Shown here: piece by piece, positions 1 through 64,000 of the stretch
How the letters are laid out: every line of letters starts with the position of its first letter
Numbering within the stretch: the stretch's first letter is position 1
Assembly: GCF_000425145.1 (NCBI RefSeq)
Contig: NZ_AULF01000010.1
Coordinates: 1 to 64,000, forward strand
Direction: 5' to 3'
DNA length: 64,000 bases
Source of the DNA: Pedobacter glucosidilyticus DSM 23534
GTDB taxonomy: Bacteria > Bacteroidota > Bacteroidia > Sphingobacteriales > Sphingobacteriaceae
Notes under the pieces: generated by a model
Seen by the model: the letters and a program-made list of their open reading frames with translations, nothing else
The model's database searches: none
Told to the model about the DNA's origin: nothing
Position numbers and translations under genes: made by a program

Positions 1-243
1 TTGCTCTACAACGCTTTCATCTGATACGTTACGGATATGTTTCAACATCAGTAAACCCACCATTAAACGTATGGGCTTGGCCGGACGGCCGTTATCCTTA
101 CAATAGAGTGGGGCAAAGGCCTTTTCAAAAACACTCCAATCTATCTTGTTGGCAAGTAAAAATAAGGGATGGTGGCGGTTTAGGGTGTGCTCAAAAGTGA
201 AAAATAGGCTGGTTTGATTCTCTGGTTTTTTATTGGGAAGCAT
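1..243 (-). CDS. IS5-type transposase, N-terminal part (runs off left edge)
   Basis: Minus-strand frame opening with ATG at 243 and staying open for 81 codons to the window edge. The translation carries the N-terminal signature of IS5-type transposases (DUF772 region): an HPLFLLANKIDW segment, then NGRPAKPIRLMVGLLMLKH and a terminal VVEQ. The catalytic DDE part lies outside the window, so I cannot say whether the element is intact. Only the end of the element upstream of the transposase is present. Its terminal inverted repeat could not be fixed because the partner end is missing. It sits about 90 bases from a broken Fic-like reading frame, which suggests insertion into or next to decaying DNA. 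Family call is from motif recognition; the exact IS group is not resolved. Confidence 0.8.
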   Translation of the reverse strand, partial: MLPNKKPENQTSLFFTFEHTLNRHHPLFLLANKIDWSVFEKAFAPLYCKDNGRPAKPIRLMVGLLMLKHIRNVSDESVVEQ

Positions 244-252
244 CTTAAATAT

Positions 253-290
253 TTGCAAGTTTTACGATATAAATATAACAAATCTTGCAA
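253..290. repeat. 7-bp inverted repeat upstream of the transposase
   Basis: TTGCAAG at 253-259 is mirrored perfectly by CTTGCAA at 284-290, separated by 24 bases. It lies directly upstream of the transposase start. It could be part of the transposase promoter/operator region or of the element end; with only one end of the element visible I cannot decide. Confidence 0.3.
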
Positions 291-363
291 TTATTTCACA
301 TTAAAATTATACACAAAGTATTGATAATCATAATTTTATATACTTTTTAAGGCTCGACTAATT

Positions 364-546
364 ATGTTTAAAGAGTGCCTAGCAAATAACATCGTTCCGT
401 TTATCATAAATGAAGATATTAAGCTTTTTTATTATCGAGGTTTAAAAGAATGGACACATATAAAAGAGTACTTATTAGATACCTGTCTTACAGCCCAAGA
501 TAATTATAAGGCAATTCTTCACTATTTTGAAATAGATTTTGATTAA
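364..546 (+). pseudogene. C-terminal relict of a Fic-family protein
   Basis: A short frame of 60 codons whose sequence reads like the extreme C-terminus of Fic/DOC-type AMP-transferases of Bacteroidota: NNIVPFIINED, then KLFYYRGLKEW and a YLLDTCLTAQD segment. The catalytic HPFxxGNGR motif and the whole Fic fold core are absent. The frame is closed upstream by a stop at 331-333, so it cannot be the end of a longer intact gene here. The neighbouring transposase start lies about 120 bases upstream, so IS insertion followed by deletion is a likely cause. It might be translated as a 60-residue peptide, but I see no reason to think it is functional. The family assignment rests on my recollection of the tail sequence and is tentative. 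Confidence 0.5.
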
Positions 547-588
547 TCGGGTTTAATTGAAAATATTTATGTGAAAAGAATAATATAA

Positions 589-613
589 AAAAGCCCTTTA
601 AGGGCTTTTATGT
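589..613. terminator. Bidirectional hairpin terminator
   Basis: Nine-base arms AAAAGCCCT (589-597) and AGGGCTTTT (601-609) around a three-base loop, with A-rich left and T-rich right flanks. It lies between the Fic relict and the MCE gene, whose transcript arrives from the right, so it can end transcription from both sides. Confidence 0.7.
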
Positions 614-631
614 TTTAAACAAAAATATTTT

Positions 632-1576
632 TTACTCTTTCTTACCACCAAATACCGAGAAGCTTACATAACGTTTAGGATTAGCTTTTAAATCTAGCAT
701 AAGCTTATCTAAATTTTGAGCTGCATTATTTAAGTTATTGTATAATTTTTCATCATTTAATAGTAAACCTACGGACCCTTTGCCTGAGTTTACTTTATTC
801 ATAACATTCTGTAAATCAGCAACAGCCTTATCTGCATTGTCTAAAGTCTGTTTAAAATTAGCTTTAGCTAATTGGTCAGACATGGTATTAAAATTGGTAA
901 TAATATTGGTGATTTGTTGATTATTATTCTTCAAATTAGCAGAGATAGATTCGGCATTAGCTAATATGTTATCAATTCTTTTAGATTGCACACCCACCAT
1001 ACCATCAACAGTTTTAGAGGTTGATTCTAAAGTTTCTAAAGTTTTAGCAATACTATTAAAACTTCTATTGATATTTTCTTGGAATGTAGGGTTCAAAATC
1101 TGATTAACAGATGTTAAAATAGAATCCATTCTAGAAATAAGCATTTGAGCTTTCTTTTGTACAGGCTCTACTTGTTCCAATATATTTTGTTGCACATTAG
1201 CATTCAAAGTATCTCCATCAACGGCATAAGTGAGGCTACTTCCTAAATCAAAAACTACAGCTTTGCTACCAAGCAAATCTGTACTTTCTAGTCTGGCTAT
1301 GGTGTTTTTAGGGATAGCATATTTAGGATCAATTTTAAATTGGGCTAATATTTGCCCGCTTTCTAGTAAAGTAAGATCAGAAACACGTCCAATTTGATAA
1401 CCGTTTACCAAAACAGGTTTAGAAATCGCCAAACCTTCAACTTTGTCATATTTGGCATAAAATTCATTTTCGCTGCTAAAAATATCGTTACCCTTTAAGA
1501 AGTTATAACCTATGATAAAAACAGCAATTGCAAAGGCTGCAAGTATACCTACTTTAGTTTCGTTAGAAATTTTCAA
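632..1576 (-). CDS. MlaD/MCE family envelope lipid-transport protein
   Basis: A 314-residue protein of the MCE (MlaD-like) type. One N-terminal membrane anchor (about residues 9-28, VGILAAFAIAVFIIGYNFL) is followed by a single MCE domain (about 38-115) containing KPVLVNGYQIGRV, then a long helical C-terminal half (about 130-300) typical of substrate-binding MCE subunits that bridge the periplasm. MCE proteins carry phospholipids or other lipids between inner and outer membrane with an ABC permease and ATPase; those partner genes are not adjacent. The start codon is TTG (complement of CAA at 1574-1576) and gives the correct short cytoplasmic tail before the anchor. The cell-wall amidase gene ends only 24 bases upstream of this start, so the two are probably co-transcribed. 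Confidence 0.85.
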   Translation of the reverse strand: MKISNETKVGILAAFAIAVFIIGYNFLKGNDIFSSENEFYAKYDKVEGLAISKPVLVNGYQIGRVSDLTLLESGQILAQFKIDPKYAIPKNTIARLESTDLLGSKAVVFDLGSSLTYAVDGDTLNANVQQNILEQVEPVQKKAQMLISRMDSILTSVNQILNPTFQENINRSFNSIAKTLETLESTSKTVDGMVGVQSKRIDNILANAESISANLKNNNQQITNIITNFNTMSDQLAKANFKQTLDNADKAVADLQNVMNKVNSGKGSVGLLLNDEKLYNNLNNAAQNLDKLMLDLKANPKRYVSFSVFGGKKE

Positions 1577-1600
1577 AATTTTAAATTTTAATTTTCAAAT

Positions 1601-2416
1601 TTAAGACTCAATTTGCTTTTTGTAAGTGATAATAGCATTTAAAATATTGCTTACAATTTCATTCTGACCTTCGTCAGAATTGATATATTTTTCTTCCTCA
1701 GGGCTGCTGATAAAGCCAATTTCTGTTAAAATAGCAGGCATGCCTGCCTTGGCTAAAACGGCTAAACTTTGCTCCTTAACACCTCTGCTAATACGTCCAG
1801 ATTTTTTATACTCCTCTTGCAGTAATGATGCCAATTTAATACTTTGTTCTCTAAAAGTATTTTTCATTAACGAAAAAATAATATAGCTCTCCGGGTCTCT
1901 AGGGTCAAAACCCTCATAATTGTTTTTATAATCTTTTTCTAACAATATAGAAGCATTTTCCCTTAAGGCAGCATCCTGTTCATCAATTCTACCAAAACCA
2001 GATACCAGTGTTTCAGTACCCCTCACTGCAGCTCTATTTTTATAATTATAAGGCATAGAGTTACAATGTATAGATATAAATATATCTGCTTTCTCTCTAT
2101 TCGCTATCCCAATTCTATCATAAAGTTTTACAAAAACATCCGTTTTACGGGTATAAATTACTTTAACATCAGGTAATTTAGCTTCTATAGCTTTTCCTAA
2201 TTTTAAAGCCACTTGTAAGGCTACGTCTTTTTCTTTAGAAAATAAACCTCTTGTGGCCCCATCTTCACCACCATGTCCGGCATCTATTACAATTACTTTT
2301 ACTTTACTAGCTGCAGAAAAGTTATCTTTGCCGGCAAATAAATTTTTTGAAAAAAAGGTAAGAGTTATAGAAAGAATAATACAGCTAATAAACCTTTTGG
2401 ATGTTGTAATTTTCAT
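1601..2416 (-). CDS. N-acetylmuramoyl-L-alanine amidase (Amidase_3)
   Basis: Secreted zinc amidase that cleaves the bond between N-acetylmuramic acid and L-alanine in peptidoglycan. The Amidase_3 landmarks are in order: DAGHGGEDG (first zinc histidine), the glutamate in SKEKDVALQ, ISIHCN (third ligand) and the catalytic glutamate in ILTEIGFIS. The C-terminus has no SPOR or LysM domain. I place the start at 2416 (MKITTSKRF), where a standard signal peptide begins (hydrophobic SCIILSITLTFF, cleavage near LFAG). The frame can be extended upstream by 16 codons to 2464, but that would put a charged stretch in front of the signal. It is divergent from lptD, with the two starts less than 60 bases apart, and sits upstream of the MCE gene on the same strand: an envelope cluster. 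Confidence 0.88.
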   Translation of the reverse strand: MKITTSKRFISCIILSITLTFFSKNLFAGKDNFSAASKVKVIVIDAGHGGEDGATRGLFSKEKDVALQVALKLGKAIEAKLPDVKVIYTRKTDVFVKLYDRIGIANREKADIFISIHCNSMPYNYKNRAAVRGTETLVSGFGRIDEQDAALRENASILLEKDYKNNYEGFDPRDPESYIIFSLMKNTFREQSIKLASLLQEEYKKSGRISRGVKEQSLAVLAKAGMPAILTEIGFISSPEEEKYINSDEGQNEIVSNILNAIITYKKQIES

Positions 2417-2472
2417 TAATTTTGAACGTTTTTCGTTTACCTTGCTTACAAAAATAATATTCATATTGAATT

Positions 2473-5118
2473 TTGAAATTTACTAATATAATTTTTATCT
2501 GTATTGGCGCAATAATACACATTTGTTTACTAACAAATGATGCAATTGGGCAAGTGGACACGTTAAAAACAAAAATTAACGCTATTGCATCTACAGATTC
2601 TACCCAAACGGATTCTGTTAAGAAAAATTCTAACAAAAATACAATTAATGATAAAATTGTCGCTACCGCAGAAGATTCTACTTTTTACGATGCTAAAAAC
2701 AATATCATTTATTTATACGGAAAGGCAAAAGTTGTTTACGGTGAACGTGAAGTTGATGCCGGCTTCATAAAATTAGACCAAAAGAATAATACTATTTTTG
2801 CTAAAGGAACTATAGATTCTTTAGGTAAGTTTTCTGGTTTACCTATTTTTAAAGATCCTTCTCAGGGTACGCTCACTGCCGATTCTGTTTTTTACAATTT
2901 TAAAACTTCTAAGGGTAAAATTTATCAGGTATATACCGAGCAGGATGGAGGATTTATTACCGGTGGAAGAATTAAAAAGCAGCAAAACGAGGAAGTTCAC
3001 ATGAAAAAGGTAACTTATTCTACTTGTAATCTTCCAGATCCACATCAGCATTTTGGTATCATTATAACAAAGGGTATTGCAACAGAAAAAACTATTGTTA
3101 CTGGGCCAGCCTATTTGGTTATAGAAGATGTTCCGCTTCCTTTCGTACTTCCTTTTGGCTTTTTCCCTAAGCCTAATAAAAGGGTTTCTGGAGTTTTGCT
3201 ACCTAATTTTGGCGAAGATGCTCGTTTGGGTTTTTTCTTGAAAGACTTTGGGTATTATGTAGGTTTAAATGATTATTGGGATTTAACCCTAAGAGGTGGT
3301 GTTTACTCAAAAGGTTCTTATGAGATGAATGCAACTAGTAATTACACCAAACGTTACAAGTATAACGGTAACTTATTCTTTTCGTTCTTTTCAACAAAAT
3401 CTGGAGTAGAAGGTACACCAGAATATGAAAATCCAAGTAAAAACTTCAATATCAGATGGACACACACACAAAACCCTAATGCCAGACCAGGAACCAATTT
3501 TAGCGCATCAGTGAATGCGGGTTCTTCATCTTATTTTAGACAAAGTGGTGTTCAGGATTTTACTCAAATAGCTCAAAATACATTAAATTCAAGTATTTCA
3601 TATTCTAAAACATGGGCAAATACACCGTTTAACTTAAGTACTAGTTTGTCTCACAGTCAAGATTTAACCACTAAACAGATACGTTTAGGTTTACCAACTT
3701 TAAATTTCAGTATGTCTACCATCAATCCTTTTGATAAAAAGGATAGAGCAGGCGAGCAAAAATGGTATCAAAGAATTGCAGTAGGTTATAACTTAAACTT
3801 TGATAACCAGTTAGAAACAACAGATTCTTTGTTATTTACTAAAGACGCATTAAGAAAAGTAAGAACAGGTATTCAGCACAGTATCCCAGTTTCTTTATCA
3901 TCACAAATATTTAAATATTTCCAGTTTAGCCAAAACCTATCTTATAATGAACGTTGGTATTTACAAACCATCCGTAAAAATTATATTTTAGCACCTACAG
4001 CCAACGGAACTAAAGATTCTTTAGCTATCGACACCATTCAGGGCTTTAGAAGAGCCAGCGAATATTCTGTAGGTACCCAAGTGTCTACAAAAATTTATGG
4101 TATGGTAAATTTCAAAAAAGGTAAAGTTGCAGCCATTAGGCATGTGATGACACCCAACGTAGGTATTTCTTACCGTCCAGATTTTGGTCAGGATAAATAT
4201 GGTTATTATCAGGATGTAAGATCTAACCAGACAGGAGATGTACAGCGTTACTCTATTTTTGAGAATAGTATTTACCAAGGGCCGGGTTTGGGTAGGCAAG
4301 CATCCATGACATTTGGTTTAGAAAATAATATCGAAATGAAGGTGCGTAATGCCAAAGATACTACAAACGGAGGTATAAAGAAGATTCCTATTTTGCAAGG
4401 CTTAAACATCAATGGTAATTATAACTTCTTGGCAGATAGTTTTAAACTTTCAACACTTTCTTTCTCAGGAAGAACCTTTTTTACCGAAAAATTAGGTATA
4501 AGTTTTACGGGCGTATTAGATCCCTATGTTTACGAAACAGAGGAGTTTAATGGTGTTTTAAGAGGTAGAAGATTAGATAGATATACTTGGCAGGAGGGGA
4601 GCTTACCACGTTTACAAAACTTTAGTTTTTCTTTTGATTATAGCTTAAACTCGACAACTTTAGGCAAAAATAATGCTACCAATAATCCTCCAAATCAGAA
4701 TAGTGATTTGTTTAACAGGGTAAGTCCGCAACAAGCCGCACAATTACAACAAATAAGTAGAAATGCCAACGCTTTTGTTGATTTTAATATCCCATGGAAT
4801 TTAAGTTTTTTCTATAATTTCAATTATATCAATACAGGTTTTGAGAAAGATATTGTGCAAACACTTAATGCTAACGGAGACTTTAACTTAACGCCTAAAT
4901 GGAAAGTTCAATTTTCATCAGGTTATGATTTTAACTCTAATACCATTAGCCCAACATCTTTTGCTATTTACCGCGATTTACATTGTTGGGATTTATCCAT
5001 CAATTGGAGTCCTTTCGGGATTTATAAATTCTATAGTGTTAATTTAAGAGTTAAAGCATCCATACTTCAAGATTTAAAATTAAGTAAGCGTACATCAAAC
5101 GCAATCCAAAGATTCTAA
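2473..5118 (+). CDS. lptD: LPS-assembly outer-membrane protein LptD-like
   Basis: An 881-residue outer-membrane protein. A signal peptide (about 1-26) is followed by an OstA/LptA-like beta-jellyroll domain (about 60-200, opening EDSTFYDAKNNIIYLYGKA) and a C-terminal beta-barrel of LptD type, marked by VSGVLLPNFGEDARLGFFL and a GYYVGLNDYWDL stretch around residues 235-275. In other bacteria LptD with LptE puts lipopolysaccharide into the outer leaflet; Bacteroidota homologues are diverged but have the same layout. The start codon is TTG at 2473; no ATG in frame would keep the signal peptide. cinA follows after five bases, so they form one transcription unit. The amidase and MCE genes are divergent from it. 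Confidence 0.82.
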   Translation: MKFTNIIFICIGAIIHICLLTNDAIGQVDTLKTKINAIASTDSTQTDSVKKNSNKNTINDKIVATAEDSTFYDAKNNIIYLYGKAKVVYGEREVDAGFIKLDQKNNTIFAKGTIDSLGKFSGLPIFKDPSQGTLTADSVFYNFKTSKGKIYQVYTEQDGGFITGGRIKKQQNEEVHMKKVTYSTCNLPDPHQHFGIIITKGIATEKTIVTGPAYLVIEDVPLPFVLPFGFFPKPNKRVSGVLLPNFGEDARLGFFLKDFGYYVGLNDYWDLTLRGGVYSKGSYEMNATSNYTKRYKYNGNLFFSFFSTKSGVEGTPEYENPSKNFNIRWTHTQNPNARPGTNFSASVNAGSSSYFRQSGVQDFTQIAQNTLNSSISYSKTWANTPFNLSTSLSHSQDLTTKQIRLGLPTLNFSMSTINPFDKKDRAGEQKWYQRIAVGYNLNFDNQLETTDSLLFTKDALRKVRTGIQHSIPVSLSSQIFKYFQFSQNLSYNERWYLQTIRKNYILAPTANGTKDSLAIDTIQGFRRASEYSVGTQVSTKIYGMVNFKKGKVAAIRHVMTPNVGISYRPDFGQDKYGYYQDVRSNQTGDVQRYSIFENSIYQGPGLGRQASMTFGLENNIEMKVRNAKDTTNGGIKKIPILQGLNINGNYNFLADSFKLSTLSFSGRTFFTEKLGISFTGVLDPYVYETEEFNGVLRGRRLDRYTWQEGSLPRLQNFSFSFDYSLNSTTLGKNNATNNPPNQNSDLFNRVSPQQAAQLQQISRNANAFVDFNIPWNLSFFYNFNYINTGFEKDIVQTLNANGDFNLTPKWKVQFSSGYDFNSNTISPTSFAIYRDLHCWDLSINWSPFGIYKFYSVNLRVKASILQDLKLSKRTSNAIQRF

Positions 5119-5123
5119 AAAAT

Positions 5124-6374
5124 ATGCTTGCAGAAATTATAACCATTGGCGATGAGATTCTTATAGGCCAAATTATCGACTCCAACTCGGCCTGGATGGC
5201 AGTAGAGCTTAATAAAATAGGCGTTAAAGTAAAGCAAATTACTTCTGTTTCTGATGATGCTGAGCATATTAAAGAAGCACTACATGAGGCAGAGAAAAGA
5301 GCTAATATTATTTTGATTACCGGTGGTTTAGGGCCTACAAAAGACGATATTACCAAAAAAACATTAGCTGAGTTCTATAAAAGTGGGGGAATGGTTTTAC
5401 ACCAGCCAACTTTAGATAAAGTTGCTGCTATTTTTGCCAAATATAACGCTCCATTAACCGAGTTAAATAAGCAACAGGCTATGGTGCCAGATAATTGCGA
5501 AGTTCTCTTAAACGAAAATGGAACTGCACCCTGTATGTTATTTAGAAATGAGGATAGGATGATTGTCTCTATGCCTGGTGTGCCATTTGAAATGATGGCT
5601 TTGATGCAGGATAAAATATTGCCTCTCATAAAAGCCACTTATAATTTACCCTCTATATTCCATAAAACTATTTTAACAGCTGGTATTGGCGAGTCTTTCT
5701 TGGCCGAAAAAATAGCACACATAGAGGATAGTTTACCTGCTTATATCAAATTAGCTTATTTACCTAAATTGGGTATTGTAAGGTTAAGATTAAGTACGGT
5801 AACAGGCATTACACCACAAACACAGCAAGAAGTTGAGCATTTTGCCAAGCTTATTAAAAATGAGATTGAAGATTTCTGGGTTGCAGATCAAGATATTCCT
5901 CTAGAAAAAGCTATTTTAAATCTAATGGATGCTAAGAAACTAAGCCTTAGCGTTGCCGAAAGCTGTACCGGGGGCTATCTTTCACACTTACTCACCCAAC
6001 ATCCGGGCTCTTCTTCTGTATTTTTAGGTGGAGGAATTGTTTATTCCAATACTTTAAAAATGAAGCAATTAGGCGTGAATAGTCAAACTTTAGATACCTA
6101 TGGCGCTGTTAGCGAAGAAACAGTTATAGAAATGGCTAATGGAGCAATCAAAAATTTTAATAGTGATTATGCTATTGCTATTAGTGGTGTTGCTGGTCCT
6201 GATGGTGGAACGGTAGAAAAACCCGTTGGCACAGTTTGGATAGCAGTTGCGCACAAAAATCAAACTATTGCCAAGAAATTTACTTTTAGTAATAAACGTT
6301 TGCAAAATATAGAAAGAGCAGCTATTGCAGCTTTAAATCTTTTATTACGATTACTTAAGCAACATCAAGCATAA
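5124..6374 (+). CDS. cinA: CinA family nicotinamide-nucleotide amidohydrolase
   Basis: 416 residues, the usual length of two-domain CinA. The N-terminal COG1058 half begins AEIITIGDEILIGQIIDSN and contains ITGGLGPTKDD, the molybdopterin-binding-like fold. The C-terminal COG1546 half (about 265-410) has SVAESCTGGYLSHLLT with the conserved serine, then GGIVYSN and ISGVAGPDGG. Characterised homologues deamidate nicotinamide mononucleotide in pyridine-nucleotide recycling, and the N-terminal half has been linked to ADP-ribose hydrolysis; the name comes from competence operons. It starts five bases after lptD and is followed after 46 bases by the E2 gene, so co-transcription with both is likely. 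Confidence 0.92.
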   Translation: MLAEIITIGDEILIGQIIDSNSAWMAVELNKIGVKVKQITSVSDDAEHIKEALHEAEKRANIILITGGLGPTKDDITKKTLAEFYKSGGMVLHQPTLDKVAAIFAKYNAPLTELNKQQAMVPDNCEVLLNENGTAPCMLFRNEDRMIVSMPGVPFEMMALMQDKILPLIKATYNLPSIFHKTILTAGIGESFLAEKIAHIEDSLPAYIKLAYLPKLGIVRLRLSTVTGITPQTQQEVEHFAKLIKNEIEDFWVADQDIPLEKAILNLMDAKKLSLSVAESCTGGYLSHLLTQHPGSSSVFLGGGIVYSNTLKMKQLGVNSQTLDTYGAVSEETVIEMANGAIKNFNSDYAIAISGVAGPDGGTVEKPVGTVWIAVAHKNQTIAKKFTFSNKRLQNIERAAIAALNLLLRLLKQHQA

Positions 6375-6420
6375 AAATCAATCAAATTGTTATTTTTGTT
6401 ATAAACGATAAATAATTCTT

Positions 6421-7812
6421 ATGGCTCAATACAAATTACTATTGCCAAAAATGGGCGAAAGTGTAGCGGAAGCAACAGTTATCAGATGGGAGAAAAATCC
6501 GGGTGATAATATTGAAATAGACGATATTGTATTGGAGGTAGCAACAGACAAAGTTGACTCTGAGGTACCATCGCCGGTAAAGGGTAAATTGGTACAGCAG
6601 TTTTTTGCTGAAAATGAGATAGCTCAAGTAGGGGATGTTATAGCTATGATAGAAACAGAGAGCCAAATGGATGATGTTGTGCAAGAAGAAAAAATTGAAG
6701 TTGAGCATATAACAGAAGAGTTAAGTAGCATACAGGAAGAAATCCCAGCTCCAGAAGAACCAGAAGAAGAAATTCCTTTTGTGCCAGCAACAGAAGAAAA
6801 AGAAGACTCAAGTTTTCAATATACAGAGTCAGGAAGGTTTTATTCTCCATTAGTTAAGAGTATTGCACAAGAAGAAGGATTAGATTTAGCAGAGTTAGAC
6901 AAAATTCAAGGTACTGGAGCAGAAAACAGGGTTACAAAAAATGATTTACTCAATTATATTGCAGAGAAAAATCAAACTCAACGTTCATATCAGAAAGAAA
7001 GTAACCAAGCCCATAAAGTAGATAGCAGTAAAGAAGGTTTTAGTTATCATGATGAAATGCCTTCACAGCCAAAATCAACACAGACGGTAACTTACGGAAA
7101 CGGTAATGATGAAATTATCGAAATGGACAGGATGCGCAAGCTTATAGCAGATCACATGATTAGCAGTAAGCAAACTTCTGCTCATGTTTGCTCTTTTGTA
7201 GAGGCTGATGTTACGAACTTGGTGCAATGGAGAAATAAAGTAAAAGATGCTTTTGAAAAAAGAGAAGGCGAAAAAATAACATTTACTCCAATTTTTGTTG
7301 AAGCAGTAGCAAAGGCCATTAAAGATATGCCAATGATTAATATCTCTGTAAATGGCTCTCAAATCATCAAGAAGAAAGATATTAATATTGGTATGGCTAC
7401 AGCATTACCAAGTGGAAATTTAATTGTACCGGTAATTAAAAATGCCGACCAATTAAATATGGTTGGTTTAACCAAAGCGGTTAATGATTTAGCTGCTAGG
7501 GCTAGAATAAATAAACTACAGCCTGATGAAATACAAGGGGGTACTTTTACTATTACCAATATTGGTGGCTTTGGTAATATTATGGGTACGCCAATTATCA
7601 ATCAGCCGCAGGTGGCTATTTTAGCAGTTGGTGTAATAAAGAAAAAACCAGCAGTAATAGAAACTCAACATGGAGACATGATAGGTATCAGACACATGAT
7701 GTATTTATCATTATCTTATGATCATAGGGTTGTTGATGGTGCGCTAGGTGGTATGTTTGTAAGAAAAGTTGCCGATTATTTGGAACAGTGGGATAGCAAC
7801 AGAGAAATTTAA
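6421..7812 (+). CDS. 2-oxo acid dehydrogenase E2 (dihydrolipoamide acyltransferase)
   Basis: 463 residues with the standard E2 order: lipoyl domain (about 1-80, with lipoylated lysine in the VATDKVDSEV context), a Glu/Pro-rich linker (about 85-130), a peripheral subunit-binding domain (about 139-175, SPLVKSIAQEEGLDL and RVTKNDLLNYI) and the catalytic acyltransferase core (about 225-460). The active-site signature is SYDHRVVDGALGG near the C-terminus. It transfers acyl groups from the E1-bound intermediate to CoA. The neighbours are not E1 or E3 genes, so the substrate (branched-chain 2-oxo acids, pyruvate or 2-oxoglutarate) cannot be read from context; the MAQYKLLLPKMGESVAEATV opening is most like branched-chain or generic Bacteroidota E2s. 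A strong terminator follows. Confidence 0.9.
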   Translation: MAQYKLLLPKMGESVAEATVIRWEKNPGDNIEIDDIVLEVATDKVDSEVPSPVKGKLVQQFFAENEIAQVGDVIAMIETESQMDDVVQEEKIEVEHITEELSSIQEEIPAPEEPEEEIPFVPATEEKEDSSFQYTESGRFYSPLVKSIAQEEGLDLAELDKIQGTGAENRVTKNDLLNYIAEKNQTQRSYQKESNQAHKVDSSKEGFSYHDEMPSQPKSTQTVTYGNGNDEIIEMDRMRKLIADHMISSKQTSAHVCSFVEADVTNLVQWRNKVKDAFEKREGEKITFTPIFVEAVAKAIKDMPMINISVNGSQIIKKKDINIGMATALPSGNLIVPVIKNADQLNMVGLTKAVNDLAARARINKLQPDEIQGGTFTITNIGGFGNIMGTPIINQPQVAILAVGVIKKKPAVIETQHGDMIGIRHMMYLSLSYDHRVVDGALGGMFVRKVADYLEQWDSNREI

Positions 7813-7830
7813 GTTTCAATTTCTTAATAA

Positions 7831-7863
7831 AAAAACCGATTAGTTTTCTAATCGGTTTTTTTT
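7831..7863. terminator. Bidirectional terminator between E2 gene and metX
   Basis: Perfect nine-base stem ACCGATTAG (7835-7843) / CTAATCGGT (7848-7856), four-base loop, with A-tract on the left and T-tract on the right. It serves the convergent E2 and metX transcripts. Confidence 0.9.
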
Positions 7864-7864
7864 A

Positions 7865-8920
7865 TTAAGCAACCTGTAAGCTGCTTTGCTCTCTTTTTAA
7901 AGTTTTTTCTCTTAAAAACTTAGAGATGATGTTTTCAAGTTTTCTAACCTCAAGCAAAAATCCATCATGCCCATAAAGCGAATCAATTTCATGATATGAT
8001 GCTTCGGGAATATGTTTAGCTATAAATTTTTGCTCATGTGTTGGGAAAAGCAGATCAGAAGCTATACCAATAACTAAAGTGTTTGCTTTTATGCTTGCTA
8101 AAGCAGCTGCTACACTCGTTCTTCCTCTTCCTAGGTTATGGCTATCCATAGTTTTGGTTAAATACCAATAACTATAGGCATTAAATCTGTTAACTAATTT
8201 CTCCCCTTGATAATTTTGGTACGATGAAGATTTAAATGAATCTATAACTTCGTTAGATGATTCTATTTGCTTATCAGCATAACAATGGTATGTTCTGTAA
8301 GATAATAAAGCAATACTCCTAGCTGTTTTTAAACCTTTTCGTCCGCCTGTTGCTTCTTGTGTGTAAAAAGTTCTATCGGTTTCTATAGCCAATCTTTGCG
8401 ATTCGTTAAAAGCAATTCCCCAAGCAGAATGTTGTGCATTAGTTGCTAAAACAATTAGATTTTTAATTCTATCCGCTTCTGAAACAGACCATTCTAAAGC
8501 CTGCTGACCACCTAAAGAACCTCCAATTAAAACCTCTATGTTTTCTATTGCTAAGTGTTGCGCTAAAAGTTTGTGCGCTTCAACCATATCTCTGATGGTG
8601 ATTTTTGGGAAAGACAAATAATAAGGTTGCTTAGTATTTTCATTAACAGATAAAGGATTTGTAGTGCCATAGGGAGAACCTAAAATATTAGCACAAACAA
8701 TAAAATACTCTTCTGGGTTAAATAAATCATTTTCACCAAACAGGCCTTTCCACCAATCAAACACATCAGAATTTGCAGTTAAAGCATGGCAAACCCACAC
8801 TACATTGCTTTTATCAGCATTTAGCTTACCAAAAGTATGGTAAGCTATGTTTAGCTTTTTAAGTCTTTTACCGCTCTCTAGCTTAAACTGCTTTTTGTAT
8901 TGAAATATCTTTACACTCAT
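7865..8920 (-). CDS. metX: Homoserine O-acetyltransferase
   Basis: Alpha/beta-hydrolase-fold acyltransferase that acetylates homoserine in methionine synthesis. The catalytic triad is visible: nucleophile serine in GGSLGGQQALEW, aspartate in IGIASDLLFPTHEQ and histidine in YGHDGFLLE near the C-terminus. The family substrate loop HALTANSDVFDWW is also there. I start it at 8920 (MSVKIFQY); four extra residues upstream (to 8932) are possible. It follows metY by 29 bases on the same strand, so the SAM riboswitch upstream of metY should control both. It supplies O-acetylhomoserine to MetY and to the cystathionine gamma-synthase encoded further upstream. Confidence 0.93.
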   Translation of the reverse strand: MSVKIFQYKKQFKLESGKRLKKLNIAYHTFGKLNADKSNVVWVCHALTANSDVFDWWKGLFGENDLFNPEEYFIVCANILGSPYGTTNPLSVNENTKQPYYLSFPKITIRDMVEAHKLLAQHLAIENIEVLIGGSLGGQQALEWSVSEADRIKNLIVLATNAQHSAWGIAFNESQRLAIETDRTFYTQEATGGRKGLKTARSIALLSYRTYHCYADKQIESSNEVIDSFKSSSYQNYQGEKLVNRFNAYSYWYLTKTMDSHNLGRGRTSVAAALASIKANTLVIGIASDLLFPTHEQKFIAKHIPEASYHEIDSLYGHDGFLLEVRKLENIISKFLREKTLKREQSSLQVA

Positions 8921-8949
8921 CGCAAACATCAATTAAAAAGGTCAAAAAA

Positions 8950-10428
<1,479 letters not shown>

Positions 10429-10453
10429 CTAAACTTTTCATGTCTTTAAATTA

Positions 10454-10554
10454 ATTTATATTTCCCTTTCGGGTCAGGATTTGGCACCTTTCACAATTAT
10501 TGTGAGGTTGCCAGTGGGTCTTAGAGCCTGTTCTCTTACCACTTCTTTATAAAT
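10454..10554 (-). promoter_or_regulatory. SAM-I (S-box) riboswitch ahead of metYX
   Basis: Read on the minus strand, ATTTATA (10554-10548) and TATAAAT (10460-10454) form the closing P1 helix. Between them come a P2 arm closed by GTGG/CCAC with an inner AGAG/CTCT, the conserved ACTGGCAACCT junction, a P3 arm (CACAATAATTGTG), the AAGGTGCCAAATCCTG core and a P4 hairpin CCC-GAAA-GGG. This is the S-box aptamer, which turns off methionine genes when S-adenosylmethionine is bound. The roughly 200-base stretch down to metY should hold the expression platform; it has a small hairpin at 10389-10406 but no clear T-run, so transcription versus translation control is not decided. Confidence 0.9.
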
Positions 10555-10607
10555 CAAGACCTTTTCTGAAGAGGAATTGATTTTGGTATTTAAACCAAAT
10601 AATGTTT

Positions 10608-10639
10608 CAAAGATATATTTATTTGCTTTGTTTTTCCAA
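10608..10639 (-). promoter_or_regulatory. Bacteroidota-type promoter of the metYX leader
   Basis: On the minus strand TTG (10639-10637) is followed after 21 bases by TATCTTTG (10615-10608), matching the TTG-N17-23-TAnnTTTG consensus of Bacteroidota sigma-A promoters. It ends about 54 bases upstream of the riboswitch P1 helix. Confidence 0.7.
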
Positions 10640-10674
10640 ATAAAATTTTGAATTTATCTATATTTTGTTGATTA

Positions 10675-11799
10675 TTAGTGTTTTAAGTTTTTTAAATTTT
10701 GGTCTAAATCATCAATTAAATCATCAATATGTTCTAAACCAACAGAAACTCTTAATAAATTTTTGGGTGTTTTGGTATCTGGGCCTTCCACTGCGTAACG
10801 ATGCTCTATTAAACTTTCAACTCCTCCTAAACTTGTTGCTTGGGTAAATATTTTTAGTCCATTAATCAAATCAAATGCTGCTTTTTCACCACCTTTTAAA
10901 GTGAAAGAAAGCATACCACTATAGTTTAACATTTGCTTTTTTGCTAATTCATGCTGCGGATGTGATGCTAAGCCGGGATAAAAAACAGCTTCAATAGCTG
11001 GATGATTTTCTAAATAAATAGCCAATTTCATGGCATTTTCTATATGCCCACGCATCCGGTAAGGTAAAGTTTTAATACCTCGAGTAATCAGATAACAATC
11101 AAAAGGAGAGGGGGTTGCACCGCCAAAACCTTGAACAGTTCTAATCTTCTCCCAAAATTGGTCTTTATCTTTGGTGATGATAGCACCACCAGTAACATCA
11201 CTATGGCCATTTAAATATTTGGTGGTAGAGTGCATTACTAAATGCGCACCTAAGGCTAAAGGTTGCTGGCAAATAGGCGTTGCAAAGGTATTATCAACAG
11301 CAAAAATAAGTTGATGCTTTTCGCAGATTTTGGCTATAGCAGAAATATCTGCTAGTTTTAATAAAGGGTTAGATGGTGTTTCGGCCCAAATTAACTTTGT
11401 TGAGGCATTTATAGTGCTTTCTATTAAAGATAAATTAGTAAAATCAATAAAATCAAAAGTTAAAATCCCTTTAAATAATATTTTAAGCTGATTCCTTAGT
11501 CCGTGATACATATCATCAGGACAAATAATGTGAGAGCCAGGTGCTAAAGCTTGAAAAACCGACATGCCAGCTGCGTTACCTGTGGCAAAAGCACAAGCAT
11601 CTTCACCGCCTTCCAATAAAGCTAAAACACGTTCTAAAGATTTTCGGTTAGGATTATCTGCTCTGGAATAGATATATCCGCCTGGATATTCACCATTGCT
11701 TCTTTCAAAAGTAGTAGACAAAATTAAAGGCTGTACAACTGCTTTTGTAGCTTCATCAACCTTATTGCCTGCATGTATAACTAGCGTTTCTAAATTCAT
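10675..11799 (-). CDS. Cystathionine gamma-synthase-type PLP enzyme
   Basis: 374 residues, the usual length of cystathionine gamma-synthase/lyase. It contains YIYSRADNPNRKSLE, the aspartate of AVDNTFATPICQQPLALGA and the PLP lysine in MHSTTKYLNGHSDVTGG, and ends with a LLRVSVGLEHIDDLIDDL tail. Likely reactions are gamma-replacement of O-acetylhomoserine with cysteine (cystathionine gamma-synthase, MetB) or gamma-elimination of cystathionine; sequence alone does not separate these and I lean to the synthase because of the metX/metY neighbours. It is upstream of metYX on the same strand but is separated from it by the metYX promoter and riboswitch, so it is expressed independently. No riboswitch precedes it. 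Confidence 0.85.
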   Translation of the reverse strand: MNLETLVIHAGNKVDEATKAVVQPLILSTTFERSNGEYPGGYIYSRADNPNRKSLERVLALLEGGEDACAFATGNAAGMSVFQALAPGSHIICPDDMYHGLRNQLKILFKGILTFDFIDFTNLSLIESTINASTKLIWAETPSNPLLKLADISAIAKICEKHQLIFAVDNTFATPICQQPLALGAHLVMHSTTKYLNGHSDVTGGAIITKDKDQFWEKIRTVQGFGGATPSPFDCYLITRGIKTLPYRMRGHIENAMKLAIYLENHPAIEAVFYPGLASHPQHELAKKQMLNYSGMLSFTLKGGEKAAFDLINGLKIFTQATSLGGVESLIEHRYAVEGPDTKTPKNLLRVSVGLEHIDDLIDDLDQNLKNLKH

Positions 11800-11901
11800 G
11801 GTTTATAACTTACAAAAGTAAACTTAATACAAAAGTGTTTGTTTTACATTAAGTAAACTAAAAAAAGCTTGCTAATTATTAATTTTGACAAAATTCATCG
11901 C

Positions 11902-13095
11902 ATGAACGCATACCATCAACTTACTGTACTTTTACAAGATGCTCATTTAGAGGTTCCTCTAAAAGAGATAGCCTTAAAAGTACAAAATGGAGAGAGAATA
12001 AGTTTTGAAGAAGGAGTTCTTTTATATGAAAAAGCTGATTTATCCTATCTGGGTGTTTTAGCAAATTATATCAGAACCAAGAAGCATGGTAACGTTACTT
12101 ATTTCAATAGAAATTTTCATATAGAGCCAACAAACTTATGCGTTTACGATTGTAAATTTTGCTCTTATTCTCGTTTAATTAAAGAAAGAGCAGAAGGTTG
12201 GGAGTATACCATGGAGGAAATGATGGCCATTATAAAATCTTATGATGACCAGCCTGTTACAGAAGTTCATATCGTTGGAGGTGTATTACCACAATACGAT
12301 ATGAAATTTTATATGGATTTCTTTACGGCTATTAAAAAGCATCGCCCAGATTTACATGTTAAAGCACTCACTCCGGTAGAATATCATTACATCTTTAAAA
12401 AAGCTAAAGTAGATTACGCTACTGGTATGCGGATGATGAAAGAAGCTGGTTTAGAGTCCATGCCGGGTGGTGGAGCAGAAATTTTTCATCCAGAAATAAG
12501 AGAACAAATAGCTAAAGATAAATGCGATGCTGACCAATGGCTGCAAATACATGAAGAATGGCATAAATTAGGAATGCGCTCTAACGCAACCATGCTATAT
12601 GGTCATATAGAGGAATATTGGCATAGGGTAGACCATTTAGAGAGATTGAGGAATTTACAAGATAAAACAGGTGGTTTCCAAACTTTTATTCCGTTGAAAT
12701 TTAGAAATCAGGATAACCAAATGTCTCATGTGGCAGAATCTACCGTAGTTGAAGATTTAAGAAACTACGCTATTTCTAGAATTTATCTGGATAATTTTGA
12801 GCATATCAAAGCTTACTGGGCTATGATAGGTAGAAATACTGCTCAATTATCCCTTAATTTTGGTGTTGATGATATTGACGGTACTTTAGACGATACCACC
12901 AAAATATATGCTATGGCTGGTGCCGAGGAGCAAAACCCTGCCATGAGTACTAAAGATTTAGTGAAATTGATTAAAGCAGTTGGTAAAAAACCAGTAGAAA
13001 GAGATACTTTATACCATGTTATCAATGATTTTGAGCATGCTGATTTCCCTGAGGATGAAAAACCAAAATACTACGCTTTACCCGTTATTAATTAA
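11902..13095 (+). CDS. mqnE: Aminofutalosine synthase (radical SAM)
   Basis: Radical SAM enzyme of the futalosine menaquinone pathway, joining the MqnA product with the adenosyl radical to form aminofutalosine. The cluster motif CVYDCKFCSYS (CxxxCxxC) is near residue 77. MqnE-type features follow: HIVGGVLPQYD, a MPGGGAEIFHPEIR segment and RSNATMLYGHIE. About 397 residues, normal for MqnE and longer than MqnC. I start at 11902 (MNAYHQ); the frame can be extended 11 codons upstream. A TAATTTTG at 11880-11887 resembles a -7 element for a very short leader, but no matching -33 was found. A histidine phosphatase and mqnA follow on the same strand. Confidence 0.92.
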   Translation: MNAYHQLTVLLQDAHLEVPLKEIALKVQNGERISFEEGVLLYEKADLSYLGVLANYIRTKKHGNVTYFNRNFHIEPTNLCVYDCKFCSYSRLIKERAEGWEYTMEEMMAIIKSYDDQPVTEVHIVGGVLPQYDMKFYMDFFTAIKKHRPDLHVKALTPVEYHYIFKKAKVDYATGMRMMKEAGLESMPGGGAEIFHPEIREQIAKDKCDADQWLQIHEEWHKLGMRSNATMLYGHIEEYWHRVDHLERLRNLQDKTGGFQTFIPLKFRNQDNQMSHVAESTVVEDLRNYAISRIYLDNFEHIKAYWAMIGRNTAQLSLNFGVDDIDGTLDDTTKIYAMAGAEEQNPAMSTKDLVKLIKAVGKKPVERDTLYHVINDFEHADFPEDEKPKYYALPVIN

Positions 13096-13106
13096 AAACA
13101 TATAGT

Positions 13107-13742
13107 TTGGATAAGAAGAAAAATAAAAAGCTCTACATCATTAGGCATGGTGAAACAGATTTTAATAAAGATGGGATTGTACAAGGCAGGGGTGTAAATT
13201 CTGATTTAAATGCTACAGGAATTGCACAAGGCGAAGCTTTTTATAAAAAATACAAGGATATTCCTTTTGATAAACTTTATACATCAACCTTAAAAAGAAC
13301 ACATCAAACGGTAAAAGGCTTTATTGATGATGGCTTAGCCTGGGAGCAGTTAGCTGGTTTAGATGAGTTGGCTTGGGGTGTTTATGAAGGCCAAAAAAGC
13401 AATGCAGCTTTAAGAGAGGCTTTTGTCAATTTAATACAGGCTTGGGCCGCCGGGCATTATGATGTTAAACCAGAAGGTGGCGAAAGCCCTAATGATGTTT
13501 ATGTACGGCAAGCAGCTGCAATGGATTACATCACTAATCAAGAAAATGAACATACGGTTTTAATTTGTATGCATGGCAGAGCGATACGTTTATTAATGTG
13601 TTTGTTGATGAAAAAGCCATTATCTGAGATGGACACATATCCTCACCAAAATACCTCTTTATATGTTTTAAACTATGATGGAGAGCAGTTTGAGATAGAA
13701 GTTTTTAATAGTTTAGCGCATTTAGAAGAGCAGGGTTTATAG
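13107..13742 (+). CDS. Histidine phosphatase family protein
   Basis: 211 residues of the phosphoglycerate-mutase-like/histidine phosphatase superfamily. The phosphohistidine motif is YIIRHGETDFN near residue 12, with the second arginine region in TSTLKRTHQT, an acidic LDELAWGVYEGQ and the second catalytic histidine in LICMHGRAIR. The substrate cannot be read from the sequence. The start codon is TTG at 13107, chosen because no ATG lies ahead of the RHG motif. It is squeezed between mqnE (11 bases upstream) and mqnA (18 bases downstream), so it is probably co-transcribed with menaquinone genes; no phosphatase step is known to me in the futalosine pathway. Confidence 0.85.
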   Translation: MDKKKNKKLYIIRHGETDFNKDGIVQGRGVNSDLNATGIAQGEAFYKKYKDIPFDKLYTSTLKRTHQTVKGFIDDGLAWEQLAGLDELAWGVYEGQKSNAALREAFVNLIQAWAAGHYDVKPEGGESPNDVYVRQAAAMDYITNQENEHTVLICMHGRAIRLLMCLLMKKPLSEMDTYPHQNTSLYVLNYDGEQFEIEVFNSLAHLEEQGL

Positions 13743-13760
13743 GTTTGATTTTATTTTAAG

Positions 13761-14501
13761 ATGATAAGAGTTTCTGCGGTTAGTTATACCAATACATTAC
13801 CCTTTATTTATGGTCTAGCGCATCATCCTGTTAAAAAAGAAATACAGTTAACGGTAGATTATCCTGCATTGTGTGCTCAAAAACTCATAGATAATGAAGC
13901 TGATATAGGTTTAATACCTGTTGCCTCTTTGTTAAAATTACCAGAATATCACTTAGTATCTGATTATTGTATAGGGGCTAATGGTGCTGTAAATTCTGTT
14001 TATATTTTTAGCAATTGCCCGGTAAAAGAAATAGAATTTTTACAATTGGACCCCGAGTCTAATACCTCAAATAATTTAGCTTTTGTATTGCTAACGCATT
14101 ATTTTAAAGTCAACCCTGTGAGGTTAATGAATGCGGTTGATTACGGCGAGCTTAAACATCCAAAAGCCGCATTTATACAAATTGGAGACCGTACTTTTGG
14201 CAAGCAAAATCTATATCCTTATGCTTATGATTTAGCTCAAGAATGGAAAAATTTCACAGGTTTACCTTTTGTTTTTGCTGCTTGGGTAAGCAATAAAAAG
14301 TTACCAGAGAAATTTGTTAATGCTTTTAGTGATGCCTTAAAACTTGGTTTAGATAACCGTAAAGAAGTCTTTAAAACCATGCAAATGCGAGATGATTTTG
14401 ATTTGGAAGACTATTTGCTTCATAAAATAGATTACCCTTTGGACGCTCAAAAACGAGAAGCTTTAACCTTATTCTTAAATTATGTTAAAGCCTTAAGCTA
14501 A
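13761..14501 (+). CDS. mqnA: Chorismate dehydratase (menaquinone biosynthesis)
   Basis: 246 residues of the MqnA/MqnD family, which has a periplasmic-binding-protein-like fold. The opening IRVSAVSYTNTLPFIYGL is the family N-terminus, with DIGLIPVASLLKLP and AAFIQIGDRTF further on. MqnA removes water from chorismate to give 3-(1-carboxyvinyloxy)benzoate, the first step of the futalosine route, and feeds MqnE encoded two genes upstream. MqnD is distinguished by different substrate residues and a longer chain; the length and start favour MqnA. Its 3' end overlaps the convergent nucleoside phosphorylase gene by nine bases. Confidence 0.9.
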   Translation: MIRVSAVSYTNTLPFIYGLAHHPVKKEIQLTVDYPALCAQKLIDNEADIGLIPVASLLKLPEYHLVSDYCIGANGAVNSVYIFSNCPVKEIEFLQLDPESNTSNNLAFVLLTHYFKVNPVRLMNAVDYGELKHPKAAFIQIGDRTFGKQNLYPYAYDLAQEWKNFTGLPFVFAAWVSNKKLPEKFVNAFSDALKLGLDNRKEVFKTMQMRDDFDLEDYLLHKIDYPLDAQKREALTLFLNYVKALS

Positions 14502-15359
14502 TTTCTCTAGAACATTTTTAAGCATATTTTCTACAATTAAAGCCGGATTGGTGGCAAATTCAAAATTTAAGCGATTAGCTAAAATGGCATTTATAGAAAT
14601 AGCTTCATGCCCTAAGGCATTGGCAAGAGCGTAAATTCCTGCGGTTTCCATCTCTAAATTGGTAATTGGATGATGGTTTAAATTTAAACTTGTTAACCTT
14701 TCAATAAGGTTATGGATTTTATTAATTGCTCTTACTTTTCTGCCCTGTGGAGCGTAAAACCCAGGAGCCGTTACCGTTATCCCTTTAGGAATATCAGCAG
14801 CTAAAGAATTTAATAAAGAAGCTGACGCTGATGTTAAATAAGGAGATAAGCTTAAATCTTGAAGAGAAGATTGAATTTGTTGCTCTAAAGCTTTATCTTC
14901 AGCGTTTAGGCTTCTTTCATAATAATGCATCAAACTATCTAAACCTAAACCATGTGAAGAGGCTAAAATGCTGCCCATTTCTACATCTTTATTTATACTT
15001 CCAGATGTTCCTAGTCTAATAATTTGTAAAGTTTTATGGTTTTCTTTTACTTGTCTTTGCTCAAAATCAATATTAGCAAGTGCATCCAATTCGTTTAAAA
15101 CGATATCAATATTATCAGTACCAATACCTGTTGAAATAACGGTTATTCTTTTTTTACCGATATAACCCGTATGCGTAATAAACTCTCTTTTGCCCTTTTT
15201 TAGCTCAATTTTATCAAAATACTTGCTCACCTCTGGCACTCTTTCTTGGTCGCCAACAGTAATAATGGTATCAGCAATATCTTCTGGTCTTAAGTTTAAA
15301 TGATAAATACTGCCATCAGCATTTATGATTAAATCTGATGCCGCTATCGTTTTTTCCAT
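14493..15359 (-). CDS. Nucleoside phosphorylase (PNP/UDP family, uridine-phosphorylase-like)
   Basis: 288 residues of the purine/uridine phosphorylase superfamily. Visible are ITVGDQERVPEVSKYFD (phosphate-site glycine/arginine region), STGIGTDNIDIVLNELDAL, IRLGTSGSINKDVEMGS and the nucleoside-binding TNLEMETAGIYAL motif, which matches the ExE/MExE ribose-binding signature. It splits nucleosides (probably uridine or a purine nucleoside) into base and ribose-1-phosphate for salvage. MqnB, the futalosine hydrolase of the nearby menaquinone pathway, belongs to the same superfamily but is usually shorter, so I prefer a salvage role. Convergent with mqnA with a nine-base overlap; YajQ lies just upstream on the same strand with a two-base gap. 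Confidence 0.82.
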   Translation of the reverse strand: MEKTIAASDLIINADGSIYHLNLRPEDIADTIITVGDQERVPEVSKYFDKIELKKGKREFITHTGYIGKKRITVISTGIGTDNIDIVLNELDALANIDFEQRQVKENHKTLQIIRLGTSGSINKDVEMGSILASSHGLGLDSLMHYYERSLNAEDKALEQQIQSSLQDLSLSPYLTSASASLLNSLAADIPKGITVTAPGFYAPQGRKVRAINKIHNLIERLTSLNLNHHPITNLEMETAGIYALANALGHEAISINAILANRLNFEFATNPALIVENMLKNVLEKLA

Positions 15360-15361
15360 AC

Positions 15362-15856
15362 TTAGTTTCTCATGTTGATGTATTGTAGGGGCTGGCCAAA
15401 ATTATCGCCTCTGCAAAGTTGTATCACAGCTTGTAAATCATCAATTTTCTTACCTTGTACCCTTACTTGGTCTTCCATGATAGAAGCTTGTACTTTTAAT
15501 CCAGAATCTTTAATTTTTTTTACAATTTTTTTAGCCGTTTCTTTATCAATACCTTCTTTAACCTCAATATCTTTTCTAATCATATTGCCAGAAACGCTGT
15601 AATGAGGTTTTTCTAAGTTTAAAGCATTAGGATCTAAATGTTGCTTCACCATTCTTGAAATGATAGAATCAATAATCGCTTTTAAACGCATATCATTCTC
15701 TGTTATCACAGTTAGCGCATTGGTTTTTTTATCCAATTCTATAGAACTTTTAGAATCATGAAAATCATAACGATTTAAAATTTCTTTTTTGGCATTATTA
15801 ATAGCGTTATCTAATGTTTGGCTATCTAGTTTACTTACGATATCAAATGATGGCAT
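15362..15856 (-). CDS. YajQ family nucleotide-binding protein
   Basis: 164 residues with the full YajQ (DUF520) pattern: PSFDIVSKLDSQTLDNAIN at the N-terminus, EILNRYDFHDSK, then IRKDIEVKEGIDKETAKK and a QVRVQGKKIDDLQAVI C-terminus. Family members bind RNA/DNA or cyclic di-GMP through two RNP-like folds; the cellular role varies among bacteria. The start at 15856 (MPSFD) is used since the family always begins this way; 18 extra codons upstream to 15910 are in frame but unlike the family. It precedes the nucleoside phosphorylase by two bases and diverges from the lysine-rich protein. Confidence 0.9.
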   Translation of the reverse strand: MPSFDIVSKLDSQTLDNAINNAKKEILNRYDFHDSKSSIELDKKTNALTVITENDMRLKAIIDSIISRMVKQHLDPNALNLEKPHYSVSGNMIRKDIEVKEGIDKETAKKIVKKIKDSGLKVQASIMEDQVRVQGKKIDDLQAVIQLCRGDNFGQPLQYINMRN

Positions 15857-15922
15857 ACAAAAACTTAATTTGATTAATTGAGTTTTTAAAGATAGATTTA
15901 AATAAAACAATAAAAAAGTATT

Positions 15923-16495
15923 ATGAAAGCATCAAAAACCAAAGGGGTAAATAGAAAAGTTAAAAAACAGCTTAAAAGCGATTTAGAAATTAACCTTAAA
16001 GCTAAGCTCAAAGATTTTATTGTGAGTTTGGGGCATGACGCTGAGGATATAGGTGCCGAATTAAAAAAGGCTAGTAAGCTGTTGGCTAAAAAACTAGCGG
16101 CTAAAATTAAAAGTGTAAAAGATATAAAGGTTAATAAAACGGATACTAAAAAGGCCGAAGTAAAAGTGAATACCTTAAAATCAACACAAAAAGCAAAAAA
16201 AGTAATTGCAAAAGCAGTTAAAAAGGTAAATACCAAGGCTGCTGATATAGAAGAAATTATTAAAAAAGAGGTTGTAAATCCAGCTAAAGTAGTTTTAGAT
16301 GATGTTAAAACTGAGGCTCCAAAAGCGACTATTCCTGCTAAAAAAGTAATTAAAAAAGCCCCTACACCAAAAGCTTTGCCAACCAAAAAAGATGTTGATA
16401 AAGCAGTAACTGTAGCTAAGCCAGAGGCACCAAAAACAACCAGCAAAGCACCTGTTAAAAAAGTAAATAAATCATCAACTAAGAAAACACAGTAG
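15923..16495 (+). CDS. Lysine-rich histone H1-like protein
   Basis: 190 residues, 52 of them lysine by my count. The N-terminal third (about 20-65) is a charged amphipathic helix region (AKLKDFIVSLGHDAEDIG, KKASKLLAKKLAAK). The rest is a low-complexity Lys/Ala/Pro/Val/Thr tail with PAKKVIKKAPTPK-like stretches reminiscent of histone H1 tails, chlamydial Hc1 and AlgP. Such proteins bind DNA or other polyanions. No signal peptide or enzyme motif is present. It stands 122 bases upstream of ppk on the same strand, and polyphosphate is a polyanion, so a link to polyphosphate or nucleoid organisation is possible but is inference. The long open frame on the opposite strand is a shadow of the biased codon pattern. 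Confidence 0.75.
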   Translation: MKASKTKGVNRKVKKQLKSDLEINLKAKLKDFIVSLGHDAEDIGAELKKASKLLAKKLAAKIKSVKDIKVNKTDTKKAEVKVNTLKSTQKAKKVIAKAVKKVNTKAADIEEIIKKEVVNPAKVVLDDVKTEAPKATIPAKKVIKKAPTPKALPTKKDVDKAVTVAKPEAPKTTSKAPVKKVNKSSTKKTQ

Positions 16496-16617
16496 ATAAA
16501 GCAAATTGCTGCATCAATTTTGATAGGTATTACGTGTTTTTGAATAATGGCTAACAGCGTTTATACTTAACACATAGTTAACATTAAATTTTGCAGCTTT
16601 GGATTTCGTGGTATATA

Positions 16618-18672
16618 ATGACAAATAGTAAACCTCCAATTTTAAATAGAGAAATTAGTTGGCTATATTTTAATGATAGAGTTTTGCAGGAAGCTGCAGA
16701 TAAAACTGTCCCTTTGATAGAGCGCATAAAGTTTTTAGCTATATTTTCCTCTAATTTGGATGAGTTTTATCGCGTACGGGTTGCTACTTTAAATAGGTTA
16801 ACAACTGTTGTAGACAAAGTAAAAGAGGAATTAGGCTATAATCCTAAAAAAATCCTCAATCAAATTAAAAATATCGTTATTAAACAAGAAAGAAAGTTTA
16901 ATCTTTTGTACGAGGAGATTATCAAAGAACTTTCTAACAATAAAATTTTTATCCTTAATGATAAGCAATTAAACGTAAGTCGGGGAGCTTTCGTAAAATC
17001 GTTTTTTAGAGATAAGCTTTTATCTGCTATTGTGCCTATTATTTTAGATGAAAAACAGCCTTTTCCAGAATTAAAAGACAGGGTTATTTATTTTTTAGTA
17101 AAACTATCCAAAAAAGATAAAAAATCTAAAATTAAATATGCTTTAATAGAGCTTCCTGAAGGTATAAGTAGATTTTTAATTTTACCAGAAACCAACAATC
17201 TGAAATTTATTATTCTGGTAGATGATATCATTAGGTATTGTTTAGATGATGTTTTCTTCATTTTTGATTATGATGAAATTGAAGCATATTCTATTCAAGT
17301 TACCCGTGATGCTGAATTGGATTTAGATAAAACAGTTAGTGATAAATTTATAGAAGCATTATCTAAAAGCTTACAAAAGCGCAAAAAAGGTAAGCCAATG
17401 CGTTTACTTTATGATACTGCCATGCCAATGGATATGCTATCAACCATTGTATCAAAATTAAATTTAAACTCAGAAAGTTTAATACCCGGTAACAGGTATC
17501 ACAACTTTAAAGATTTTATAAGCTTTCCTAATGTAGGTTTAGATAATTTAGAATATAAAAAGGAGACACCGCTGCCGGTAAAAGGTTTAAGCTATTTTAA
17601 AGGTTTATTCGAGTTGATTAAACAAAAAGACTATCTTATCAGTCTGCCTTATCAATCTTTTGACTATATCATCCACTTTTTAAGAGAAGCCGCCATAGAT
17701 CCAAAAGTTACCGAGATACATATCACTTTATATCGTTTGGCAGAAAATTCTAAAGTAATTAATGCGCTTATCAACGCATCACGTAATGGCAAAAAGGTAA
17801 ATTGTTTGGTTGAGCTTAAAGCCCGTTTTGATGAGCAAGCCAATATTTATTGGACAAACAGACTAGAAGAAGAGGGGGTAATGGTTAACTATGGTATCAC
17901 CGGTTATAAAGTGCATTCTAAAATTTGTTTAGTTACCCGTATAGAAAAAGGCGTTAAAGTACATTATGCTAATTTAGCTACAGGCAATTTTAATGAGAAA
18001 ACTGCTGGTATTTATGGTGACCATAGCTTATTTACTGCTAATCCTAAAATTACGGATGAATTAAGTAAACTGTTTATAGCCATTTCTAAAAAAGCAATTT
18101 CTAAAGATTATAAGCATTTAATAGTTTCTCCTTTAGAAACTCGACCTAAATTATTCGCACTCATTAATCAGGAAATTAAAACTGCCAAACAAAATAAAGA
18201 GGCTTACATTATCTTAAAAATGAATTCGCTTGCTGATGAGCAAACCATCAAAAAGCTTTACGAAGCTAGCAATGCGGGTGTAAAAATTACATTGATAGTA
18301 CGTGGTATGTGTAGCTTGGTTCCTGGAAGAAAAGGTTTTAGCGAAAATATTGAAGTGATATCTATTGTAGATAAATATTTGGAACATGCTAGGATATGGG
18401 TTTTTGCAAATGGAGGGAAAGAAAAAGTCTTTTTATTATCAGCCGACTTAATGACTAGAAACTTAGATCATCGGGTAGAAGTTGGTTTCCCTATTTATGA
18501 TGAGACTATCAAACAGGAAATTAGAGATATTATAGATATACAATTAAAAGACAATACCAAAGCCAGAGAAATCAATCATCTCAACAACAATAAATATCGT
18601 AAAACTGGTCATAAAGAACCTTACCGTTCTCAAATAGAGATATATAATTATTTAAAACAAAAACATAGCTAA
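16618..18672 (+). CDS. ppk1: Polyphosphate kinase 1
   Basis: 684 residues, full length for PPK1, with N-terminal (NREISWLYFNDRVLQEA), head, and two phospholipase-D-like catalytic domains. Key pieces are FSSNLDEFYRVRVATL, the autophosphorylated histidine in YKVHSKICLVTR, ATGNFNEKTAGIYGDHSLF and the second histidine in LDHRVEVGFPI. The enzyme builds polyphosphate from ATP reversibly. The start at 16618 (MTNSKPP) is preferred over an in-frame upstream codon at 16591. The Ppx/GppA gene starts two bases after the stop, so synthesis and breakdown are co-expressed, and the lysine-rich gene lies upstream. Confidence 0.95.
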   Translation: MTNSKPPILNREISWLYFNDRVLQEAADKTVPLIERIKFLAIFSSNLDEFYRVRVATLNRLTTVVDKVKEELGYNPKKILNQIKNIVIKQERKFNLLYEEIIKELSNNKIFILNDKQLNVSRGAFVKSFFRDKLLSAIVPIILDEKQPFPELKDRVIYFLVKLSKKDKKSKIKYALIELPEGISRFLILPETNNLKFIILVDDIIRYCLDDVFFIFDYDEIEAYSIQVTRDAELDLDKTVSDKFIEALSKSLQKRKKGKPMRLLYDTAMPMDMLSTIVSKLNLNSESLIPGNRYHNFKDFISFPNVGLDNLEYKKETPLPVKGLSYFKGLFELIKQKDYLISLPYQSFDYIIHFLREAAIDPKVTEIHITLYRLAENSKVINALINASRNGKKVNCLVELKARFDEQANIYWTNRLEEEGVMVNYGITGYKVHSKICLVTRIEKGVKVHYANLATGNFNEKTAGIYGDHSLFTANPKITDELSKLFIAISKKAISKDYKHLIVSPLETRPKLFALINQEIKTAKQNKEAYIILKMNSLADEQTIKKLYEASNAGVKITLIVRGMCSLVPGRKGFSENIEVISIVDKYLEHARIWVFANGGKEKVFLLSADLMTRNLDHRVEVGFPIYDETIKQEIRDIIDIQLKDNTKAREINHLNNNKYRKTGHKEPYRSQIEIYNYLKQKHS

Positions 18673-18674
18673 AA

Positions 18675-19553
18675 TTGAAATACGCAGCAATTGATATTGG
18701 TTCTAACGCAGTAAGACTCCTTATAGCAGATATTATAGATAACGACGGAACCATCTCTTTTAAAAAAAACACTTTAGTAAGAGTACCTTTAAGGTTAGGT
18801 GACGATGCTTTTCTAGAGAAAAAAATATCCGAAAAGAAAGCTATTGATTTATATAAAACCATGTTAGCTTTTAAGAATCTTATGGATGTTTATAAAGTTG
18901 AAGATTACATGGCTTGTGCAACATCGGCCATGCGTGAGGCGGTAAATGGTGAAGAACTTGCAACAAAAGTAAAAGAAGAAATAGGCCTTAATTTAGAGGT
19001 TATTGGCGGACAAAAAGAAGCTAGTATTATCTATGCCAGCCATATAGAACAAACGTTAGACCGTAAGAAAAACTATTTATATATAGATGTTGGCGGCGGA
19101 AGTACAGAACTTTCGGTATTTAGTCACGGCCAAATGGAAGCCTCAAAATCTTTTAATCTAGGTACTATCCGTATTTTGGATAATCAGGATAGAGAAGAAG
19201 AATGGCAAGATATGCAAACCTGGATTAAAGAAAATTGTAAAGACACAAGAGATCTTATAGGCATTGGTACAGGAGGTAATATCAATAAATTATTTAAGTT
19301 ATCTGATGAAAAAGAAGGGGCTCCTTTATCTTTCACGAAGCTTAAAAACTTAGAAAATTATTTAAGTTCTTACTCTTTAAAAGACAGAATCAACGTTTTG
19401 GGCTTAAATCAAGATAGGGCAGATGTTATTATCCCAGCTTGTGATATTTTTCTTAAGGTGATGAAATGGGGTAATATTAAAAACATTTATGTGCCCAGAG
19501 TTGGTATGGTTGATGGAATTATTCAACTATTAATAGAGAAAAATTTTAAGTAG
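18675..19553 (+). CDS. ppx: Ppx/GppA family exopolyphosphatase
   Basis: 292 residues of the ASKHA-fold Ppx/GppA family. The phosphate-1 motif is AAIDIGSNAVRLLIAD at the N-terminus, ATSAMREAVNG follows, the phosphate-2 motif is YIDVGGGSTELSVF and the adenosine-type motif is GIGTGGNINKL. It lacks the C-terminal HD-like domain of longer Ppx enzymes, as usual for the short Bacteroidota form. It releases phosphate from polyphosphate ends and/or hydrolyses pppGpp. The start codon is TTG at 18675, two bases after the ppk1 stop, leaving no room for another promoter, so it is translationally or transcriptionally tied to ppk1. Confidence 0.9.
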   Translation: MKYAAIDIGSNAVRLLIADIIDNDGTISFKKNTLVRVPLRLGDDAFLEKKISEKKAIDLYKTMLAFKNLMDVYKVEDYMACATSAMREAVNGEELATKVKEEIGLNLEVIGGQKEASIIYASHIEQTLDRKKNYLYIDVGGGSTELSVFSHGQMEASKSFNLGTIRILDNQDREEEWQDMQTWIKENCKDTRDLIGIGTGGNINKLFKLSDEKEGAPLSFTKLKNLENYLSSYSLKDRINVLGLNQDRADVIIPACDIFLKVMKWGNIKNIYVPRVGMVDGIIQLLIEKNFK

Positions 19554-19655
19554 TTGAGATTAATTTAGCTAATTAGATTTAGGCTTTGTATTTTTAGATT
19601 TGAAATTCTGAGGAAAATTTCAGATAATCAAACTATTAAACCAAAAACACTCAAC

Positions 19656-20888
19656 ATGATTAAACATTTGCTAAAGGTATTTACCTTTTTAGCTTTCTTT
19701 ATTTTTGCTTGTAAATTACAAGCTCAAGATAATAAGATAGTTGCTGGCTTATTACTTACTTGGGTTGATGATCCAACATCTACGATGGTTATTGATATTC
19801 ATACATCAAGCGATTATCAAGGTAAAAATACTTTATATTATAAACTAGCAACAGCTAAAACGTGGAACGAATTTCAAGGAGAAAGCTTTGCTTTTCCATT
19901 TTCTACCAAGAAAATCACTAGATTTTATTTAAAAAATCTTACAGCAGCAGGTAATTACGAGTTCACTTTTGGTACTGATAAAACCGTTTACAGGTTTAGA
20001 ACTATGCCGCTAAATACCAAAAAAGGCGTCACTTTTATAACTGGTGGCGATACCATGCATGATAAAGCCCACATGGATAGAACCAATAAGGCTGTATTGG
20101 CACTAAACCCAGATTTTATAGTCTTAGGTGGAGATTTAGCTTACGCAAATGGCTTAGAAAAGAATTTGGGAAGATGGGAGCAATGGTTTCAATCTGTACA
20201 AGAAACGCTTATAGATAAAGATAACAGGATTATTCCTATTGTAGCAGGTATCGGAAACCATGAAGTTGTTGATGGAACTTATAAAAAGCATCCAGACTTT
20301 AAAGATACCAACGAGTGGAGAAAGAAAATAGCTCCTTACTTTTATACTTTTTTTGCTTTCCCAGGTTTAAGAGGCTATAATGTTCTTGATTTTAAAAATT
20401 ACCTTTCATTAGTTGCCTTAGATACAGATCATTCTAACCCGATTAAGGGCGAGCAAACCCAGTGGTTAGCACAAACCTTAGCCACTAGAAACAAAAAAGT
20501 AGATTTTATATTCCCTTTCTACCATGTACCAGCTTATCCATCAAACAGAGCATTTTCTGCGAGTAACAGTAAAGAAATAAGAGAGCATTTTGTTCCTCTG
20601 TTTGAGAAAAATGGTGTAAGAGTAGCTTTTGAAAATCATGACCATACTTATAAAAGAACATATCCTATCTTTGAAAATAAAATTGATGAAACCGGTAAAG
20701 GTATTGTGTACATAGGCGATGGCGCATGGGGAGTAAATACAAGACCAATAACCAAAAAAGAATGGTATTTAAAAGAAGCGCAAAGTATTAGACATTTTAT
20801 TGCGGTAACATTAAAAAACAATCAAGCATCGTTCAGGATGATTAATGAAAATGGTGTTCAGTTTGATAGTTACCAATACAAGAAATAA
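19656..20888 (+). CDS. Secreted purple-acid-phosphatase-like metallophosphoesterase
   Basis: 410 residues. A signal peptide (about 1-24) is followed by a fibronectin-like N-terminal domain (about 25-120) and a calcineurin-type phosphoesterase domain (about 125-390). Metal-binding motifs are in order: GGDTMHD, VLGGDLAYANG, GIGNHEV, FPFYHVPAYPS and NHDHTYKRTYP. This domain pairing is that of purple acid phosphatases, which act on phosphomonoesters outside the cytoplasm. A phosphate-scavenging role fits the neighbouring ppk1-ppx pair, but no Pho-box-like site was recognised. The cysteine near residue 19 (FIFACK) could be a lipobox; I favour ordinary cleavage after LQA. A hairpin terminator follows the gene. 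Confidence 0.87.
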   Translation: MIKHLLKVFTFLAFFIFACKLQAQDNKIVAGLLLTWVDDPTSTMVIDIHTSSDYQGKNTLYYKLATAKTWNEFQGESFAFPFSTKKITRFYLKNLTAAGNYEFTFGTDKTVYRFRTMPLNTKKGVTFITGGDTMHDKAHMDRTNKAVLALNPDFIVLGGDLAYANGLEKNLGRWEQWFQSVQETLIDKDNRIIPIVAGIGNHEVVDGTYKKHPDFKDTNEWRKKIAPYFYTFFAFPGLRGYNVLDFKNYLSLVALDTDHSNPIKGEQTQWLAQTLATRNKKVDFIFPFYHVPAYPSNRAFSASNSKEIREHFVPLFEKNGVRVAFENHDHTYKRTYPIFENKIDETGKGIVYIGDGAWGVNTRPITKKEWYLKEAQSIRHFIAVTLKNNQASFRMINENGVQFDSYQYKK

Positions 20889-20915
20889 TGACTCACATTT
20901 CCTGATGCTAAAGGG

Positions 20916-20948
20916 TGGCTTTACAAATTGTGAAGCCATTTCTTTTTT
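20916..20948 (+). terminator. Terminator after the phosphatase gene
   Basis: TGGCTT (20916-20921) pairs with AAGCCA (20933-20938), followed by a T-rich run to 20948. It lies 28 bases past the phosphatase stop codon. Confidence 0.75.
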
Positions 20949-21047
20949 AGGATAAATTAAACTTTAACTTTTTAAAATATTTATTAATTTAGCCAAACAA
21001 AATAAAATAAATCAAAAGTTTTTAACCAATTATTCTAAACTTTCTAT

Positions 21048-22301
21048 ATGGTTTCTTCTAGCCAAGAACAAAATATTCAGCCCAAGGCAGGTCTTTTAAG
21101 TGCTGCTGTAATTGTAGCCTCTTTAGGTTACTTTGTAGATGTTTATGATTTACTACTTTTTAGTATTGTGAGGGTACCCAGTTTAGAGTCTATGGGTTAT
21201 TTTGGGCAAACCTTAACAGATAATGGCATCTTTCTTTTAAACGTTCAAATGATAGGTTTGCTATTAGGGGGTATTTTTTGGGGCATACTTGGCGATAAAA
21301 AAGGTAGACTTTCTGTGTTGTTTGGTTCTATTTTTATGTATTCGGTGGCTAACATCGCTAATGGTTTTGTAAACTCGATAGAAGCTTATGCTGTTTGGCG
21401 TTTTATAGCTGGAGTTGGTTTGGCAGGCGAGTTGGGAGCTGGTATTACTTTAGTGGCCGAGTTAATCTCTAAAGAAAAAAGAGGCTATGCCACAACTATA
21501 GTGGCTGCTGTGGGGGTTAGTGGCGCTGTAGCAGCATATTTTGTTTCACAAATTTTTGATTGGCGCACCTGTTATTTTATTGGTGGTGGTTTAGGCTTGT
21601 CTCTTTTGTTGTTAAGAATAGGTGTTTCAGAGTCTGGCATGTTTGGTAAAACTAAAGAGCAAGAACATGTAAATAGAGGTGATTTTTTCTCTCTTTTTAG
21701 TAATAAAAAACGCTTTTTTAAATATCTCAGATGTATCGTTATTGGTGTGCCACTATGGTTTGTGGTTGGAATTTTAATTACCTTATCTCCAGAATTTGGT
21801 AAGGTTTTAGGCGTTCAAGGTAATGTAAATGCTGGAGCAGCTGTAGCTTGCTGTTATGCGGGCTTAGTTTTAGGCGATATTGCAAGCGGCTTGTTAAGTC
21901 AGTGGTTAAAAAGCCGCTTAAAAGTGGTTTATGTTTATTTGTTTTTATCAGTATTAGGCGTTGCGGCATATTTCTTTTTATCTGGTATAAGTTTATTTGC
22001 TTTCTACGCAATATGCTTATTTCTAGGTTTTTCTGTAGGCTATTGGGTTATTTTTATGACTATCGCAGCAGAGCAGTTTGGTACTAATATTAGAGCAACA
22101 GTAACCACTACCGTACCCAATTTTGTAAGAGGTGCAGTTGTTCCTTTATCATTACTTTTTCAGTTTTTTAATAAGATTTTCAACGGAACTTTTATCCACG
22201 CAGGTATTATTGTTGGGGTAATAAGTTTAGGATTAGCTTTTTGGGCTTTAAATAAAATGCAAGAAACTTTTTCTAAAGATTTAGATTATTTAGAAGACTA
22301 A
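21048..22301 (+). CDS. MFS transporter
   Basis: 417 residues, almost entirely hydrophobic with about twelve membrane spans. The loop 2-3 signature [16 protein letters not shown] (G-x-x-x-D-x-x-G-R) and the span-4/5 pattern [21 protein letters not shown] are typical of the major facilitator superfamily, closest in style to the metabolite:proton symporters that carry organic acids. The substrate cannot be named from sequence. The central loop (about 195-225) is short and charged. The L-serine dehydratase gene begins 19 bases downstream on the same strand, which raises the possibility of amino acid or organic acid uptake linked to serine breakdown, but that is inference only. Confidence 0.87.
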
Positions 22302-22320
22302 AATTTTTATTTATCCTGCT

Positions 22321-23751
22321 ATGTTAGCCGAACAAATTTCTGTTTTTGATATTCTTAAAATAGGTGTTGGTCCTTCAAGTTCACACACGCTTGGTCCGTG
22401 GAGGGCAGCGCAACGTTTTGTAAAAGATTTACTTGCAAACGGCAAACTTAATCAGGTAAATACTATTCATGTTGTTTTATATGGTTCGCTAGCTAAAACA
22501 GGTATTGGGCATGGTACAGATATAGCTTTAATGTTGGGTTTAAGCGGTTTTGATCCGGTTACGATGGACATCAACCAAATAAATCCGGTTATAGAAAGCA
22601 TCAAAAAGGATAAAAAAATAAATCTTCATCAGCAACAGCTCATAGATTTTAATTACGCTAAAGATATTGAGTTTTTAAAGCAAGAATCCTTACCTTATCA
22701 TCCTAATGCCCTCACTTTTATTGTGGTATTAGCCTCGGCCGAGGTTTATCAAGAAACTTATTATTCTGTTGGTGGTGGTTTTATCCAAAAAGAAGGAGAA
22801 GAAACCTTAACTTCGGCTAAGACAATAGCACCTAAATACGAAACACAAACCGCTGCTCACTTACTTCACGCTTGTACAACTGCGGTTAAAAATATCAGCA
22901 GTATAGTTTTAGAGAATGAAAAATGCTGGAATACAGAATTTGTTATAGATGAAAAATTACTTCAAATATGGCAGGTGATGATAAACTGTATTTATAAAGG
23001 GGGCCATGAAGAAGGAATTTTACCTGGTGGATTGCTTGTAAACAGAAGAGCCGCCGCTATCAATAAAAGGTTATTATCTGGCAAAAAGTATCATAACCAA
23101 TACGATTGGATGGCTGCCATTAAAGAAAATGGTAATGGTTTTCAGTATACTTTAAATTGGGTTAGCTGTTTTGCTTTAGCAGTAAACGAAGAAAATGCTT
23201 CTTTTGGCAGGGTGGTAACAGCACCAACAAATGGTTCTGCGGGTGTTATTCCGGCTGTTTTAATGTATTATATTGTTTTTTGCAATGGTCAAAACAACAG
23301 TAAAATCATACAATTTTTATTAACTGCAGCACAAATTGGAAGTATTTTTAAACAAGGTGCAACTTTATCTGCTGCTATGGGCGGTTGCCAAGCAGAAATT
23401 GGTGTAAGCTCGGCAATGGCAGCAGCTGGTTTAACAGAAGTTTTAGGTGGCAGCCCAGAGCAATGTTTAATGGCTGCAGAAATTGCTATGGAGCATCATC
23501 TAGGGCTTACATGCGATCCAATTGCTGGTTTAGTTCAAGTTCCTTGTATTGAGCGTAATACGATGGGGGCAATAAAGGCTATCACTGCTGCTCAACTAGC
23601 ACTACAAAGTGAGCCATCAAAAGCAAAAGTTTCTTTAGACAGTGTAGTTAAAACCATGTGGGAAACGGCTTTAGATATGAATTCTAAATACAAAGAAACA
23701 TCAGAAGGTGGCTTGGCAGTTAATATTCCAATAAGTTTAAGTGATTGCTAG
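22321..23751 (+). CDS. sdaA: L-serine ammonia-lyase (iron-sulfur, single chain)
   Basis: 476 residues with both halves of L-serine dehydratase in one chain: an N-terminal beta-type domain ([20 protein letters not shown], residues 7-26) and the C-terminal alpha domain. Cysteines that could hold the [4Fe-4S] cluster are seen in [31 protein letters not shown] and nearby, as in known enzymes. The reaction is L-serine to pyruvate and ammonia. Length matches the single-chain type found in many bacteria. It follows the MFS transporter by 19 bases, probably in one operon, and is convergent with the ROK regulator with only four bases between the stop codons and no visible terminator. Confidence 0.93.
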
Positions 23752-23755
23752 TCTT

Positions 23756-24967
23756 TTATGCAATGTTAAACACACGATTTCTTGATAATAAGCAAGCACC
23801 TACAACACCAGATTTTTCTCCTAGTTGTGAAATCTGAATTTTAGTATCAACATTTACTAAACTTAAAGAATATTTATTGATAGCACTTCTGATAGGAAGT
23901 CTTAAATAATCTCCAGTTGCTGCCAAACTACCACCAATAACAATAAGTTCTGGATTGAAGATATTGATAAGTAATGCAATACCTCTTCCTAAATTATCAG
24001 CCATATCGGCTAGCGTTTCTATCGCCAAAGTATCATCTTGGTTAACAGCTTTAATAATATCTTCCAATTGTATATTCTTCGGATTTATATTGATAGACGA
24101 GGCTAAACCCGAAGCTAATTTTTCTTTAAACATGCGTAGTAAATAATTTCCTGACGCTTCTGTCTCTAAACAGCCTTTTTTACCACAATAACACAAAACT
24201 TCATTTTTAAACATCGGGATATGACCAAATTCTCCAGCAAATCCAGATTTTCCGTAATAGAGTTGGTTATTAATGATAATTCCAAGTCCTAAACCATAAT
24301 CAACATTTAAAAACAATACATTTTTTTCGCCATTTACTACACCTGATGAAAACTCTCCAAAAGCCATTGCATTAGAGTCGTTTTCTAAAAAAACCTTAAT
24401 GCCTAAACTGTTTTCCATAATTTTATTTAATGGCTTTTTATTAAAATGAAATGCGTTGTAGCTATTACCTGTGGTATAATTAATTCTACCGCTTAAATTA
24501 ATACCGATACCTAAAATTTTATCTTTAGGAGTTTTTAAGCTTTTGATGAAATTTCTAATCAATTCATAAAGTTCATCCAAAGACTCTTGAGTATTTGCCA
24601 ATTGATAAGGCAAATGCTCGGTGTATTTGATGATATTCTTTTTTAAATCTGATAAACCTATATTGATGTGAGTTTTTTTAACATCAACTCCAATAAAAAA
24701 AGCCGATTCAGCTACTAAACCATAAATATTAGGTTTTCTTCCTCCGGTAGATTCTACTTTTCCATAATCTTTAACTAAGCCATCGGCAAGTAAATCATTA
24801 AGAATATTATTAACTTTTGGAGCACTTAAAGCTAATTCTTTACATAAATCTGCGATGGTAGAGTTTCCAGTATTTGCAAAATATGAGATTACTGCTTTTT
24901 TGATGTTGATATTTTTAAGAGCTACCCCTGCTAAGCTATCATTGTTTATTTCTTCAAAAAATGTCAT
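23756..24967 (-). CDS. ROK family transcriptional regulator (NagC/XylR type)
   Basis: 403 residues. The N-terminal winged-helix (about 25-80, STIADLCKELALSAPKVNN with a second helix at VNNILNDLLADGLVKDYG) is joined to a ROK sugar-binding domain. ROK features are FIGVDVKKTHINIGLSD, GIGINLSGRINYTTG, the NDSNAMAFGE acidic site and the zinc knuckle CYCGKKGCLE. Members with the extra helix-turn-helix are sugar-responsive repressors; those without it are sugar kinases. No sugar genes lie next to it, so the regulon is unknown, and it is distant from the amino-sugar locus near the right end. Convergent with the serine dehydratase gene. Confidence 0.9.
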   Translation of the reverse strand: MTFFEEINNDSLAGVALKNINIKKAVISYFANTGNSTIADLCKELALSAPKVNNILNDLLADGLVKDYGKVESTGGRKPNIYGLVAESAFFIGVDVKKTHINIGLSDLKKNIIKYTEHLPYQLANTQESLDELYELIRNFIKSLKTPKDKILGIGINLSGRINYTTGNSYNAFHFNKKPLNKIMENSLGIKVFLENDSNAMAFGEFSSGVVNGEKNVLFLNVDYGLGLGIIINNQLYYGKSGFAGEFGHIPMFKNEVLCYCGKKGCLETEASGNYLLRMFKEKLASGLASSININPKNIQLEDIIKAVNQDDTLAIETLADMADNLGRGIALLINIFNPELIVIGGSLAATGDYLRLPIRSAINKYSLSLVNVDTKIQISQLGEKSGVVGACLLSRNRVFNIA

Positions 24968-25056
24968 TTTTTTAATTTAAAAATCATGAAAATTTAGGAT
25001 GTGTTTAAGTCTGAATGTTTTATAGATATTTAATTTGTTTCAAATGTAAAATAATT

Positions 25057-26229
25057 TCAGATAATTCTTTCTGCAATTATCATAATCTTTAATCCATTAG
25101 AAATGGTGGTACAATACAAATAGGTATCACCACCATCTTTTATCTTAAACTTTTTCTTCACTTCTTCTGGTTTCAACGGAAAATTTCTGCATATAACATT
25201 TGCCTTTTCTATTTGTTGTCTAGAAAATTGTTTTAAATCATAATACGCTTTAATCTTTAAAACACGACCAGGAAAATCTTGCTCTAATGCTGTTGAAGTA
25301 TATACATGCGAATGTTGATGTAGTTTATTAAGATTAAACTTTTGGGCAATACTTTTAAAGAGACCAGCTTTTAAAATGGCAGCATCAGGCTCGTATAAAT
25401 AGGTTTCGGGGTTTTTATAGCTTGCGCTGATGATGTTTTCTTCTTCCAGATATGGAAATTCTAAGATATTTTGATGATCAGCACTTAATAAAGCACAAAT
25501 AATTTTAGTTGCCGATGCTTGCTTTTCAATGACGAATAAAAGCTCTTTACACTCGTTATTTACACTTACAACATGTATTTCGCTTACATATTTAAGCGCC
25601 TTCACCGCTGCATAAATATCTAAAATAGGGGCTGCTTTTAAGATAATTTTTGAAGCTTTAGATAAATAAAAATCGAGATGTTGGATAATGTTTGGCTCGC
25701 AATCTTGCAATAAAAACACTTTCGAGTTTTCTACTCTTCTAGATGGATCTGTATAAATAATATCAGTTTGCTGTATTTTTTGCAGATATTCATGGCTATC
25801 GCCAGTATAATAAGCAATATTCTGTGCGCCTAACAATTGGTTGTTATGTTTTGCTAGGGCAGATAGTTGTGGGTTAAGTTCGCAATGTACAACCTCTTTA
25901 GCTTCTTTGGCAAAGTAAAAATCATCTACACCAAAACCACCTGTTAAATCAACCAATTTGGCATTTTTAACCAATTTACTTTTATAAAGCGCTGTTATTT
26001 CTGATGAAGATTGCTCTAAATTTAATTTTGGTGGATAAATAATACCATCAGTATTTGCCCATAAGGGGAGTTTTTTTAATGTAGATTTCTTCCCTTGTAT
26101 TTGGTTAGCAATTTCTTTTACATCAATGTTTTTAAACGGAGAGCCTTTTAAGATAATTTTATTCACGTCAGCATCGGCGATAAGCCTAATGTAATCCTGA
26201 ACTTCTTTATCTAAAAGCGCTTTATTCAT
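25057..26229 (-). CDS. Class I SAM-dependent methyltransferase with THUMP-like domain
   Basis: 390 residues, resembling the PG_1098-type family conserved in Bacteroidota. The methyltransferase core (about 85-230) has LVDLTGGFGVDDFYFA as the SAM-binding motif I, HCELNP as the acidic motif II end and the DPSRR motif (IIYTDPSRRVENSK) in place of the catalytic NPPY-like motif. A THUMP-like C-terminal domain (about 300-390) suggests RNA, probably rRNA or tRNA, as substrate. The target base is unknown. Its start overlaps the aspartokinase stop by eight bases, so the two are translationally coupled. Confidence 0.8.
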   Translation of the reverse strand: MNKALLDKEVQDYIRLIADADVNKIILKGSPFKNIDVKEIANQIQGKKSTLKKLPLWANTDGIIYPPKLNLEQSSSEITALYKSKLVKNAKLVDLTGGFGVDDFYFAKEAKEVVHCELNPQLSALAKHNNQLLGAQNIAYYTGDSHEYLQKIQQTDIIYTDPSRRVENSKVFLLQDCEPNIIQHLDFYLSKASKIILKAAPILDIYAAVKALKYVSEIHVVSVNNECKELLFVIEKQASATKIICALLSADHQNILEFPYLEEENIISASYKNPETYLYEPDAAILKAGLFKSIAQKFNLNKLHQHSHVYTSTALEQDFPGRVLKIKAYYDLKQFSRQQIEKANVICRNFPLKPEEVKKKFKIKDGGDTYLYCTTISNGLKIMIIAERII

Positions 26230-27487
26230 CGTTTTTTAGGATAAACTGTGCCGTTGTTCTACTTCTTTGTTCTAGTAATAAATTCTTGGCTTGTGCGTAA
26301 GTTTTTATACTATCTTCTGTAGCATGTCTGATGGTTACCAGTTGCAAATGATTGTTGTATTTATAGCTAAAATCTGCCTCAAGTAAATTTATAAGCTGAT
26401 TAAACTTGGTTTCATCCTCATCAAAACAAGCAGAAAAACTAAGTGCCGATACCTGCATCATATTAATTTTAATATTTACTTTAGAAAAAGCTGCAAATAA
26501 ATCTTTCAGATGATGCTCTGTAATAAAAGAAAAGTCTTTGGTAGAGATACTCATCAACAACTGGTTTTGCTTCACAATCAAAATAGGAATCTGAATAGAA
26601 ATATCAGCTTCTTTAATGATGGTGCCAGCTTCTTCTGGTTGCATAAAAGGTTTTACAAATAGCGGAATACCTTTATTTTGCAATGGTTTTATAGTTTTTG
26701 GATGAATAACCGTAGCGCCATAATATGTCATTTCTATTGCCTCAGCATAAGATAATTCAGCCAGTTTTTGAGTATCATTAAATAATTTTGGGTCGGCATT
26801 TAAAATACCTGGTACATCTTTCCAAACGGTAACTTGGTTGGCATTTAAACAACTTGCGAAAATAGACGCGGTATAGTCAGACCCCTCTCGGCCTAAAGTT
26901 GTTGTAAAATTTTCTGATGTATTACCGATAAAACCTTGTGTAATAGCAATTTGCTCTTTAATAATAGGAGGGATGCCTTGAGCAATTAATTTTTCTGTTT
27001 TTTCCCAGTTAATTTTGGCTTCGCGGTAAGTATTATCTGTTTGGATGTAAGAACGAGCATCAAGCCATTTGTTTTTGATTCCGATAGTGTTTAAATAATG
27101 ACTTACTATCTTGGTTGAAAGGATCTCGCCAACAGAAACTATTTGGTCATAAATGAAATTAAACTCATCTTGCGGTTTGTCCTCTATTACCCATTCTATC
27201 TCCACGAAAGTGTTATTAATGTCATCAAATACTTTGGCATTTTTATCTTCAAAAAGTTGGTCTATAATACCAAAATGATAAGCTTTAATCTCGTCCAGAA
27301 TATCAAAAACATCATCTTTATTATCGAAATAGCTTTTGGTAAGTTTTTCTAAAGCATTGGTAGTTTTTCCCATGGCAGAAATAACAACTAAAAGTTGTTT
27401 ATCGAGGTTTTTTTGAAGAATAAAACCTAAGTTTTTAATGCCATCGGCGTCTTTTACAGAAGCGCCACCAAATTTATATACCTCCAT
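26222..27487 (-). CDS. lysC: Aspartate kinase (monofunctional)
   Basis: 421 residues. The amino-acid-kinase domain begins EVYKFGGASVKDADG (KFGG signature) and holds ITQGFIGNTSENFTTTLGREGSDYTAS, the nucleotide and aspartate-binding region, and VWKDVPGILNADPKL. Tandem ACT domains occupy about 300-400. It phosphorylates aspartate at the head of the lysine, threonine and methionine pathways. No homoserine dehydrogenase domain is fused. Its ATG overlaps the stop codon of the upstream DUF3298 lipoprotein by one base, and its stop overlaps the methyltransferase start by eight, so five genes from yggS to the methyltransferase form a tight run on this strand. No lysine riboswitch precedes it. Confidence 0.93.
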   Translation of the reverse strand: MEVYKFGGASVKDADGIKNLGFILQKNLDKQLLVVISAMGKTTNALEKLTKSYFDNKDDVFDILDEIKAYHFGIIDQLFEDKNAKVFDDINNTFVEIEWVIEDKPQDEFNFIYDQIVSVGEILSTKIVSHYLNTIGIKNKWLDARSYIQTDNTYREAKINWEKTEKLIAQGIPPIIKEQIAITQGFIGNTSENFTTTLGREGSDYTASIFASCLNANQVTVWKDVPGILNADPKLFNDTQKLAELSYAEAIEMTYYGATVIHPKTIKPLQNKGIPLFVKPFMQPEEAGTIIKEADISIQIPILIVKQNQLLMSISTKDFSFITEHHLKDLFAAFSKVNIKINMMQVSALSFSACFDEDETKFNQLINLLEADFSYKYNNHLQLVTIRHATEDSIKTYAQAKNLLLEQRSRTTAQFILKNDE

Positions 27488-28284
27488 TATGGTTTGAATT
27501 TAGATAAAATACTGTCTTTTTTTATGATTTCTTTTATGTCTTGATAAGGGATAAAAAGCATTGTTCTGCCGTAAGCATAAGCTTTAATCTCGTAAGGGTT
27601 ATACAAAAATTCTAATCCCTTGTTTGTGATGATAAAGTTCTCATTAAGGCTAAATTTTTGGTCGTCAAAGAAATAGCTATCTAAGTTATCATTAGCTTTT
27701 AAGCCTTCTTGTTTTCTGAAAATTTGCTCGGCAATAGTATTTAATTGCGCTTTTTCATCTTTATCAAAAATATCTTTTAGTTGTATAATTTGATAGTCTT
27801 TTTTAGAAATATTGAAATACTGAATGGTTTCTAAACCATGTGCCCCACCAGTATAAATATAGCTTTGATAAGCAAAATTGATAAAATCTTTATCCTGATA
27901 AGCTATTCTAAAATTTTGATCCCAAGCGTAGCCTGCTGGGCTATCAGGAAACTCTTTTTTAAACCTCAGATAATCGTTAATAAAAGAATCTGCAGCTAAG
28001 TTTAAATTACGGGTTGGTTGGCCATTATAAGGTAGCGTGGTGATGATATTAGTGATAAACTTATTTAAAGCCTCAACTTTAAAAACAGGGTAAACAGCTT
28101 TTACATAAGCTTCGCAAGAATCTGTTTTACAGCTTGGTGTGGTTTTATAAAAGTTTATAAGTTCGTAAACTAAGGCATCTTTAACTATTTGTTTAGCATC
28201 TTCTTGTTTTGCCTGCTTTGGATTATTTTGATTGCAGCTAATAAATGTAAGCGCAAAAAAAGCTAGTAAAATATAATATTTCAT
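27487..28284 (-). CDS. DUF3298/DUF4163 lipoprotein
   Basis: 265 residues with a lipoprotein signal (FFALTFISCNQN; lipid-bearing cysteine near residue 17). The C-terminal part has the RsiV-like DUF3298 pattern (YTGGAHGLETIQYFNIS and IIQLKDIF). Such domains are found in periplasmic anti-sigma factors and in stand-alone lipoproteins of unknown function; here there is no membrane helix or sigma-factor partner, so an anti-sigma role is unlikely. It is located in the envelope, probably facing the periplasm. The acetyltransferase gene ends three bases upstream and the aspartokinase start overlaps its stop codon. Confidence 0.78.
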   Translation of the reverse strand: MKYYILLAFFALTFISCNQNNPKQAKQEDAKQIVKDALVYELINFYKTTPSCKTDSCEAYVKAVYPVFKVEALNKFITNIITTLPYNGQPTRNLNLAADSFINDYLRFKKEFPDSPAGYAWDQNFRIAYQDKDFINFAYQSYIYTGGAHGLETIQYFNISKKDYQIIQLKDIFDKDEKAQLNTIAEQIFRKQEGLKANDNLDSYFFDDQKFSLNENFIITNKGLEFLYNPYEIKAYAYGRTMLFIPYQDIKEIIKKDSILSKFKP

Positions 28285-28287
28285 AAG

Positions 28288-28746
28288 TTAGAATTTTTGT
28301 ATTTGCTGGCTAGATAAGGAAGCATTAAGCCAGCCACTTTCTACATAAGCTTCATATTTGCGATAAAAATTTAAGGCAGGCTCGTTCCAATCTAGTACTT
28401 GCCAAACCATACCCTTATAGCCTTTTTCTTTGGCTTCTTGTATAGTGCGCTCAAATAGTAATTTGCCTATTCCTTTACCACGCATTTTCTCGGTTACTAT
28501 AAAATCCTCTAAGTATAAACGGCAGCCTTTCCAGGTAGAGTAGCGTATGTAAAACAAAGCAAAGCCTTCTACTTTACCCTCAATTTCTGCTACAAAAGCT
28601 TTCCAAACGGGCTTTTCTCCAAAACCAGCATCTATAAATTCTTCTAGAGTAACGGTAACTTCATCAGGTGCTTTTTCATAAAGGGCAAGTTCATGAATCA
28701 ATTCTAGCATTCTTTGGCAGTCTGCTTTGTAGGCTTCTCTTATCAT
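28288..28746 (-). CDS. GNAT family N-acetyltransferase
   Basis: 152 residues, the usual size of a single GNAT domain. The acetyl-CoA binding motif is EKMRGKGIGKLLFE (about residues 88-101). VEGFALFYIRYSTWKGCRLYLEDF and WNEPALNFYRKYEA are patterns shared with diamine/spermidine acetyltransferase-like members, so an amine substrate is plausible, but this is inferred. Its start overlaps the YggS stop by four bases (ATGA-type overlap), pointing to translational coupling. Confidence 0.88.
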   Translation of the reverse strand: MIREAYKADCQRMLELIHELALYEKAPDEVTVTLEEFIDAGFGEKPVWKAFVAEIEGKVEGFALFYIRYSTWKGCRLYLEDFIVTEKMRGKGIGKLLFERTIQEAKEKGYKGMVWQVLDWNEPALNFYRKYEAYVESGWLNASLSSQQIQKF

Positions 28747-29435
28747 TCTACGTTTTTAAAATGCTTAATTACTCGTTTACCAAAAATATCACTTCCAATT
28801 CTTACCATGGTAGAGCCTTGCTCTATTGCGATTTTATAATCGGTAGACATGCCCATAGAAATTTCTTTAAAGTCTGCATCTTTTCTGAAATAGGAGGTTT
28901 TAACACCATCAAATAAAGTTTTAAGCTCGTAAAACTCTTCTTTTATTTGCTTCTCGTTATCAGAATTAGTTGCAATTCCCATTAAGCCAACAATTTTTAT
29001 GTTTTGTAAGCTTGCAAATTCATCAGAACGTAATAAATCTATCACCTCATCAAAACCTAAACCGTATTTAGTTTCTTCATCGGCAATGTAAACCTGTAAT
29101 AAGCAATTGATAACTCGATTGTTTTTTGCTGCTTGCTTATTAATTTCTTGTAATAGTTTTAAGCTATCAACCGAGTGAATGAGGTGTATAAAAGGTGCTA
29201 TATATTTTACTTTATTGGTTTGTAAATGGCCAATTAAATGCCATTCTATATCTTTTGGCAGGGCTTCATATTTCTCTACTAATTCTTGTACGTGGTTTTC
29301 TCCGAATAAACGTTGCCCAGCATGATAAGCTTCCATGATATCTTCAACCGGCTTAGTCTTAGATACGGCAATAAGTTTTACATCTTCTTGCTCTATCTCT
29401 TTTTTTAGTTTTAATAAATTATCTGTAATGCTCAT
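28743..29435 (-). CDS. YggS family pyridoxal-phosphate homeostasis protein
   Basis: 230 residues of the PLP-binding barrel family. The PLP lysine is in LIAVSKTKPVEDIMEA, with LFGENHVQELVEKY and WHLIGHLQTNKVKYI following, and SMGMSTDYKIAIEQGSTMVRIG at the C-terminus binding phosphate. YggS/ProSC proteins hold PLP and balance its pool without known enzymatic activity. It opens a minus-strand run that continues with a GNAT enzyme (four-base overlap), a lipoprotein, aspartokinase and a methyltransferase, and it diverges from the DUF4296 lipoprotein gene. Confidence 0.93.
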   Translation of the reverse strand: MSITDNLLKLKKEIEQEDVKLIAVSKTKPVEDIMEAYHAGQRLFGENHVQELVEKYEALPKDIEWHLIGHLQTNKVKYIAPFIHLIHSVDSLKLLQEINKQAAKNNRVINCLLQVYIADEETKYGLGFDEVIDLLRSDEFASLQNIKIVGLMGIATNSDNEKQIKEEFYELKTLFDGVKTSYFRKDADFKEISMGMSTDYKIAIEQGSTMVRIGSDIFGKRVIKHFKNVE

Positions 29436-29474
29436 TTATCCGTAATTTTATCGTTTTAAATGGTAAAAATACGA

Positions 29475-30014
29475 ATGAAAAAATTGTTGGCTTTGTTTTG
29501 TTTACTTATTTTTTTAGTAGCCTGTAACAATGATGATAAGCCTGATAACTTGATAGCCGAAGATAAAATGGCTAATGTATTGACTGATATGCACTTAAGT
29601 GATGCTGCTTTGGATGTTAGATTTAATCAGGATTCTTTATTAATCTTTGCTAAAGACCGCTATAACTATGTTTTTAAGAAACATAAAATAGACTCTGCGA
29701 AGTTTAGTACCAGCTTAAAATATTATGGTAAAAATACCGAGCAGATGAAAGAGATATATGAAGTTGTTGAGGATAGTTTGTTGAGAATGCAAGATAACAT
29801 CAATAAAGAACAATTAAGAACTTTAAGATTGCCGCTTAAATTTATTGATAGTTTAAACAAAACAATTATTAGCAGTAGTTTAATTTATAAGCTTAAAAAA
29901 GACTCTGTTGCTAAAACTGTGGATTTGAATAAAGGAATTATCCGTAAAGAGATTAAAGAAATACAACGTCAAACACAAGATAGCCTTAGGGTTAGAAAAA
30001 CGCCTATTAAATAG
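29475..30014 (+). CDS. DUF4296 lipoprotein
   Basis: About 179 residues. A lipoprotein signal (LALFCLLIFLVACNND, lipid cysteine near residue 17) is followed by a helical DUF4296-type region with LIAEDKMANVLTDMHLSDAAL, then FAKDRYNYVFKKHKID. The function is unknown; the domain is found only in Bacteroidota and usually near essential genes. An ATG five codons upstream (29460) is also in frame, but starting at 29475 gives a standard signal peptide. mutS2 follows 27 bases downstream. Confidence 0.8.
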   Translation: MKKLLALFCLLIFLVACNNDDKPDNLIAEDKMANVLTDMHLSDAALDVRFNQDSLLIFAKDRYNYVFKKHKIDSAKFSTSLKYYGKNTEQMKEIYEVVEDSLLRMQDNINKEQLRTLRLPLKFIDSLNKTIISSSLIYKLKKDSVAKTVDLNKGIIRKEIKEIQRQTQDSLRVRKTPIK

Positions 30015-30041
30015 GTGTTTCTAGTTTAATTTGAGCAGTAG

Positions 30042-32408
30042 ATGATTTATCCAGTAAATAGTTTAGACAAATTAGGTTTTGATGAGATAAAAGCAAACAT
30101 CAGATCTTTTTGTATGAGTGATATGGGGCGTGGAATGGTGGATAAAATCCAGTTCATGGCTAATTATGATCAAATAATTAAGTTCTTGAAGCAAACGCAA
30201 GAATTTAAAAACATCATTAAAAACGACCAGCCTTTACCCATCCAAAGTTTTTTTGACATCAAAAGACTTTCTGATAAAGCCAAAATAGAAGGTACTTTTT
30301 TAAGTGAGGAAGAGTTTTTTCAGATTTATAATTCTTTGCTTACAGTTTTTGCGGTTATCAAATATTTTGAAGAGCGGAATGGCTTGTATCCTAATTTAGA
30401 AGCACTTTTTGAGCATTTACCTATAGAAAAAAGCATCATTAAAAATATAGAAGCTATTATAGATGTTAAGGGTAAAATCAAGAATAATGCATCTAAAGAA
30501 TTAGCTTATTTAACCGATGCTATTGCTAAAGCAGAGCAAGATGCCCGTAAAAAAGTAGATCAGATTTATAAATATGCCCAACAAAACAACTGGGTTGCCG
30601 ATGGTAGCTTAACCGTTAGAGATGGCAGAATTTGTATTCCTATTTTAGCAGAAAATAAAAGGAAATTAAAAGGTTTTGTTCATGATGAATCTGCATCTGG
30701 GCAAACCGTTTACATAGAACCCGAAGAAGTTTTCAACCTCAATAACCTGATAAGGGATATGGAGTTTGAGCGTAGAAGGGAAATTATCAAAATTTTAACC
30801 GAGTTAACCGATAAAACTCGTCCTTACGTACCTATTTTATATTCGTATCATAATTTCTTAACTAAGCTAGATTTTGTAAGAGCTAAAGCACTTTTCGCTA
30901 TAGAAATAGATGCAGAAATGCCTGTTGTTTTAAAAGATACGAGGTTAAAATTAGTGAATGCTCGTCATCCTTTGTTGGTTATAGGGGCAAAGCAAAACGG
31001 GAAAGCAGTTGTGCCATTAAATATGCATTTAGATGAAAAAACCAGGATTTTACTGGTTTCTGGTCCTAATGCTGGGGGTAAATCTGTAGCCATGAAAACG
31101 GTTGGTTTACTGCAAATTATGGTTCAAGCAGGTTTGTTGGTGCCTGTGGCAGAGGAATCAGAATTCGGTATATTTAAACAGCTTTTTGCTGATATCGGAG
31201 ACGATCAATCTATAGAGAGTGATTTAAGTACTTATAGCGCCCATCTATCAAAAATGAAATACTTCACGGAGTTTTCTAATGCTAAAACCTTGGTTTTGAT
31301 TGATGAATTTGGTACCGGTACCGATCCTCAATTTGGTGGGCCCATTGCTGAAGCTGTTCTAGAAATCATCAACAAGAAAAACGCTTACGGAGTAATTACC
31401 ACACACTACTCTAATCTTAAAATATTTGCAAACCATACCACTGGGATTGAAAATGCATCTATGATTTTTGATAATATCCATCTGCAACCTCTTTATATGT
31501 TAGAGATGGGTAAGCCCGGCAGTTCCTATGCTTTTGAAATTGCGCAAAAGATAGGTTTATCTAAACAATTGCTAGATTTAGCGAAAAGCAAAATCAGCAT
31601 TCAGCAAAGAAAAGTAGATACTTTATTGATTGATTTAGAACGCGATAAAAAAGAGGTTCTTGAGAAAAAGATAGAGATAGATAAACTTCAGCGAAAAGCA
31701 AAATCATTATTAGATGAGAATGAGAAGTTAAAAGCTTTCTATGATGAGAATAAGAAAAACCTCATTAAAGAAGCTAAGCTTGAAGCGCAACAAATCATTA
31801 AAAATGCCAATAAGCTGATAGAAAATACCATTGCTGAAATAAAAGGAAGTAAAGCCGATAAGGAGAAAACTCAGGAATTAAGAAGTAAGCTTCATACAGA
31901 GCTTAAAAAGCATGAAATAAAGGCAGAGAAACCTAAACAAGCAACTGCAGAAACTACAGAGATTAAAGAAGGCGATTGGGTTAAATTAATAGATTCTGGC
32001 AACGTAGCACAAGTTTTAGAGGTTAACAAAGATAATTTGATTATCGCTTTTGGGGAGTTAAGGTCTGTTGTAAAAAAGAACAGAGCTAGTAAAGTTTCTA
32101 ATAGCGAGGTTCCTAAAGATATACGCAAACTTAGCAGAGTAACTCATACTCAGTCTGCCGCAGATTTTGTAAGTGAAATAGATGTAAGAGGTAAAAGAGG
32201 TGATGATGCACTCTACGAAATAGAAAAATATCTGGATAAAGCTATTATGTTTAACATGAATTCTTTTAAAGTAATACATGGTAAAGGCGATGGTATTTTA
32301 AGGAAACTGATAAGAAACTACCTGAAAAAATATAGTGAAGTAAGTAGAATGGAAGACGAACATGCCGATAGGGGCGGGGATGGGATTACTTATGTGTATC
32401 TAAAATAG
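30042..32408 (+). CDS. mutS2: MutS2 family ATPase/endonuclease
   Basis: 788 residues, full length for MutS2. The core/clamp domain has the FVHDESASGQTVYIEPEEV signature, the ATPase has Walker A GPNAGGKSVAMKT and the Walker B region LVLIDEFGTGTDP. A coiled-coil insert (about 520-640, rich in Lys and Glu) is followed by a KOW-like segment and a C-terminal Smr nuclease domain (about 715-785, IDVRGKRGDDALYEIE and VIHGKGDGILRK). There is no mismatch-recognition domain, as expected. Homologues suppress homologous recombination or act on collided ribosomes. It follows the DUF4296 gene by 27 bases. Confidence 0.95.
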   Translation: MIYPVNSLDKLGFDEIKANIRSFCMSDMGRGMVDKIQFMANYDQIIKFLKQTQEFKNIIKNDQPLPIQSFFDIKRLSDKAKIEGTFLSEEEFFQIYNSLLTVFAVIKYFEERNGLYPNLEALFEHLPIEKSIIKNIEAIIDVKGKIKNNASKELAYLTDAIAKAEQDARKKVDQIYKYAQQNNWVADGSLTVRDGRICIPILAENKRKLKGFVHDESASGQTVYIEPEEVFNLNNLIRDMEFERRREIIKILTELTDKTRPYVPILYSYHNFLTKLDFVRAKALFAIEIDAEMPVVLKDTRLKLVNARHPLLVIGAKQNGKAVVPLNMHLDEKTRILLVSGPNAGGKSVAMKTVGLLQIMVQAGLLVPVAEESEFGIFKQLFADIGDDQSIESDLSTYSAHLSKMKYFTEFSNAKTLVLIDEFGTGTDPQFGGPIAEAVLEIINKKNAYGVITTHYSNLKIFANHTTGIENASMIFDNIHLQPLYMLEMGKPGSSYAFEIAQKIGLSKQLLDLAKSKISIQQRKVDTLLIDLERDKKEVLEKKIEIDKLQRKAKSLLDENEKLKAFYDENKKNLIKEAKLEAQQIIKNANKLIENTIAEIKGSKADKEKTQELRSKLHTELKKHEIKAEKPKQATAETTEIKEGDWVKLIDSGNVAQVLEVNKDNLIIAFGELRSVVKKNRASKVSNSEVPKDIRKLSRVTHTQSAADFVSEIDVRGKRGDDALYEIEKYLDKAIMFNMNSFKVIHGKGDGILRKLIRNYLKKYSEVSRMEDEHADRGGDGITYVYLK

Positions 32409-32473
32409 TTTGATAATCAAGGTGTAAAAACTATTTCTTGCAGATAAACGTTTATATTTCAAAATCACCTATT

Positions 32474-33571
32474 ATGAAATATAGTTTATTAAGCTTAGCA
32501 CTATTCTTTTTCTTTATAGCCTGTAAAAAGAAAGCACAGCAAGAGGAAATACCTTTAACTGATGCAGAATTTGCTACTACAGAAATGGCAACAGGACTTT
32601 CTCATCCTTGGGAGATTGTTTATGGGCCTGATAATCACTTATGGTTTACAGAACGTAGTGGCAAAATTAGCAGACTAGAAATAGCAACTAAACAAGTAAA
32701 ACCTTTATTTACAGTTCCGGATGTTGATGCTAGAGGAGAAGGCGGGCTATTAGGAATGGCTTTACACCCTAATTTTGCTACCGAGCCCTATGTTTATATT
32801 GTCTATAACTATAACAGACTAGGTGTTTATACTGAGAAAGTAGTGAGATATACCTATAATAATCAAACACTTAACAGCCCGTTGGTTCTGTTAGATAATA
32901 TCCCAGCTGCTAATATTCATAATGGAAGTAGATTGCTAATTTCGCCTGATTTAAAGCTTTTTATAACCACCGGAGATGCTAATAATACTGCGTTGGCACA
33001 AAACAAAAATTCTTTGGCAGGTAAAGTTTTAAGAATAGACCTGAACGGTAGTATACCTGCTGATAACCCTTCGCCTAATAGTGCTGTTTGGTCTTTCGGG
33101 CATCGTAATGCGCAAGGCTTAGTGATGGTGAATGGTAAATTATATGCATCAGAACATGGTCCTAATACCGATGATGAGATAAATTTGATAGAGAAAAATC
33201 GTAATTATGGATGGCCGAATGTTGTAGGTGCTTGTGATAATAGTACAGAAAATGCTTTTTGTACAACTAATAACGTTGCTGCACCTTTACAAACTTGGAC
33301 ACCAACCATAGCCACCGCCGGATTAACTTATTACAACCATAACAGCATACCACAATGGAAAAACTCTTTACTATTGGTTACCTTAAAAGCTAGTAAATTG
33401 GTGCAGTTAAAGCTAAACGATGCAGGTACAGCTATAGTAGCTAGTCAAGATTATTTTGGAACCCGATACGGAAGAAAAAGAGCTATTTGTGTTGCACCAG
33501 ATGGCAAGGTTTATTTTTCTACCAGCAATGGTACAAATGATAAAATAATAGAAATCAGTAGGTCTAATTGA
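32474..33571 (+). CDS. PQQ-type sugar dehydrogenase lipoprotein
   Basis: About 365 residues. A lipoprotein signal (LALFFFFIACKKK) is followed by a six-bladed beta-propeller of the glucose/sorbosone dehydrogenase family. Markers are GLSHPWEIVYGPDNHLWFTE, GEGGLLGMALHPNF, VWSFGHRNAQGLV and ASEHGPNTDDEINLIEKNRN. Soluble aldose dehydrogenases of this family oxidise sugars with PQQ; whether the host makes PQQ cannot be judged from this window. The start at 32474 is chosen because it opens the lipoprotein signal; 12 extra codons upstream are in frame. Confidence 0.87.
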   Translation: MKYSLLSLALFFFFIACKKKAQQEEIPLTDAEFATTEMATGLSHPWEIVYGPDNHLWFTERSGKISRLEIATKQVKPLFTVPDVDARGEGGLLGMALHPNFATEPYVYIVYNYNRLGVYTEKVVRYTYNNQTLNSPLVLLDNIPAANIHNGSRLLISPDLKLFITTGDANNTALAQNKNSLAGKVLRIDLNGSIPADNPSPNSAVWSFGHRNAQGLVMVNGKLYASEHGPNTDDEINLIEKNRNYGWPNVVGACDNSTENAFCTTNNVAAPLQTWTPTIATAGLTYYNHNSIPQWKNSLLLVTLKASKLVQLKLNDAGTAIVASQDYFGTRYGRKRAICVAPDGKVYFSTSNGTNDKIIEISRSN

Positions 33572-33596
33572 TCTACTTAAATAAAAAGTTTAGATT

Positions 33597-34532
33597 TTAA
33601 TAAGATTTTAAAAAGTTGATGTTGCGTTGTAAGCCTGCTAATTTGGTTCGCTTTACAGCTGATTTTTTGAAGAGTTTTGAAAAAACATCATCGGTAATTT
33701 CTTCCCAATCTCTTTTATTAAAATGTAGCAAATCTGGGTGAGGGATAAATTGCTCTTCTTGATGAGGCGTAGAAAACCTATTCCAAGGACAAACATCTTG
33801 GCAAACGTCGCAACCAAACATCCAATTGTCCATTTTGCCTTTAAACTCATTAGGGATTTGCTCTTTTAGCTCTATGGTTAAGTAAGAAATGCATTTGCTA
33901 CCATCAACCACATAAGGTTTAATAATAGCTTCTGTGGGGCATGCGTCAATACATTTGGTACAAGTACCGCAATGGTCGGTTTGGAATGGGTGGTCATAAG
34001 CTAATTCCAAATCAATAATTAACTCCGCAAGAAAGAAAAAAGACCCTGTTTGCTTATTTAAGAGGTTGCTATTTTTACCAATCCAACCTGTGCCGGCTTT
34101 TTTTGCCCAGGTTTTATCTAAAACAGGGGCAGAATCAACAAAAGCTCTTCCGGCTACTTCGCCTATATTCTTCGTAATAAATTGCTGTAAAGCTTTTAAT
34201 TTATCTTTTATCACAAAGTGATAATCGGTACCATAAGCATATTTAGATATTTTAGGTGCTTCAGTGTCTGTTTGTTGTTGAGGAGTATAATAGTTTAATG
34301 CAACAGAAATGACAGATTTTGCACCATCAACCAATAACCTTGGGTCTAATCTCTTATCAAAATGGTTCTCCATATAAGACATCTTTCCATGTCTTCCTTC
34401 TTTTAACCATTGTTCTAGTTTTGGTGCTTCTTCTGCAAGAAAATCAGCTTTAGCTATGCCACAAAACATAAAGCCTAAGCGCTTTGCTTCGGCCTTTATC
34501 ATGTTGGTGTATACTTGCTGTTTGTTCTTCAC
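33597..34532 (-). CDS. queG: Epoxyqueuosine reductase
   Basis: 311 residues. QueG reduces epoxyqueuosine to queuosine in tRNA using cobalamin and two [4Fe-4S] clusters. The cluster cysteines are seen in [16 protein letters not shown] and [11 protein letters not shown], and the N-terminal DUF1730 part has [10 protein letters not shown] with the [16 protein letters not shown] region that contacts B12. The C-terminal HEAT-like repeat of longer QueG proteins is reduced, as in other Bacteroidota. A second in-frame ATG at 34502 is possible. It stands alone, convergent with the PQQ-type dehydrogenase gene. Confidence 0.93.
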
Positions 34533-34638
34533 ATGGCAAAGATAGCTTAAAGATTTTAGATATAATCTCTGGCTAATAGACCGATAATTTGTGTTTCTTA
34601 AAAGTTAATTTATCCTGTAATTCAGTAGTATATATGTG

Positions 34639-35247
34639 TTATTTAATAATTTGCTTTAGGTAAGGATTAAGATCTTCAATAGTATCAATATCAGATAAGG
34701 TTTCTAATAAGCGATAAGATAAATTGGCTGCTTTACATTTCTGTATTGTCGTGTTCAATACTTGTTCAGTACTCCATTCAATCTCCGTAAAAAGTTGTTT
34801 ATTCATTTTACTTAAACCAATTAAATAATAACCACCATCTTCTGCTGGTCCTACAACAACATCATGATTTTGAAGCGCTTTAAAGGCTTCTTCAATAATA
34901 TTACTACTTAAATCATAACAGTCAGATCCTATAATAACAACACGCTCAAATCCTTTAGCAAAAGTATCTTCAAAGGCTTGTGCCATTCTTCCGCCTAAAT
35001 CACTTTCTGTCTGATAGGCATGGGTATAATTTCCTTCCTTCCAGTCGAGTTTATTCTCTGACACCTTGTCATAATATAAGAACTTGCTAAAATTTAAGTT
35101 TTTAGTAATCAGATTAGTATGATTTAATAATTCAATATAAACTTTAAGTGTTTTTTCATTTCCAATACTTGCTGCTAATCTGGTTTTTGCTCGACCTAGT
35201 TCTGGATATTTGAGGAATATAATAAGTGCTTCTTTGCTTTCTTGCAT
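34639..35247 (-). CDS. TIGR04282/DUF2064 family glycosyltransferase
   Basis: 202 residues with a nucleotidyl/glycosyltransferase-A-like fold. Family markers are IIFLKYPELGRAKTRLA at the N-terminus, a QTESDLGGRMAQAF region, VIIGSDCYDL (acidic metal site) and VVGPAEDGGYYLIGL. The family name refers to genes found beside the arsenosugar radical SAM enzyme, but many members occur outside that setting. Here there is no arsenic-related neighbour, so the substrate is open. The gene is alone between queG and the aldehyde dehydrogenase gene on the same strand, with over 60 bases on each side. Confidence 0.83.
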   Translation of the reverse strand: MQESKEALIIFLKYPELGRAKTRLAASIGNEKTLKVYIELLNHTNLITKNLNFSKFLYYDKVSENKLDWKEGNYTHAYQTESDLGGRMAQAFEDTFAKGFERVVIIGSDCYDLSSNIIEEAFKALQNHDVVVGPAEDGGYYLIGLSKMNKQLFTEIEWSTEQVLNTTIQKCKAANLSYRLLETLSDIDTIEDLNPYLKQIIK

Positions 35248-35316
35248 GCTATTATTGTTGATTTAGTATCAATTTTACTAATGTCATTTACGATGTTGTA
35301 TATCTTTGGGTTTTAC

Positions 35317-36687
35317 TTATTCTTGAATATAAACAGTTTTAATATTCAAAAACTCTCTCATCCCAATTAAGCTTAACTCTCTACCATAGCCAGATTGGTT
35401 AATTCCGCCGAAAGGCAATCTAGGGTCAGACTTTACTAAGCTATTAACAAAGCAAGAACCAGCTTGCAGTTTTTCTTTAGCAATCTGTTCTCCTTTAGCT
35501 AAATCTTTAGTGAAAATAGCTCCTCCTAATCCAAAAACAGTGTCATTTGCTATTTTAATAGCATCATCTTCATTTTTAGCTGATATGATGGCGGCAACTG
35601 GTCCAAATAGCTCATCATGGTAAGCAGACATTCCTTTTTTTACTTTTGTTAATACCGTTGGTGGATAAAAGGCTCCTTTGCCTTCAGGAATAAAGCCTCC
35701 TAAAATACATTTAGCACCTTTTTTAATGCTTTCTGTTACTTGTTGATGTAGCTCATCCCTGAGGTCAATCCTTGCCATTGGGCCTAAATCTGTGCCCGGC
35801 TCTGTTGGATTCCCATAAGTTTTAGCTTTCATTTTTGCTACAAAAAGTTGGATAAAAGCTTTTTCAATAGTTTTAACCACAATAAAACGTTTAGCTGCAA
35901 TACAGCTTTGCCCGTTATTAATTAATCGAGAATTTACGCATATTTCGGCAGCTTGCTCTAAGTCTGCATCTTCAAGAATAATATACGGGTCGCTACCACC
36001 AAGTTCTAAAACCGTTTTTTTAAGTAATTCGCCAGCTTTTTTAGCTACTTGTATACCGGCTTGCGTACTTCCGGTTAAAGTGATAGCTTTTACTAGCGGA
36101 TTTTCTATCACTACAGCTAAACTTTTGCTATCACATAATAAAACCTGAAATATATCATCCGGAAAACCAGCGGCATAGGCTAACTCTTCTATAGCTAAAG
36201 CACAAGCGCTTACGTTAGATGCATGTTTTAATAAAGCAGCATTGCCAGCCATTAATGCAGGGGCTAAGAATCTAAAAACTTGCCAATAAGGGAAATTCCA
36301 AGGCATAATGGCTAATATAATACCAAGTGGTTGGTAGCTGATAAAGCTTTTTTTAGCATCTGTATTAACAATTTCATCTTTAAGAAATTCTTCGGCATGT
36401 TTGGCATAATACTCACATACAGATGCACATTTTTTTACTTCTGCAATACCGTCTGCTATAGGTTTTCCCATCTCTTCTGTAACAAGTTTTGCCAAATGCT
36501 CTTGCTGTTGAATAAGTTGTTGCGCTAAGTTATTCATCCAAACTGCCCTTTGCGATATGCTTGTTTGCTGATAGTTTATCCACGCTTGCTGTGCTTGTTG
36601 AACTTTATTTGCTAACTGTTTTTGATTATGTTGTTTGTAACTAGCAAGTTGCTTTTCGTTATAAGGGTTAATACTTTTTAAATTCAT
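35317..36687 (-). CDS. NAD(P)-dependent aldehyde dehydrogenase, succinate-semialdehyde type
   Basis: 456 residues of the aldehyde dehydrogenase superfamily. PWNFPYWQVFRFLAPALMAG binds cofactor, the general-base glutamate is in VLELGGSDPYIIL and the nucleophilic cysteine is in NNGQSCIAAKRFIV. ELFGPVAAIISA and the PFGGINQSGYGRELS tail fit the family. SINPYNEKQLASYK at the start and the short length resemble the Sad/GabD1-type succinate-semialdehyde dehydrogenases. Substrate specificity is inferred. No 4-aminobutyrate transaminase is nearby. It is divergent from the YitT gene with 58 bases between the starts. Confidence 0.88.
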   Translation of the reverse strand: MNLKSINPYNEKQLASYKQHNQKQLANKVQQAQQAWINYQQTSISQRAVWMNNLAQQLIQQQEHLAKLVTEEMGKPIADGIAEVKKCASVCEYYAKHAEEFLKDEIVNTDAKKSFISYQPLGIILAIMPWNFPYWQVFRFLAPALMAGNAALLKHASNVSACALAIEELAYAAGFPDDIFQVLLCDSKSLAVVIENPLVKAITLTGSTQAGIQVAKKAGELLKKTVLELGGSDPYIILEDADLEQAAEICVNSRLINNGQSCIAAKRFIVVKTIEKAFIQLFVAKMKAKTYGNPTEPGTDLGPMARIDLRDELHQQVTESIKKGAKCILGGFIPEGKGAFYPPTVLTKVKKGMSAYHDELFGPVAAIISAKNEDDAIKIANDTVFGLGGAIFTKDLAKGEQIAKEKLQAGSCFVNSLVKSDPRLPFGGINQSGYGRELSLIGMREFLNIKTVYIQE

Positions 36688-36745
36688 AACTATTTTAATA
36701 AAAAATCTCAGCTTTACTTACAAAATTTGTTATTTTAAAGCGCTA

Positions 36746-37645
36746 ATGAGAGTAAAAAAGAAAGTTAAGTACGCTTATCAAAAATCAGACCCTAAAGTTT
36801 TTATAAAAGAGACTTTGTTTGTGGTCTTAGGTATATCTTCCGCAGCTTTTGGCTTAAAAAGTTTTTTACTTCCCAATCATTTTTTGGATGGAGGCGCAAT
36901 GGGAATCTCCTTGATGTTGTATATTTTAGGAGGTATTCCGCTTTCTATTTGGGTTGTATTGGTTAATATTCCATTTGTATTGCTAGGCTCTAAACAAATA
37001 TCAAGGGCTTTTGCTATCAAAACTATTCTGGCCATTACAGGCCTTGCTATTATGCTCAGTTTTAATTTTTATCCTATCGTTACCACAGATAAACTATTGA
37101 TTTCTGTTTTTGGAGGATTTTTTCTGGGTGCAGGCATTGGTTTAACCATCAGGGGTGGGGCTGTAATTGATGGTACAGAAGTTTTGGCTCTTTATTTAAG
37201 TAGAAAAATAAGTTTAAGTGTTGGCGATATCATCCTGTTATTTAATATCATCATTTTTGGATTTGCTGCTTTTTTAATCAATATAGAAACAGCTTTGTAT
37301 GCGATATTAACTTATTTAGCTGCCTCTAAAACAGTTGATTTTATTATTCATGGTATTGAGGAGTATATTGGTGTAACCATAATTTCTGCCGAGAGTGAGG
37401 AGATTAGACAAGCTGTTATTAAAATTATGGGAAGAGCTGTCACCATTTACAAAGGTGAACGTGGCTATGTGAAGAATGTACCATTAGAAGAAAGAGGTTT
37501 AAACATTGTCTTTACAGTAGTTACCAGATTAGAGGTAACCAGATTAAAAAATTTGGTGAAAAGCATAGATAAGCAGGCATTTATTGTAATGCATACTGTT
37601 GATGATACTTACGGTGGTATGGTTAAGCCTAGACCTTTACATTAA
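36746..37645 (+). CDS. YitT family membrane protein
   Basis: 299 residues. Five or so membrane spans in the first 200 residues (FVVLGISSAAFGLKSFLL, GGAMGISLMLYILGGIP, GAGIGLTIRGGAVIDGTEVL) are followed by a soluble DUF2179 domain (about 215-290) with AVTIYKGERGYVK and ending VDDTYGGMVKPRP. The family is widespread and has no established transport substrate. A soluble histidine kinase gene begins about 70 bases downstream on the same strand; the pairing may be accidental. Confidence 0.88.
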   Translation: MRVKKKVKYAYQKSDPKVFIKETLFVVLGISSAAFGLKSFLLPNHFLDGGAMGISLMLYILGGIPLSIWVVLVNIPFVLLGSKQISRAFAIKTILAITGLAIMLSFNFYPIVTTDKLLISVFGGFFLGAGIGLTIRGGAVIDGTEVLALYLSRKISLSVGDIILLFNIIIFGFAAFLINIETALYAILTYLAASKTVDFIIHGIEEYIGVTIISAESEEIRQAVIKIMGRAVTIYKGERGYVKNVPLEERGLNIVFTVVTRLEVTRLKNLVKSIDKQAFIVMHTVDDTYGGMVKPRPLH

Positions 37646-37715
37646 GTATTAATAGTAAAACAAAAAATTATGAATTAAATTGTTTAGATTTAATACAAAA
37701 TTAACACTCTCAACA

Positions 37716-38990
37716 ATGAACTATTTTTCTCTGAGCACTATCAAATCAGAGAGGAATGACGTATTTTACTCTTTCTTAAATACACTGAATAAATGTATTC
37801 ATGTAGAGGAGATAGAGGAAGTACTAAATTCCTATATCTTCTCTCTTTTAAAAGTCTCTGCAATTAAATTCTGTTTTAATTATCAAGGTAAATATTGGAC
37901 TTCTCATCAGGTTAGAGATGTTGATGCATCAGGTTTAAACCTTAAGGATAAACAAGCCGAAGGTAAAGTTTTTGCTGGTGGTAAATTTATCTATTGTAGA
38001 AATAAGGCCGATATACTAAGGTTTAATATTCCTTTTTTCGGTATTGATAGTTTAGATAGTCCTTTTAAAGCGATATTATCCTTACCCTTATCTGCTTTTA
38101 AAGATGTGCAAATGGTTATTACGGTTGGATACATCCATGAATATCCAGAATTAGATGAAGATTTTAATTTTCTAAAGCTTATAGCTGATACGCTGTGTAA
38201 CAAGCTTCATCAGTTTTTTTTGATAGATAGCTTAGAACATCAACATCAACAAATGAAAGTTCAAAATGCTCAGATAAAGGTTTTAAAAGAAGAGTTAGAA
38301 AGTAGGATAGAGCAGAGAACAGAAGATTTAAATAACATCAATAAAGAGTTGAAAACGCTGTTTTACCATACCTCTCACGATTTTAGAGCTCCATTAACCA
38401 ACATACATGGTGTGGTTAATTTACTCAAAGAAACTCAAGATGGTAGCCAGATGCTAGATTTGCTTGGCTATATAGAACTTTCTGTAAAAGGTTTGTACAG
38501 GATGTTGTATAAGCTTAACGCTTTATCATCTTTAGAAATCCATGAAAATGAAGAAATTAACCTGCCAAATTTTATAACCGAACTTAAAGCGCAATTAGAA
38601 GAAGTTTCCAAAACTAAAAAAGTAAACCTACAATTGATAGATTATATACAAAAACCATTAATTTTTAGTAGATTTTTGTTAAGTGTTATCATGGAAAATC
38701 TTATTGAGAATAGTATTAAATATTCTCATCACGTAGCTAATATAAAAGCAAGTTTATCTTTATCAAATCATCATTTAACGATAATAGTTAAAGATGATGG
38801 TGAAGGAATATCAGACCAGATAAAAGACCATATTTTTACCATGTATTATCGCGGAAACGTAAAATCTGATGGTAACGGCTTAGGATTATATCTGATTAAA
38901 AAGATTATCGAGTATAAAAAGGGAAGTATCGGATATGAAAATTTAAATCCGGGTACGCAATTTAAAATTACGATACCTTATCATTCTTAA
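37716..38990 (+). CDS. Soluble sensor histidine kinase
   Basis: About 424 residues with no membrane span. A GAF-like N-terminal sensor region (about 10-175) leads through a coiled coil (about 180-225) to a HisKA dimerisation domain with the phospho-accepting histidine in HTSHDFRAPLTNIHG, and a HATPase_c domain with N box ENLIENSIKYSHH, G1 box DDGEGIS and G2 box GNGLGLYLIKKI. It should sense a cytoplasmic signal and phosphorylate a response regulator, but none is encoded near it. A TTG 12 codons upstream is in frame; I prefer the ATG at 37716. Its 3' end overlaps that of the convergent kdsB by 23 bases. Confidence 0.9.
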   Translation: MNYFSLSTIKSERNDVFYSFLNTLNKCIHVEEIEEVLNSYIFSLLKVSAIKFCFNYQGKYWTSHQVRDVDASGLNLKDKQAEGKVFAGGKFIYCRNKADILRFNIPFFGIDSLDSPFKAILSLPLSAFKDVQMVITVGYIHEYPELDEDFNFLKLIADTLCNKLHQFFLIDSLEHQHQQMKVQNAQIKVLKEELESRIEQRTEDLNNINKELKTLFYHTSHDFRAPLTNIHGVVNLLKETQDGSQMLDLLGYIELSVKGLYRMLYKLNALSSLEIHENEEINLPNFITELKAQLEEVSKTKKVNLQLIDYIQKPLIFSRFLLSVIMENLIENSIKYSHHVANIKASLSLSNHHLTIIVKDDGEGISDQIKDHIFTMYYRGNVKSDGNGLGLYLIKKIIEYKKGSIGYENLNPGTQFKITIPYHS

Positions 38991-39720
38991 TAGCTTCTAA
39001 AACTTTGTTAACATCAGCAGGAGTATCAATAGCTAAAGTATCTGTTTGTGTGATGGCAACTTTAATATTAAAACCGTTTTCTATCCATCTTAATTGCTCT
39101 AAGCCCTCTGCCTTTTCTAAACTACCTATTTCTAACTGAGAGATGATACTTAAAGTAGGTGTTTTGTATCCATAGATGCCTATATGCTTATAAAAAGTAT
39201 GTTTTTCTAGCCATTTGGTAGATTCTACGTCTCTTAAATAGGGTAGAGTTTGTCTGCTAAAATATATAGCCTCTTTTTTGTTATTTAATAACACCTTTGG
39301 GGTATTAAAATTATAAAGCTCCTCATAAGTTTCAATCTTTTTAACCAGAGTAGCTATCTGGGTTGATATATCATTGAAGCAGCCTGCTACTAAATTAATC
39401 TGATTAGGGTCTATCAAAGGTTCATCACCTTGAATATTTATCAGGGCATCAAAACCACTTACTTTTTGGGCAACTTCTGCACACCTATCGGTTCCACTTA
39501 CGTGTGTGTCGGCAGTCATGATAACATTTCCACCAAATTGCTTTACAGCTTGAAATATTTTGGTATCATCCGTAGCTACAATAACATCGGCCAAAGAGCT
39601 GGCCTGCTGTGTTTGCTCATAAACCCTTTGGATCATGGATTTTCCTGCTAAATCTATCAAAGGTTTACCCGGAAAACGGGTAGAAGCAAATCTGGCAGGG
39701 ATAACACCTAATATTTTCAT
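38968..39720 (-). CDS. kdsB: 3-deoxy-manno-octulosonate cytidylyltransferase
   Basis: 250 residues with the CMP-KDO synthetase pattern: GVIPARFASTRFPGKPLIDL at the N-terminus (CTP-binding loop), VIVATDD, ADTHVSGTDRCAEVA and INIQGDEPLIDP. It activates KDO with CTP for the inner core of lipopolysaccharide, consistent with an LPS-bearing outer membrane and the lptD gene elsewhere in the window. The deoxynucleoside kinase gene ends six bases upstream on the same strand, so they are probably co-transcribed. The last 23 bases overlap the end of the histidine kinase gene on the other strand. Confidence 0.95.
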   Translation of the reverse strand: MKILGVIPARFASTRFPGKPLIDLAGKSMIQRVYEQTQQASSLADVIVATDDTKIFQAVKQFGGNVIMTADTHVSGTDRCAEVAQKVSGFDALINIQGDEPLIDPNQINLVAGCFNDISTQIATLVKKIETYEELYNFNTPKVLLNNKKEAIYFSRQTLPYLRDVESTKWLEKHTFYKHIGIYGYKTPTLSIISQLEIGSLEKAEGLEQLRWIENGFNIKVAITQTDTLAIDTPADVNKVLEAIKNDKVS

Positions 39721-39726
39721 TAAAAA

Positions 39727-40344
39727 TTATTTAAATAAACCGTTAATTTCTCTTTCTATACTTTCTATAACGATACTTAAATCATCTGGTTTATTAGCAA
39801 AATCAAGTTTATCTTTATCCAAAATGAGTAATTTTCCTGATTTATAGCTTTTAATCCATTTATCGTACTTCTCATTTAGTTTCTGTAGATAATCTAAACG
39901 TATACTTGCCTCATATTCGCGTCCTCTTCTTTGTATATTTTCTACCAAAGTAGGTACAGATGCTTTTAAATAAATTAATAAATCAGGCGGTTTAATATAA
40001 GCTGTAATATTATCAAAGATAGATTGATAGTTTTCGTAATCTCTACTGGTCATTAAGCCCATTTCATGAAGGTTCTCAGCAAAAATATAGGCATCCTCAT
40101 AAATGGTACGGTCTTGTATGATGTTTTTGTTGCTACTTTGGATGTCTCTAATCTGCTGAAACCTACTGTTTAAGAAGTAAATCTGTAAGTTAAAGCTCCA
40201 TCTTTTCATGTCGCTATAAAAATCTTCTAGATACGGATTGTTATCAACAGCCTCAAACATGGCTTCCCAATTATAATTTTTGGCTAATAATTCGGTAAGG
40301 GTGGTTTTTCCGGCTCCTATATTACCAACAACGGCTATATGCAT
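39727..40344 (-). CDS. Deoxynucleoside kinase
   Basis: 205 residues of the dNK family. The P-loop is AVVGNIGAGKTTLTE at the N-terminus, the base/sugar-binding DRTIYEDAYIFAENLHEMG segment follows, and the lid region is RRGREYEASIRLDYLQ. Enzymes of this group phosphorylate deoxyadenosine or deoxyguanosine for DNA precursor salvage; the exact base preference is not settled by what I can read. It lies six bases upstream of kdsB, and trpS lies further upstream on the same strand. Confidence 0.9.
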   Translation of the reverse strand: MHIAVVGNIGAGKTTLTELLAKNYNWEAMFEAVDNNPYLEDFYSDMKRWSFNLQIYFLNSRFQQIRDIQSSNKNIIQDRTIYEDAYIFAENLHEMGLMTSRDYENYQSIFDNITAYIKPPDLLIYLKASVPTLVENIQRRGREYEASIRLDYLQKLNEKYDKWIKSYKSGKLLILDKDKLDFANKPDDLSIVIESIEREINGLFK

Positions 40345-40392
40345 AATGCTTTATTGTTCTGAAAAAAATGCTCTGATTTCTCTAAATTAAAA

Positions 40393-41388
40393 TTAAAATG
40401 GTCTGAAACCAATTATTTCTCTTACTTCTTTTATCGTTTTTGATGCGCTTTCTCTCGCCTTCTCGGCCCCAAGTTTAGCAACTTTATGCAAAAGACTTGT
40501 GTTTTTAGCTATATCTTCAATTTTTAATCTGATATCTGCTGTGGCTAAAATCATATCTTCAGCAATTTGCTTTTTAAAATCGCCATATCTTATGGTGCAG
40601 CTATTATAAGCAGTTTCAAAATACTGATAAGTATCTTCTGTTGATACTACCTTCATCAAGTCAAAAAGATTTTGTATTTCTTGAGGCTTTTCTTGGTTTT
40701 CTACTGTTGGGCCACTATCGGTAACAGCTTTCATTACCTTCTTTTTGATGATTTCTGGGCTGTCTGATAAATAAACCGCATTCATTTCTCCTTCAGATTT
40801 TCCCATTTTACCTTTACCATCTAAGCCAGGTATTTTAATCAATTGCTCAGAAAAATTAAAAGCATAAGGCTCTTTAAAATAATCTGTTTGGTATAAGTTG
40901 TTAAAACGGTTACCAAAAGTACGGGCCATTTCTAAATGTTGTTCTTGATCTTTCCCAACAGGTACTTTTGTAGCATGGTGTAAAATAATATCAGCAGCCA
41001 TTAAAACCGGATAGGTTAATAAACCTGCATTAACATTTTGAGGTTGTGAGCGTACTTTATCTTTAAAAGAAGTGCTTCTTTCCAGCTCGCCCAAATAGGC
41101 ATTCATGTTTAGATACAGGTAAAGCTCGGTTACCTCAGGCACATCAGATTGGACGTATAATGTGCATTTTTCTGGGTCTAAGCCGGCTGCCAGATATTCT
41201 ACCAATACATGTTTAACATTACCATGTAGATTTTCTGGCGTTGGATGTGTAGTTAAAGAATGATAATCTGCAATAAAAAAGAAACAATTATATTGCTCCT
41301 GCATTTTAATGAAATTTTTTACAGCACCGTAATAATTTCCCAGATGTAATTTTCCTGTGGACCTTATGCCACTAACAACAGTTTCCAT
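40393..41388 (-). CDS. trpS: Tryptophanyl-tRNA synthetase
   Basis: 331 residues, class I synthetase. The HIGH-like motif lies in STGKLHLGNYYGAV, the specificity region includes PVLMAADIILHHATKVPVG with DQEQHLEMAR, and the KMSKS-type loop is GKGKMGKSEGEMN. The start at 41388 (METVVSG) is certain from the family alignment; the frame runs open for 46 more codons to 41526, but that part overlaps the plsC gene on the other strand and looks unrelated. It charges tRNA-Trp. The start is 41 bases from the divergent acyltransferase start. Confidence 0.96.
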   Translation of the reverse strand: METVVSGIRSTGKLHLGNYYGAVKNFIKMQEQYNCFFFIADYHSLTTHPTPENLHGNVKHVLVEYLAAGLDPEKCTLYVQSDVPEVTELYLYLNMNAYLGELERSTSFKDKVRSQPQNVNAGLLTYPVLMAADIILHHATKVPVGKDQEQHLEMARTFGNRFNNLYQTDYFKEPYAFNFSEQLIKIPGLDGKGKMGKSEGEMNAVYLSDSPEIIKKKVMKAVTDSGPTVENQEKPQEIQNLFDLMKVVSTEDTYQYFETAYNSCTIRYGDFKKQIAEDMILATADIRLKIEDIAKNTSLLHKVAKLGAEKARESASKTIKEVREIIGFRPF

Positions 41389-41429
41389 ATAGGCAACGAA
41401 AGTACAGAAAATTTCTATTTTTGAAATTG

Positions 41430-42176
41430 ATGAAACAAATTTTGAAACAGCTGCATCTTTATTTTTACCATTTGATGGTGTTACTGTTTTATTTTCTTTT
41501 ATATCCGTGGTTGTATGGTTATTCAAGAAATCAGCGTAGTTACCATAAACTCAATAAAATAAGACAGTGGAATGCCAAATTAGCCTGTTTTTTTTCTGGT
41601 ATCAGGTACACCTATCATTTTAAAGAAAAAATTGATTGGAGTAAAACTTATATTGTTTGCGCTAACCATTCTTCTAATATGGATATTTTAGCTATGACCA
41701 TGCTGATGAAAAATAATTTTTTCTTTATGGGGAAAGATGAGCTGCTGAATAATCCATTAACAGCTCTTTATTTTAAAACTATAGATGTTCCTGTAAATAG
41801 GCAAAGTAAAATGTCATCTTACAGGGCTTTTAAAACTGCTGGAGAGCGATTAAAAGAAGGTATGTCTTTAATTATTTTTCCGGAAGGTAAAATAGGAGAT
41901 GAGTATCCTCCACTTTTACATCCCTTTAAAAATGGACCTTTTAAATTAGCTATCAGTTTAAAAATCCCTATTCTACCGGTAAGCATTGTTAACAATTGGG
42001 AAATCCTTTGGGATGATGGTAAACGCTACGGTTCTAAACCCGGTAAATGTGATATCATAATTCATGAACCGGTATATACAGAAAACTTATCAGAAAAAGA
42101 TGAAGAAAATCTTAAAAATAATGTTTTTGAAATCGTACATTCGGCATTAAATTATAAAATTTACAAGGATAGTTAG
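41430..42176 (+). CDS. plsC: 1-acyl-sn-glycerol-3-phosphate acyltransferase
   Basis: About 248 residues. A hydrophobic N-terminal anchor (LMVLLFYFLLYPWLYGY) precedes the PlsC acyltransferase domain, with the catalytic motif VCANHSSNMDILAM (HX4D type), VNRQSKMSSYRAF and the substrate motif IIFPEGKIGDEYPP. It makes phosphatidic acid from lysophosphatidic acid at the inner membrane. Two in-frame starts exist; ATG at 41430 is preferred over TTG at 41421. gatC follows nine bases downstream, so the two are co-transcribed. Confidence 0.9.
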   Translation: MKQILKQLHLYFYHLMVLLFYFLLYPWLYGYSRNQRSYHKLNKIRQWNAKLACFFSGIRYTYHFKEKIDWSKTYIVCANHSSNMDILAMTMLMKNNFFFMGKDELLNNPLTALYFKTIDVPVNRQSKMSSYRAFKTAGERLKEGMSLIIFPEGKIGDEYPPLLHPFKNGPFKLAISLKIPILPVSIVNNWEILWDDGKRYGSKPGKCDIIIHEPVYTENLSEKDEENLKNNVFEIVHSALNYKIYKDS

Positions 42177-42185
42177 CTTATTCTG

Positions 42186-42476
42186 ATGAAAATTGATAAA
42201 GAAACAGTAGATAAAATAGCTCATTTGGCTAGGTTAGTTTTAACAGAAGAAGAAAAAAATAGATTTATTGAAGAACTAAGCGAGATTCTTAGTTTTATGG
42301 AAAAGCTAGGCGAATTAGATACCACCGGTGTAGAACCTCTTATCTATATGAATGAGCATGTGAATGTATTGAGACCCGATGAAGTGATACAAGAAATAAG
42401 TAGGGAAGAAGCTTTAAGCAATGCGCCACTTAAAAATGAAGCTTATTTTAAGGTTTCTAAAGTGATAGAGAAGTAA
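42186..42476 (+). CDS. gatC: Asp-tRNA(Asn)/Glu-tRNA(Gln) amidotransferase subunit C
   Basis: 96 residues, full length for GatC. The family pattern is plain: KIAHLARLVLTEEEKNRFIE, a SEILSFMEKLGELDTTGVEP segment, LRPDEV and the C-terminal NAPLKNEAYFKVSKVIEK. GatC stabilises the GatA/GatB complex that amidates mischarged tRNA. gatA and gatB are not adjacent, as is common in this phylum. It follows plsC by nine bases. About 90 bases of unassigned sequence and then a TonB relict on the other strand come after it. Confidence 0.95.
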   Translation: MKIDKETVDKIAHLARLVLTEEEKNRFIEELSEILSFMEKLGELDTTGVEPLIYMNEHVNVLRPDEVIQEISREEALSNAPLKNEAYFKVSKVIEK

Positions 42477-42565
42477 TAAAAGTTAGGGCAAATTTTTTCC
42501 GTTCAGGTAATAAGCTCATAAGGAGGAATGATTGATGATTTCTTTTCTGTTGATGGTAGCGGTTA

Positions 42566-42828
42566 TTAATCTTCTAAATAATCAAAGAGAATAGGTAAAC
42601 TATATGATACGCTCACAGGCTTTCAGTTTTGTGTGCCGGTGTCCAGTTTGGTAGTGAACTTATCATTTTCTTTACCTCATTATCTACAATCTTATCTATA
42701 CCTTTTATAATTTTTACATTCCTTACCTGCCCATAAGAATCAATAATATTTACATATCCTTTATTAGTGAATTTAGATTTATTGAAAAAATGTACGCCAG
42801 ATAGCTTATAAATTTTTTTAATAAATAC
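42566..42828 (-). pseudogene. Frameshifted relict of a TonB C-terminal domain protein
   Basis: A minus-strand frame reads GYVNIIDSYGQVRNVKIIKG, then VKKMISSLPNWTPAHKT and stops at 42613-42615. In the adjacent frame the sequence goes on, in place, as PVSVSYSLPILFDYLED up to a stop at 42566-42568. Together these match the end of an energy-transducer TonB-type domain (xxGxVxxVxIxxGxD..MPxWxPGkxxGKPVxVxYxLPIxF). The break is at GAAAG around 42620-42626, where one extra G would restore the family's TGKPV. Nothing upstream of about 42828 looks like the start of such a protein: a terminator and tRNA-Lys lie there. It is therefore both truncated and frameshifted. Confidence 0.65.
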
Positions 42829-42862
42829 AAAAAAAGCTCTGCCAGATTTATCTAACAGAGCT
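42829..42862 (-). terminator. Terminator downstream of the second tRNA-Lys in the transcript
   Basis: AGCTCTG (42835-42841) pairs perfectly with CAGAGCT (42856-42862); on the minus strand the stem is followed by a run of seven T. It lies 17 bases beyond the 3' end of the tRNA at 42879. Confidence 0.8.
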
Positions 42863-42878
42863 TTTTATTTGAAAATAT

Positions 42879-42954
42879 TGGTGATCCCGCTGGGATTCGA
42901 ACCCAGGACCACTACATTAAAAGTGTAATGCTCTACCAGCTGAGCTACGGAATC
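42879..42954 (-). tRNA. tRNA-Lys (anticodon TTT)
   Basis: Folds as a full cloverleaf of 76 bases with encoded CCA: acceptor arms GATTCCG/CGGGATC, D-arm AGCTCAGCTGGTAGAGC, anticodon loop CTTTTAA (anticodon TTT for AAA/AAG) and T-arm with GGTTCGAATCC. It is identical to the copy at 43006. Confidence 0.97.
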
Positions 42955-42970
42955 AATTTCTTATTTCGAT

Positions 42971-42996
42971 AAAAAAAGCCTCACTTGCTGAGGCTT
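42971..42996 (-). terminator. Hairpin between the two tRNA-Lys genes
   Basis: AGCCTCA (42977-42983) and TGAGGCT (42989-42995) form a perfect stem with a five-base loop; on the minus strand it ends in seven T. It would end or attenuate transcription after the first tRNA, so the second copy needs read-through or its own promoter. Confidence 0.7.
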
Positions 42997-43005
42997 GTGT
43001 ATTAC

Positions 43006-43081
43006 TGGTGATCCCGCTGGGATTCGAACCCAGGACCACTACATTAAAAGTGTAATGCTCTACCAGCTGAGCTACGGAATC
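43006..43081 (-). tRNA. tRNA-Lys (anticodon TTT), tandem copy
   Basis: Same 76 bases as the copy at 42879, with CCA encoded and anticodon TTT. It is the promoter-proximal copy: a consensus-like promoter lies about 40 bases upstream at 43123-43153. Confidence 0.97.
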
Positions 43082-43122
43082 ATACTTTCATGTTCGTGTT
43101 AAACGTTTTCTTGAAAGTTGTG

Positions 43123-43153
43123 CAAAGATAGTGTTCTAAGCTATATCATGCAA
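43123..43153 (-). promoter_or_regulatory. Promoter of the tRNA-Lys genes
   Basis: On the minus strand TTG (43153-43151), 20 bases, then TATCTTTG (43130-43123) match the Bacteroidota -33/-7 consensus. The -7 box is about 41 bases upstream of the first tRNA-Lys. Confidence 0.75.
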
Positions 43154-43336
43154 ATGATTTTTGCCTTTTTTTAGAAGCTATTGAACTTTAAGGGGTTAAA
43201 ATTTTTTGATGATAAAATCAGAGTATCAAAATGGCTAAAAAGTAAATCTAGGAGTTTCTTCAGCGGTATTATTTAACGTAAGATTTTTATTTGCCATCAT
43301 AGGACCTAGTAAATTTGTAAGAGTATTTTAGCTTGT

Positions 43337-43426
43337 AAAAAAGAAGGCTGCTTTATAAAATCATTATTAGGGTGTTTAGTGTTAGTATCACTATGTTTAA
43401 TAAATGATTTTAAAGGCAGCCTTCTT
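43337..43426 (-). terminator. Long-stem terminator after the DUF2383 gene
   Basis: The arms at 43341-43365 and 43403-43426 are nearly perfect inverted repeats (AAGAAGGCTGC...AAATCATT and its complement, about 22 paired positions with one small bulge), with a 37-base loop. On the minus strand six T follow. It begins about 20 bases after the DUF2383 stop codon. The stem is much longer than in the window's other terminators. The rest of the 365-base gap (43082-43446) holds the tRNA promoter and otherwise nothing I recognise. Confidence 0.7.
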
Positions 43427-43446
43427 AAATAAATCTTGATTAAAAA

Positions 43447-43914
43447 TTAATCAACCTGCTGATCTCTCAAAGCTTTAATTTGATCATGAGATAATCTTAA
43501 AGATTGTTTTTGCTCAGAAACCATAGTGATGATATGTGCAGGTAAATCCTCTTCTTTAAGTGCAGCTTCATAAGCTTTTTGGGCGGCATCTTCACCAAAC
43601 TCGCAACTTGCTAAAATAGATTTTCTATCGTGTCCAGTAAAAGCGGCTTTAACATCCATCCATGCTCTATAAATTTTACCGCTGGTAGTAGTCTCACTTT
43701 CTATATCAGCACCTAAAACGCTTAGTTCTGTTGCTAAGGCCATTTTATAGCGATGACTTTCTCTAATCATATCAGCAAATAAAACTTTTAAATCTGCATC
43801 TTCATCTTTTAATTCTTTAATGGCTCTTTCATAGCCTACAATTCTGTCGTTATTGATTTTTACTAAATCATTCAGAATCTCTGTTGTCATTGCAATTGTT
43901 TCCATGGTATTCAT
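43447..43914 (-). CDS. PA2169/DUF2383 family four-helix-bundle protein
   Basis: 155 residues, all-helical, with the DUF2383 pattern: EILNDLVKINNDRIVGYERA, ADMIRESHRYKMAL, the conserved TSGKIYRAWMDVKAAFTGHD stretch and SILASCEFGEDAAQKAYEAA. This ferritin-like bundle family has no established function and is often stress-induced in Bacteroidota. No signal peptide. It is monocistronic, closed by the long-stem terminator, and its upstream gap of 158 bases to mgsA holds no feature I could assign. Confidence 0.87.
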   Translation of the reverse strand: MNTMETIAMTTEILNDLVKINNDRIVGYERAIKELKDEDADLKVLFADMIRESHRYKMALATELSVLGADIESETTTSGKIYRAWMDVKAAFTGHDRKSILASCEFGEDAAQKAYEAALKEEDLPAHIITMVSEQKQSLRLSHDQIKALRDQQVD

Positions 43915-44072
43915 ATTTTTTGATGTATACCAAGTTTTACAATTACTGTTCCAAATGTTTATCTTATAAAATAAAGTACTAAAGATTCATCATTAAAAAA
44001 GTTTAATTTACCGGCTATCAGTATAAAAAGATACGTCTATACCGGTATTAAACTAAATTAATTTTTATTTGG

Positions 44073-44441
44073 CTATTCCTCAATACCTAAAAGTAAGAAT
44101 TTTGCTGTTGCAGGATTAGTAGCCAAAGGTACATTGTGTACATCGCAAATTCTTAAAAGCATTTGTACGTCTGGCTCGTGTGGATGCTTACCTAGTGGGT
44201 CTCTAAAAAACAAAATACAGTCTAACAAACCTTCTGCAGCCATAGCGGCAATTTGGGCATCGCCACCATTTGGGCCACTTAGTTTTTTGGTTACTGTAAG
44301 TCCAGTTCTTTCTATATGTCCACCTGTGGTACCGGTAGCAACTAAATCCATACGAGCTAAAATTTCTTTAAAATCTTTTACAAAAGCTACCATTTCTGCT
44401 TTTCTTCCATCATGGGCAATTAGAGCAATACGTTTCTTCAT
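44073..44441 (-). CDS. mgsA: Methylglyoxal synthase
   Basis: 122 residues, the normal MgsA size. The sequence has IALIAHDGRKAEMVAF, ATGTTGGHIERTGL, the catalytic-site SGPNGGDAQIAAM and DPLGKHPHEPDVQMLLR. It converts dihydroxyacetone phosphate to methylglyoxal and phosphate, an overflow path when phosphate is scarce. The SpmA/SpmB-type membrane protein gene ends 15 bases upstream on the same strand, so the two are likely co-transcribed. Confidence 0.96.
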   Translation of the reverse strand: MKKRIALIAHDGRKAEMVAFVKDFKEILARMDLVATGTTGGHIERTGLTVTKKLSGPNGGDAQIAAMAAEGLLDCILFFRDPLGKHPHEPDVQMLLRICDVHNVPLATNPATAKFLLLGIEE

Positions 44442-44456
44442 TTTATATTTATTTTG

Positions 44457-45689
44457 TTATCCGAAAAATATGTAAGCTAAAAATATAGCGGCAATTAAAC
44501 CAACAAAATCAGCAACTAAGCCGCAAACAAGTGCATGTCTGGTATTTTTTATCCCAATAGAGCCAAAATATACTGCTAAAACATAAAAAGTGGTTTCTGA
44601 TGAACCTTGTATAATGCTGGCTAATCTTCCCTGAAAAGAATCGGCACCGTAAGTGGTCATTACATCAACCATTAAACCTCTGGCACCGCCACCGCTTAAC
44701 GTTTTCATTAAGCCAACAGGTAATGCGGGTACAAAAGAAGTATCAAGACCAGCAAGGGCAACCAAACTTCCAATTCCGTTTACCAGATAATCCATACAGC
44801 CTGTATTTCTAAAAGCACTAATGGCAACTAATATGGCTATCAAGAAGGGGATAATCATCACGGCAGTGGAAAAACCTTCTTTAGCACCGTCTATAAAAGC
44901 ATCGTACACATTAATTTTTTTAACAGCACCATAGCCTATAAAAAGCATAATGATGGAGAAAATTAATAATCCGCCAATTAATCCTGTAATATTTTCTATT
45001 TCTTTTGGTGGTAAGCCATTTAAACCAAAATATAAGGCTGCCATTAGGCCTGCAAAAAAGCCTAAAAATAAAAGTACTGGAAGTTTAAAAAGGTTTATTT
45101 TTTGATAGATGGCTACTGCTATCATTCCAGAAATAAACGAAATAAAAGTACCTATTAAAGAGGGGATAAAAATATCTGCTGGATTAGCAGCACCATTGGC
45201 CAGTCTTAACGCAATTACAGAAGTAGGAATTAGTGTAATACCTGCTGTATTCAATACCAGAAACATAATTTGGGCATTGGTAGCGGTGTTTTTATCTGGA
45301 TTAATTTCTTGAAGTTCTTGCATGGCTTTAAGACCCACTGGAGTAGCAGCATTGTCTAAACCGAGCATATTAGCAGAAAAATTCATGATGATGGAGCCGT
45401 TGGCCGGATGGTTTTTAGGTACGCCAGGAAATAATTTGCTAAAAAAAGGATTTACTCCTTTAGCAAATAAGCTTATCATACCCGCTTTTTCCCCAATTTT
45501 CATGATACCTAACCAAAATGTCATGATGCCAATTAAACCTAAAGATATTTCTCCGCCGGTTTTAGCACTCTCAAACATCCCGTTCATCACAGTGGTGAAG
45601 ATGGTTGTATCACCAAAGAAAAAAAGCTTAATACAAGCTACAATAAAAGAAATTAGGAAGAATGCTATCCAAACGTAATTTAATGCCAT
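44457..45689 (-). CDS. Fused SpmA-SpmB nucleoside-recognition (Gate) membrane protein
   Basis: 410 residues, strongly hydrophobic with about ten spans. The first half is SpmA-like (LGIMKIGEKAGMISLFAKGV, ANGSIIMNFSANMLGLDNAA); the second half is SpmB-like (FIDGAKEGFSTAVMIIPFLI, then GGGARGLMVDVMTTYGADS and QGSSETTFYVLAVYFGS). Both halves belong to the Gate/nucleoside-recognition family. In Bacillus SpmA and SpmB are separate spore-core maturation proteins; in this non-sporulating phylum the role is unknown, perhaps a transporter. It precedes mgsA by 15 bases. Confidence 0.88.
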   Translation of the reverse strand: MALNYVWIAFFLISFIVACIKLFFFGDTTIFTTVMNGMFESAKTGGEISLGLIGIMTFWLGIMKIGEKAGMISLFAKGVNPFFSKLFPGVPKNHPANGSIIMNFSANMLGLDNAATPVGLKAMQELQEINPDKNTATNAQIMFLVLNTAGITLIPTSVIALRLANGAANPADIFIPSLIGTFISFISGMIAVAIYQKINLFKLPVLLFLGFFAGLMAALYFGLNGLPPKEIENITGLIGGLLIFSIIMLFIGYGAVKKINVYDAFIDGAKEGFSTAVMIIPFLIAILVAISAFRNTGCMDYLVNGIGSLVALAGLDTSFVPALPVGLMKTLSGGGARGLMVDVMTTYGADSFQGRLASIIQGSSETTFYVLAVYFGSIGIKNTRHALVCGLVADFVGLIAAIFLAYIFFG

Positions 45690-45761
45690 AATGATTTTAA
45701 TGCCTAAAGGTTATCATTTTTTCCGAATTTATAAACCTTAACCAGCTTGCATTTTAAAATT

Positions 45762-46466
45762 CTATACTACAATTGTGATATGCTCATCTTTTACCATTTC
45801 CAAACCTTTAAATTTTTGTAGTAAGCGAGCAGTTGTAATCACATCTTTTTGGCAATAAGTACTTATCCGTTCTAAATTTTTCTCATTCCAATAAACATCG
45901 CCAACCATGCTGCCATCTATATCGTCTTTTGGGGTAGGGATATTGAATATGGCAGCTAAAAGTGCAAGTGAAGTATAATTCTTATAGTCGCCAAATTTCC
46001 ATAGTTCTAGTGTGTCTAAATGGTTTATTTCCCAAGGCTTTTTTCCTGCAATTTGAAGTTGAGTGGGTATGGTAAGTCCGTTAATAAGCATTCTTCTGCA
46101 TAAATAAGGGAAATCAAACTCTTTACCATTATGGGCGCAAAGGATTAAATTACTAGGCTGATTATTTAAGAGGGTGATGAAATCTTTTAAAATTTCTACT
46201 TCATCATCACAACAAAAAGATTTAACACGTAACTGCGAATCTGATTTGAAAATGCCTACCGATATACAGATAATCTTACCAAACTCTGCCCAAATACCAG
46301 CTCTTTGATAAAATTCGGCAGGACTTTCGTCTTGCTTACGCTGAAAATAGGTTTTTTTATCCCAAAGTATCTGTAGATTTTCAGGTAATTCATGAAAGTT
46401 TGGATATTGAGGAACCGTTTCTATATCTAAAACTAAAAGGCTTTGTAAATCTAATTGTGCTAACAT
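45762..46466 (-). CDS. DnaQ-like 3'-5' exonuclease (PolB-associated type)
   Basis: 234 residues with the DEDD exonuclease residues in order: LLVLDIETVPQYPNF (D and E), CAHNGKEFDFPYLCRRM (D) and STYCQKDVITTARLL (final D, DEDDy-type spacing with Y). It resembles the stand-alone exonuclease domain related to family B polymerases, found across Bacteroidota. It probably degrades single-stranded DNA or RNA ends, but the physiological substrate is unknown. It is separate from neighbours, with a terminator for the upstream transcription unit just before its start. Confidence 0.85.
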   Translation of the reverse strand: MLAQLDLQSLLVLDIETVPQYPNFHELPENLQILWDKKTYFQRKQDESPAEFYQRAGIWAEFGKIICISVGIFKSDSQLRVKSFCCDDEVEILKDFITLLNNQPSNLILCAHNGKEFDFPYLCRRMLINGLTIPTQLQIAGKKPWEINHLDTLELWKFGDYKNYTSLALLAAIFNIPTPKDDIDGSMVGDVYWNEKNLERISTYCQKDVITTARLLQKFKGLEMVKDEHITIVV

Positions 46467-46490
46467 AGGGTTTATTGTTTTTACGAAAAT

Positions 46491-46523
46491 AAAAAAATCC
46501 CGGATTAAGAACTAAACCGGGAT
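46491..46523 (-). terminator. Terminator of the topA downstream region
   Basis: ATCCCGG (46497-46503) and CCGGGAT (46517-46523) pair perfectly; on the minus strand seven T follow. It lies about 170 bases after the stop of the gene at 46695. Confidence 0.85.
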
Positions 46524-46590
46524 GTAGCCAATTAAATAAAGAGGAGAGAGTATCGGTTTAACCCGATGTCATCAATTCATCATTGATACA
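46524..46590 (-). other. Structured segment upstream of the terminator, possible small RNA or 3' UTR
   Basis: On the minus strand two further small stems precede the terminator: ATCAAT/ATTGAT (46571-46576 with 46582-46587) and ATCGG/CCGAT (46552-46556 with 46563-46567). Three consecutive stem-loops ending in a T-run are typical of a small RNA or a structured 3' end. No clear promoter was found, so this remains a candidate. Confidence 0.3.
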
Positions 46591-46694
46591 CGCAAGTAAC
46601 AATAATTTTGGTTAAGAGGATTAAGCCCAATAGTTAATCTATTCAGTTTAATTGTTATTTTTTGTAAAAGTAGGGGTAGTGTAGAGGGCAAGCT

Positions 46695-47102
46695 TTATAC
46701 GCCAATCATTACACCGGGCATGTTTAGTAAAGGGATTTTAATAAAGTTAGATTCTACAATGCTTTCTGGTAAAAAGATGAATTTTTTATCAAAAATATCT
46801 CGCCCTAAATAGTAAGAAAGCCAATATTCATTACTTAAACCAAAAACTTCTTCGTCTATCATTTCAATTTTAGAAAAGCTTTTGGCCTCCAAAGTAGGAA
46901 TCATGTGTCTTAAAACGGAAGTTTTAACTTCTTCGCCATTTCGTTCTCCGTAACCTTTAGAAGTTACTAAAATGGTTTCTATAGCCGTTTCTTTGAGGTT
47001 AATTAAGTAAACTCCCCATGATTTTGCATGAGGAGTTTCATTTTCTAGCACTACTGCAATAAAAATATCTTCAACCAGATTTTCTGGTAAATCTTTTTTC
47101 AT
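46695..47102 (-). CDS. Conserved hypothetical protein downstream of topA
   Basis: 135 residues, soluble, no signal peptide. I recognise the sequence only as a type seen in Bacteroidota genomes without a defined function. Distinctive stretches are DIFIAVVLENETPHAKSWGV, VTSKGYGERNGEEVKTSVLR and LSNEYWLSYYLGRDIFDKKF. The acidic-aromatic pattern suggests a small globular alpha/beta protein. Its start codon lies two bases after the topA stop codon region (47102 versus 47104), so it must be co-transcribed with topA. A role linked to topoisomerase is possible but unsupported. Confidence 0.75.
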   Translation of the reverse strand: MKKDLPENLVEDIFIAVVLENETPHAKSWGVYLINLKETAIETILVTSKGYGERNGEEVKTSVLRHMIPTLEAKSFSKIEMIDEEVFGLSNEYWLSYYLGRDIFDKKFIFLPESIVESNFIKIPLLNMPGVMIGV

Positions 47103-47103
47103 A

Positions 47104-49665
47104 TTACTTTTTTTTCGCTACCGCCTTCTTTGCAGGAGCTTTTTTAGTAACTTTTTTTGTTTTTGGCTCAAAAGCGTCCGGTATTTGCTCGGTAATGAGC
47201 TTTTTTACATCCTCTAAAGAGATAGCTGCTAAATCTTCTGCGGTAAATTTCTGGTTAGTAGCTGTGTTTTTTCCAAGCTTTAACATTTGTTTACCAAAGC
47301 GGATGAATGGACCCCAACGACCATTTTCTATGGCAATTTTCTCGCTTTCCCATTGCTGTATGTAACGGTTAGCTTCTTTTTCCATTTTGGCGCTAATCAG
47401 CTCTTCAATATCTTGCTGACTTAAGTTGTCAAAATTATACCTTACCGGGATGTTGATATACAAATCGTTCCATTTGATGAAGGGGCCAAATCTGCCTTTG
47501 CCTTTTGTTACTGGAAGATTTTTGTATTGCGCTACCGGAGCATCGGTATGTAGTTTTTCCTGAATAATGGCAATAGCTCTTTCTTGATTTACCATTAATG
47601 GATCTTCATTTTTAGGTAACGATATAAAAGTTTCTCCCCATTTAACATAAGGTCCAAACCTGCCAACACCAACTGCAACTTCTTTACCTTCATAATCATC
47701 TAAAGAAAAAGGAAGTTTAAAGAGTTCTAAAGCATCTTTTAAAGTAAGAGTTTCTACAGATTGTGCTTTTAACAGGCTGGCGTAACGAGGCTTTTCTTCA
47801 TCCTCTGCTTCGCCAATTTGAACCATAGGGCCAAATTTACCAATTCGGGTATAAACGTTTTTACCTGTAGCGGGGTCTGTTCCTAAAAGACGTTCGCCAC
47901 TAGCTCTATCGGCATTTTTTAAAGTATCTTCAACTTCTGTATGGAAAGGCTGATAAAAATTGTGAAGCATTTTAGTCCACTCTTTTAAGCCATTAGCAAT
48001 TTCATCAAATTGTTTCTCTACTGATGCTGTAAAGTTGAAATCAACAATATCTTTAAAGTGTTCTACTAAAAAGTCGTTTACTACTGCGCCAATATCAGTA
48101 GGGAAAAGCTTTCCTTTTTCTGTTCCGGTAACTTCAGATTTGGTAGTATTAACAATTTTATCGTTTTTTAGTGTGTAAACGCCATAATTTCTACTTTTTC
48201 CTTCGCGATCTTCTCTAACTACGTAACCACGATTTTGTATAGTAGAAATGGTTGGAGCATAAGTTGATGGTCGGCCAATACCCAACTCTTCTAACTTTTT
48301 TACTAAAGAAGCCTCGGTATATCTTGCTGGTGGTCTGCTGAATCGCTCTGTAGCATTCATTTCTACCAATTCTAAGTTTTGATTAACACTTAGTGGAGGT
48401 AAAATGGCGTTATTATCTTCTTCTAAATGTGCGTCGCTCTCTTCGTCTTCAGATTCTAGGTATACTTTTAAGAAACCATCAAATTTCATTACCTCACCAT
48501 TAGCGGTTAAGTCCTCTTTACGAGTAGATATATTGATTTTAGCTGTAGTTTTTTCAAACTGAGCTTCGCTCATTTGAGAGGCAATGGCCCTTTTCCAAAT
48601 CAATTCATACAAACGTTTTTCGCTGGCATCACCATCAATACTATGCCATTCAAAATGGGTTGGCCTGATAGCCTCGTGAGCTTCCTGTGCTCCAGCAGAT
48701 TTTGTTTTAAACGTTCTTTTATGATGGTATTTGTTGCCATAAGCGCTGTTAATTTCTCTTTCTGCGGCTTCAATAGCTGTATCAGAAAGGTTAACAGAAT
48801 CGGTTCTCATATAAGTGATTTTTCCAGTTTCATATAGTTTCTGAGCCACTGTCATGGTTCTAGAAACCGAAAAACCTAGCTTTCTGCTTGCCTCTTGCTG
48901 TAAGGTAGAGGTGGTAAACGGTGGAGCCGGATTTCTTTTGGTTGGCTTGGTATCTAAAGAATTAACTTTAAAATTAGCACCAATACAATCTTTTAAAAAT
49001 TGTTCTGCCTCTTCTTTGTTAGCATAGCGCTGTGATAGTTCTGCTCTAAAAATTTCTTTTACTTTACCTGTAGAGAATATGGCAATAATCTTATAAGCAG
49101 ATTCTGCTGTAAAATGATTAATTTCTCTTTCTCTATCAACAATTAGTCTTACTGCTACAGATTGCACTCTACCAGCAGAGAGAGAAGGCTTTACCTTTTT
49201 CCAAAGTACAGGAGAAAGCTCAAAACCTACTAAACGGTCTAGAACACGCCTAGCTTGTTGCGCATTAACTAAGTTATAGTTAATGGTTCTTGGATTTTCT
49301 ATAGCTTTTAAAATAGCTGGTTTGGTAATCTCATGAAAAACAATACGTTTAGTATTGCTTTCTTTTAAACCTAACGAGTCATATAAGTGCCATGCAATAG
49401 CTTCTCCCTCGCGGTCTTCATCGGATGCTAGCCAAATCATTTCTGCTTCTTTTGCTAACTTTTTCAACTCGGCTACTACCTGTTTTTTATCGGCAGGAAT
49501 TTCATAGTGCTGTTTAAAATCGTTATCAACTTCAATCGCTCCATCATCTTTCTTCAAATCACGGATGTGGCCATAGCTGGATTTCACCAGAAAGTCTTTA
49601 CCTAAATATCCTTCTATAGTTTTGGCTTTCGCCGGAGACTCTACAATCAGTAAGTTTTTCGCCAT
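47104..49665 (-). CDS. topA: DNA topoisomerase I
   Basis: 853 residues. The Toprim domain opens KNLLIVESPAKAKTIEGYLG and has WLASDEDREGEAIAWHL with the metal-binding acidic residues. The catalytic tyrosine is in KITYMRTDSVNLSD. SAGRVQSVAVRLIVDREREI and GRPSTYAPTISTIQNRGYV complete the core. The C-terminal third (about 600-820) has repeated GxFGPxxxxG units (KFGPMVQIG, RFGPYVKWG, RFGPFIKWN, RWGPFIRFG) instead of cysteine zinc ribbons. The last 20 residues are a Lys/Ala tail (KKAPAKKAVAKKK), which may help bind DNA. It relaxes negative supercoils. The small gene at 46695 follows directly. Confidence 0.97.
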   Translation of the reverse strand: MAKNLLIVESPAKAKTIEGYLGKDFLVKSSYGHIRDLKKDDGAIEVDNDFKQHYEIPADKKQVVAELKKLAKEAEMIWLASDEDREGEAIAWHLYDSLGLKESNTKRIVFHEITKPAILKAIENPRTINYNLVNAQQARRVLDRLVGFELSPVLWKKVKPSLSAGRVQSVAVRLIVDREREINHFTAESAYKIIAIFSTGKVKEIFRAELSQRYANKEEAEQFLKDCIGANFKVNSLDTKPTKRNPAPPFTTSTLQQEASRKLGFSVSRTMTVAQKLYETGKITYMRTDSVNLSDTAIEAAEREINSAYGNKYHHKRTFKTKSAGAQEAHEAIRPTHFEWHSIDGDASEKRLYELIWKRAIASQMSEAQFEKTTAKINISTRKEDLTANGEVMKFDGFLKVYLESEDEESDAHLEEDNNAILPPLSVNQNLELVEMNATERFSRPPARYTEASLVKKLEELGIGRPSTYAPTISTIQNRGYVVREDREGKSRNYGVYTLKNDKIVNTTKSEVTGTEKGKLFPTDIGAVVNDFLVEHFKDIVDFNFTASVEKQFDEIANGLKEWTKMLHNFYQPFHTEVEDTLKNADRASGERLLGTDPATGKNVYTRIGKFGPMVQIGEAEDEEKPRYASLLKAQSVETLTLKDALELFKLPFSLDDYEGKEVAVGVGRFGPYVKWGETFISLPKNEDPLMVNQERAIAIIQEKLHTDAPVAQYKNLPVTKGKGRFGPFIKWNDLYINIPVRYNFDNLSQQDIEELISAKMEKEANRYIQQWESEKIAIENGRWGPFIRFGKQMLKLGKNTATNQKFTAEDLAAISLEDVKKLITEQIPDAFEPKTKKVTKKAPAKKAVAKKK

Positions 49666-49764
49666 TAAAAATTGATTTTACCGCAAATAAAGGATAATAT
49701 ATTTTTTATCCCAAAAAAAAGGGATTAAAAACGTATTAAATTATTTAAGCAACAAGATTTTTTG

Positions 49765-50439
49765 CTAATTGTTGGATTTCAATTTAAAAGAATATATAAA
49801 ACCTTTTGTGATTCTTCCGTTAGAAATATCTTTCTCTATCTTCTTAACTTCTTTATAAATTAAGCCGATGTCTTTAGCATAAGCCTCTGTAGCAAAATCT
49901 TCTTCTATGAGGTTGTTTTCATCTATTTGAGTTATTGAAAGTGTTGTAGGGTAATTGGTTCCGTTTACTTCTTTCGCTACTTCAAAATCTGTAATAGTAT
50001 AGTTTTGCTCGCCTATATTATTTCTGCTGTTACCATTCCATTGTGCGCCAAATTCTGGTGGAAAAATAAGTCTCACAAAAGTTTGGTTATCTAAGGTTTC
50101 TTCTGCTGCTCTGATGCTTTTACTTCTGGCTATGGTTTTCTGAAAAAACCAAATGTTGCTGTTGTTTTCTTTTTTGTAGCGTTCTAATCTAAAAATAGTA
50201 TCTCCGCTTAGGCCTATAAAAAAATCGGCAATAGAATCCTTAATTTGAAACTGAAAGTTGGTTACCGAGTTGTTGAAGTTATTATAATGGGTAGAATCTA
50301 CATCGTAAACCCAAACTTTAGATTTTGCCAACGGATAATACTCGTACTGAAAAGATTTAGGAGCAGCATTTTTTTCTTTGGTACAACTTAAAGAAAGTAT
50401 CACCAAAAATGTTAAAATTACCTGACCTAATTTTTTCAT
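49765..50439 (-). CDS. Hypothetical lipoprotein
   Basis: 224 residues beginning with a lipoprotein signal (ILTFLVILSLSCTKE; cysteine at about 20). The mature part has no motif I can name. It contains EYYPLAKSKVWVYDVDST near the start, resembling the beta-rich lipoproteins of unknown function common in Sphingobacteriaceae, and ends in a charged strand-rich tail. Probably anchored in the outer membrane. The mnmA gene ends 18 bases upstream on the same strand, so it may ride on that transcript. The 99 bases between it and topA contain a weak ATCCC/GGGAT hairpin (about 49710-49727) but no convincing terminator. Confidence 0.75.
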   Translation of the reverse strand: MKKLGQVILTFLVILSLSCTKEKNAAPKSFQYEYYPLAKSKVWVYDVDSTHYNNFNNSVTNFQFQIKDSIADFFIGLSGDTIFRLERYKKENNSNIWFFQKTIARSKSIRAAEETLDNQTFVRLIFPPEFGAQWNGNSRNNIGEQNYTITDFEVAKEVNGTNYPTTLSITQIDENNLIEEDFATEAYAKDIGLIYKEVKKIEKDISNGRITKGFIYSFKLKSNN

Positions 50440-50457
50440 GCAACTAATTTAATAGAA

Positions 50458-51546
50458 TTACATTAAAAAACCACCTCCAAGTAAATCATTACCTTCATAA
50501 AAAACTGCCGATTGCCCCGGTGCAATACCAGAAACAGCGTGATGGAAGTTTACTTTCATGATATTATCCTCTTGGTGGATATGGCTAAAAGTGCCAGCAT
50601 CTTTATATCTGATCTTTGTAATCGCTTCTAAAGGCTCTGGGATAGCCGCATATTTAACTAAATTTAAATTTCTTACGCTGGCTTCTGTTTTTTGTAGTTC
50701 TTCTTCCTCGCCTAAAACAACTGTATTACTTTCTGGTAAAATTTGGGTAACGTACATAGGTTTACCAAAAGCAACGCCCAAACCTTTTCTTTGCCCAATG
50801 GTGTAAAAAGGATAGCCTTTATGTTTACCTACTTTGGTGCCATCTGTTAAAACAAAATCACCACCATCAACTTCTTGCTCTAGTGCTGGTACACGATGTT
50901 TTAAAAATGCTCTATAATCATTATCAGGAACAAAGCAAATCTCGTAGCTTTCACCTTTCTTAGCCAATTCTTCTTGGCCCATATCTAAGGCCATTTGTCT
51001 AATTTCTGCTTTTGTAAAAGAACCTAGCGGGAATTTAGTACGAGCTAAATTTTCTTGAGAAACACCCCATAATACGTAAGATTGATCTTTATTTTCATCT
51101 TTTCCTTTAGAAATTACATATCTTCCATTCTCTTGAAAACGAATATTAGCATAGTGGCCTGTTGCTATGAATTCGCAATCCAGTTTATCAGCTCTTTTTA
51201 ATAAAGCTTCCCATTTGATGTGTGTGTTACAAAGTACGCAAGGGTTAGGTGTGCGGCCAGCCAGATATTCATCTACAAAATTATCAATTACAAAATCTCC
51301 AAACTCGTTTCTTATATCTAGAATGTAATGCGGAAAACCATATCCTACAGCTAAAGAGCGGGCATCATTAATAGAATCTAAACTGCAACAACCAGTTTCT
51401 TTAGAGTTGGCACCAGAAGAAGCATAGTCCCATGTTTTCATGGTTAAGCCAATCACCTCATATCCTTGTTCATGCAGCATTACCGCAGCAACAGAACTAT
51501 CCACACCACCACTCATCGCCACTAATATTCTTCCGTGTTTACTCAT
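50458..51546 (-). CDS. mnmA: tRNA 2-thiouridylase
   Basis: 362 residues. The PP-loop motif is VAMSGGVDSSVAAVML, the catalytic cysteines are in TPNPCVLCNTHIKW and ESYEICFVPDNDY, and IGQRKGLGVAFGKPMYV and FYEGNDLLGGG mark the C-terminal beta-barrel. It thiolates the wobble uridine of tRNA-Lys, -Glu and -Gln using sulfur relayed from cysteine. It also carries the KTWDYASSG...GCCSLD insertion typical of this phylum's MnmA. A hypothetical lipoprotein gene follows 18 bases downstream. A TATCTTTG box upstream could be its promoter. Confidence 0.96.
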   Translation of the reverse strand: MSKHGRILVAMSGGVDSSVAAVMLHEQGYEVIGLTMKTWDYASSGANSKETGCCSLDSINDARSLAVGYGFPHYILDIRNEFGDFVIDNFVDEYLAGRTPNPCVLCNTHIKWEALLKRADKLDCEFIATGHYANIRFQENGRYVISKGKDENKDQSYVLWGVSQENLARTKFPLGSFTKAEIRQMALDMGQEELAKKGESYEICFVPDNDYRAFLKHRVPALEQEVDGGDFVLTDGTKVGKHKGYPFYTIGQRKGLGVAFGKPMYVTQILPESNTVVLGEEEELQKTEASVRNLNLVKYAAIPEPLEAITKIRYKDAGTFSHIHQEDNIMKVNFHHAVSGIAPGQSAVFYEGNDLLGGGFLM

Positions 51547-51565
51547 ATCTTTTTATTTACGGATA

Positions 51566-51573
51566 CAAAGATA
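51566..51573 (-). promoter_or_regulatory. Putative -7 element of mnmA
   Basis: TATCTTTG on the minus strand (51573-51566), about 20 bases upstream of the mnmA ATG, matches TAnnTTTG. No TTG was found at the expected -33 distance. Confidence 0.45.
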
Positions 51574-51736
51574 ATTTTTTATTTTTTGATGAGTGGGATG
51601 TGAGACGTCAGTAGGATGTAAAGTAATCCATATACCTAATTTATGTAGGTTTTAAATTCATACTATTAATCATGAGTAAATTATTTTGTAATAAATGAGT
51701 TAACCAACTTACATAGCTGAGGTTAAAGTGTTTTTT

Positions 51737-52855
51737 TTATTTGAATAGTTCACTAATATCAGCAAAACCTGTCCAGCCTTTAGAGGTGGCACCATATCTT
51801 GCAAAAGAGCCCATTACTACAGTTCTTTTAACTTGGGTTGTTTTATTTTCTTTTATCAGGATGTTATCAGTGTTTATATCAAAGTTTTTAGCTAATATTT
51901 CTCTTTTATCAGCCATTTTACCGTTGTTTAAAAGCTCTGCCTCGGCTGCTGTTAGCAGGTAGTTTTTCTGCTTGGGGTTGTATCCGTAATGATGAAAAGC
52001 TATAGCATCTTGAGTATTGGTAAAAGAGTTATTGGTGAAATTATAATGAGTTGCAAATGTTTCATCACCTGGATCCACATCATTAAATAATGGAACAGAT
52101 ATAAAAGCATAAACAGGAAAGCTTGAAGTACGAACAAAAGTGCTGTTTTGTACGGTTCCATAATCGCAATGTGCCCTAAAGCGAACATAATCGCCTGTAC
52201 AATCTTCAAAATAACAGTTTAAAACTTTAATATGAGAAGCCCAATAAGAGTGATACATGAAGTGAGAATGGCTATCAACCCCGATACGTTTAAAAACACA
52301 GTTTTTGTAAGTGATATGGCTAGTGCCTTCTTGGTGAGCTCCGGTAGCACCGTAAATAATACCACGCATATCCATCCATGAGCAATTTTCAACTAAAATG
52401 TTTTTTGTGGTATTTCCTTTAGTAGATGTAATTCTTAAAGCATAACCTAAACTCCCATCACCAGTAAAATTAAAGTTTTTAAAACTTATGTTTTGAGCAT
52501 TAATTACGTCTATTAATACTGGTTTTTTAGGGTATCCAACAGGTACTGAAAAAATTGTTTTCTGCGATTCTCCTTCAAGGATGAGCTTATTTTTTGAATG
52601 TCCCATATTTTTAAGGAGAAGAGGTTTTTCTATAAATGCTCTTACATAATCTCCGGCTAAAAATTTAATAGTTATGCTCTCTTTAGCTAATTGCTTTTGT
52701 ATGGATTCCCAAAAATCAGGATTGAGGAAATCAGCAGGGTCAGATATTTGAGTCCCTTTGCCTGTACCTTTAGGAGCAACGTATTTAACAATGTCTGCTT
52801 GTGCAGCTTTAAAAAAGAAAAGTATGATGATACTAAAAATAAGAAGTGGTTTCAT
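51737..52855 (-). CDS. Secreted right-handed beta-helix protein, possible polysaccharide lyase
   Basis: 372 residues with a signal peptide (about 1-20, LLIFSIIILFFFKAAQA). The body is a parallel beta-helix: successive rungs such as AQNISFKNFNFTGDG, NILVENCSWMDMRG, SHITYKNCVFKRIG and SHIKVLNCYFEDCTG, then GTVQNSTFVRTS. This is the fold of pectate, alginate and chondroitin lyases and of some glycoside hydrolases. Two histidine-rich patches (DSHSHFMYHSYW and AFHHYGYN) and DYVRFRAHCDYG might form the active site. I do not recognise a CAZy family, so the enzyme class is open. It is the last gene of the susC-susD strand, behind a strong hairpin, and probably cuts the glycan the locus imports. Confidence 0.75.
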   Translation of the reverse strand: MKPLLIFSIIILFFFKAAQADIVKYVAPKGTGKGTQISDPADFLNPDFWESIQKQLAKESITIKFLAGDYVRAFIEKPLLLKNMGHSKNKLILEGESQKTIFSVPVGYPKKPVLIDVINAQNISFKNFNFTGDGSLGYALRITSTKGNTTKNILVENCSWMDMRGIIYGATGAHQEGTSHITYKNCVFKRIGVDSHSHFMYHSYWASHIKVLNCYFEDCTGDYVRFRAHCDYGTVQNSTFVRTSSFPVYAFISVPLFNDVDPGDETFATHYNFTNNSFTNTQDAIAFHHYGYNPKQKNYLLTAAEAELLNNGKMADKREILAKNFDINTDNILIKENKTTQVKRTVVMGSFARYGATSKGWTGFADISELFK

Positions 52856-52865
52856 TGAAAGGATA

Positions 52866-52910
52866 AAAAATTAAGACCGCTACTTTATAGACGATTTATA
52901 AAGTAGCGGT
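52866..52910 (-). terminator. Hairpin between the DUF5017 gene and the beta-helix gene
   Basis: Arms of 14 bases, ACCGCTACTTTATA (52876-52889) and TATAAAGTAGCGGT (52897-52910), are perfectly complementary with a seven-base loop; on the minus strand a T-rich run follows (52866-52874). It starts about seven bases past the DUF5017 stop codon and ends about 10-20 bases before the start codon of the beta-helix gene, leaving no space for a separate promoter between them. Confidence 0.85.
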
Positions 52911-52916
52911 TATTGT

Positions 52917-53825
52917 TTAAGGTTCTATAGTTAGTTTAATGCTTTTTACTAATGTTCTTGTTTCTTTTTTAGTGGCATTAATACCAGTAAAGTAAACATC
53001 ATAAGTACCTGGGGTAGGATAAGAGAAATTGAAACTTGTAGGTCGTGGTTCAGAATATCCTTTTATTTTTTCTGGTCTATCTGGCCCTAAATCTCTATCG
53101 GAAACATCAATGGCTTTGCTAATACACCAATCTTCTGTTAAGTCTGTATTAGAAGATGCATTTGCTCTTAAAGTAATGGTTGTAGAAGTAATACTAGAGC
53201 GGCCGCTTGTTTCTTTAGGGCCAAAATAATAAAGTCCGAAATTGGCATTAGTTTGATCTGCTAAAGTTTCTAAACCATTAGAAGTATTACTTTGTAAGTT
53301 AAAACCTCTTATAGCCCATGTTCGGCCAGCTCCAGCACCAGGAGTAAATACATATTTTAATACAAAATAAAGAGGTTTTCCGCTAACCCTTAAATCTGTA
53401 ATATCAGCAATACCAGAACTTAAATAAGTACCAGAGGTAGCTAAAGTAAATCGGTCGGTGATATCTGTCCAAGAAGCCGCTTTAATTGCATCTATATTAT
53501 ATTGTCCACTAAAATTAGTTGATACTAATACAGATAATTGATTGGGCTGAGTGCCAAAGTTAACACTACTGGTAAAGGATAATTTTAAATCATTTAGCGT
53601 AACAACTCTACCTTCTTTAAAATTATAGTCATTACCGGGTAAGCCAGAGTAAAAAGTTAATATTCCTGGATTTCCAGTAAAATTAAAAGCTATTTCTTCA
53701 CCAACTTTATATGTGTTTTTATCTGTATTTACAGTAAATTCTGGTTCAGCTTCAACATCGAGAGAGCTGTCGCATGATACTAACACTACTGGCAATATCA
53801 TGTAAAAAAGATATTTTAGTTTCAT
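52917..53825 (-). CDS. DUF5017 surface lipoprotein of the SusCD locus
   Basis: 302 residues. Lipoprotein signal (FYMILPVVLVSCDSS; cysteine near 17), an Ig/PKD-like N-terminal domain (about 25-115, FTVNTDKNTYKVGEEIAFNF) and a DUF5017 body with GRTWAIRGFNLQSNT. The C-terminal half has another beta-sandwich ending YDVYFTGINATKKETRTL. DUF5017 proteins occur next to SusD in glycan loci and are thought to be surface glycan-binding proteins; that role is inferred. It comes 29 bases after susD on the same strand. An extended frame to 53918 overlaps the susD 3' end and is not used. Confidence 0.82.
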   Translation of the reverse strand: MKLKYLFYMILPVVLVSCDSSLDVEAEPEFTVNTDKNTYKVGEEIAFNFTGNPGILTFYSGLPGNDYNFKEGRVVTLNDLKLSFTSSVNFGTQPNQLSVLVSTNFSGQYNIDAIKAASWTDITDRFTLATSGTYLSSGIADITDLRVSGKPLYFVLKYVFTPGAGAGRTWAIRGFNLQSNTSNGLETLADQTNANFGLYYFGPKETSGRSSITSTTITLRANASSNTDLTEDWCISKAIDVSDRDLGPDRPEKIKGYSEPRPTSFNFSYPTPGTYDVYFTGINATKKETRTLVKSIKLTIEP

Positions 53826-53854
53826 TTCTAGTTTTTTAGTTTTTTTTAAAAAAA

Positions 53855-55450
53855 TTACCATCCTGGATTTTGTGTAAGTAGTTTGTTTAGAACGATATCT
53901 CCAGCAGGTATTGGCCATAAAACATGTTTGCTTTCTTGAGCGTTTAAGAATCTGATTCTGTAGTAAGGTCTAGCTGTAAAGTTTTGATCTATATTTTGTA
54001 AAACAACATTCATTTCAAAAGCAAATATACCCCACCTGATAAGGTCTGATTTACGTAACTGTTCAAAAGCAAGCTCTCTCATTCTTTCGTCTTGTAACTC
54101 GCTTTTAAAATCTTCATAATCTAAACTGCTACTTAAATCATATTGATTGATATTGATAGCGCCTGGCAGTAATTTTCCAAAAGCTCTTCTGCGTACTTGA
54201 TTTATAGCTTCAAAAGCACTAGGTGTTGGATTGTTGTTTATTTCGTTTTCTGCTTCTGCATACATCAATAAAACATCAGAAAATCTTAATAGCGGAAAAT
54301 TCTGAGGGGTTTGTCCAACTGCTTTAGGTATTAAGGTTTCGTATTCTCTTCTAAATTTAGCCGCTTGTCTGTTATAAAGATTAGCATCTGTTACGGTTCC
54401 TGTGATAAGTGTTTTGGAACCACTAGGGCCACTGTTATTGTATGTAAAGTTGGCAATACACCAATCTCTTCTTAGATCATTAGCATTATATTTTCTATAT
54501 AATTTTGCAGTAACTCTAAGGCCGCCAAAACCATTGCCTGTTTCAACATTAGAGGTTTGAGGACCATTAGCAAAACCAACAAAACCTGTCTCAGTGTAAA
54601 CATCAGTTCTGTTACCCCAAAACTCAACTTCAAAAATACTTTCTTTAATATCGTATTCGTCTCTGGCTATTTTTATAAATATGTTAGAATAATCTGGATT
54701 TAAACTGTGCGCCGCTTGTGTGTCATCTATAACTTTTTTAGCCCAGGTTCTTGCTTCTGCATATTTAGAAACGTCTTTTAAAGGTTCGCCAGCCATGTTT
54801 AAGCAAACACGGGCTAAAATACCTCTAACGGCAGATTTACTTACTCTACCGGCATGTCCAATAGCCGTTATATCTGGTACTAAATTTTCTGCAGCAGTCA
54901 TATCAGCTAAAACTTGATTATAAACTTCTGCAATAGAGTTTCTGGCAGCATCTATATCTTTAACAGAGGCTGTAGACTTTGTGAATATGGGTACACCTCC
55001 GTAAGATTGTACCAGTAGAAAGTAATAATAACCTCTTAAAAATAAGGCTTCACCTTTGATTCTGTTTCTAAAACTTTCAGCAATAGAAGTGTTTTTATCA
55101 ACATTTTCTAGCAATATGTTGGCCCTGTTGATTCCTCTAAATAATGTAGACCAAATATTAGTAACATCACCAAAACTAGAACTGAAATTAAAGTTTTGAG
55201 GACCTATAGCGGGTGAATTTCTAGCAAACCAACCTTCGTCAGCCTCTATACCAGCTCTGTAAAGCCATACACCGCCATAAACGTTACCTAAAATATCATA
55301 AGTACCTGCAAGGGCAGAGGTTAAATCAGCCTCAGTTTCAAAATAATTGCTTAGAGATAAAAAGTCTAAAGGCTCTTTTTCTAGAAATTTTTCGCAAGAA
55401 CTAAAAACTAATACTACTAATATCAGAATTGAATATATTGATTGTTTCAT
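53855..55450 (-). CDS. SusD/RagB family glycan-binding lipoprotein
   Basis: 531 residues. Signal with lipobox (ILVVLVFSSCEKFL), then the SusD-type helical TPR scaffold: FETEADLTSALAGTYDILGN, a GEALFLRGYYYFLLVQSYGG segment and ADMTAAENLVPDI. The C-terminal SusD_RagB region has LLRFSDVLLMYAEAENEIN and ELAFEQLRKSDLIRWG. SusD proteins sit on the cell surface as the lid of the SusC channel and bind a specific glycan or peptide. It begins ten bases after the susC stop codon, the usual arrangement. The ligand cannot be named. Confidence 0.95.
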   Translation of the reverse strand: MKQSIYSILILVVLVFSSCEKFLEKEPLDFLSLSNYFETEADLTSALAGTYDILGNVYGGVWLYRAGIEADEGWFARNSPAIGPQNFNFSSSFGDVTNIWSTLFRGINRANILLENVDKNTSIAESFRNRIKGEALFLRGYYYFLLVQSYGGVPIFTKSTASVKDIDAARNSIAEVYNQVLADMTAAENLVPDITAIGHAGRVSKSAVRGILARVCLNMAGEPLKDVSKYAEARTWAKKVIDDTQAAHSLNPDYSNIFIKIARDEYDIKESIFEVEFWGNRTDVYTETGFVGFANGPQTSNVETGNGFGGLRVTAKLYRKYNANDLRRDWCIANFTYNNSGPSGSKTLITGTVTDANLYNRQAAKFRREYETLIPKAVGQTPQNFPLLRFSDVLLMYAEAENEINNNPTPSAFEAINQVRRRAFGKLLPGAININQYDLSSSLDYEDFKSELQDERMRELAFEQLRKSDLIRWGIFAFEMNVVLQNIDQNFTARPYYRIRFLNAQESKHVLWPIPAGDIVLNKLLTQNPGW

Positions 55451-55460
55451 GATACAAAAA

Positions 55461-58400
55461 TTAAAAAGTAGATTTTAAAGTAAATACTATGGTTCTGGCT
55501 ATAGGGTAAGCAGAAAAATCAAAACCTGGTGTTAATGCAGATCTTCTTACAGATACTTCTGGATCCATACCTGTGTAATTTGTCCAGGTAATTAAATTTT
55601 GAGCTGCTACGCCTAAATTGAGGGTATTTAAAAATGTTTTGCTCATATATTTTTTAGGAATATTGTAAGATAAAGACAAGGTTTTTAATCTTAAATATGA
55701 GCCATCTTCTAAAACTCTATCAGAGTGGTAACCTGTAACACCTTGACCTCTTGCTCTAAAGTTTGTACTGGTTGGGTTTTCTGGCGACCATCTATCTACA
55801 TAAGAAGCAAACTGGTTTAAATTGGCTCTTACGTTACCGTTTCCTTCAAACATCAACCGGTTTGCGTTGTATATTTGATTACCATAAGACCATTGGAAAA
55901 AAACATTTAAAGAAAAATTGCCGTAGTTGAGGTTGTTGTTAAACCCGCCGGTATGTATGGGTAATCCTCTACCTAAAACGGTTAAATCTTGAGGGTCTAT
56001 GGTTCCATCACCATTAATATCTCTATACTTTATATCGCCTGGCTGTACATTATTAGTACCGTTTCTTGATACAGAAGGTTTTAAAACATATACTCCCTCA
56101 GAAGGATTGTTAAAATCTTCATAATTGTAAACACCTTCCCAAATATAGCCATAGAACATACCTACCGGTTTACCAATCTCAGAGATGTAGAGAGGATTTG
56201 CATTGTATTGAGTTTCAAACGAAGGTGTCGCAAAAAACTTTTCTTGTCCTTCTGCTAAGGCCAAAACCTTATTTCTATTAAAACTGATATTAAAATCAGA
56301 ATACCATGAGAATTTTTTTGTTTTAAAATTTTCAGTAGAAAGTGTTATTTCTAAACCTTCGTTTCTTACGCTGCCGATATTTTTAAAGGCTGAAGCAAAT
56401 CCAGTAGTGCTAGGTAATAAAGCATTTAACAGTAAGTCTCTAGTGTTTTTTCTGTAAATATCAACCGTTAAGTTAATTTTTGACTTAAACATAGATAAAT
56501 CCCAGCCTAAATCCATCTGTTCAGTTGTTTCCCATTTTATATCTTGATTTCCAAGTGTAGAAACAATAGACGCAAGTTGAGGGGTTCCGTTACCCCATGA
56601 ATAAGAAGCCGGGAAAGAGTTAATTAAGCTAGGATATGTTGTGTATTCACTAATTCTATTGTTTCCGGTTAAACCGTAACTAGCTCTTAATTTAGATTGA
56701 TTAATGAAGCCTATATTTTTAAACCAACTTTCTTCATGCATGCTCCAACCTGCTGCAACAGAAGGGAAATAAGAAGCTCTGTTTTGTTTAGCAAATTTAG
56801 AAGATGCATCAGATCTTAAAGTAGCTGTTAATAGATACTTAGATTTATAACTATAATTTAATCTGGTAAATGCGGATACTAAAGAAAATTCTGCTTGTAG
56901 GGCTGAGGTTGATAATGGATTTCCAGCATCCATACCACTCATACCTAAATTTTCATTTGGAATTTGTTGGGTAGTATAGCCATAAGAATTTCTTGCTACT
57001 TCTTGTAAAGAAAAACCGCCTAGTGCTGTAAACTTATGTACTTTATTAAATACCTTGGTATAAGTTAAAGTGTTTTCATTACTTAATGTTAAAGATTCAT
57101 TAAAGCCAATGCCTGCATTTACGCCTTTAGTATTAAAAGCACTTCTTGTGGTTCCTCTTGGAGTTTTAGAATTATAAAATGCCTCTGTTCTTCCTGATCT
57201 AGAGTTTACAGAGCCCGTAATTCTTAATTGTAGATTTTTAGTTAAAGCATAATCTGCATAAACATTAGCTAAGAAATCTGTTATAAAGCTTTTATTGTAC
57301 GCATTTAAAGTAGTTACAACTGGATTAAAACTAGCATTAAATTGGTCTATAGTTTCTTCATCAACATCCTCTTCTATTAAATTTAAATTAACGTTTCCGG
57401 TTACTGGTCTAAAAGACCAAGCTCTGGAAAGTAAATAAGTGGTAAAAGATGTTCCTTCACCTTCTGCAACTGCTGTACCATCTGTTATTCTTTTACTATA
57501 ATTGGTATTTAAACCAATTTTTAATTTTTTATTTACCGTTTGGTCTATATTTACTCTTCCTTGATAACGGTTATAGCCAGAATTTAGAATAATACCGTCT
57601 TGTCCATAAATATTTCCAGAAATATTATACTTTGTTTGAGCAGTTCCACCTCTTACAGCAATGTTATGAATTCTGTTTAATGTTGTTCTAAATATTTCTT
57701 CCTGCCAGTTGACTGGTTTTACATTTCTGTAAGATTCCAGCGTTCTTCCGTCTCTAAAATAAAGTTGTGTAGCTAGATCTGAATCTAGTTCTGATTGATA
57801 TTTAACAAACTCATAAGGGCTCATCACATCGATGAGCTTTTGTGGAGATTGTACGCCAATACTGTTATTAAAACTAATTACCGGAGCACCAACCTTACCT
57901 TTTTTTGTCTCTATAATGATAACACCGTTAGCTCCGCGAGCGCCGTAGATAGCAGTGGCCGACGCGTCTTTTAGAATGGTCATAGACTCAATATCTTCTG
58001 GATTAATTGCAGCATTGTCTGGATCCTCAATAGGGAAGCCGTCTATAACGTATAAAGGGGCGTTACTTTGAGTTAAAGAATTGCCACCTCTTATGGTGAT
58101 GTTTAAGGCTTCTCCTGGTTGCCCGTCAGATGCCGAAGCAGTAACACCAGCAACTCTGCCGGCTAAAGCCTCTTCAAAAGATGCAACAGGAGCTTTAACT
58201 AAGTCATCCATACTAACAGTAGAAATAGAGCCAGTAGCATCCGCTTTTGTTGTAGAACCATAACCTATAACAATAACTTCTTTTAATGCTTTATTATCTA
58301 CACTTAAAGAAATATTAAGTGTATTAGAATTCGTGATGGCAATATTTTTAGATAAATAGCCCAAGTAGGATATTTCGATAATTTCGTTGGTGATACCTTT

Positions 58401-58610
58401 TATAGTGTAAGCACCTTCTTCGTTAGTGGTTGTACTACGGTTACTTCCTCTTATTTTTAATACCGCTCCAGGTAAAGTTTCCTTTGTAGTTTCGTCTATA
58501 ACTATTCCTTTAATATTTCTTAAGGACTGTGCATTGAGTTTTTGCGGCATTATAAATACAAGCCATAGACAGCAACAACTCGTGAATAATGAAGATAATT
58601 TTTTTATCAT
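55461..58610 (-). CDS. SusC/RagA family TonB-linked outer-membrane transporter
   Basis: 1049 residues. Signal peptide (about 1-28), a CarboxypepD_reg-like domain (about 33-110, NIKGIVIDETTKETLPGAVL), a TonB box with EVIVIGYGSTTKADATGS near 115, a plug domain (about 125-235, GARGANGVIIIETKKG) and a 22-strand barrel ending in the terminal Phe motif TIVFTLKSTF. It imports oligosaccharides in complex with SusD. There is no N-terminal STN domain, so anti-sigma coupling is not expected and control by the LacI-type regulator is more likely. Two operator-like sites lie upstream at 58676-58688 and 58808-58821. Confidence 0.95.
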   Translation of the reverse strand: MIKKLSSLFTSCCCLWLVFIMPQKLNAQSLRNIKGIVIDETTKETLPGAVLKIRGSNRSTTTNEEGAYTIKGITNEIIEISYLGYLSKNIAITNSNTLNISLSVDNKALKEVIVIGYGSTTKADATGSISTVSMDDLVKAPVASFEEALAGRVAGVTASASDGQPGEALNITIRGGNSLTQSNAPLYVIDGFPIEDPDNAAINPEDIESMTILKDASATAIYGARGANGVIIIETKKGKVGAPVISFNNSIGVQSPQKLIDVMSPYEFVKYQSELDSDLATQLYFRDGRTLESYRNVKPVNWQEEIFRTTLNRIHNIAVRGGTAQTKYNISGNIYGQDGIILNSGYNRYQGRVNIDQTVNKKLKIGLNTNYSKRITDGTAVAEGEGTSFTTYLLSRAWSFRPVTGNVNLNLIEEDVDEETIDQFNASFNPVVTTLNAYNKSFITDFLANVYADYALTKNLQLRITGSVNSRSGRTEAFYNSKTPRGTTRSAFNTKGVNAGIGFNESLTLSNENTLTYTKVFNKVHKFTALGGFSLQEVARNSYGYTTQQIPNENLGMSGMDAGNPLSTSALQAEFSLVSAFTRLNYSYKSKYLLTATLRSDASSKFAKQNRASYFPSVAAGWSMHEESWFKNIGFINQSKLRASYGLTGNNRISEYTTYPSLINSFPASYSWGNGTPQLASIVSTLGNQDIKWETTEQMDLGWDLSMFKSKINLTVDIYRKNTRDLLLNALLPSTTGFASAFKNIGSVRNEGLEITLSTENFKTKKFSWYSDFNISFNRNKVLALAEGQEKFFATPSFETQYNANPLYISEIGKPVGMFYGYIWEGVYNYEDFNNPSEGVYVLKPSVSRNGTNNVQPGDIKYRDINGDGTIDPQDLTVLGRGLPIHTGGFNNNLNYGNFSLNVFFQWSYGNQIYNANRLMFEGNGNVRANLNQFASYVDRWSPENPTSTNFRARGQGVTGYHSDRVLEDGSYLRLKTLSLSYNIPKKYMSKTFLNTLNLGVAAQNLITWTNYTGMDPEVSVRRSALTPGFDFSAYPIARTIVFTLKSTF

Positions 58611-58675
58611 ATTAGTTAAGTTTTGGGGTTTTATTTGGTTAATTTATTATAGCTATCATATTTGTTTAAAATAAT

Positions 58676-58688
58676 GGTTACGTACCCG
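58676..58688. promoter_or_regulatory. Operator-like site A upstream of susC
   Basis: GGTTACGTACCCG, about 66 bases upstream of the susC start. It shares TACGTACCCG with the site ahead of nagA. A near-palindromic GTACGTAC-type core is typical of LacI-family operators, and a LacI-family gene lies at the right edge. Confidence 0.55.
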
Positions 58689-58807
58689 TTTTTGACAAAG
58701 TTGATTTTTATCTCAAATAATTTTGATATAATGGTTTTAAGCAAATAAACGCTCGTTAGTATACTGCTAAATAAGCAACCAAAACTAAAATATCTAAAAT
58801 AGTTTAT

Positions 58808-58821
58808 CGTGTACATACCCG
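58808..58821. promoter_or_regulatory. Operator-like site B in the divergent spacer
   Basis: CGTGTACATACCCG, sharing GTGTACnTACCCG with the nagA site. It lies about 200 bases from susC and about 230 from the first hydrolase gene, so it could serve both directions. The rest of the 439-base spacer (58611-59049) is AT-rich without other features I could support. Confidence 0.55.
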
Positions 58822-59049
58822 AATTTAGAAATTATTTTTTAATTTCATAAATAATTTGATTTTTTTTAATAAGATTATTTTATAATTGTAAAATATATAG
58901 GAAGTTTTAGCCCAATTATAGCTTTAAAATGGCATTTTATAAATTTTTCAGAAGATTAAATTTATATTTAAGTTAAGAGGTCTTTAATTTTTCTTTTAAA
59001 GAAATTTTGATGTTGTGTAATAGTAATAAATAGATTGTTTTTTGGATAT

Positions 59050-60240
59050 ATGATGTTATTAAAAACTCTAATGATAGCTTTAGCATTCTTTTGCAAACTC
59101 CATGTTTTAACAAATAGTGATGCAAAACTTTTAAAGAAAAAGAATGACGATATAGTAAATGCACAAAAAAAATCAAGCGAGTTAAAAAATTGGAAAAAAA
59201 TAGCATCATATTTTAATCCGCCCCCAGTATTTAAAGATAATTTTGGCGATTATCGTTCACCTTTAGCGTTTTACGATGGTAGACTGGTAGAATCAAAAAC
59301 GGATTGGAAAGCAAGGCGAATTGAAATTAAAAAAAATTGGATGTCTTTGATGGGAGAATGGCCAAAATTCATAGAAACACAAAATATTAATTTTGTTGAT
59401 ACTATACAGAGAGATGGCTTCACACAATATACCATCATTTTTAATTGGACAATTAACGAGAAAACCAAAGCCTATTTATGTATTCCTAATAATAGGCATC
59501 AGAAAAAAATGCCTGCAATTATTACGACTTATTACGAGCCTGAAACAGCAATTGGTTTGGGTAAACCTGACCGAGATTTCGCATATCAATTAACAAAAAG
59601 AGGTTTTATAACACTTTCTATAGGTACAACTGAGGCTACAAAAGCTAAAACTTACTCTATTTTTTATCCTTCTTTGCAGCGAAGTACCATACAACCTTTA
59701 TCTATGTTGGCTTATGCTGCCGCAAATGCCTGGTTTGTTTTGGCCAATTTAAAAGTTGTAGATGAAAAAAGAATTGGTATTATGGGGCATTCTTTTGGAG
59801 GCAAATGGGCTATGTTTGCCTCTTGCTTATTCGATAAATTTGCTTGTGCCGTTTGGTCTGATCCAGGAATTGTATTTGATGAAAATATATTATCTGTAAA
59901 CTATTGGGAGCCTTGGTATTTAGGCTATCATCAACAGCCATGGAGACCAAGAGGACCTATTACTAAGAATAACCCTGCTTTTGGTTTATATCCAAAACTT
60001 ATACACAATAAACTTAATTTACACGAGTTACATGCGCTTATGGCACCAAGGCCTTTTTTAGTATCTGGTGGTGAGGCAGATCCTCAGAAGAGGTGGGAAG
60101 CATTAAATCACACCATAAAAATTAATGAGCTTCTGGGTTATAAAAATAAAGTGGCAATGACGAACCGACCTTTGCATGCGCCAAATGCTGAATCTAACGA
60201 ACAAGCTTATTCGTTCTTAACTTACTTTTTAAAACCCTAA
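59050..60240 (+). CDS. Secreted alpha/beta-hydrolase, acetyl-xylan-esterase/CE15-like
   Basis: About 396 residues. A signal peptide (LLKTLMIALAFFCKLHVLT) precedes an alpha/beta-hydrolase domain. The nucleophile elbow is IGIMGHSFGGKWAMF (about residue 248), the acid is likely in LVSGGEADPQKRWEA and the histidine in NRPLHAPNAES. A WEPWYLGYHQQPWRPRG loop could shape the substrate site. The style resembles carbohydrate esterases that remove acetyl or glucuronoyl esters from glycans. The ATG at 59050 is used; an in-frame TTG at 59035 is weaker. The second hydrolase gene follows 15 bases downstream, and both are in the same locus as susC-susD, so esters on the substrate are expected. Confidence 0.8.
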   Translation: MMLLKTLMIALAFFCKLHVLTNSDAKLLKKKNDDIVNAQKKSSELKNWKKIASYFNPPPVFKDNFGDYRSPLAFYDGRLVESKTDWKARRIEIKKNWMSLMGEWPKFIETQNINFVDTIQRDGFTQYTIIFNWTINEKTKAYLCIPNNRHQKKMPAIITTYYEPETAIGLGKPDRDFAYQLTKRGFITLSIGTTEATKAKTYSIFYPSLQRSTIQPLSMLAYAAANAWFVLANLKVVDEKRIGIMGHSFGGKWAMFASCLFDKFACAVWSDPGIVFDENILSVNYWEPWYLGYHQQPWRPRGPITKNNPAFGLYPKLIHNKLNLHELHALMAPRPFLVSGGEADPQKRWEALNHTIKINELLGYKNKVAMTNRPLHAPNAESNEQAYSFLTYFLKP

Positions 60241-60255
60241 AGGTTATACAACATA

Positions 60256-61134
60256 ATGATTAGTATAAATAAATTTAAAATGAAAAAGAATAAAGACATA
60301 CTAAAACGCATTTTATTAATATCAGGATTACTTCTTTGTTTCTGTTTTTCTTCTTACGGAAAGTTTGCATCTGCAAAGGATTCTGTAACTATAAAAAATA
60401 ATTTAAGATATCAAGTAACAGATACCACTTATCCTGATACTTCATCTGATAGAACTCTAGACCTTTACTTGCCAAAAAATAAAGGAGATAAATTACCTGT
60501 ATTCGTTTTTATACATGGAGGTGGATTTAGTGGTGGTGATAAAAATAGTACAGCTGCATTTTGTGCTAAGGTAGCATCTTATGGCTATGCAGTTGTTTCT
60601 ATCAATTACAGACTTTACTTAAATAAACATAAAATAGTTGGTGCTAGTTGTAGTGCAAATATGGCTAAAGGACTAAAAAATAATTTTCATGAGGGATTAC
60701 AAGTAGCAATTAAAACCGCATCAGAAGATGCAATTTTTGCTTTAAAGTGGATTAAAGAGAATGCTAAATTATATGATTTTGATTGCAATAAGGTGGCAAT
60801 TTCTGGCGGTTCTGCTGGCGCTATGACGGCCTTATATACAGCCTATATCATCAAAGATAAACCATTAAATATAAAAGCTGTTGTTAATTTATGGGGAGGT
60901 CTAGAGCATCCTTTTTTAATACGCAAACAGGCAGCACCATTATTAACTTATCATGGAGACCAAGATAAACTTATTCATGTTAATTACGCCTATGCACTTC
61001 ATAAAAGAATGAATGAAATCAAAAACTTTCAATCTAAAATTAATATCATGAGCGGGCTAGGGCATGCGAGATATGACTATATCACTAAAAATAAAGTTGA
61101 TGAAATTATATCCTTTTTAAATACCTTTTTATAG
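60256..61134 (+). CDS. Secreted alpha/beta-hydrolase, lipase/esterase (BD-FAE) type
   Basis: 292 residues with a signal peptide (ILLISGLLLCFCFSSYG) and an alpha/beta-hydrolase of the HGGG type. The oxyanion motif is FVFIHGGGFSGGDKNS, the nucleophile is in VAISGGSAGAMTAL, the aspartate in YHGDQDKLIHVNY and the histidine in LGHARYDYI. Relatives act on acetyl or feruloyl esters of polysaccharides. An in-frame ATG at 60280 would give a more typical signal; the longer start is kept because the previous gene ends 15 bases before it. The two hydrolases probably act on different ester positions of the imported glycan. Confidence 0.82.
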   Translation: MISINKFKMKKNKDILKRILLISGLLLCFCFSSYGKFASAKDSVTIKNNLRYQVTDTTYPDTSSDRTLDLYLPKNKGDKLPVFVFIHGGGFSGGDKNSTAAFCAKVASYGYAVVSINYRLYLNKHKIVGASCSANMAKGLKNNFHEGLQVAIKTASEDAIFALKWIKENAKLYDFDCNKVAISGGSAGAMTALYTAYIIKDKPLNIKAVVNLWGGLEHPFLIRKQAAPLLTYHGDQDKLIHVNYAYALHKRMNEIKNFQSKINIMSGLGHARYDYITKNKVDEIISFLNTFL

Positions 61135-61232
61135 GAATATTAGAGTTAATGAATTTTCAATAACACCTAATTAAATAGGCGATAAAATAAAATATTAAAT
61201 TAATAGGAATTATAACTTAAAATAGATAATTT

Positions 61233-61245
61233 CGGGTACGTACAC
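61233..61245. promoter_or_regulatory. Operator-like site C ahead of nagA
   Basis: CGGGTACGTACAC, the reverse complement of GTGTACGTACCCG, which matches site B at 12 of 13 positions. It ends about 25 bases before the nagA ATG and overlaps a TAATTTCG that resembles a -7 element, the position expected for a repressor site. Confidence 0.6.
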
Positions 61246-61269
61246 AAAAAAATACAAAGCAATTCTTAC

Positions 61270-62499
61270 ATGGCTAACCAATTAAAAATTATACATGCAA
61301 AACTTATTTTGCCATCTCAAATTATGGATGATGCCACACTTTTAATAAGTGATGGTTTGATTACATCGATAAGTAAAAATGATATTGACGCACCTTTAGC
61401 TCAGGTTTTGGATGTTAATGGAAATTATGTTTCTCCTGGTTTTATAGACCTGCATGTACATGGTGGTGGTGGTTATGATTTTATGGATAGAAGTGTTGAG
61501 GCATTTTTGAAAATAGCCGAAACACATGTTAAATTTGGAACAACAGCAATGTTTCCTACCACTTTAACAAGTACCACAGAAAAACTCATAGAAACTTTAT
61601 CATGCTATGAGAAAGCCGAGAAAATAAATAAAAAAGGAGCTCAATTTATGGGGATGCACTTAGAAGGCCCATATTTTGCCATGAGTCAACGCGGAGCACA
61701 AGACCCAAGATATATCAGAAACCCAGATCCATTAGAATACAATAAAATTTTGGAAATAGGTGGTCATCTTATTAAAAGATGGAGTGCAGCCCCTGAATTA
61801 GAAGGAGCAATAGCTTTTGCAAAACAATTAAAAAATTATAATATTTTACCTGCTATAGCTCATACAGATGCTATTTATGAAGAAGTTATAGAAGCGTTTG
61901 ACAATGGTTATACACTAGCTACACATTTTTATTCTGCCATGTCTGGAGTAGTGCGAAGAAATGCCTTTAGGTACGCAGGTGTTATAGAAAGTGGTTATCT
62001 AATAGATGATATGGATGTAGAAATCATTGCAGATGGAATTCACCTACCAGCGCCTTTACTAAAACTTGTTCATAAAATAAAGGGTGTTTCTAAAACTGCC
62101 TTGATTACTGATGCGATGAGAGCTGCTGGGATGCCGGAAGGAGAGGCTATACTTGGAGATTTTGAAGACGGCATTAAAGTAATTGTAGAAGATGGTGTAG
62201 CTAAACTTCCCGATAGAACTGCTTTTGCAGGAAGCGTAGCAACAGCAGATAGGCTAGTAAGAACAATGATTAATGAAGCTGGAATAGCTTTAAAAGAAGC
62301 TATTGAAATGATTACTGCTACACCTGCCAGAATTATGGGAATACATCATCATAAGGGTTCTATAGAAATAGGTAAAGATGCTGATTTAGTAGTATTTGAT
62401 GATGATATAAATGTTAAAACTACCATTGTTAATGGAGATATTTTGTACAATAAACTTTCTCCAGCTTTCAATCCGGAAGAACTTATAAACAAAATTTAA
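61270..62499 (+). CDS. nagA: N-acetylglucosamine-6-phosphate deacetylase
   Basis: 409 residues of the amidohydrolase superfamily. Metal ligands and catalytic residues are present: FIDLHVHGGGGYDFMD (HxH), GMHLEGPYFAMSQRGA (E), AIAHTDA (H), THFYSAMSG (H) and ALITDAMRAAG (catalytic D). IADGIHLPAPL and ITATPARIMGIHHHKGSIEI follow. The family converts N-acetylglucosamine-6-phosphate (or the galactosamine form) to the amine and acetate. THFYSAM replaces the more usual THLFNAM. It is preceded by operator site C, and the nagB-like gene begins 11 bases after its stop, so they form one unit. A kinase that would make the phosphate is not in the window. Confidence 0.9.
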   Translation: MANQLKIIHAKLILPSQIMDDATLLISDGLITSISKNDIDAPLAQVLDVNGNYVSPGFIDLHVHGGGGYDFMDRSVEAFLKIAETHVKFGTTAMFPTTLTSTTEKLIETLSCYEKAEKINKKGAQFMGMHLEGPYFAMSQRGAQDPRYIRNPDPLEYNKILEIGGHLIKRWSAAPELEGAIAFAKQLKNYNILPAIAHTDAIYEEVIEAFDNGYTLATHFYSAMSGVVRRNAFRYAGVIESGYLIDDMDVEIIADGIHLPAPLLKLVHKIKGVSKTALITDAMRAAGMPEGEAILGDFEDGIKVIVEDGVAKLPDRTAFAGSVATADRLVRTMINEAGIALKEAIEMITATPARIMGIHHHKGSIEIGKDADLVVFDDDINVKTTIVNGDILYNKLSPAFNPEELINKI

Positions 62500-62510
62500 A
62501 TAGCAATATA

Positions 62511-63242
62511 TTGAAAACACAAATTTTAGAAAACAGAGAAAAATTAGGAGAAGTAGCTGCTAAAGAAGTTGCAGATTGTATCCATAAACTTTTACAAACC
62601 GAGGAATTTATCAATCTTATTTTTGCTGCTGCCCCTTCGCAAAATGAGTTTCTTTCAAACCTATTAAACTTACCTATAGTATGGAATAGGATAAATGCTT
62701 TTCACATGGATGAATATGTAGGCTTACCAGAAGACGCACCACAGGGTTTTGGAAATTTTTTAAAGAGAAATATTTTTGATAAAGCTCCTTTCAAGAGCGT
62801 TAACTTGATTAATGGTAATTCCTCTTTTGTACAGGGAGAGTGCGAAAGATATACTAAAATTCTTCAAGAATTTCAGCCACACATGGTATTAATGGGCATA
62901 GGAGAGAATACGCATATTGCTTTTAACGACCCTCATGTCGCAAATTTTAACGATACAGAAGCGGTTAAAGTTGTTGATTTAGACACTGCTTGTAGGCAAC
63001 AACAAGTTAATGATGGTTGTTTTGAGAATTTAAATGAAGTGCCTCTTTATGCATTAACTTTAACTATTCCAACTTTAATGTCGGCACCTCATATATTTTG
63101 CATGGTTCCCGGAGAAAAAAAATCACAAGCAGTTTTACATACACTTAAAGCAGAGATTACCGAAAATTATCCATCAACCATACTTAGAAATCACCCAAAT
63201 GTAAGTTTATTTTTAGATAAAGATAGTGCAAAGCTTATTTAA
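62511..63242 (+). CDS. NagB-like amino-sugar-phosphate isomerase/deaminase, divergent
   Basis: 243 residues of the glucosamine-6-phosphate deaminase/6-phosphogluconolactonase family. FHMDEYVGLPEDAPQGFGNF carries the catalytic aspartate region and GIGENTHIAFNDP replaces the family's GIGxDGHIAFNEP: the aspartate and glycine before the histidine are Asn and Thr, and the glutamate after it is Asp. The histidine is kept. It goes on with DTACRQQQVNDGCFENL and PLYALTLTIPTLMSAPH. The start codon is TTG at 62511. It follows nagA by 11 bases, so it should use the deacetylated product, but these changes may mean a different sugar or reaction. Confident of the family, not of the reaction. Confidence 0.72.
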   Translation: MKTQILENREKLGEVAAKEVADCIHKLLQTEEFINLIFAAAPSQNEFLSNLLNLPIVWNRINAFHMDEYVGLPEDAPQGFGNFLKRNIFDKAPFKSVNLINGNSSFVQGECERYTKILQEFQPHMVLMGIGENTHIAFNDPHVANFNDTEAVKVVDLDTACRQQQVNDGCFENLNEVPLYALTLTIPTLMSAPHIFCMVPGEKKSQAVLHTLKAEITENYPSTILRNHPNVSLFLDKDSAKLI

Positions 63243-63264
63243 GGTCTCACTTTAATAAATTTCT

Positions 63265-63295
63265 TTGATAAAAACCAATTAAAATTTTAGTTTAG
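63265..63295 (+). promoter_or_regulatory. Putative promoter of the LacI-type gene
   Basis: TTG (63265-63267), 20 bases, then TAGTTTAG (63288-63295), one mismatch from TAnnTTTG, ending 21 bases before the ATG at 63317. It would allow expression of the regulator apart from nagA. Confidence 0.4.
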
Positions 63296-63316
63296 TTTTA
63301 GGAAATTTAAATATTA

Positions 63317-64000
63317 ATGGATAAAGATTCGGAAAAAGAGCTGGTAGGTGTTAAAGAAATAGCCAGAAGAGCAAAAGTATCTATTGCCACTGTAGATAGA
63401 GTTTTACACAATAGGTCTGGTGTATCAGAAAAAACCAAAGCTAAAATACAGGCAATTATAGAAGAGCTAGATTATAAGCCAAATATTTTGGCTCGCCGGC
63501 TGGCCTCAAAAAAAGTTCTTAATCTTGCTATATTAATACCAGCAGTATCTCAAGAAACAGATTATTGGAACGCTCCTTTAACAGGAATTATACAAGCAGA
63601 AGAAGAAATAGCTTCTTATGGTGTTAAAGTAAATAAGTATTTTTTTGATCAAAATGATAAAGGTTCTTTTGTACAACAAGCGAATTTTATTGTTGATAGT
63701 AATTGCGACGGAGTTTTGCTTGCACCAATGTTTATAGAGGAATCTAAATATTTTATCCAAAATTGTATTTCAAAAGGTATTCCTTATGTATTCATAAATT
63801 CTGATGTTCCAGAGCAAAATAGTTTATGTTATATTGGTCCAAATCTTTATGCTAGTGGTTATCTTGCCGCACATCTTTCAGGATTTTTAGTTGCAGATAC
63901 TGATCAAATCTTAATCGTAAATATCTCTAAAGAAATAGATAACCATCATCATCTTTTAAGAAAAGAAGAAGGTTTTAGAGAGTATTTTTCAGTTAACAAC
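63317..64000 (+). CDS. LacI family transcriptional regulator (runs off right edge)
   Basis: An ATG at 63317 opens 228 codons to the window edge with no stop. The N-terminal helix-turn-helix is GVKEIARRAKVSIATVDRVL (about residues 11-30) with HNRSGVSEKTKAKIQ and the hinge-proximal YKPNILARRLASKK, all typical of LacI-family DNA-binding domains. A periplasmic-binding-like sensor domain follows from about 65 (LNLAILIPAVSQET) of the Peripla_BP_4 type. The C-terminal part is missing. It lies 74 bases downstream of the nagB-like gene on the same strand and is the natural candidate for binding the GTACGTACCCG-type sites of this locus. Confidence 0.88.
   Translation, partial: MDKDSEKELVGVKEIARRAKVSIATVDRVLHNRSGVSEKTKAKIQAIIEELDYKPNILARRLASKKVLNLAILIPAVSQETDYWNAPLTGIIQAEEEIASYGVKVNKYFFDQNDKGSFVQQANFIVDSNCDGVLLAPMFIEESKYFIQNCISKGIPYVFINSDVPEQNSLCYIGPNLYASGYLAAHLSGFLVADTDQILIVNISKEIDNHHHLLRKEEGFREYFSVNN

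Follow-up and report, generated by a model that had tools for sequence, protein, structure and literature searches.

The window analysed here comprises 64,000 nucleotides (positions 1 to 64,000 of contig NZ_AULF01000010.1 of Pedobacter glucosidilyticus DSM 23534). Near its right end, on the plus strand, an open reading frame at 62511..63242 starts with a TTG codon and encodes a 243 aa NagB-like protein; it follows the end of nagA (61270..62499, plus strand) by 11 bases and precedes a LacI-type regulator recognised by family match (63317..64000, plus strand), which continues beyond the window to contig position 64381. Upstream of nagA, and also named by family match, lie an alpha/beta hydrolase (59035..60240) and a BD-FAE-type alpha/beta hydrolase (60256..61134), both on the plus strand and only putatively within a shared operon with it. 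An outer-membrane pair named from sequence reading occupies the minus strand at 53855..58610 (SusD-like, 53855-55450; SusC-like, 55461-58610), and is followed on that strand by a right-handed beta-helix protein and a DUF5017 protein (51737-53918). The gene order in the host runs from the esterases through NagA, the NagB-like protein and the LacI regulator to three Gfo/Idh-type oxidoreductases, an FHS-type transporter (a label that is our reading of an MFS match), a fourth oxidoreductase, an unassigned 789-residue protein and a CBM9-like protein.

The NagB-like protein scored 51.5 bits against PF01182 (Glucosamine_iso; gathering cut-off 27, E 1.6e-13). Its top NCBIfam model was nagB (TIGR00502), yet at 136.5 bits it fell below the 236.9 cut-off of that model, and it was also below those of the AgaI galactosamine-6-phosphate isomerase model NF007291 (70.1 bits vs 271) and the 6-phosphogluconolactonase model TIGR01198 (64.7 bits vs 124.45). 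The AlphaFold2 model (pLDDT 96.7, pTM 0.92) found as its top structural matches the NagB structures of S. mutans (2ri0; also 2ri1), E. coli (1dea) and B. subtilis (2bkv), with TM 0.86-0.92 but only 23-30% identity over the structural match, followed by 6-phosphogluconolactonases. The NagB fold and the place after nagA, both part of the original prediction, are thereby borne out by the model, its structural matches and the 11-base gap.

We aligned the NagB-like protein with E. coli NagB, E. coli AgaI, the other PF01182 proteins of the host and 97 relatives (a set in which a few loci are present twice from two collections, identical sequences being entered once), and took 51 NagB/AgaI domains as the sample of the ordinary state. 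Compared with E. coli NagB the protein shows D141N, G142T and E148D with H143 retained, and its motif GIGENTHIAFNDP (residues 129-141; 62895..62933, plus strand) is not a chance variant, because N141 (97/97), H143 (97/97) and D148 (96/97) are near-fixed across the family. The original prediction had read these letters correctly and had taken them for an altered catalytic signature; that description holds for E148D only, where Asp stands in the protein and in 96 of its 97 relatives and Glu in all 51 ordinary domains. At position 141 most ordinary NagBs have Asn (N 36, D 10, T 3, S 2 among the 51), as in S. mutans NagB, whose motif is GIGRNAHIGFNEP and whose GlcN6P structure has been solved; we therefore rejected D141N as the key change. 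Position 142 varies freely within the clade (Gly in 55 of the 97 relatives, Thr in 24, Cys in 11, others in the remainder), and at least 10 changes there are required on the tree, so G142T was likewise dismissed as a functional change. Neither position signals altered chemistry, since Asn is usual at the one and the other changes often.

The larger differences were absent from the original prediction. The phosphate site of E. coli NagB consists of the TGGTP loop, Arg172 and Lys208; in the NagB-like protein Lys208 is retained, whereas the loop and Arg172 are both replaced. The counterpart of the TGGTP region reads AAAPSQ (residues 39-44; 62625..62642, plus strand, from the alignment), with Ser44 and Gln45 invariant in the clade. 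Arg172 is gone throughout the clade and a conserved CRxQQ has been gained, here CRQQQ (residues 161-165; 62991..63005, plus strand). In the AlphaFold2 model CRQQQ sits where helix 159-167 begins, and its Arg may therefore replace Arg172. Asp72, His143, Asn147 and Lys208 are invariant in all 97 relatives, the catalytic Asp72 and His143 among them. Judged from the alignment, the change of Glu148 to Asp, the altered phosphate loop and the exchange of Arg172 for CRxQQ are real marks of the clade.

A maximum-likelihood tree of 107 rows, the comparison proposed with the original prediction, placed the subgroup outside classical NagB/AgaI and outside the 6-phosphogluconolactonases. The divergent NagB-like proteins form one clade (support 100/95), which includes one member with Glu148 (L043); E. 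coli NagB, AgaI, the NagB-PIG-L fusions and short NagBs form a second (99/90), and the 6-phosphogluconolactonases stand apart from both. Scanning a single genome of each species gave at least 578 relatives. Members of the clade occur in Bacteroidota genomes and in records that carry a Bacillota label; contamination alone is an unlikely source of the latter, because several further members were found in genomes of the same phylum as a Clostridia MAG. Our literature search found no characterised member of the clade, and the protein belongs to a deep, apparently uncharacterised branch of the NagB family.

Set against known systems, the protein resembles the NagBs of E. coli, B. subtilis and S. 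mutans in fold, in its operon with nagA, in Asp72, His143, Asn147 and Lys208, and (S. mutans) in Asn at 141; it differs in Asp148, the AAAPSQ loop, the loss of Arg172 and gain of CRxQQ, its separate clade and its score below the NCBIfam nagB cut-off. E. coli AgaI, a putative galactosamine-6-phosphate deaminase/isomerase, shares the PF01182 fold family and Asn at 141, but belongs to the classical clade. The NagB-PIG-L fusions (PRK02122/NF002557), of which the host has two, share the PF01182 domain, and an FHS transporter adjoins them as well; unlike the NagB-like protein they fall in the classical clade, read GIGRTGHIGFNEP, carry their own PIG-L domain and have no nagA neighbour in the host genome. 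The 6-phosphogluconolactonases (PF01182) have the same fold but a GxGxDxHTAS motif and a distant place in the tree, and the host encodes one separately, on contig C4. For another nagB in the literature, that of the F. johnsoniae chitin locus, expression was unsuccessful and deletion of the gene had no effect.

The adjacent NagA (409 aa; NCBIfam, alignment, tree) scored 301.7 bits against the NagA model TIGR00221 (cut-off 225.65) and retains the catalytic metal and Asp residues E131, H195, H216 and D273. In place of Asn219 and the standard 10-residue phosphate-side loop, the NagA variants have Ser (75/75) and a 4-residue insertion (GREPG loop); Leu306 is changed to Phe in 74 of the 75, every one of them has Arg at position 226, and 72 have Arg or Lys at position 227. 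These variants form one group (SH-aLRT 100), and Ser219 was present in all 30 NagA loci read in the co-occurrence survey. By our own residue matching, which is not that of the published work, the M. smegmatis NagA residue corresponding to Asn219 binds phosphate, as does a loop Arg from the other subunit, and the backbone at the position matching 306 reads the C4 hydroxyl (PMC6016474). A phosphate-binding role for NagA His251 was considered and set aside, as its M. smegmatis equivalent contacts the anomeric hydroxyl (PMC6016474). A third NagA-like type, with THLGN instead of TH.YN/TH.YS, was seen in L183, L185 and L258-L261; two of its genes adjoin basal members of the divergent NagB clade.

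The two variants travel together. In 70 cases the NagB-like gene has a NagA as its neighbour in the same orientation, and most of the gaps between them are shorter than 40 bases. With NagA types assigned from alignment columns, the variant NagA stood next to a divergent NagB in 85 cases and next to a classical NagB in 0, and an Asn219 NagA stood next to a classical NagB in 9; only 2 Asn219-typed NagAs adjoin a divergent NagB, both of the third type. Among 201 genomes of the order, the NagB variant was present in 66, and the NagA variant accompanied it in 63 of these vs 0 of the other 135 (Fisher p ~4e-49, the kinship of the genomes being ignored); G054, G111 and G112 are the three that have only the NagB variant. 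This near-strict coupling points to what would be a dedicated pathway in about one third of the sampled genomes of the order.

Among relatives, the NagA and NagB-like pair is accompanied by a varying set of transporter, oxidoreductase, GH20 hexosaminidase and SusC/D genes. In the 57 loci with long flanks (among L055-L134), 30 had oxidoreductases only, 15 had GH20 only, 2 had both and 10 had neither, as if oxidoreductases and GH20 were alternative feeders of the pair, the kinship of these loci being ignored in the count. An assignment of the secreted oxidoreductases to GH109 found no support, as the one tested had as its best PDB matches the dehydrogenases 8tdf/8tdh at ~100 bits and matched GH109 at 24-35 bits. 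A link to uronate use through UxaC, KDG kinase and KDPG aldolase genes downstream in some Mucilaginibacter was set aside, an opposite-strand gene intervening in L083, L099 and L125. A ROK kinase gene was present in 3 of the 57 full loci and most of these operons held no kinase; ROK-family proteins, which are candidate kinases, are encoded elsewhere in the host genome. The host genome holds no second recognised NagA. Its two NagB-PIG-L fusions (L036, contig C10 of host genome G000, 5134-7053 and 15015-16940), each beside an MFS transporter, could process GlcNAc-6-phosphate without NagA, and ordinary GlcNAc-6-phosphate catabolism need not therefore be the task of the NagB-like protein.

We consider the protein to be, somewhat probably, a cytoplasmic amino-sugar-6-phosphate deaminase of a divergent NagB subfamily, acting after a co-diverged NagA on a substrate other than plain GlcNAc-6-phosphate. 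GH20 hexosaminidases or the secreted Gfo/Idh-type oxidoreductase sets would free an N-acetylated amino sugar outside the cytoplasm. This sugar would be imported via the FHS-type transporter and, we infer, phosphorylated by a kinase encoded elsewhere; the NagA variant would then deacetylate it and the NagB-like protein would deaminate it, converting an aldose to a ketose with release of ammonia. His143 and Asp72 would carry out ring opening and enolisation, Asp taking the place of Glu at 148, and the retained residues support such an aldose-ketose deamination. The C6/anionic-group pocket is remodelled jointly in both enzymes, which argues for a shared, changed substrate to which the pair would be tuned. 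The group bound would still be anionic, most simply phosphate, because basic residues are retained (Lys208 and the Arg of the CR motif; Arg226/227 of NagA); the amino sugar phosphate of the original prediction is thus plausible, with these residues partly kept in both enzymes.

The main rival is a plain second GlcN6P deaminase that would serve a locally controlled additional GlcNAc route, its differences representing drift within an old clade. We regard this as doubtful, but several points speak for it: fold and catalytic residues are the same as in NagB, GH20 hexosaminidases able to free GlcNAc lie beside many members, the host is without another recognised NagA, a fructose-6-phosphate product requires no extra enzymes, and two isozymes of GlcN6P deaminase are known from B. 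subtilis (PMC3648570). Old paralogues can, moreover, retain one substrate despite pocket drift, which counts against the changed substrate that we favour, as do the lack of a kinase in most operons and the failure of the host AgaS and aldolase search to show an alternative product route. Drift sits poorly, however, with pocket residues that stay constant across two phyla and have changed in the two partners together, with variant and classical NagA/NagB partners that are never mixed, and with the two fusions already in the host.

The substrate may be another sugar isomer, as the original prediction had it; one such reading, that the protein serves GalNAc use (GalNAc6P to GalN6P to tagatose-6-phosphate) as its galactosamine-6-phosphate deaminase, strikes us as unlikely. 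Galactosamine catabolism often uses AgaS and a class II tagatose-bisphosphate aldolase, and neither was found in the host. The absence of AgaS, a competing gene, from 200 of the 201 genomes of the order counts for this reading; against it, the class II aldolase model gave no match over its cut-off in the 201 genomes (weak matches in 4, none in the host), and AgaI itself lies within the classical clade. One genome (L279, L280; G189 contig C5, 372828-375757) has an AgaS-like gene near a tagatose-bisphosphate aldolase-like gene, and also the NagB variant. In favour of GalN6P, the change at NagA 306 sits where the M. smegmatis NagA backbone reads the C4 hydroxyl (PMC6016474), and Bacteroidetes have been reported to possess enzymes that release GalNAc yet no known pathway for its use (PMC5583593). 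A further reading, that the pair defines an undescribed route in Bacteroidota and Bacillota for neither ordinary GlcNAc- nor GalNAc-6-phosphate (for example for a differently configured amino sugar that the secreted Gfo/Idh oxidoreductases leave behind, or for an amino sugar bearing a different acidic group at C6), we hold to be rather improbable. That the protein is no deaminase at all, and is only an isomerase, a lactonase or a non-catalytic relative, is very hard to credit. Glu148 is indeed Asp in almost the whole clade, but Asp is still an acid, Glu148 is kept in L043, D72, H143, N147 and K208 are invariant, a paired deacetylase would yield amino sugars, and the 6-phosphogluconolactonases lie apart in the tree; the earlier suggestion that the protein might only isomerise finds no support, given the invariant Asp72, His143 and Lys208 and the acid retained in E148D.

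The original observation stands, though part of its emphasis was misplaced. What emerges is a NagB subfamily, divergent and apparently uncharacterised, whose NagA has diverged along with it, and it is this partner that is new here. Annotation of such genes as ordinary GlcN6P deaminases carries with it the assumption that fructose-6-phosphate is the product. The NagA/NagB variant pair is a candidate for those parts of amino-sugar catabolism in Bacteroidota that are without known genes, such as the use of GalNAc.
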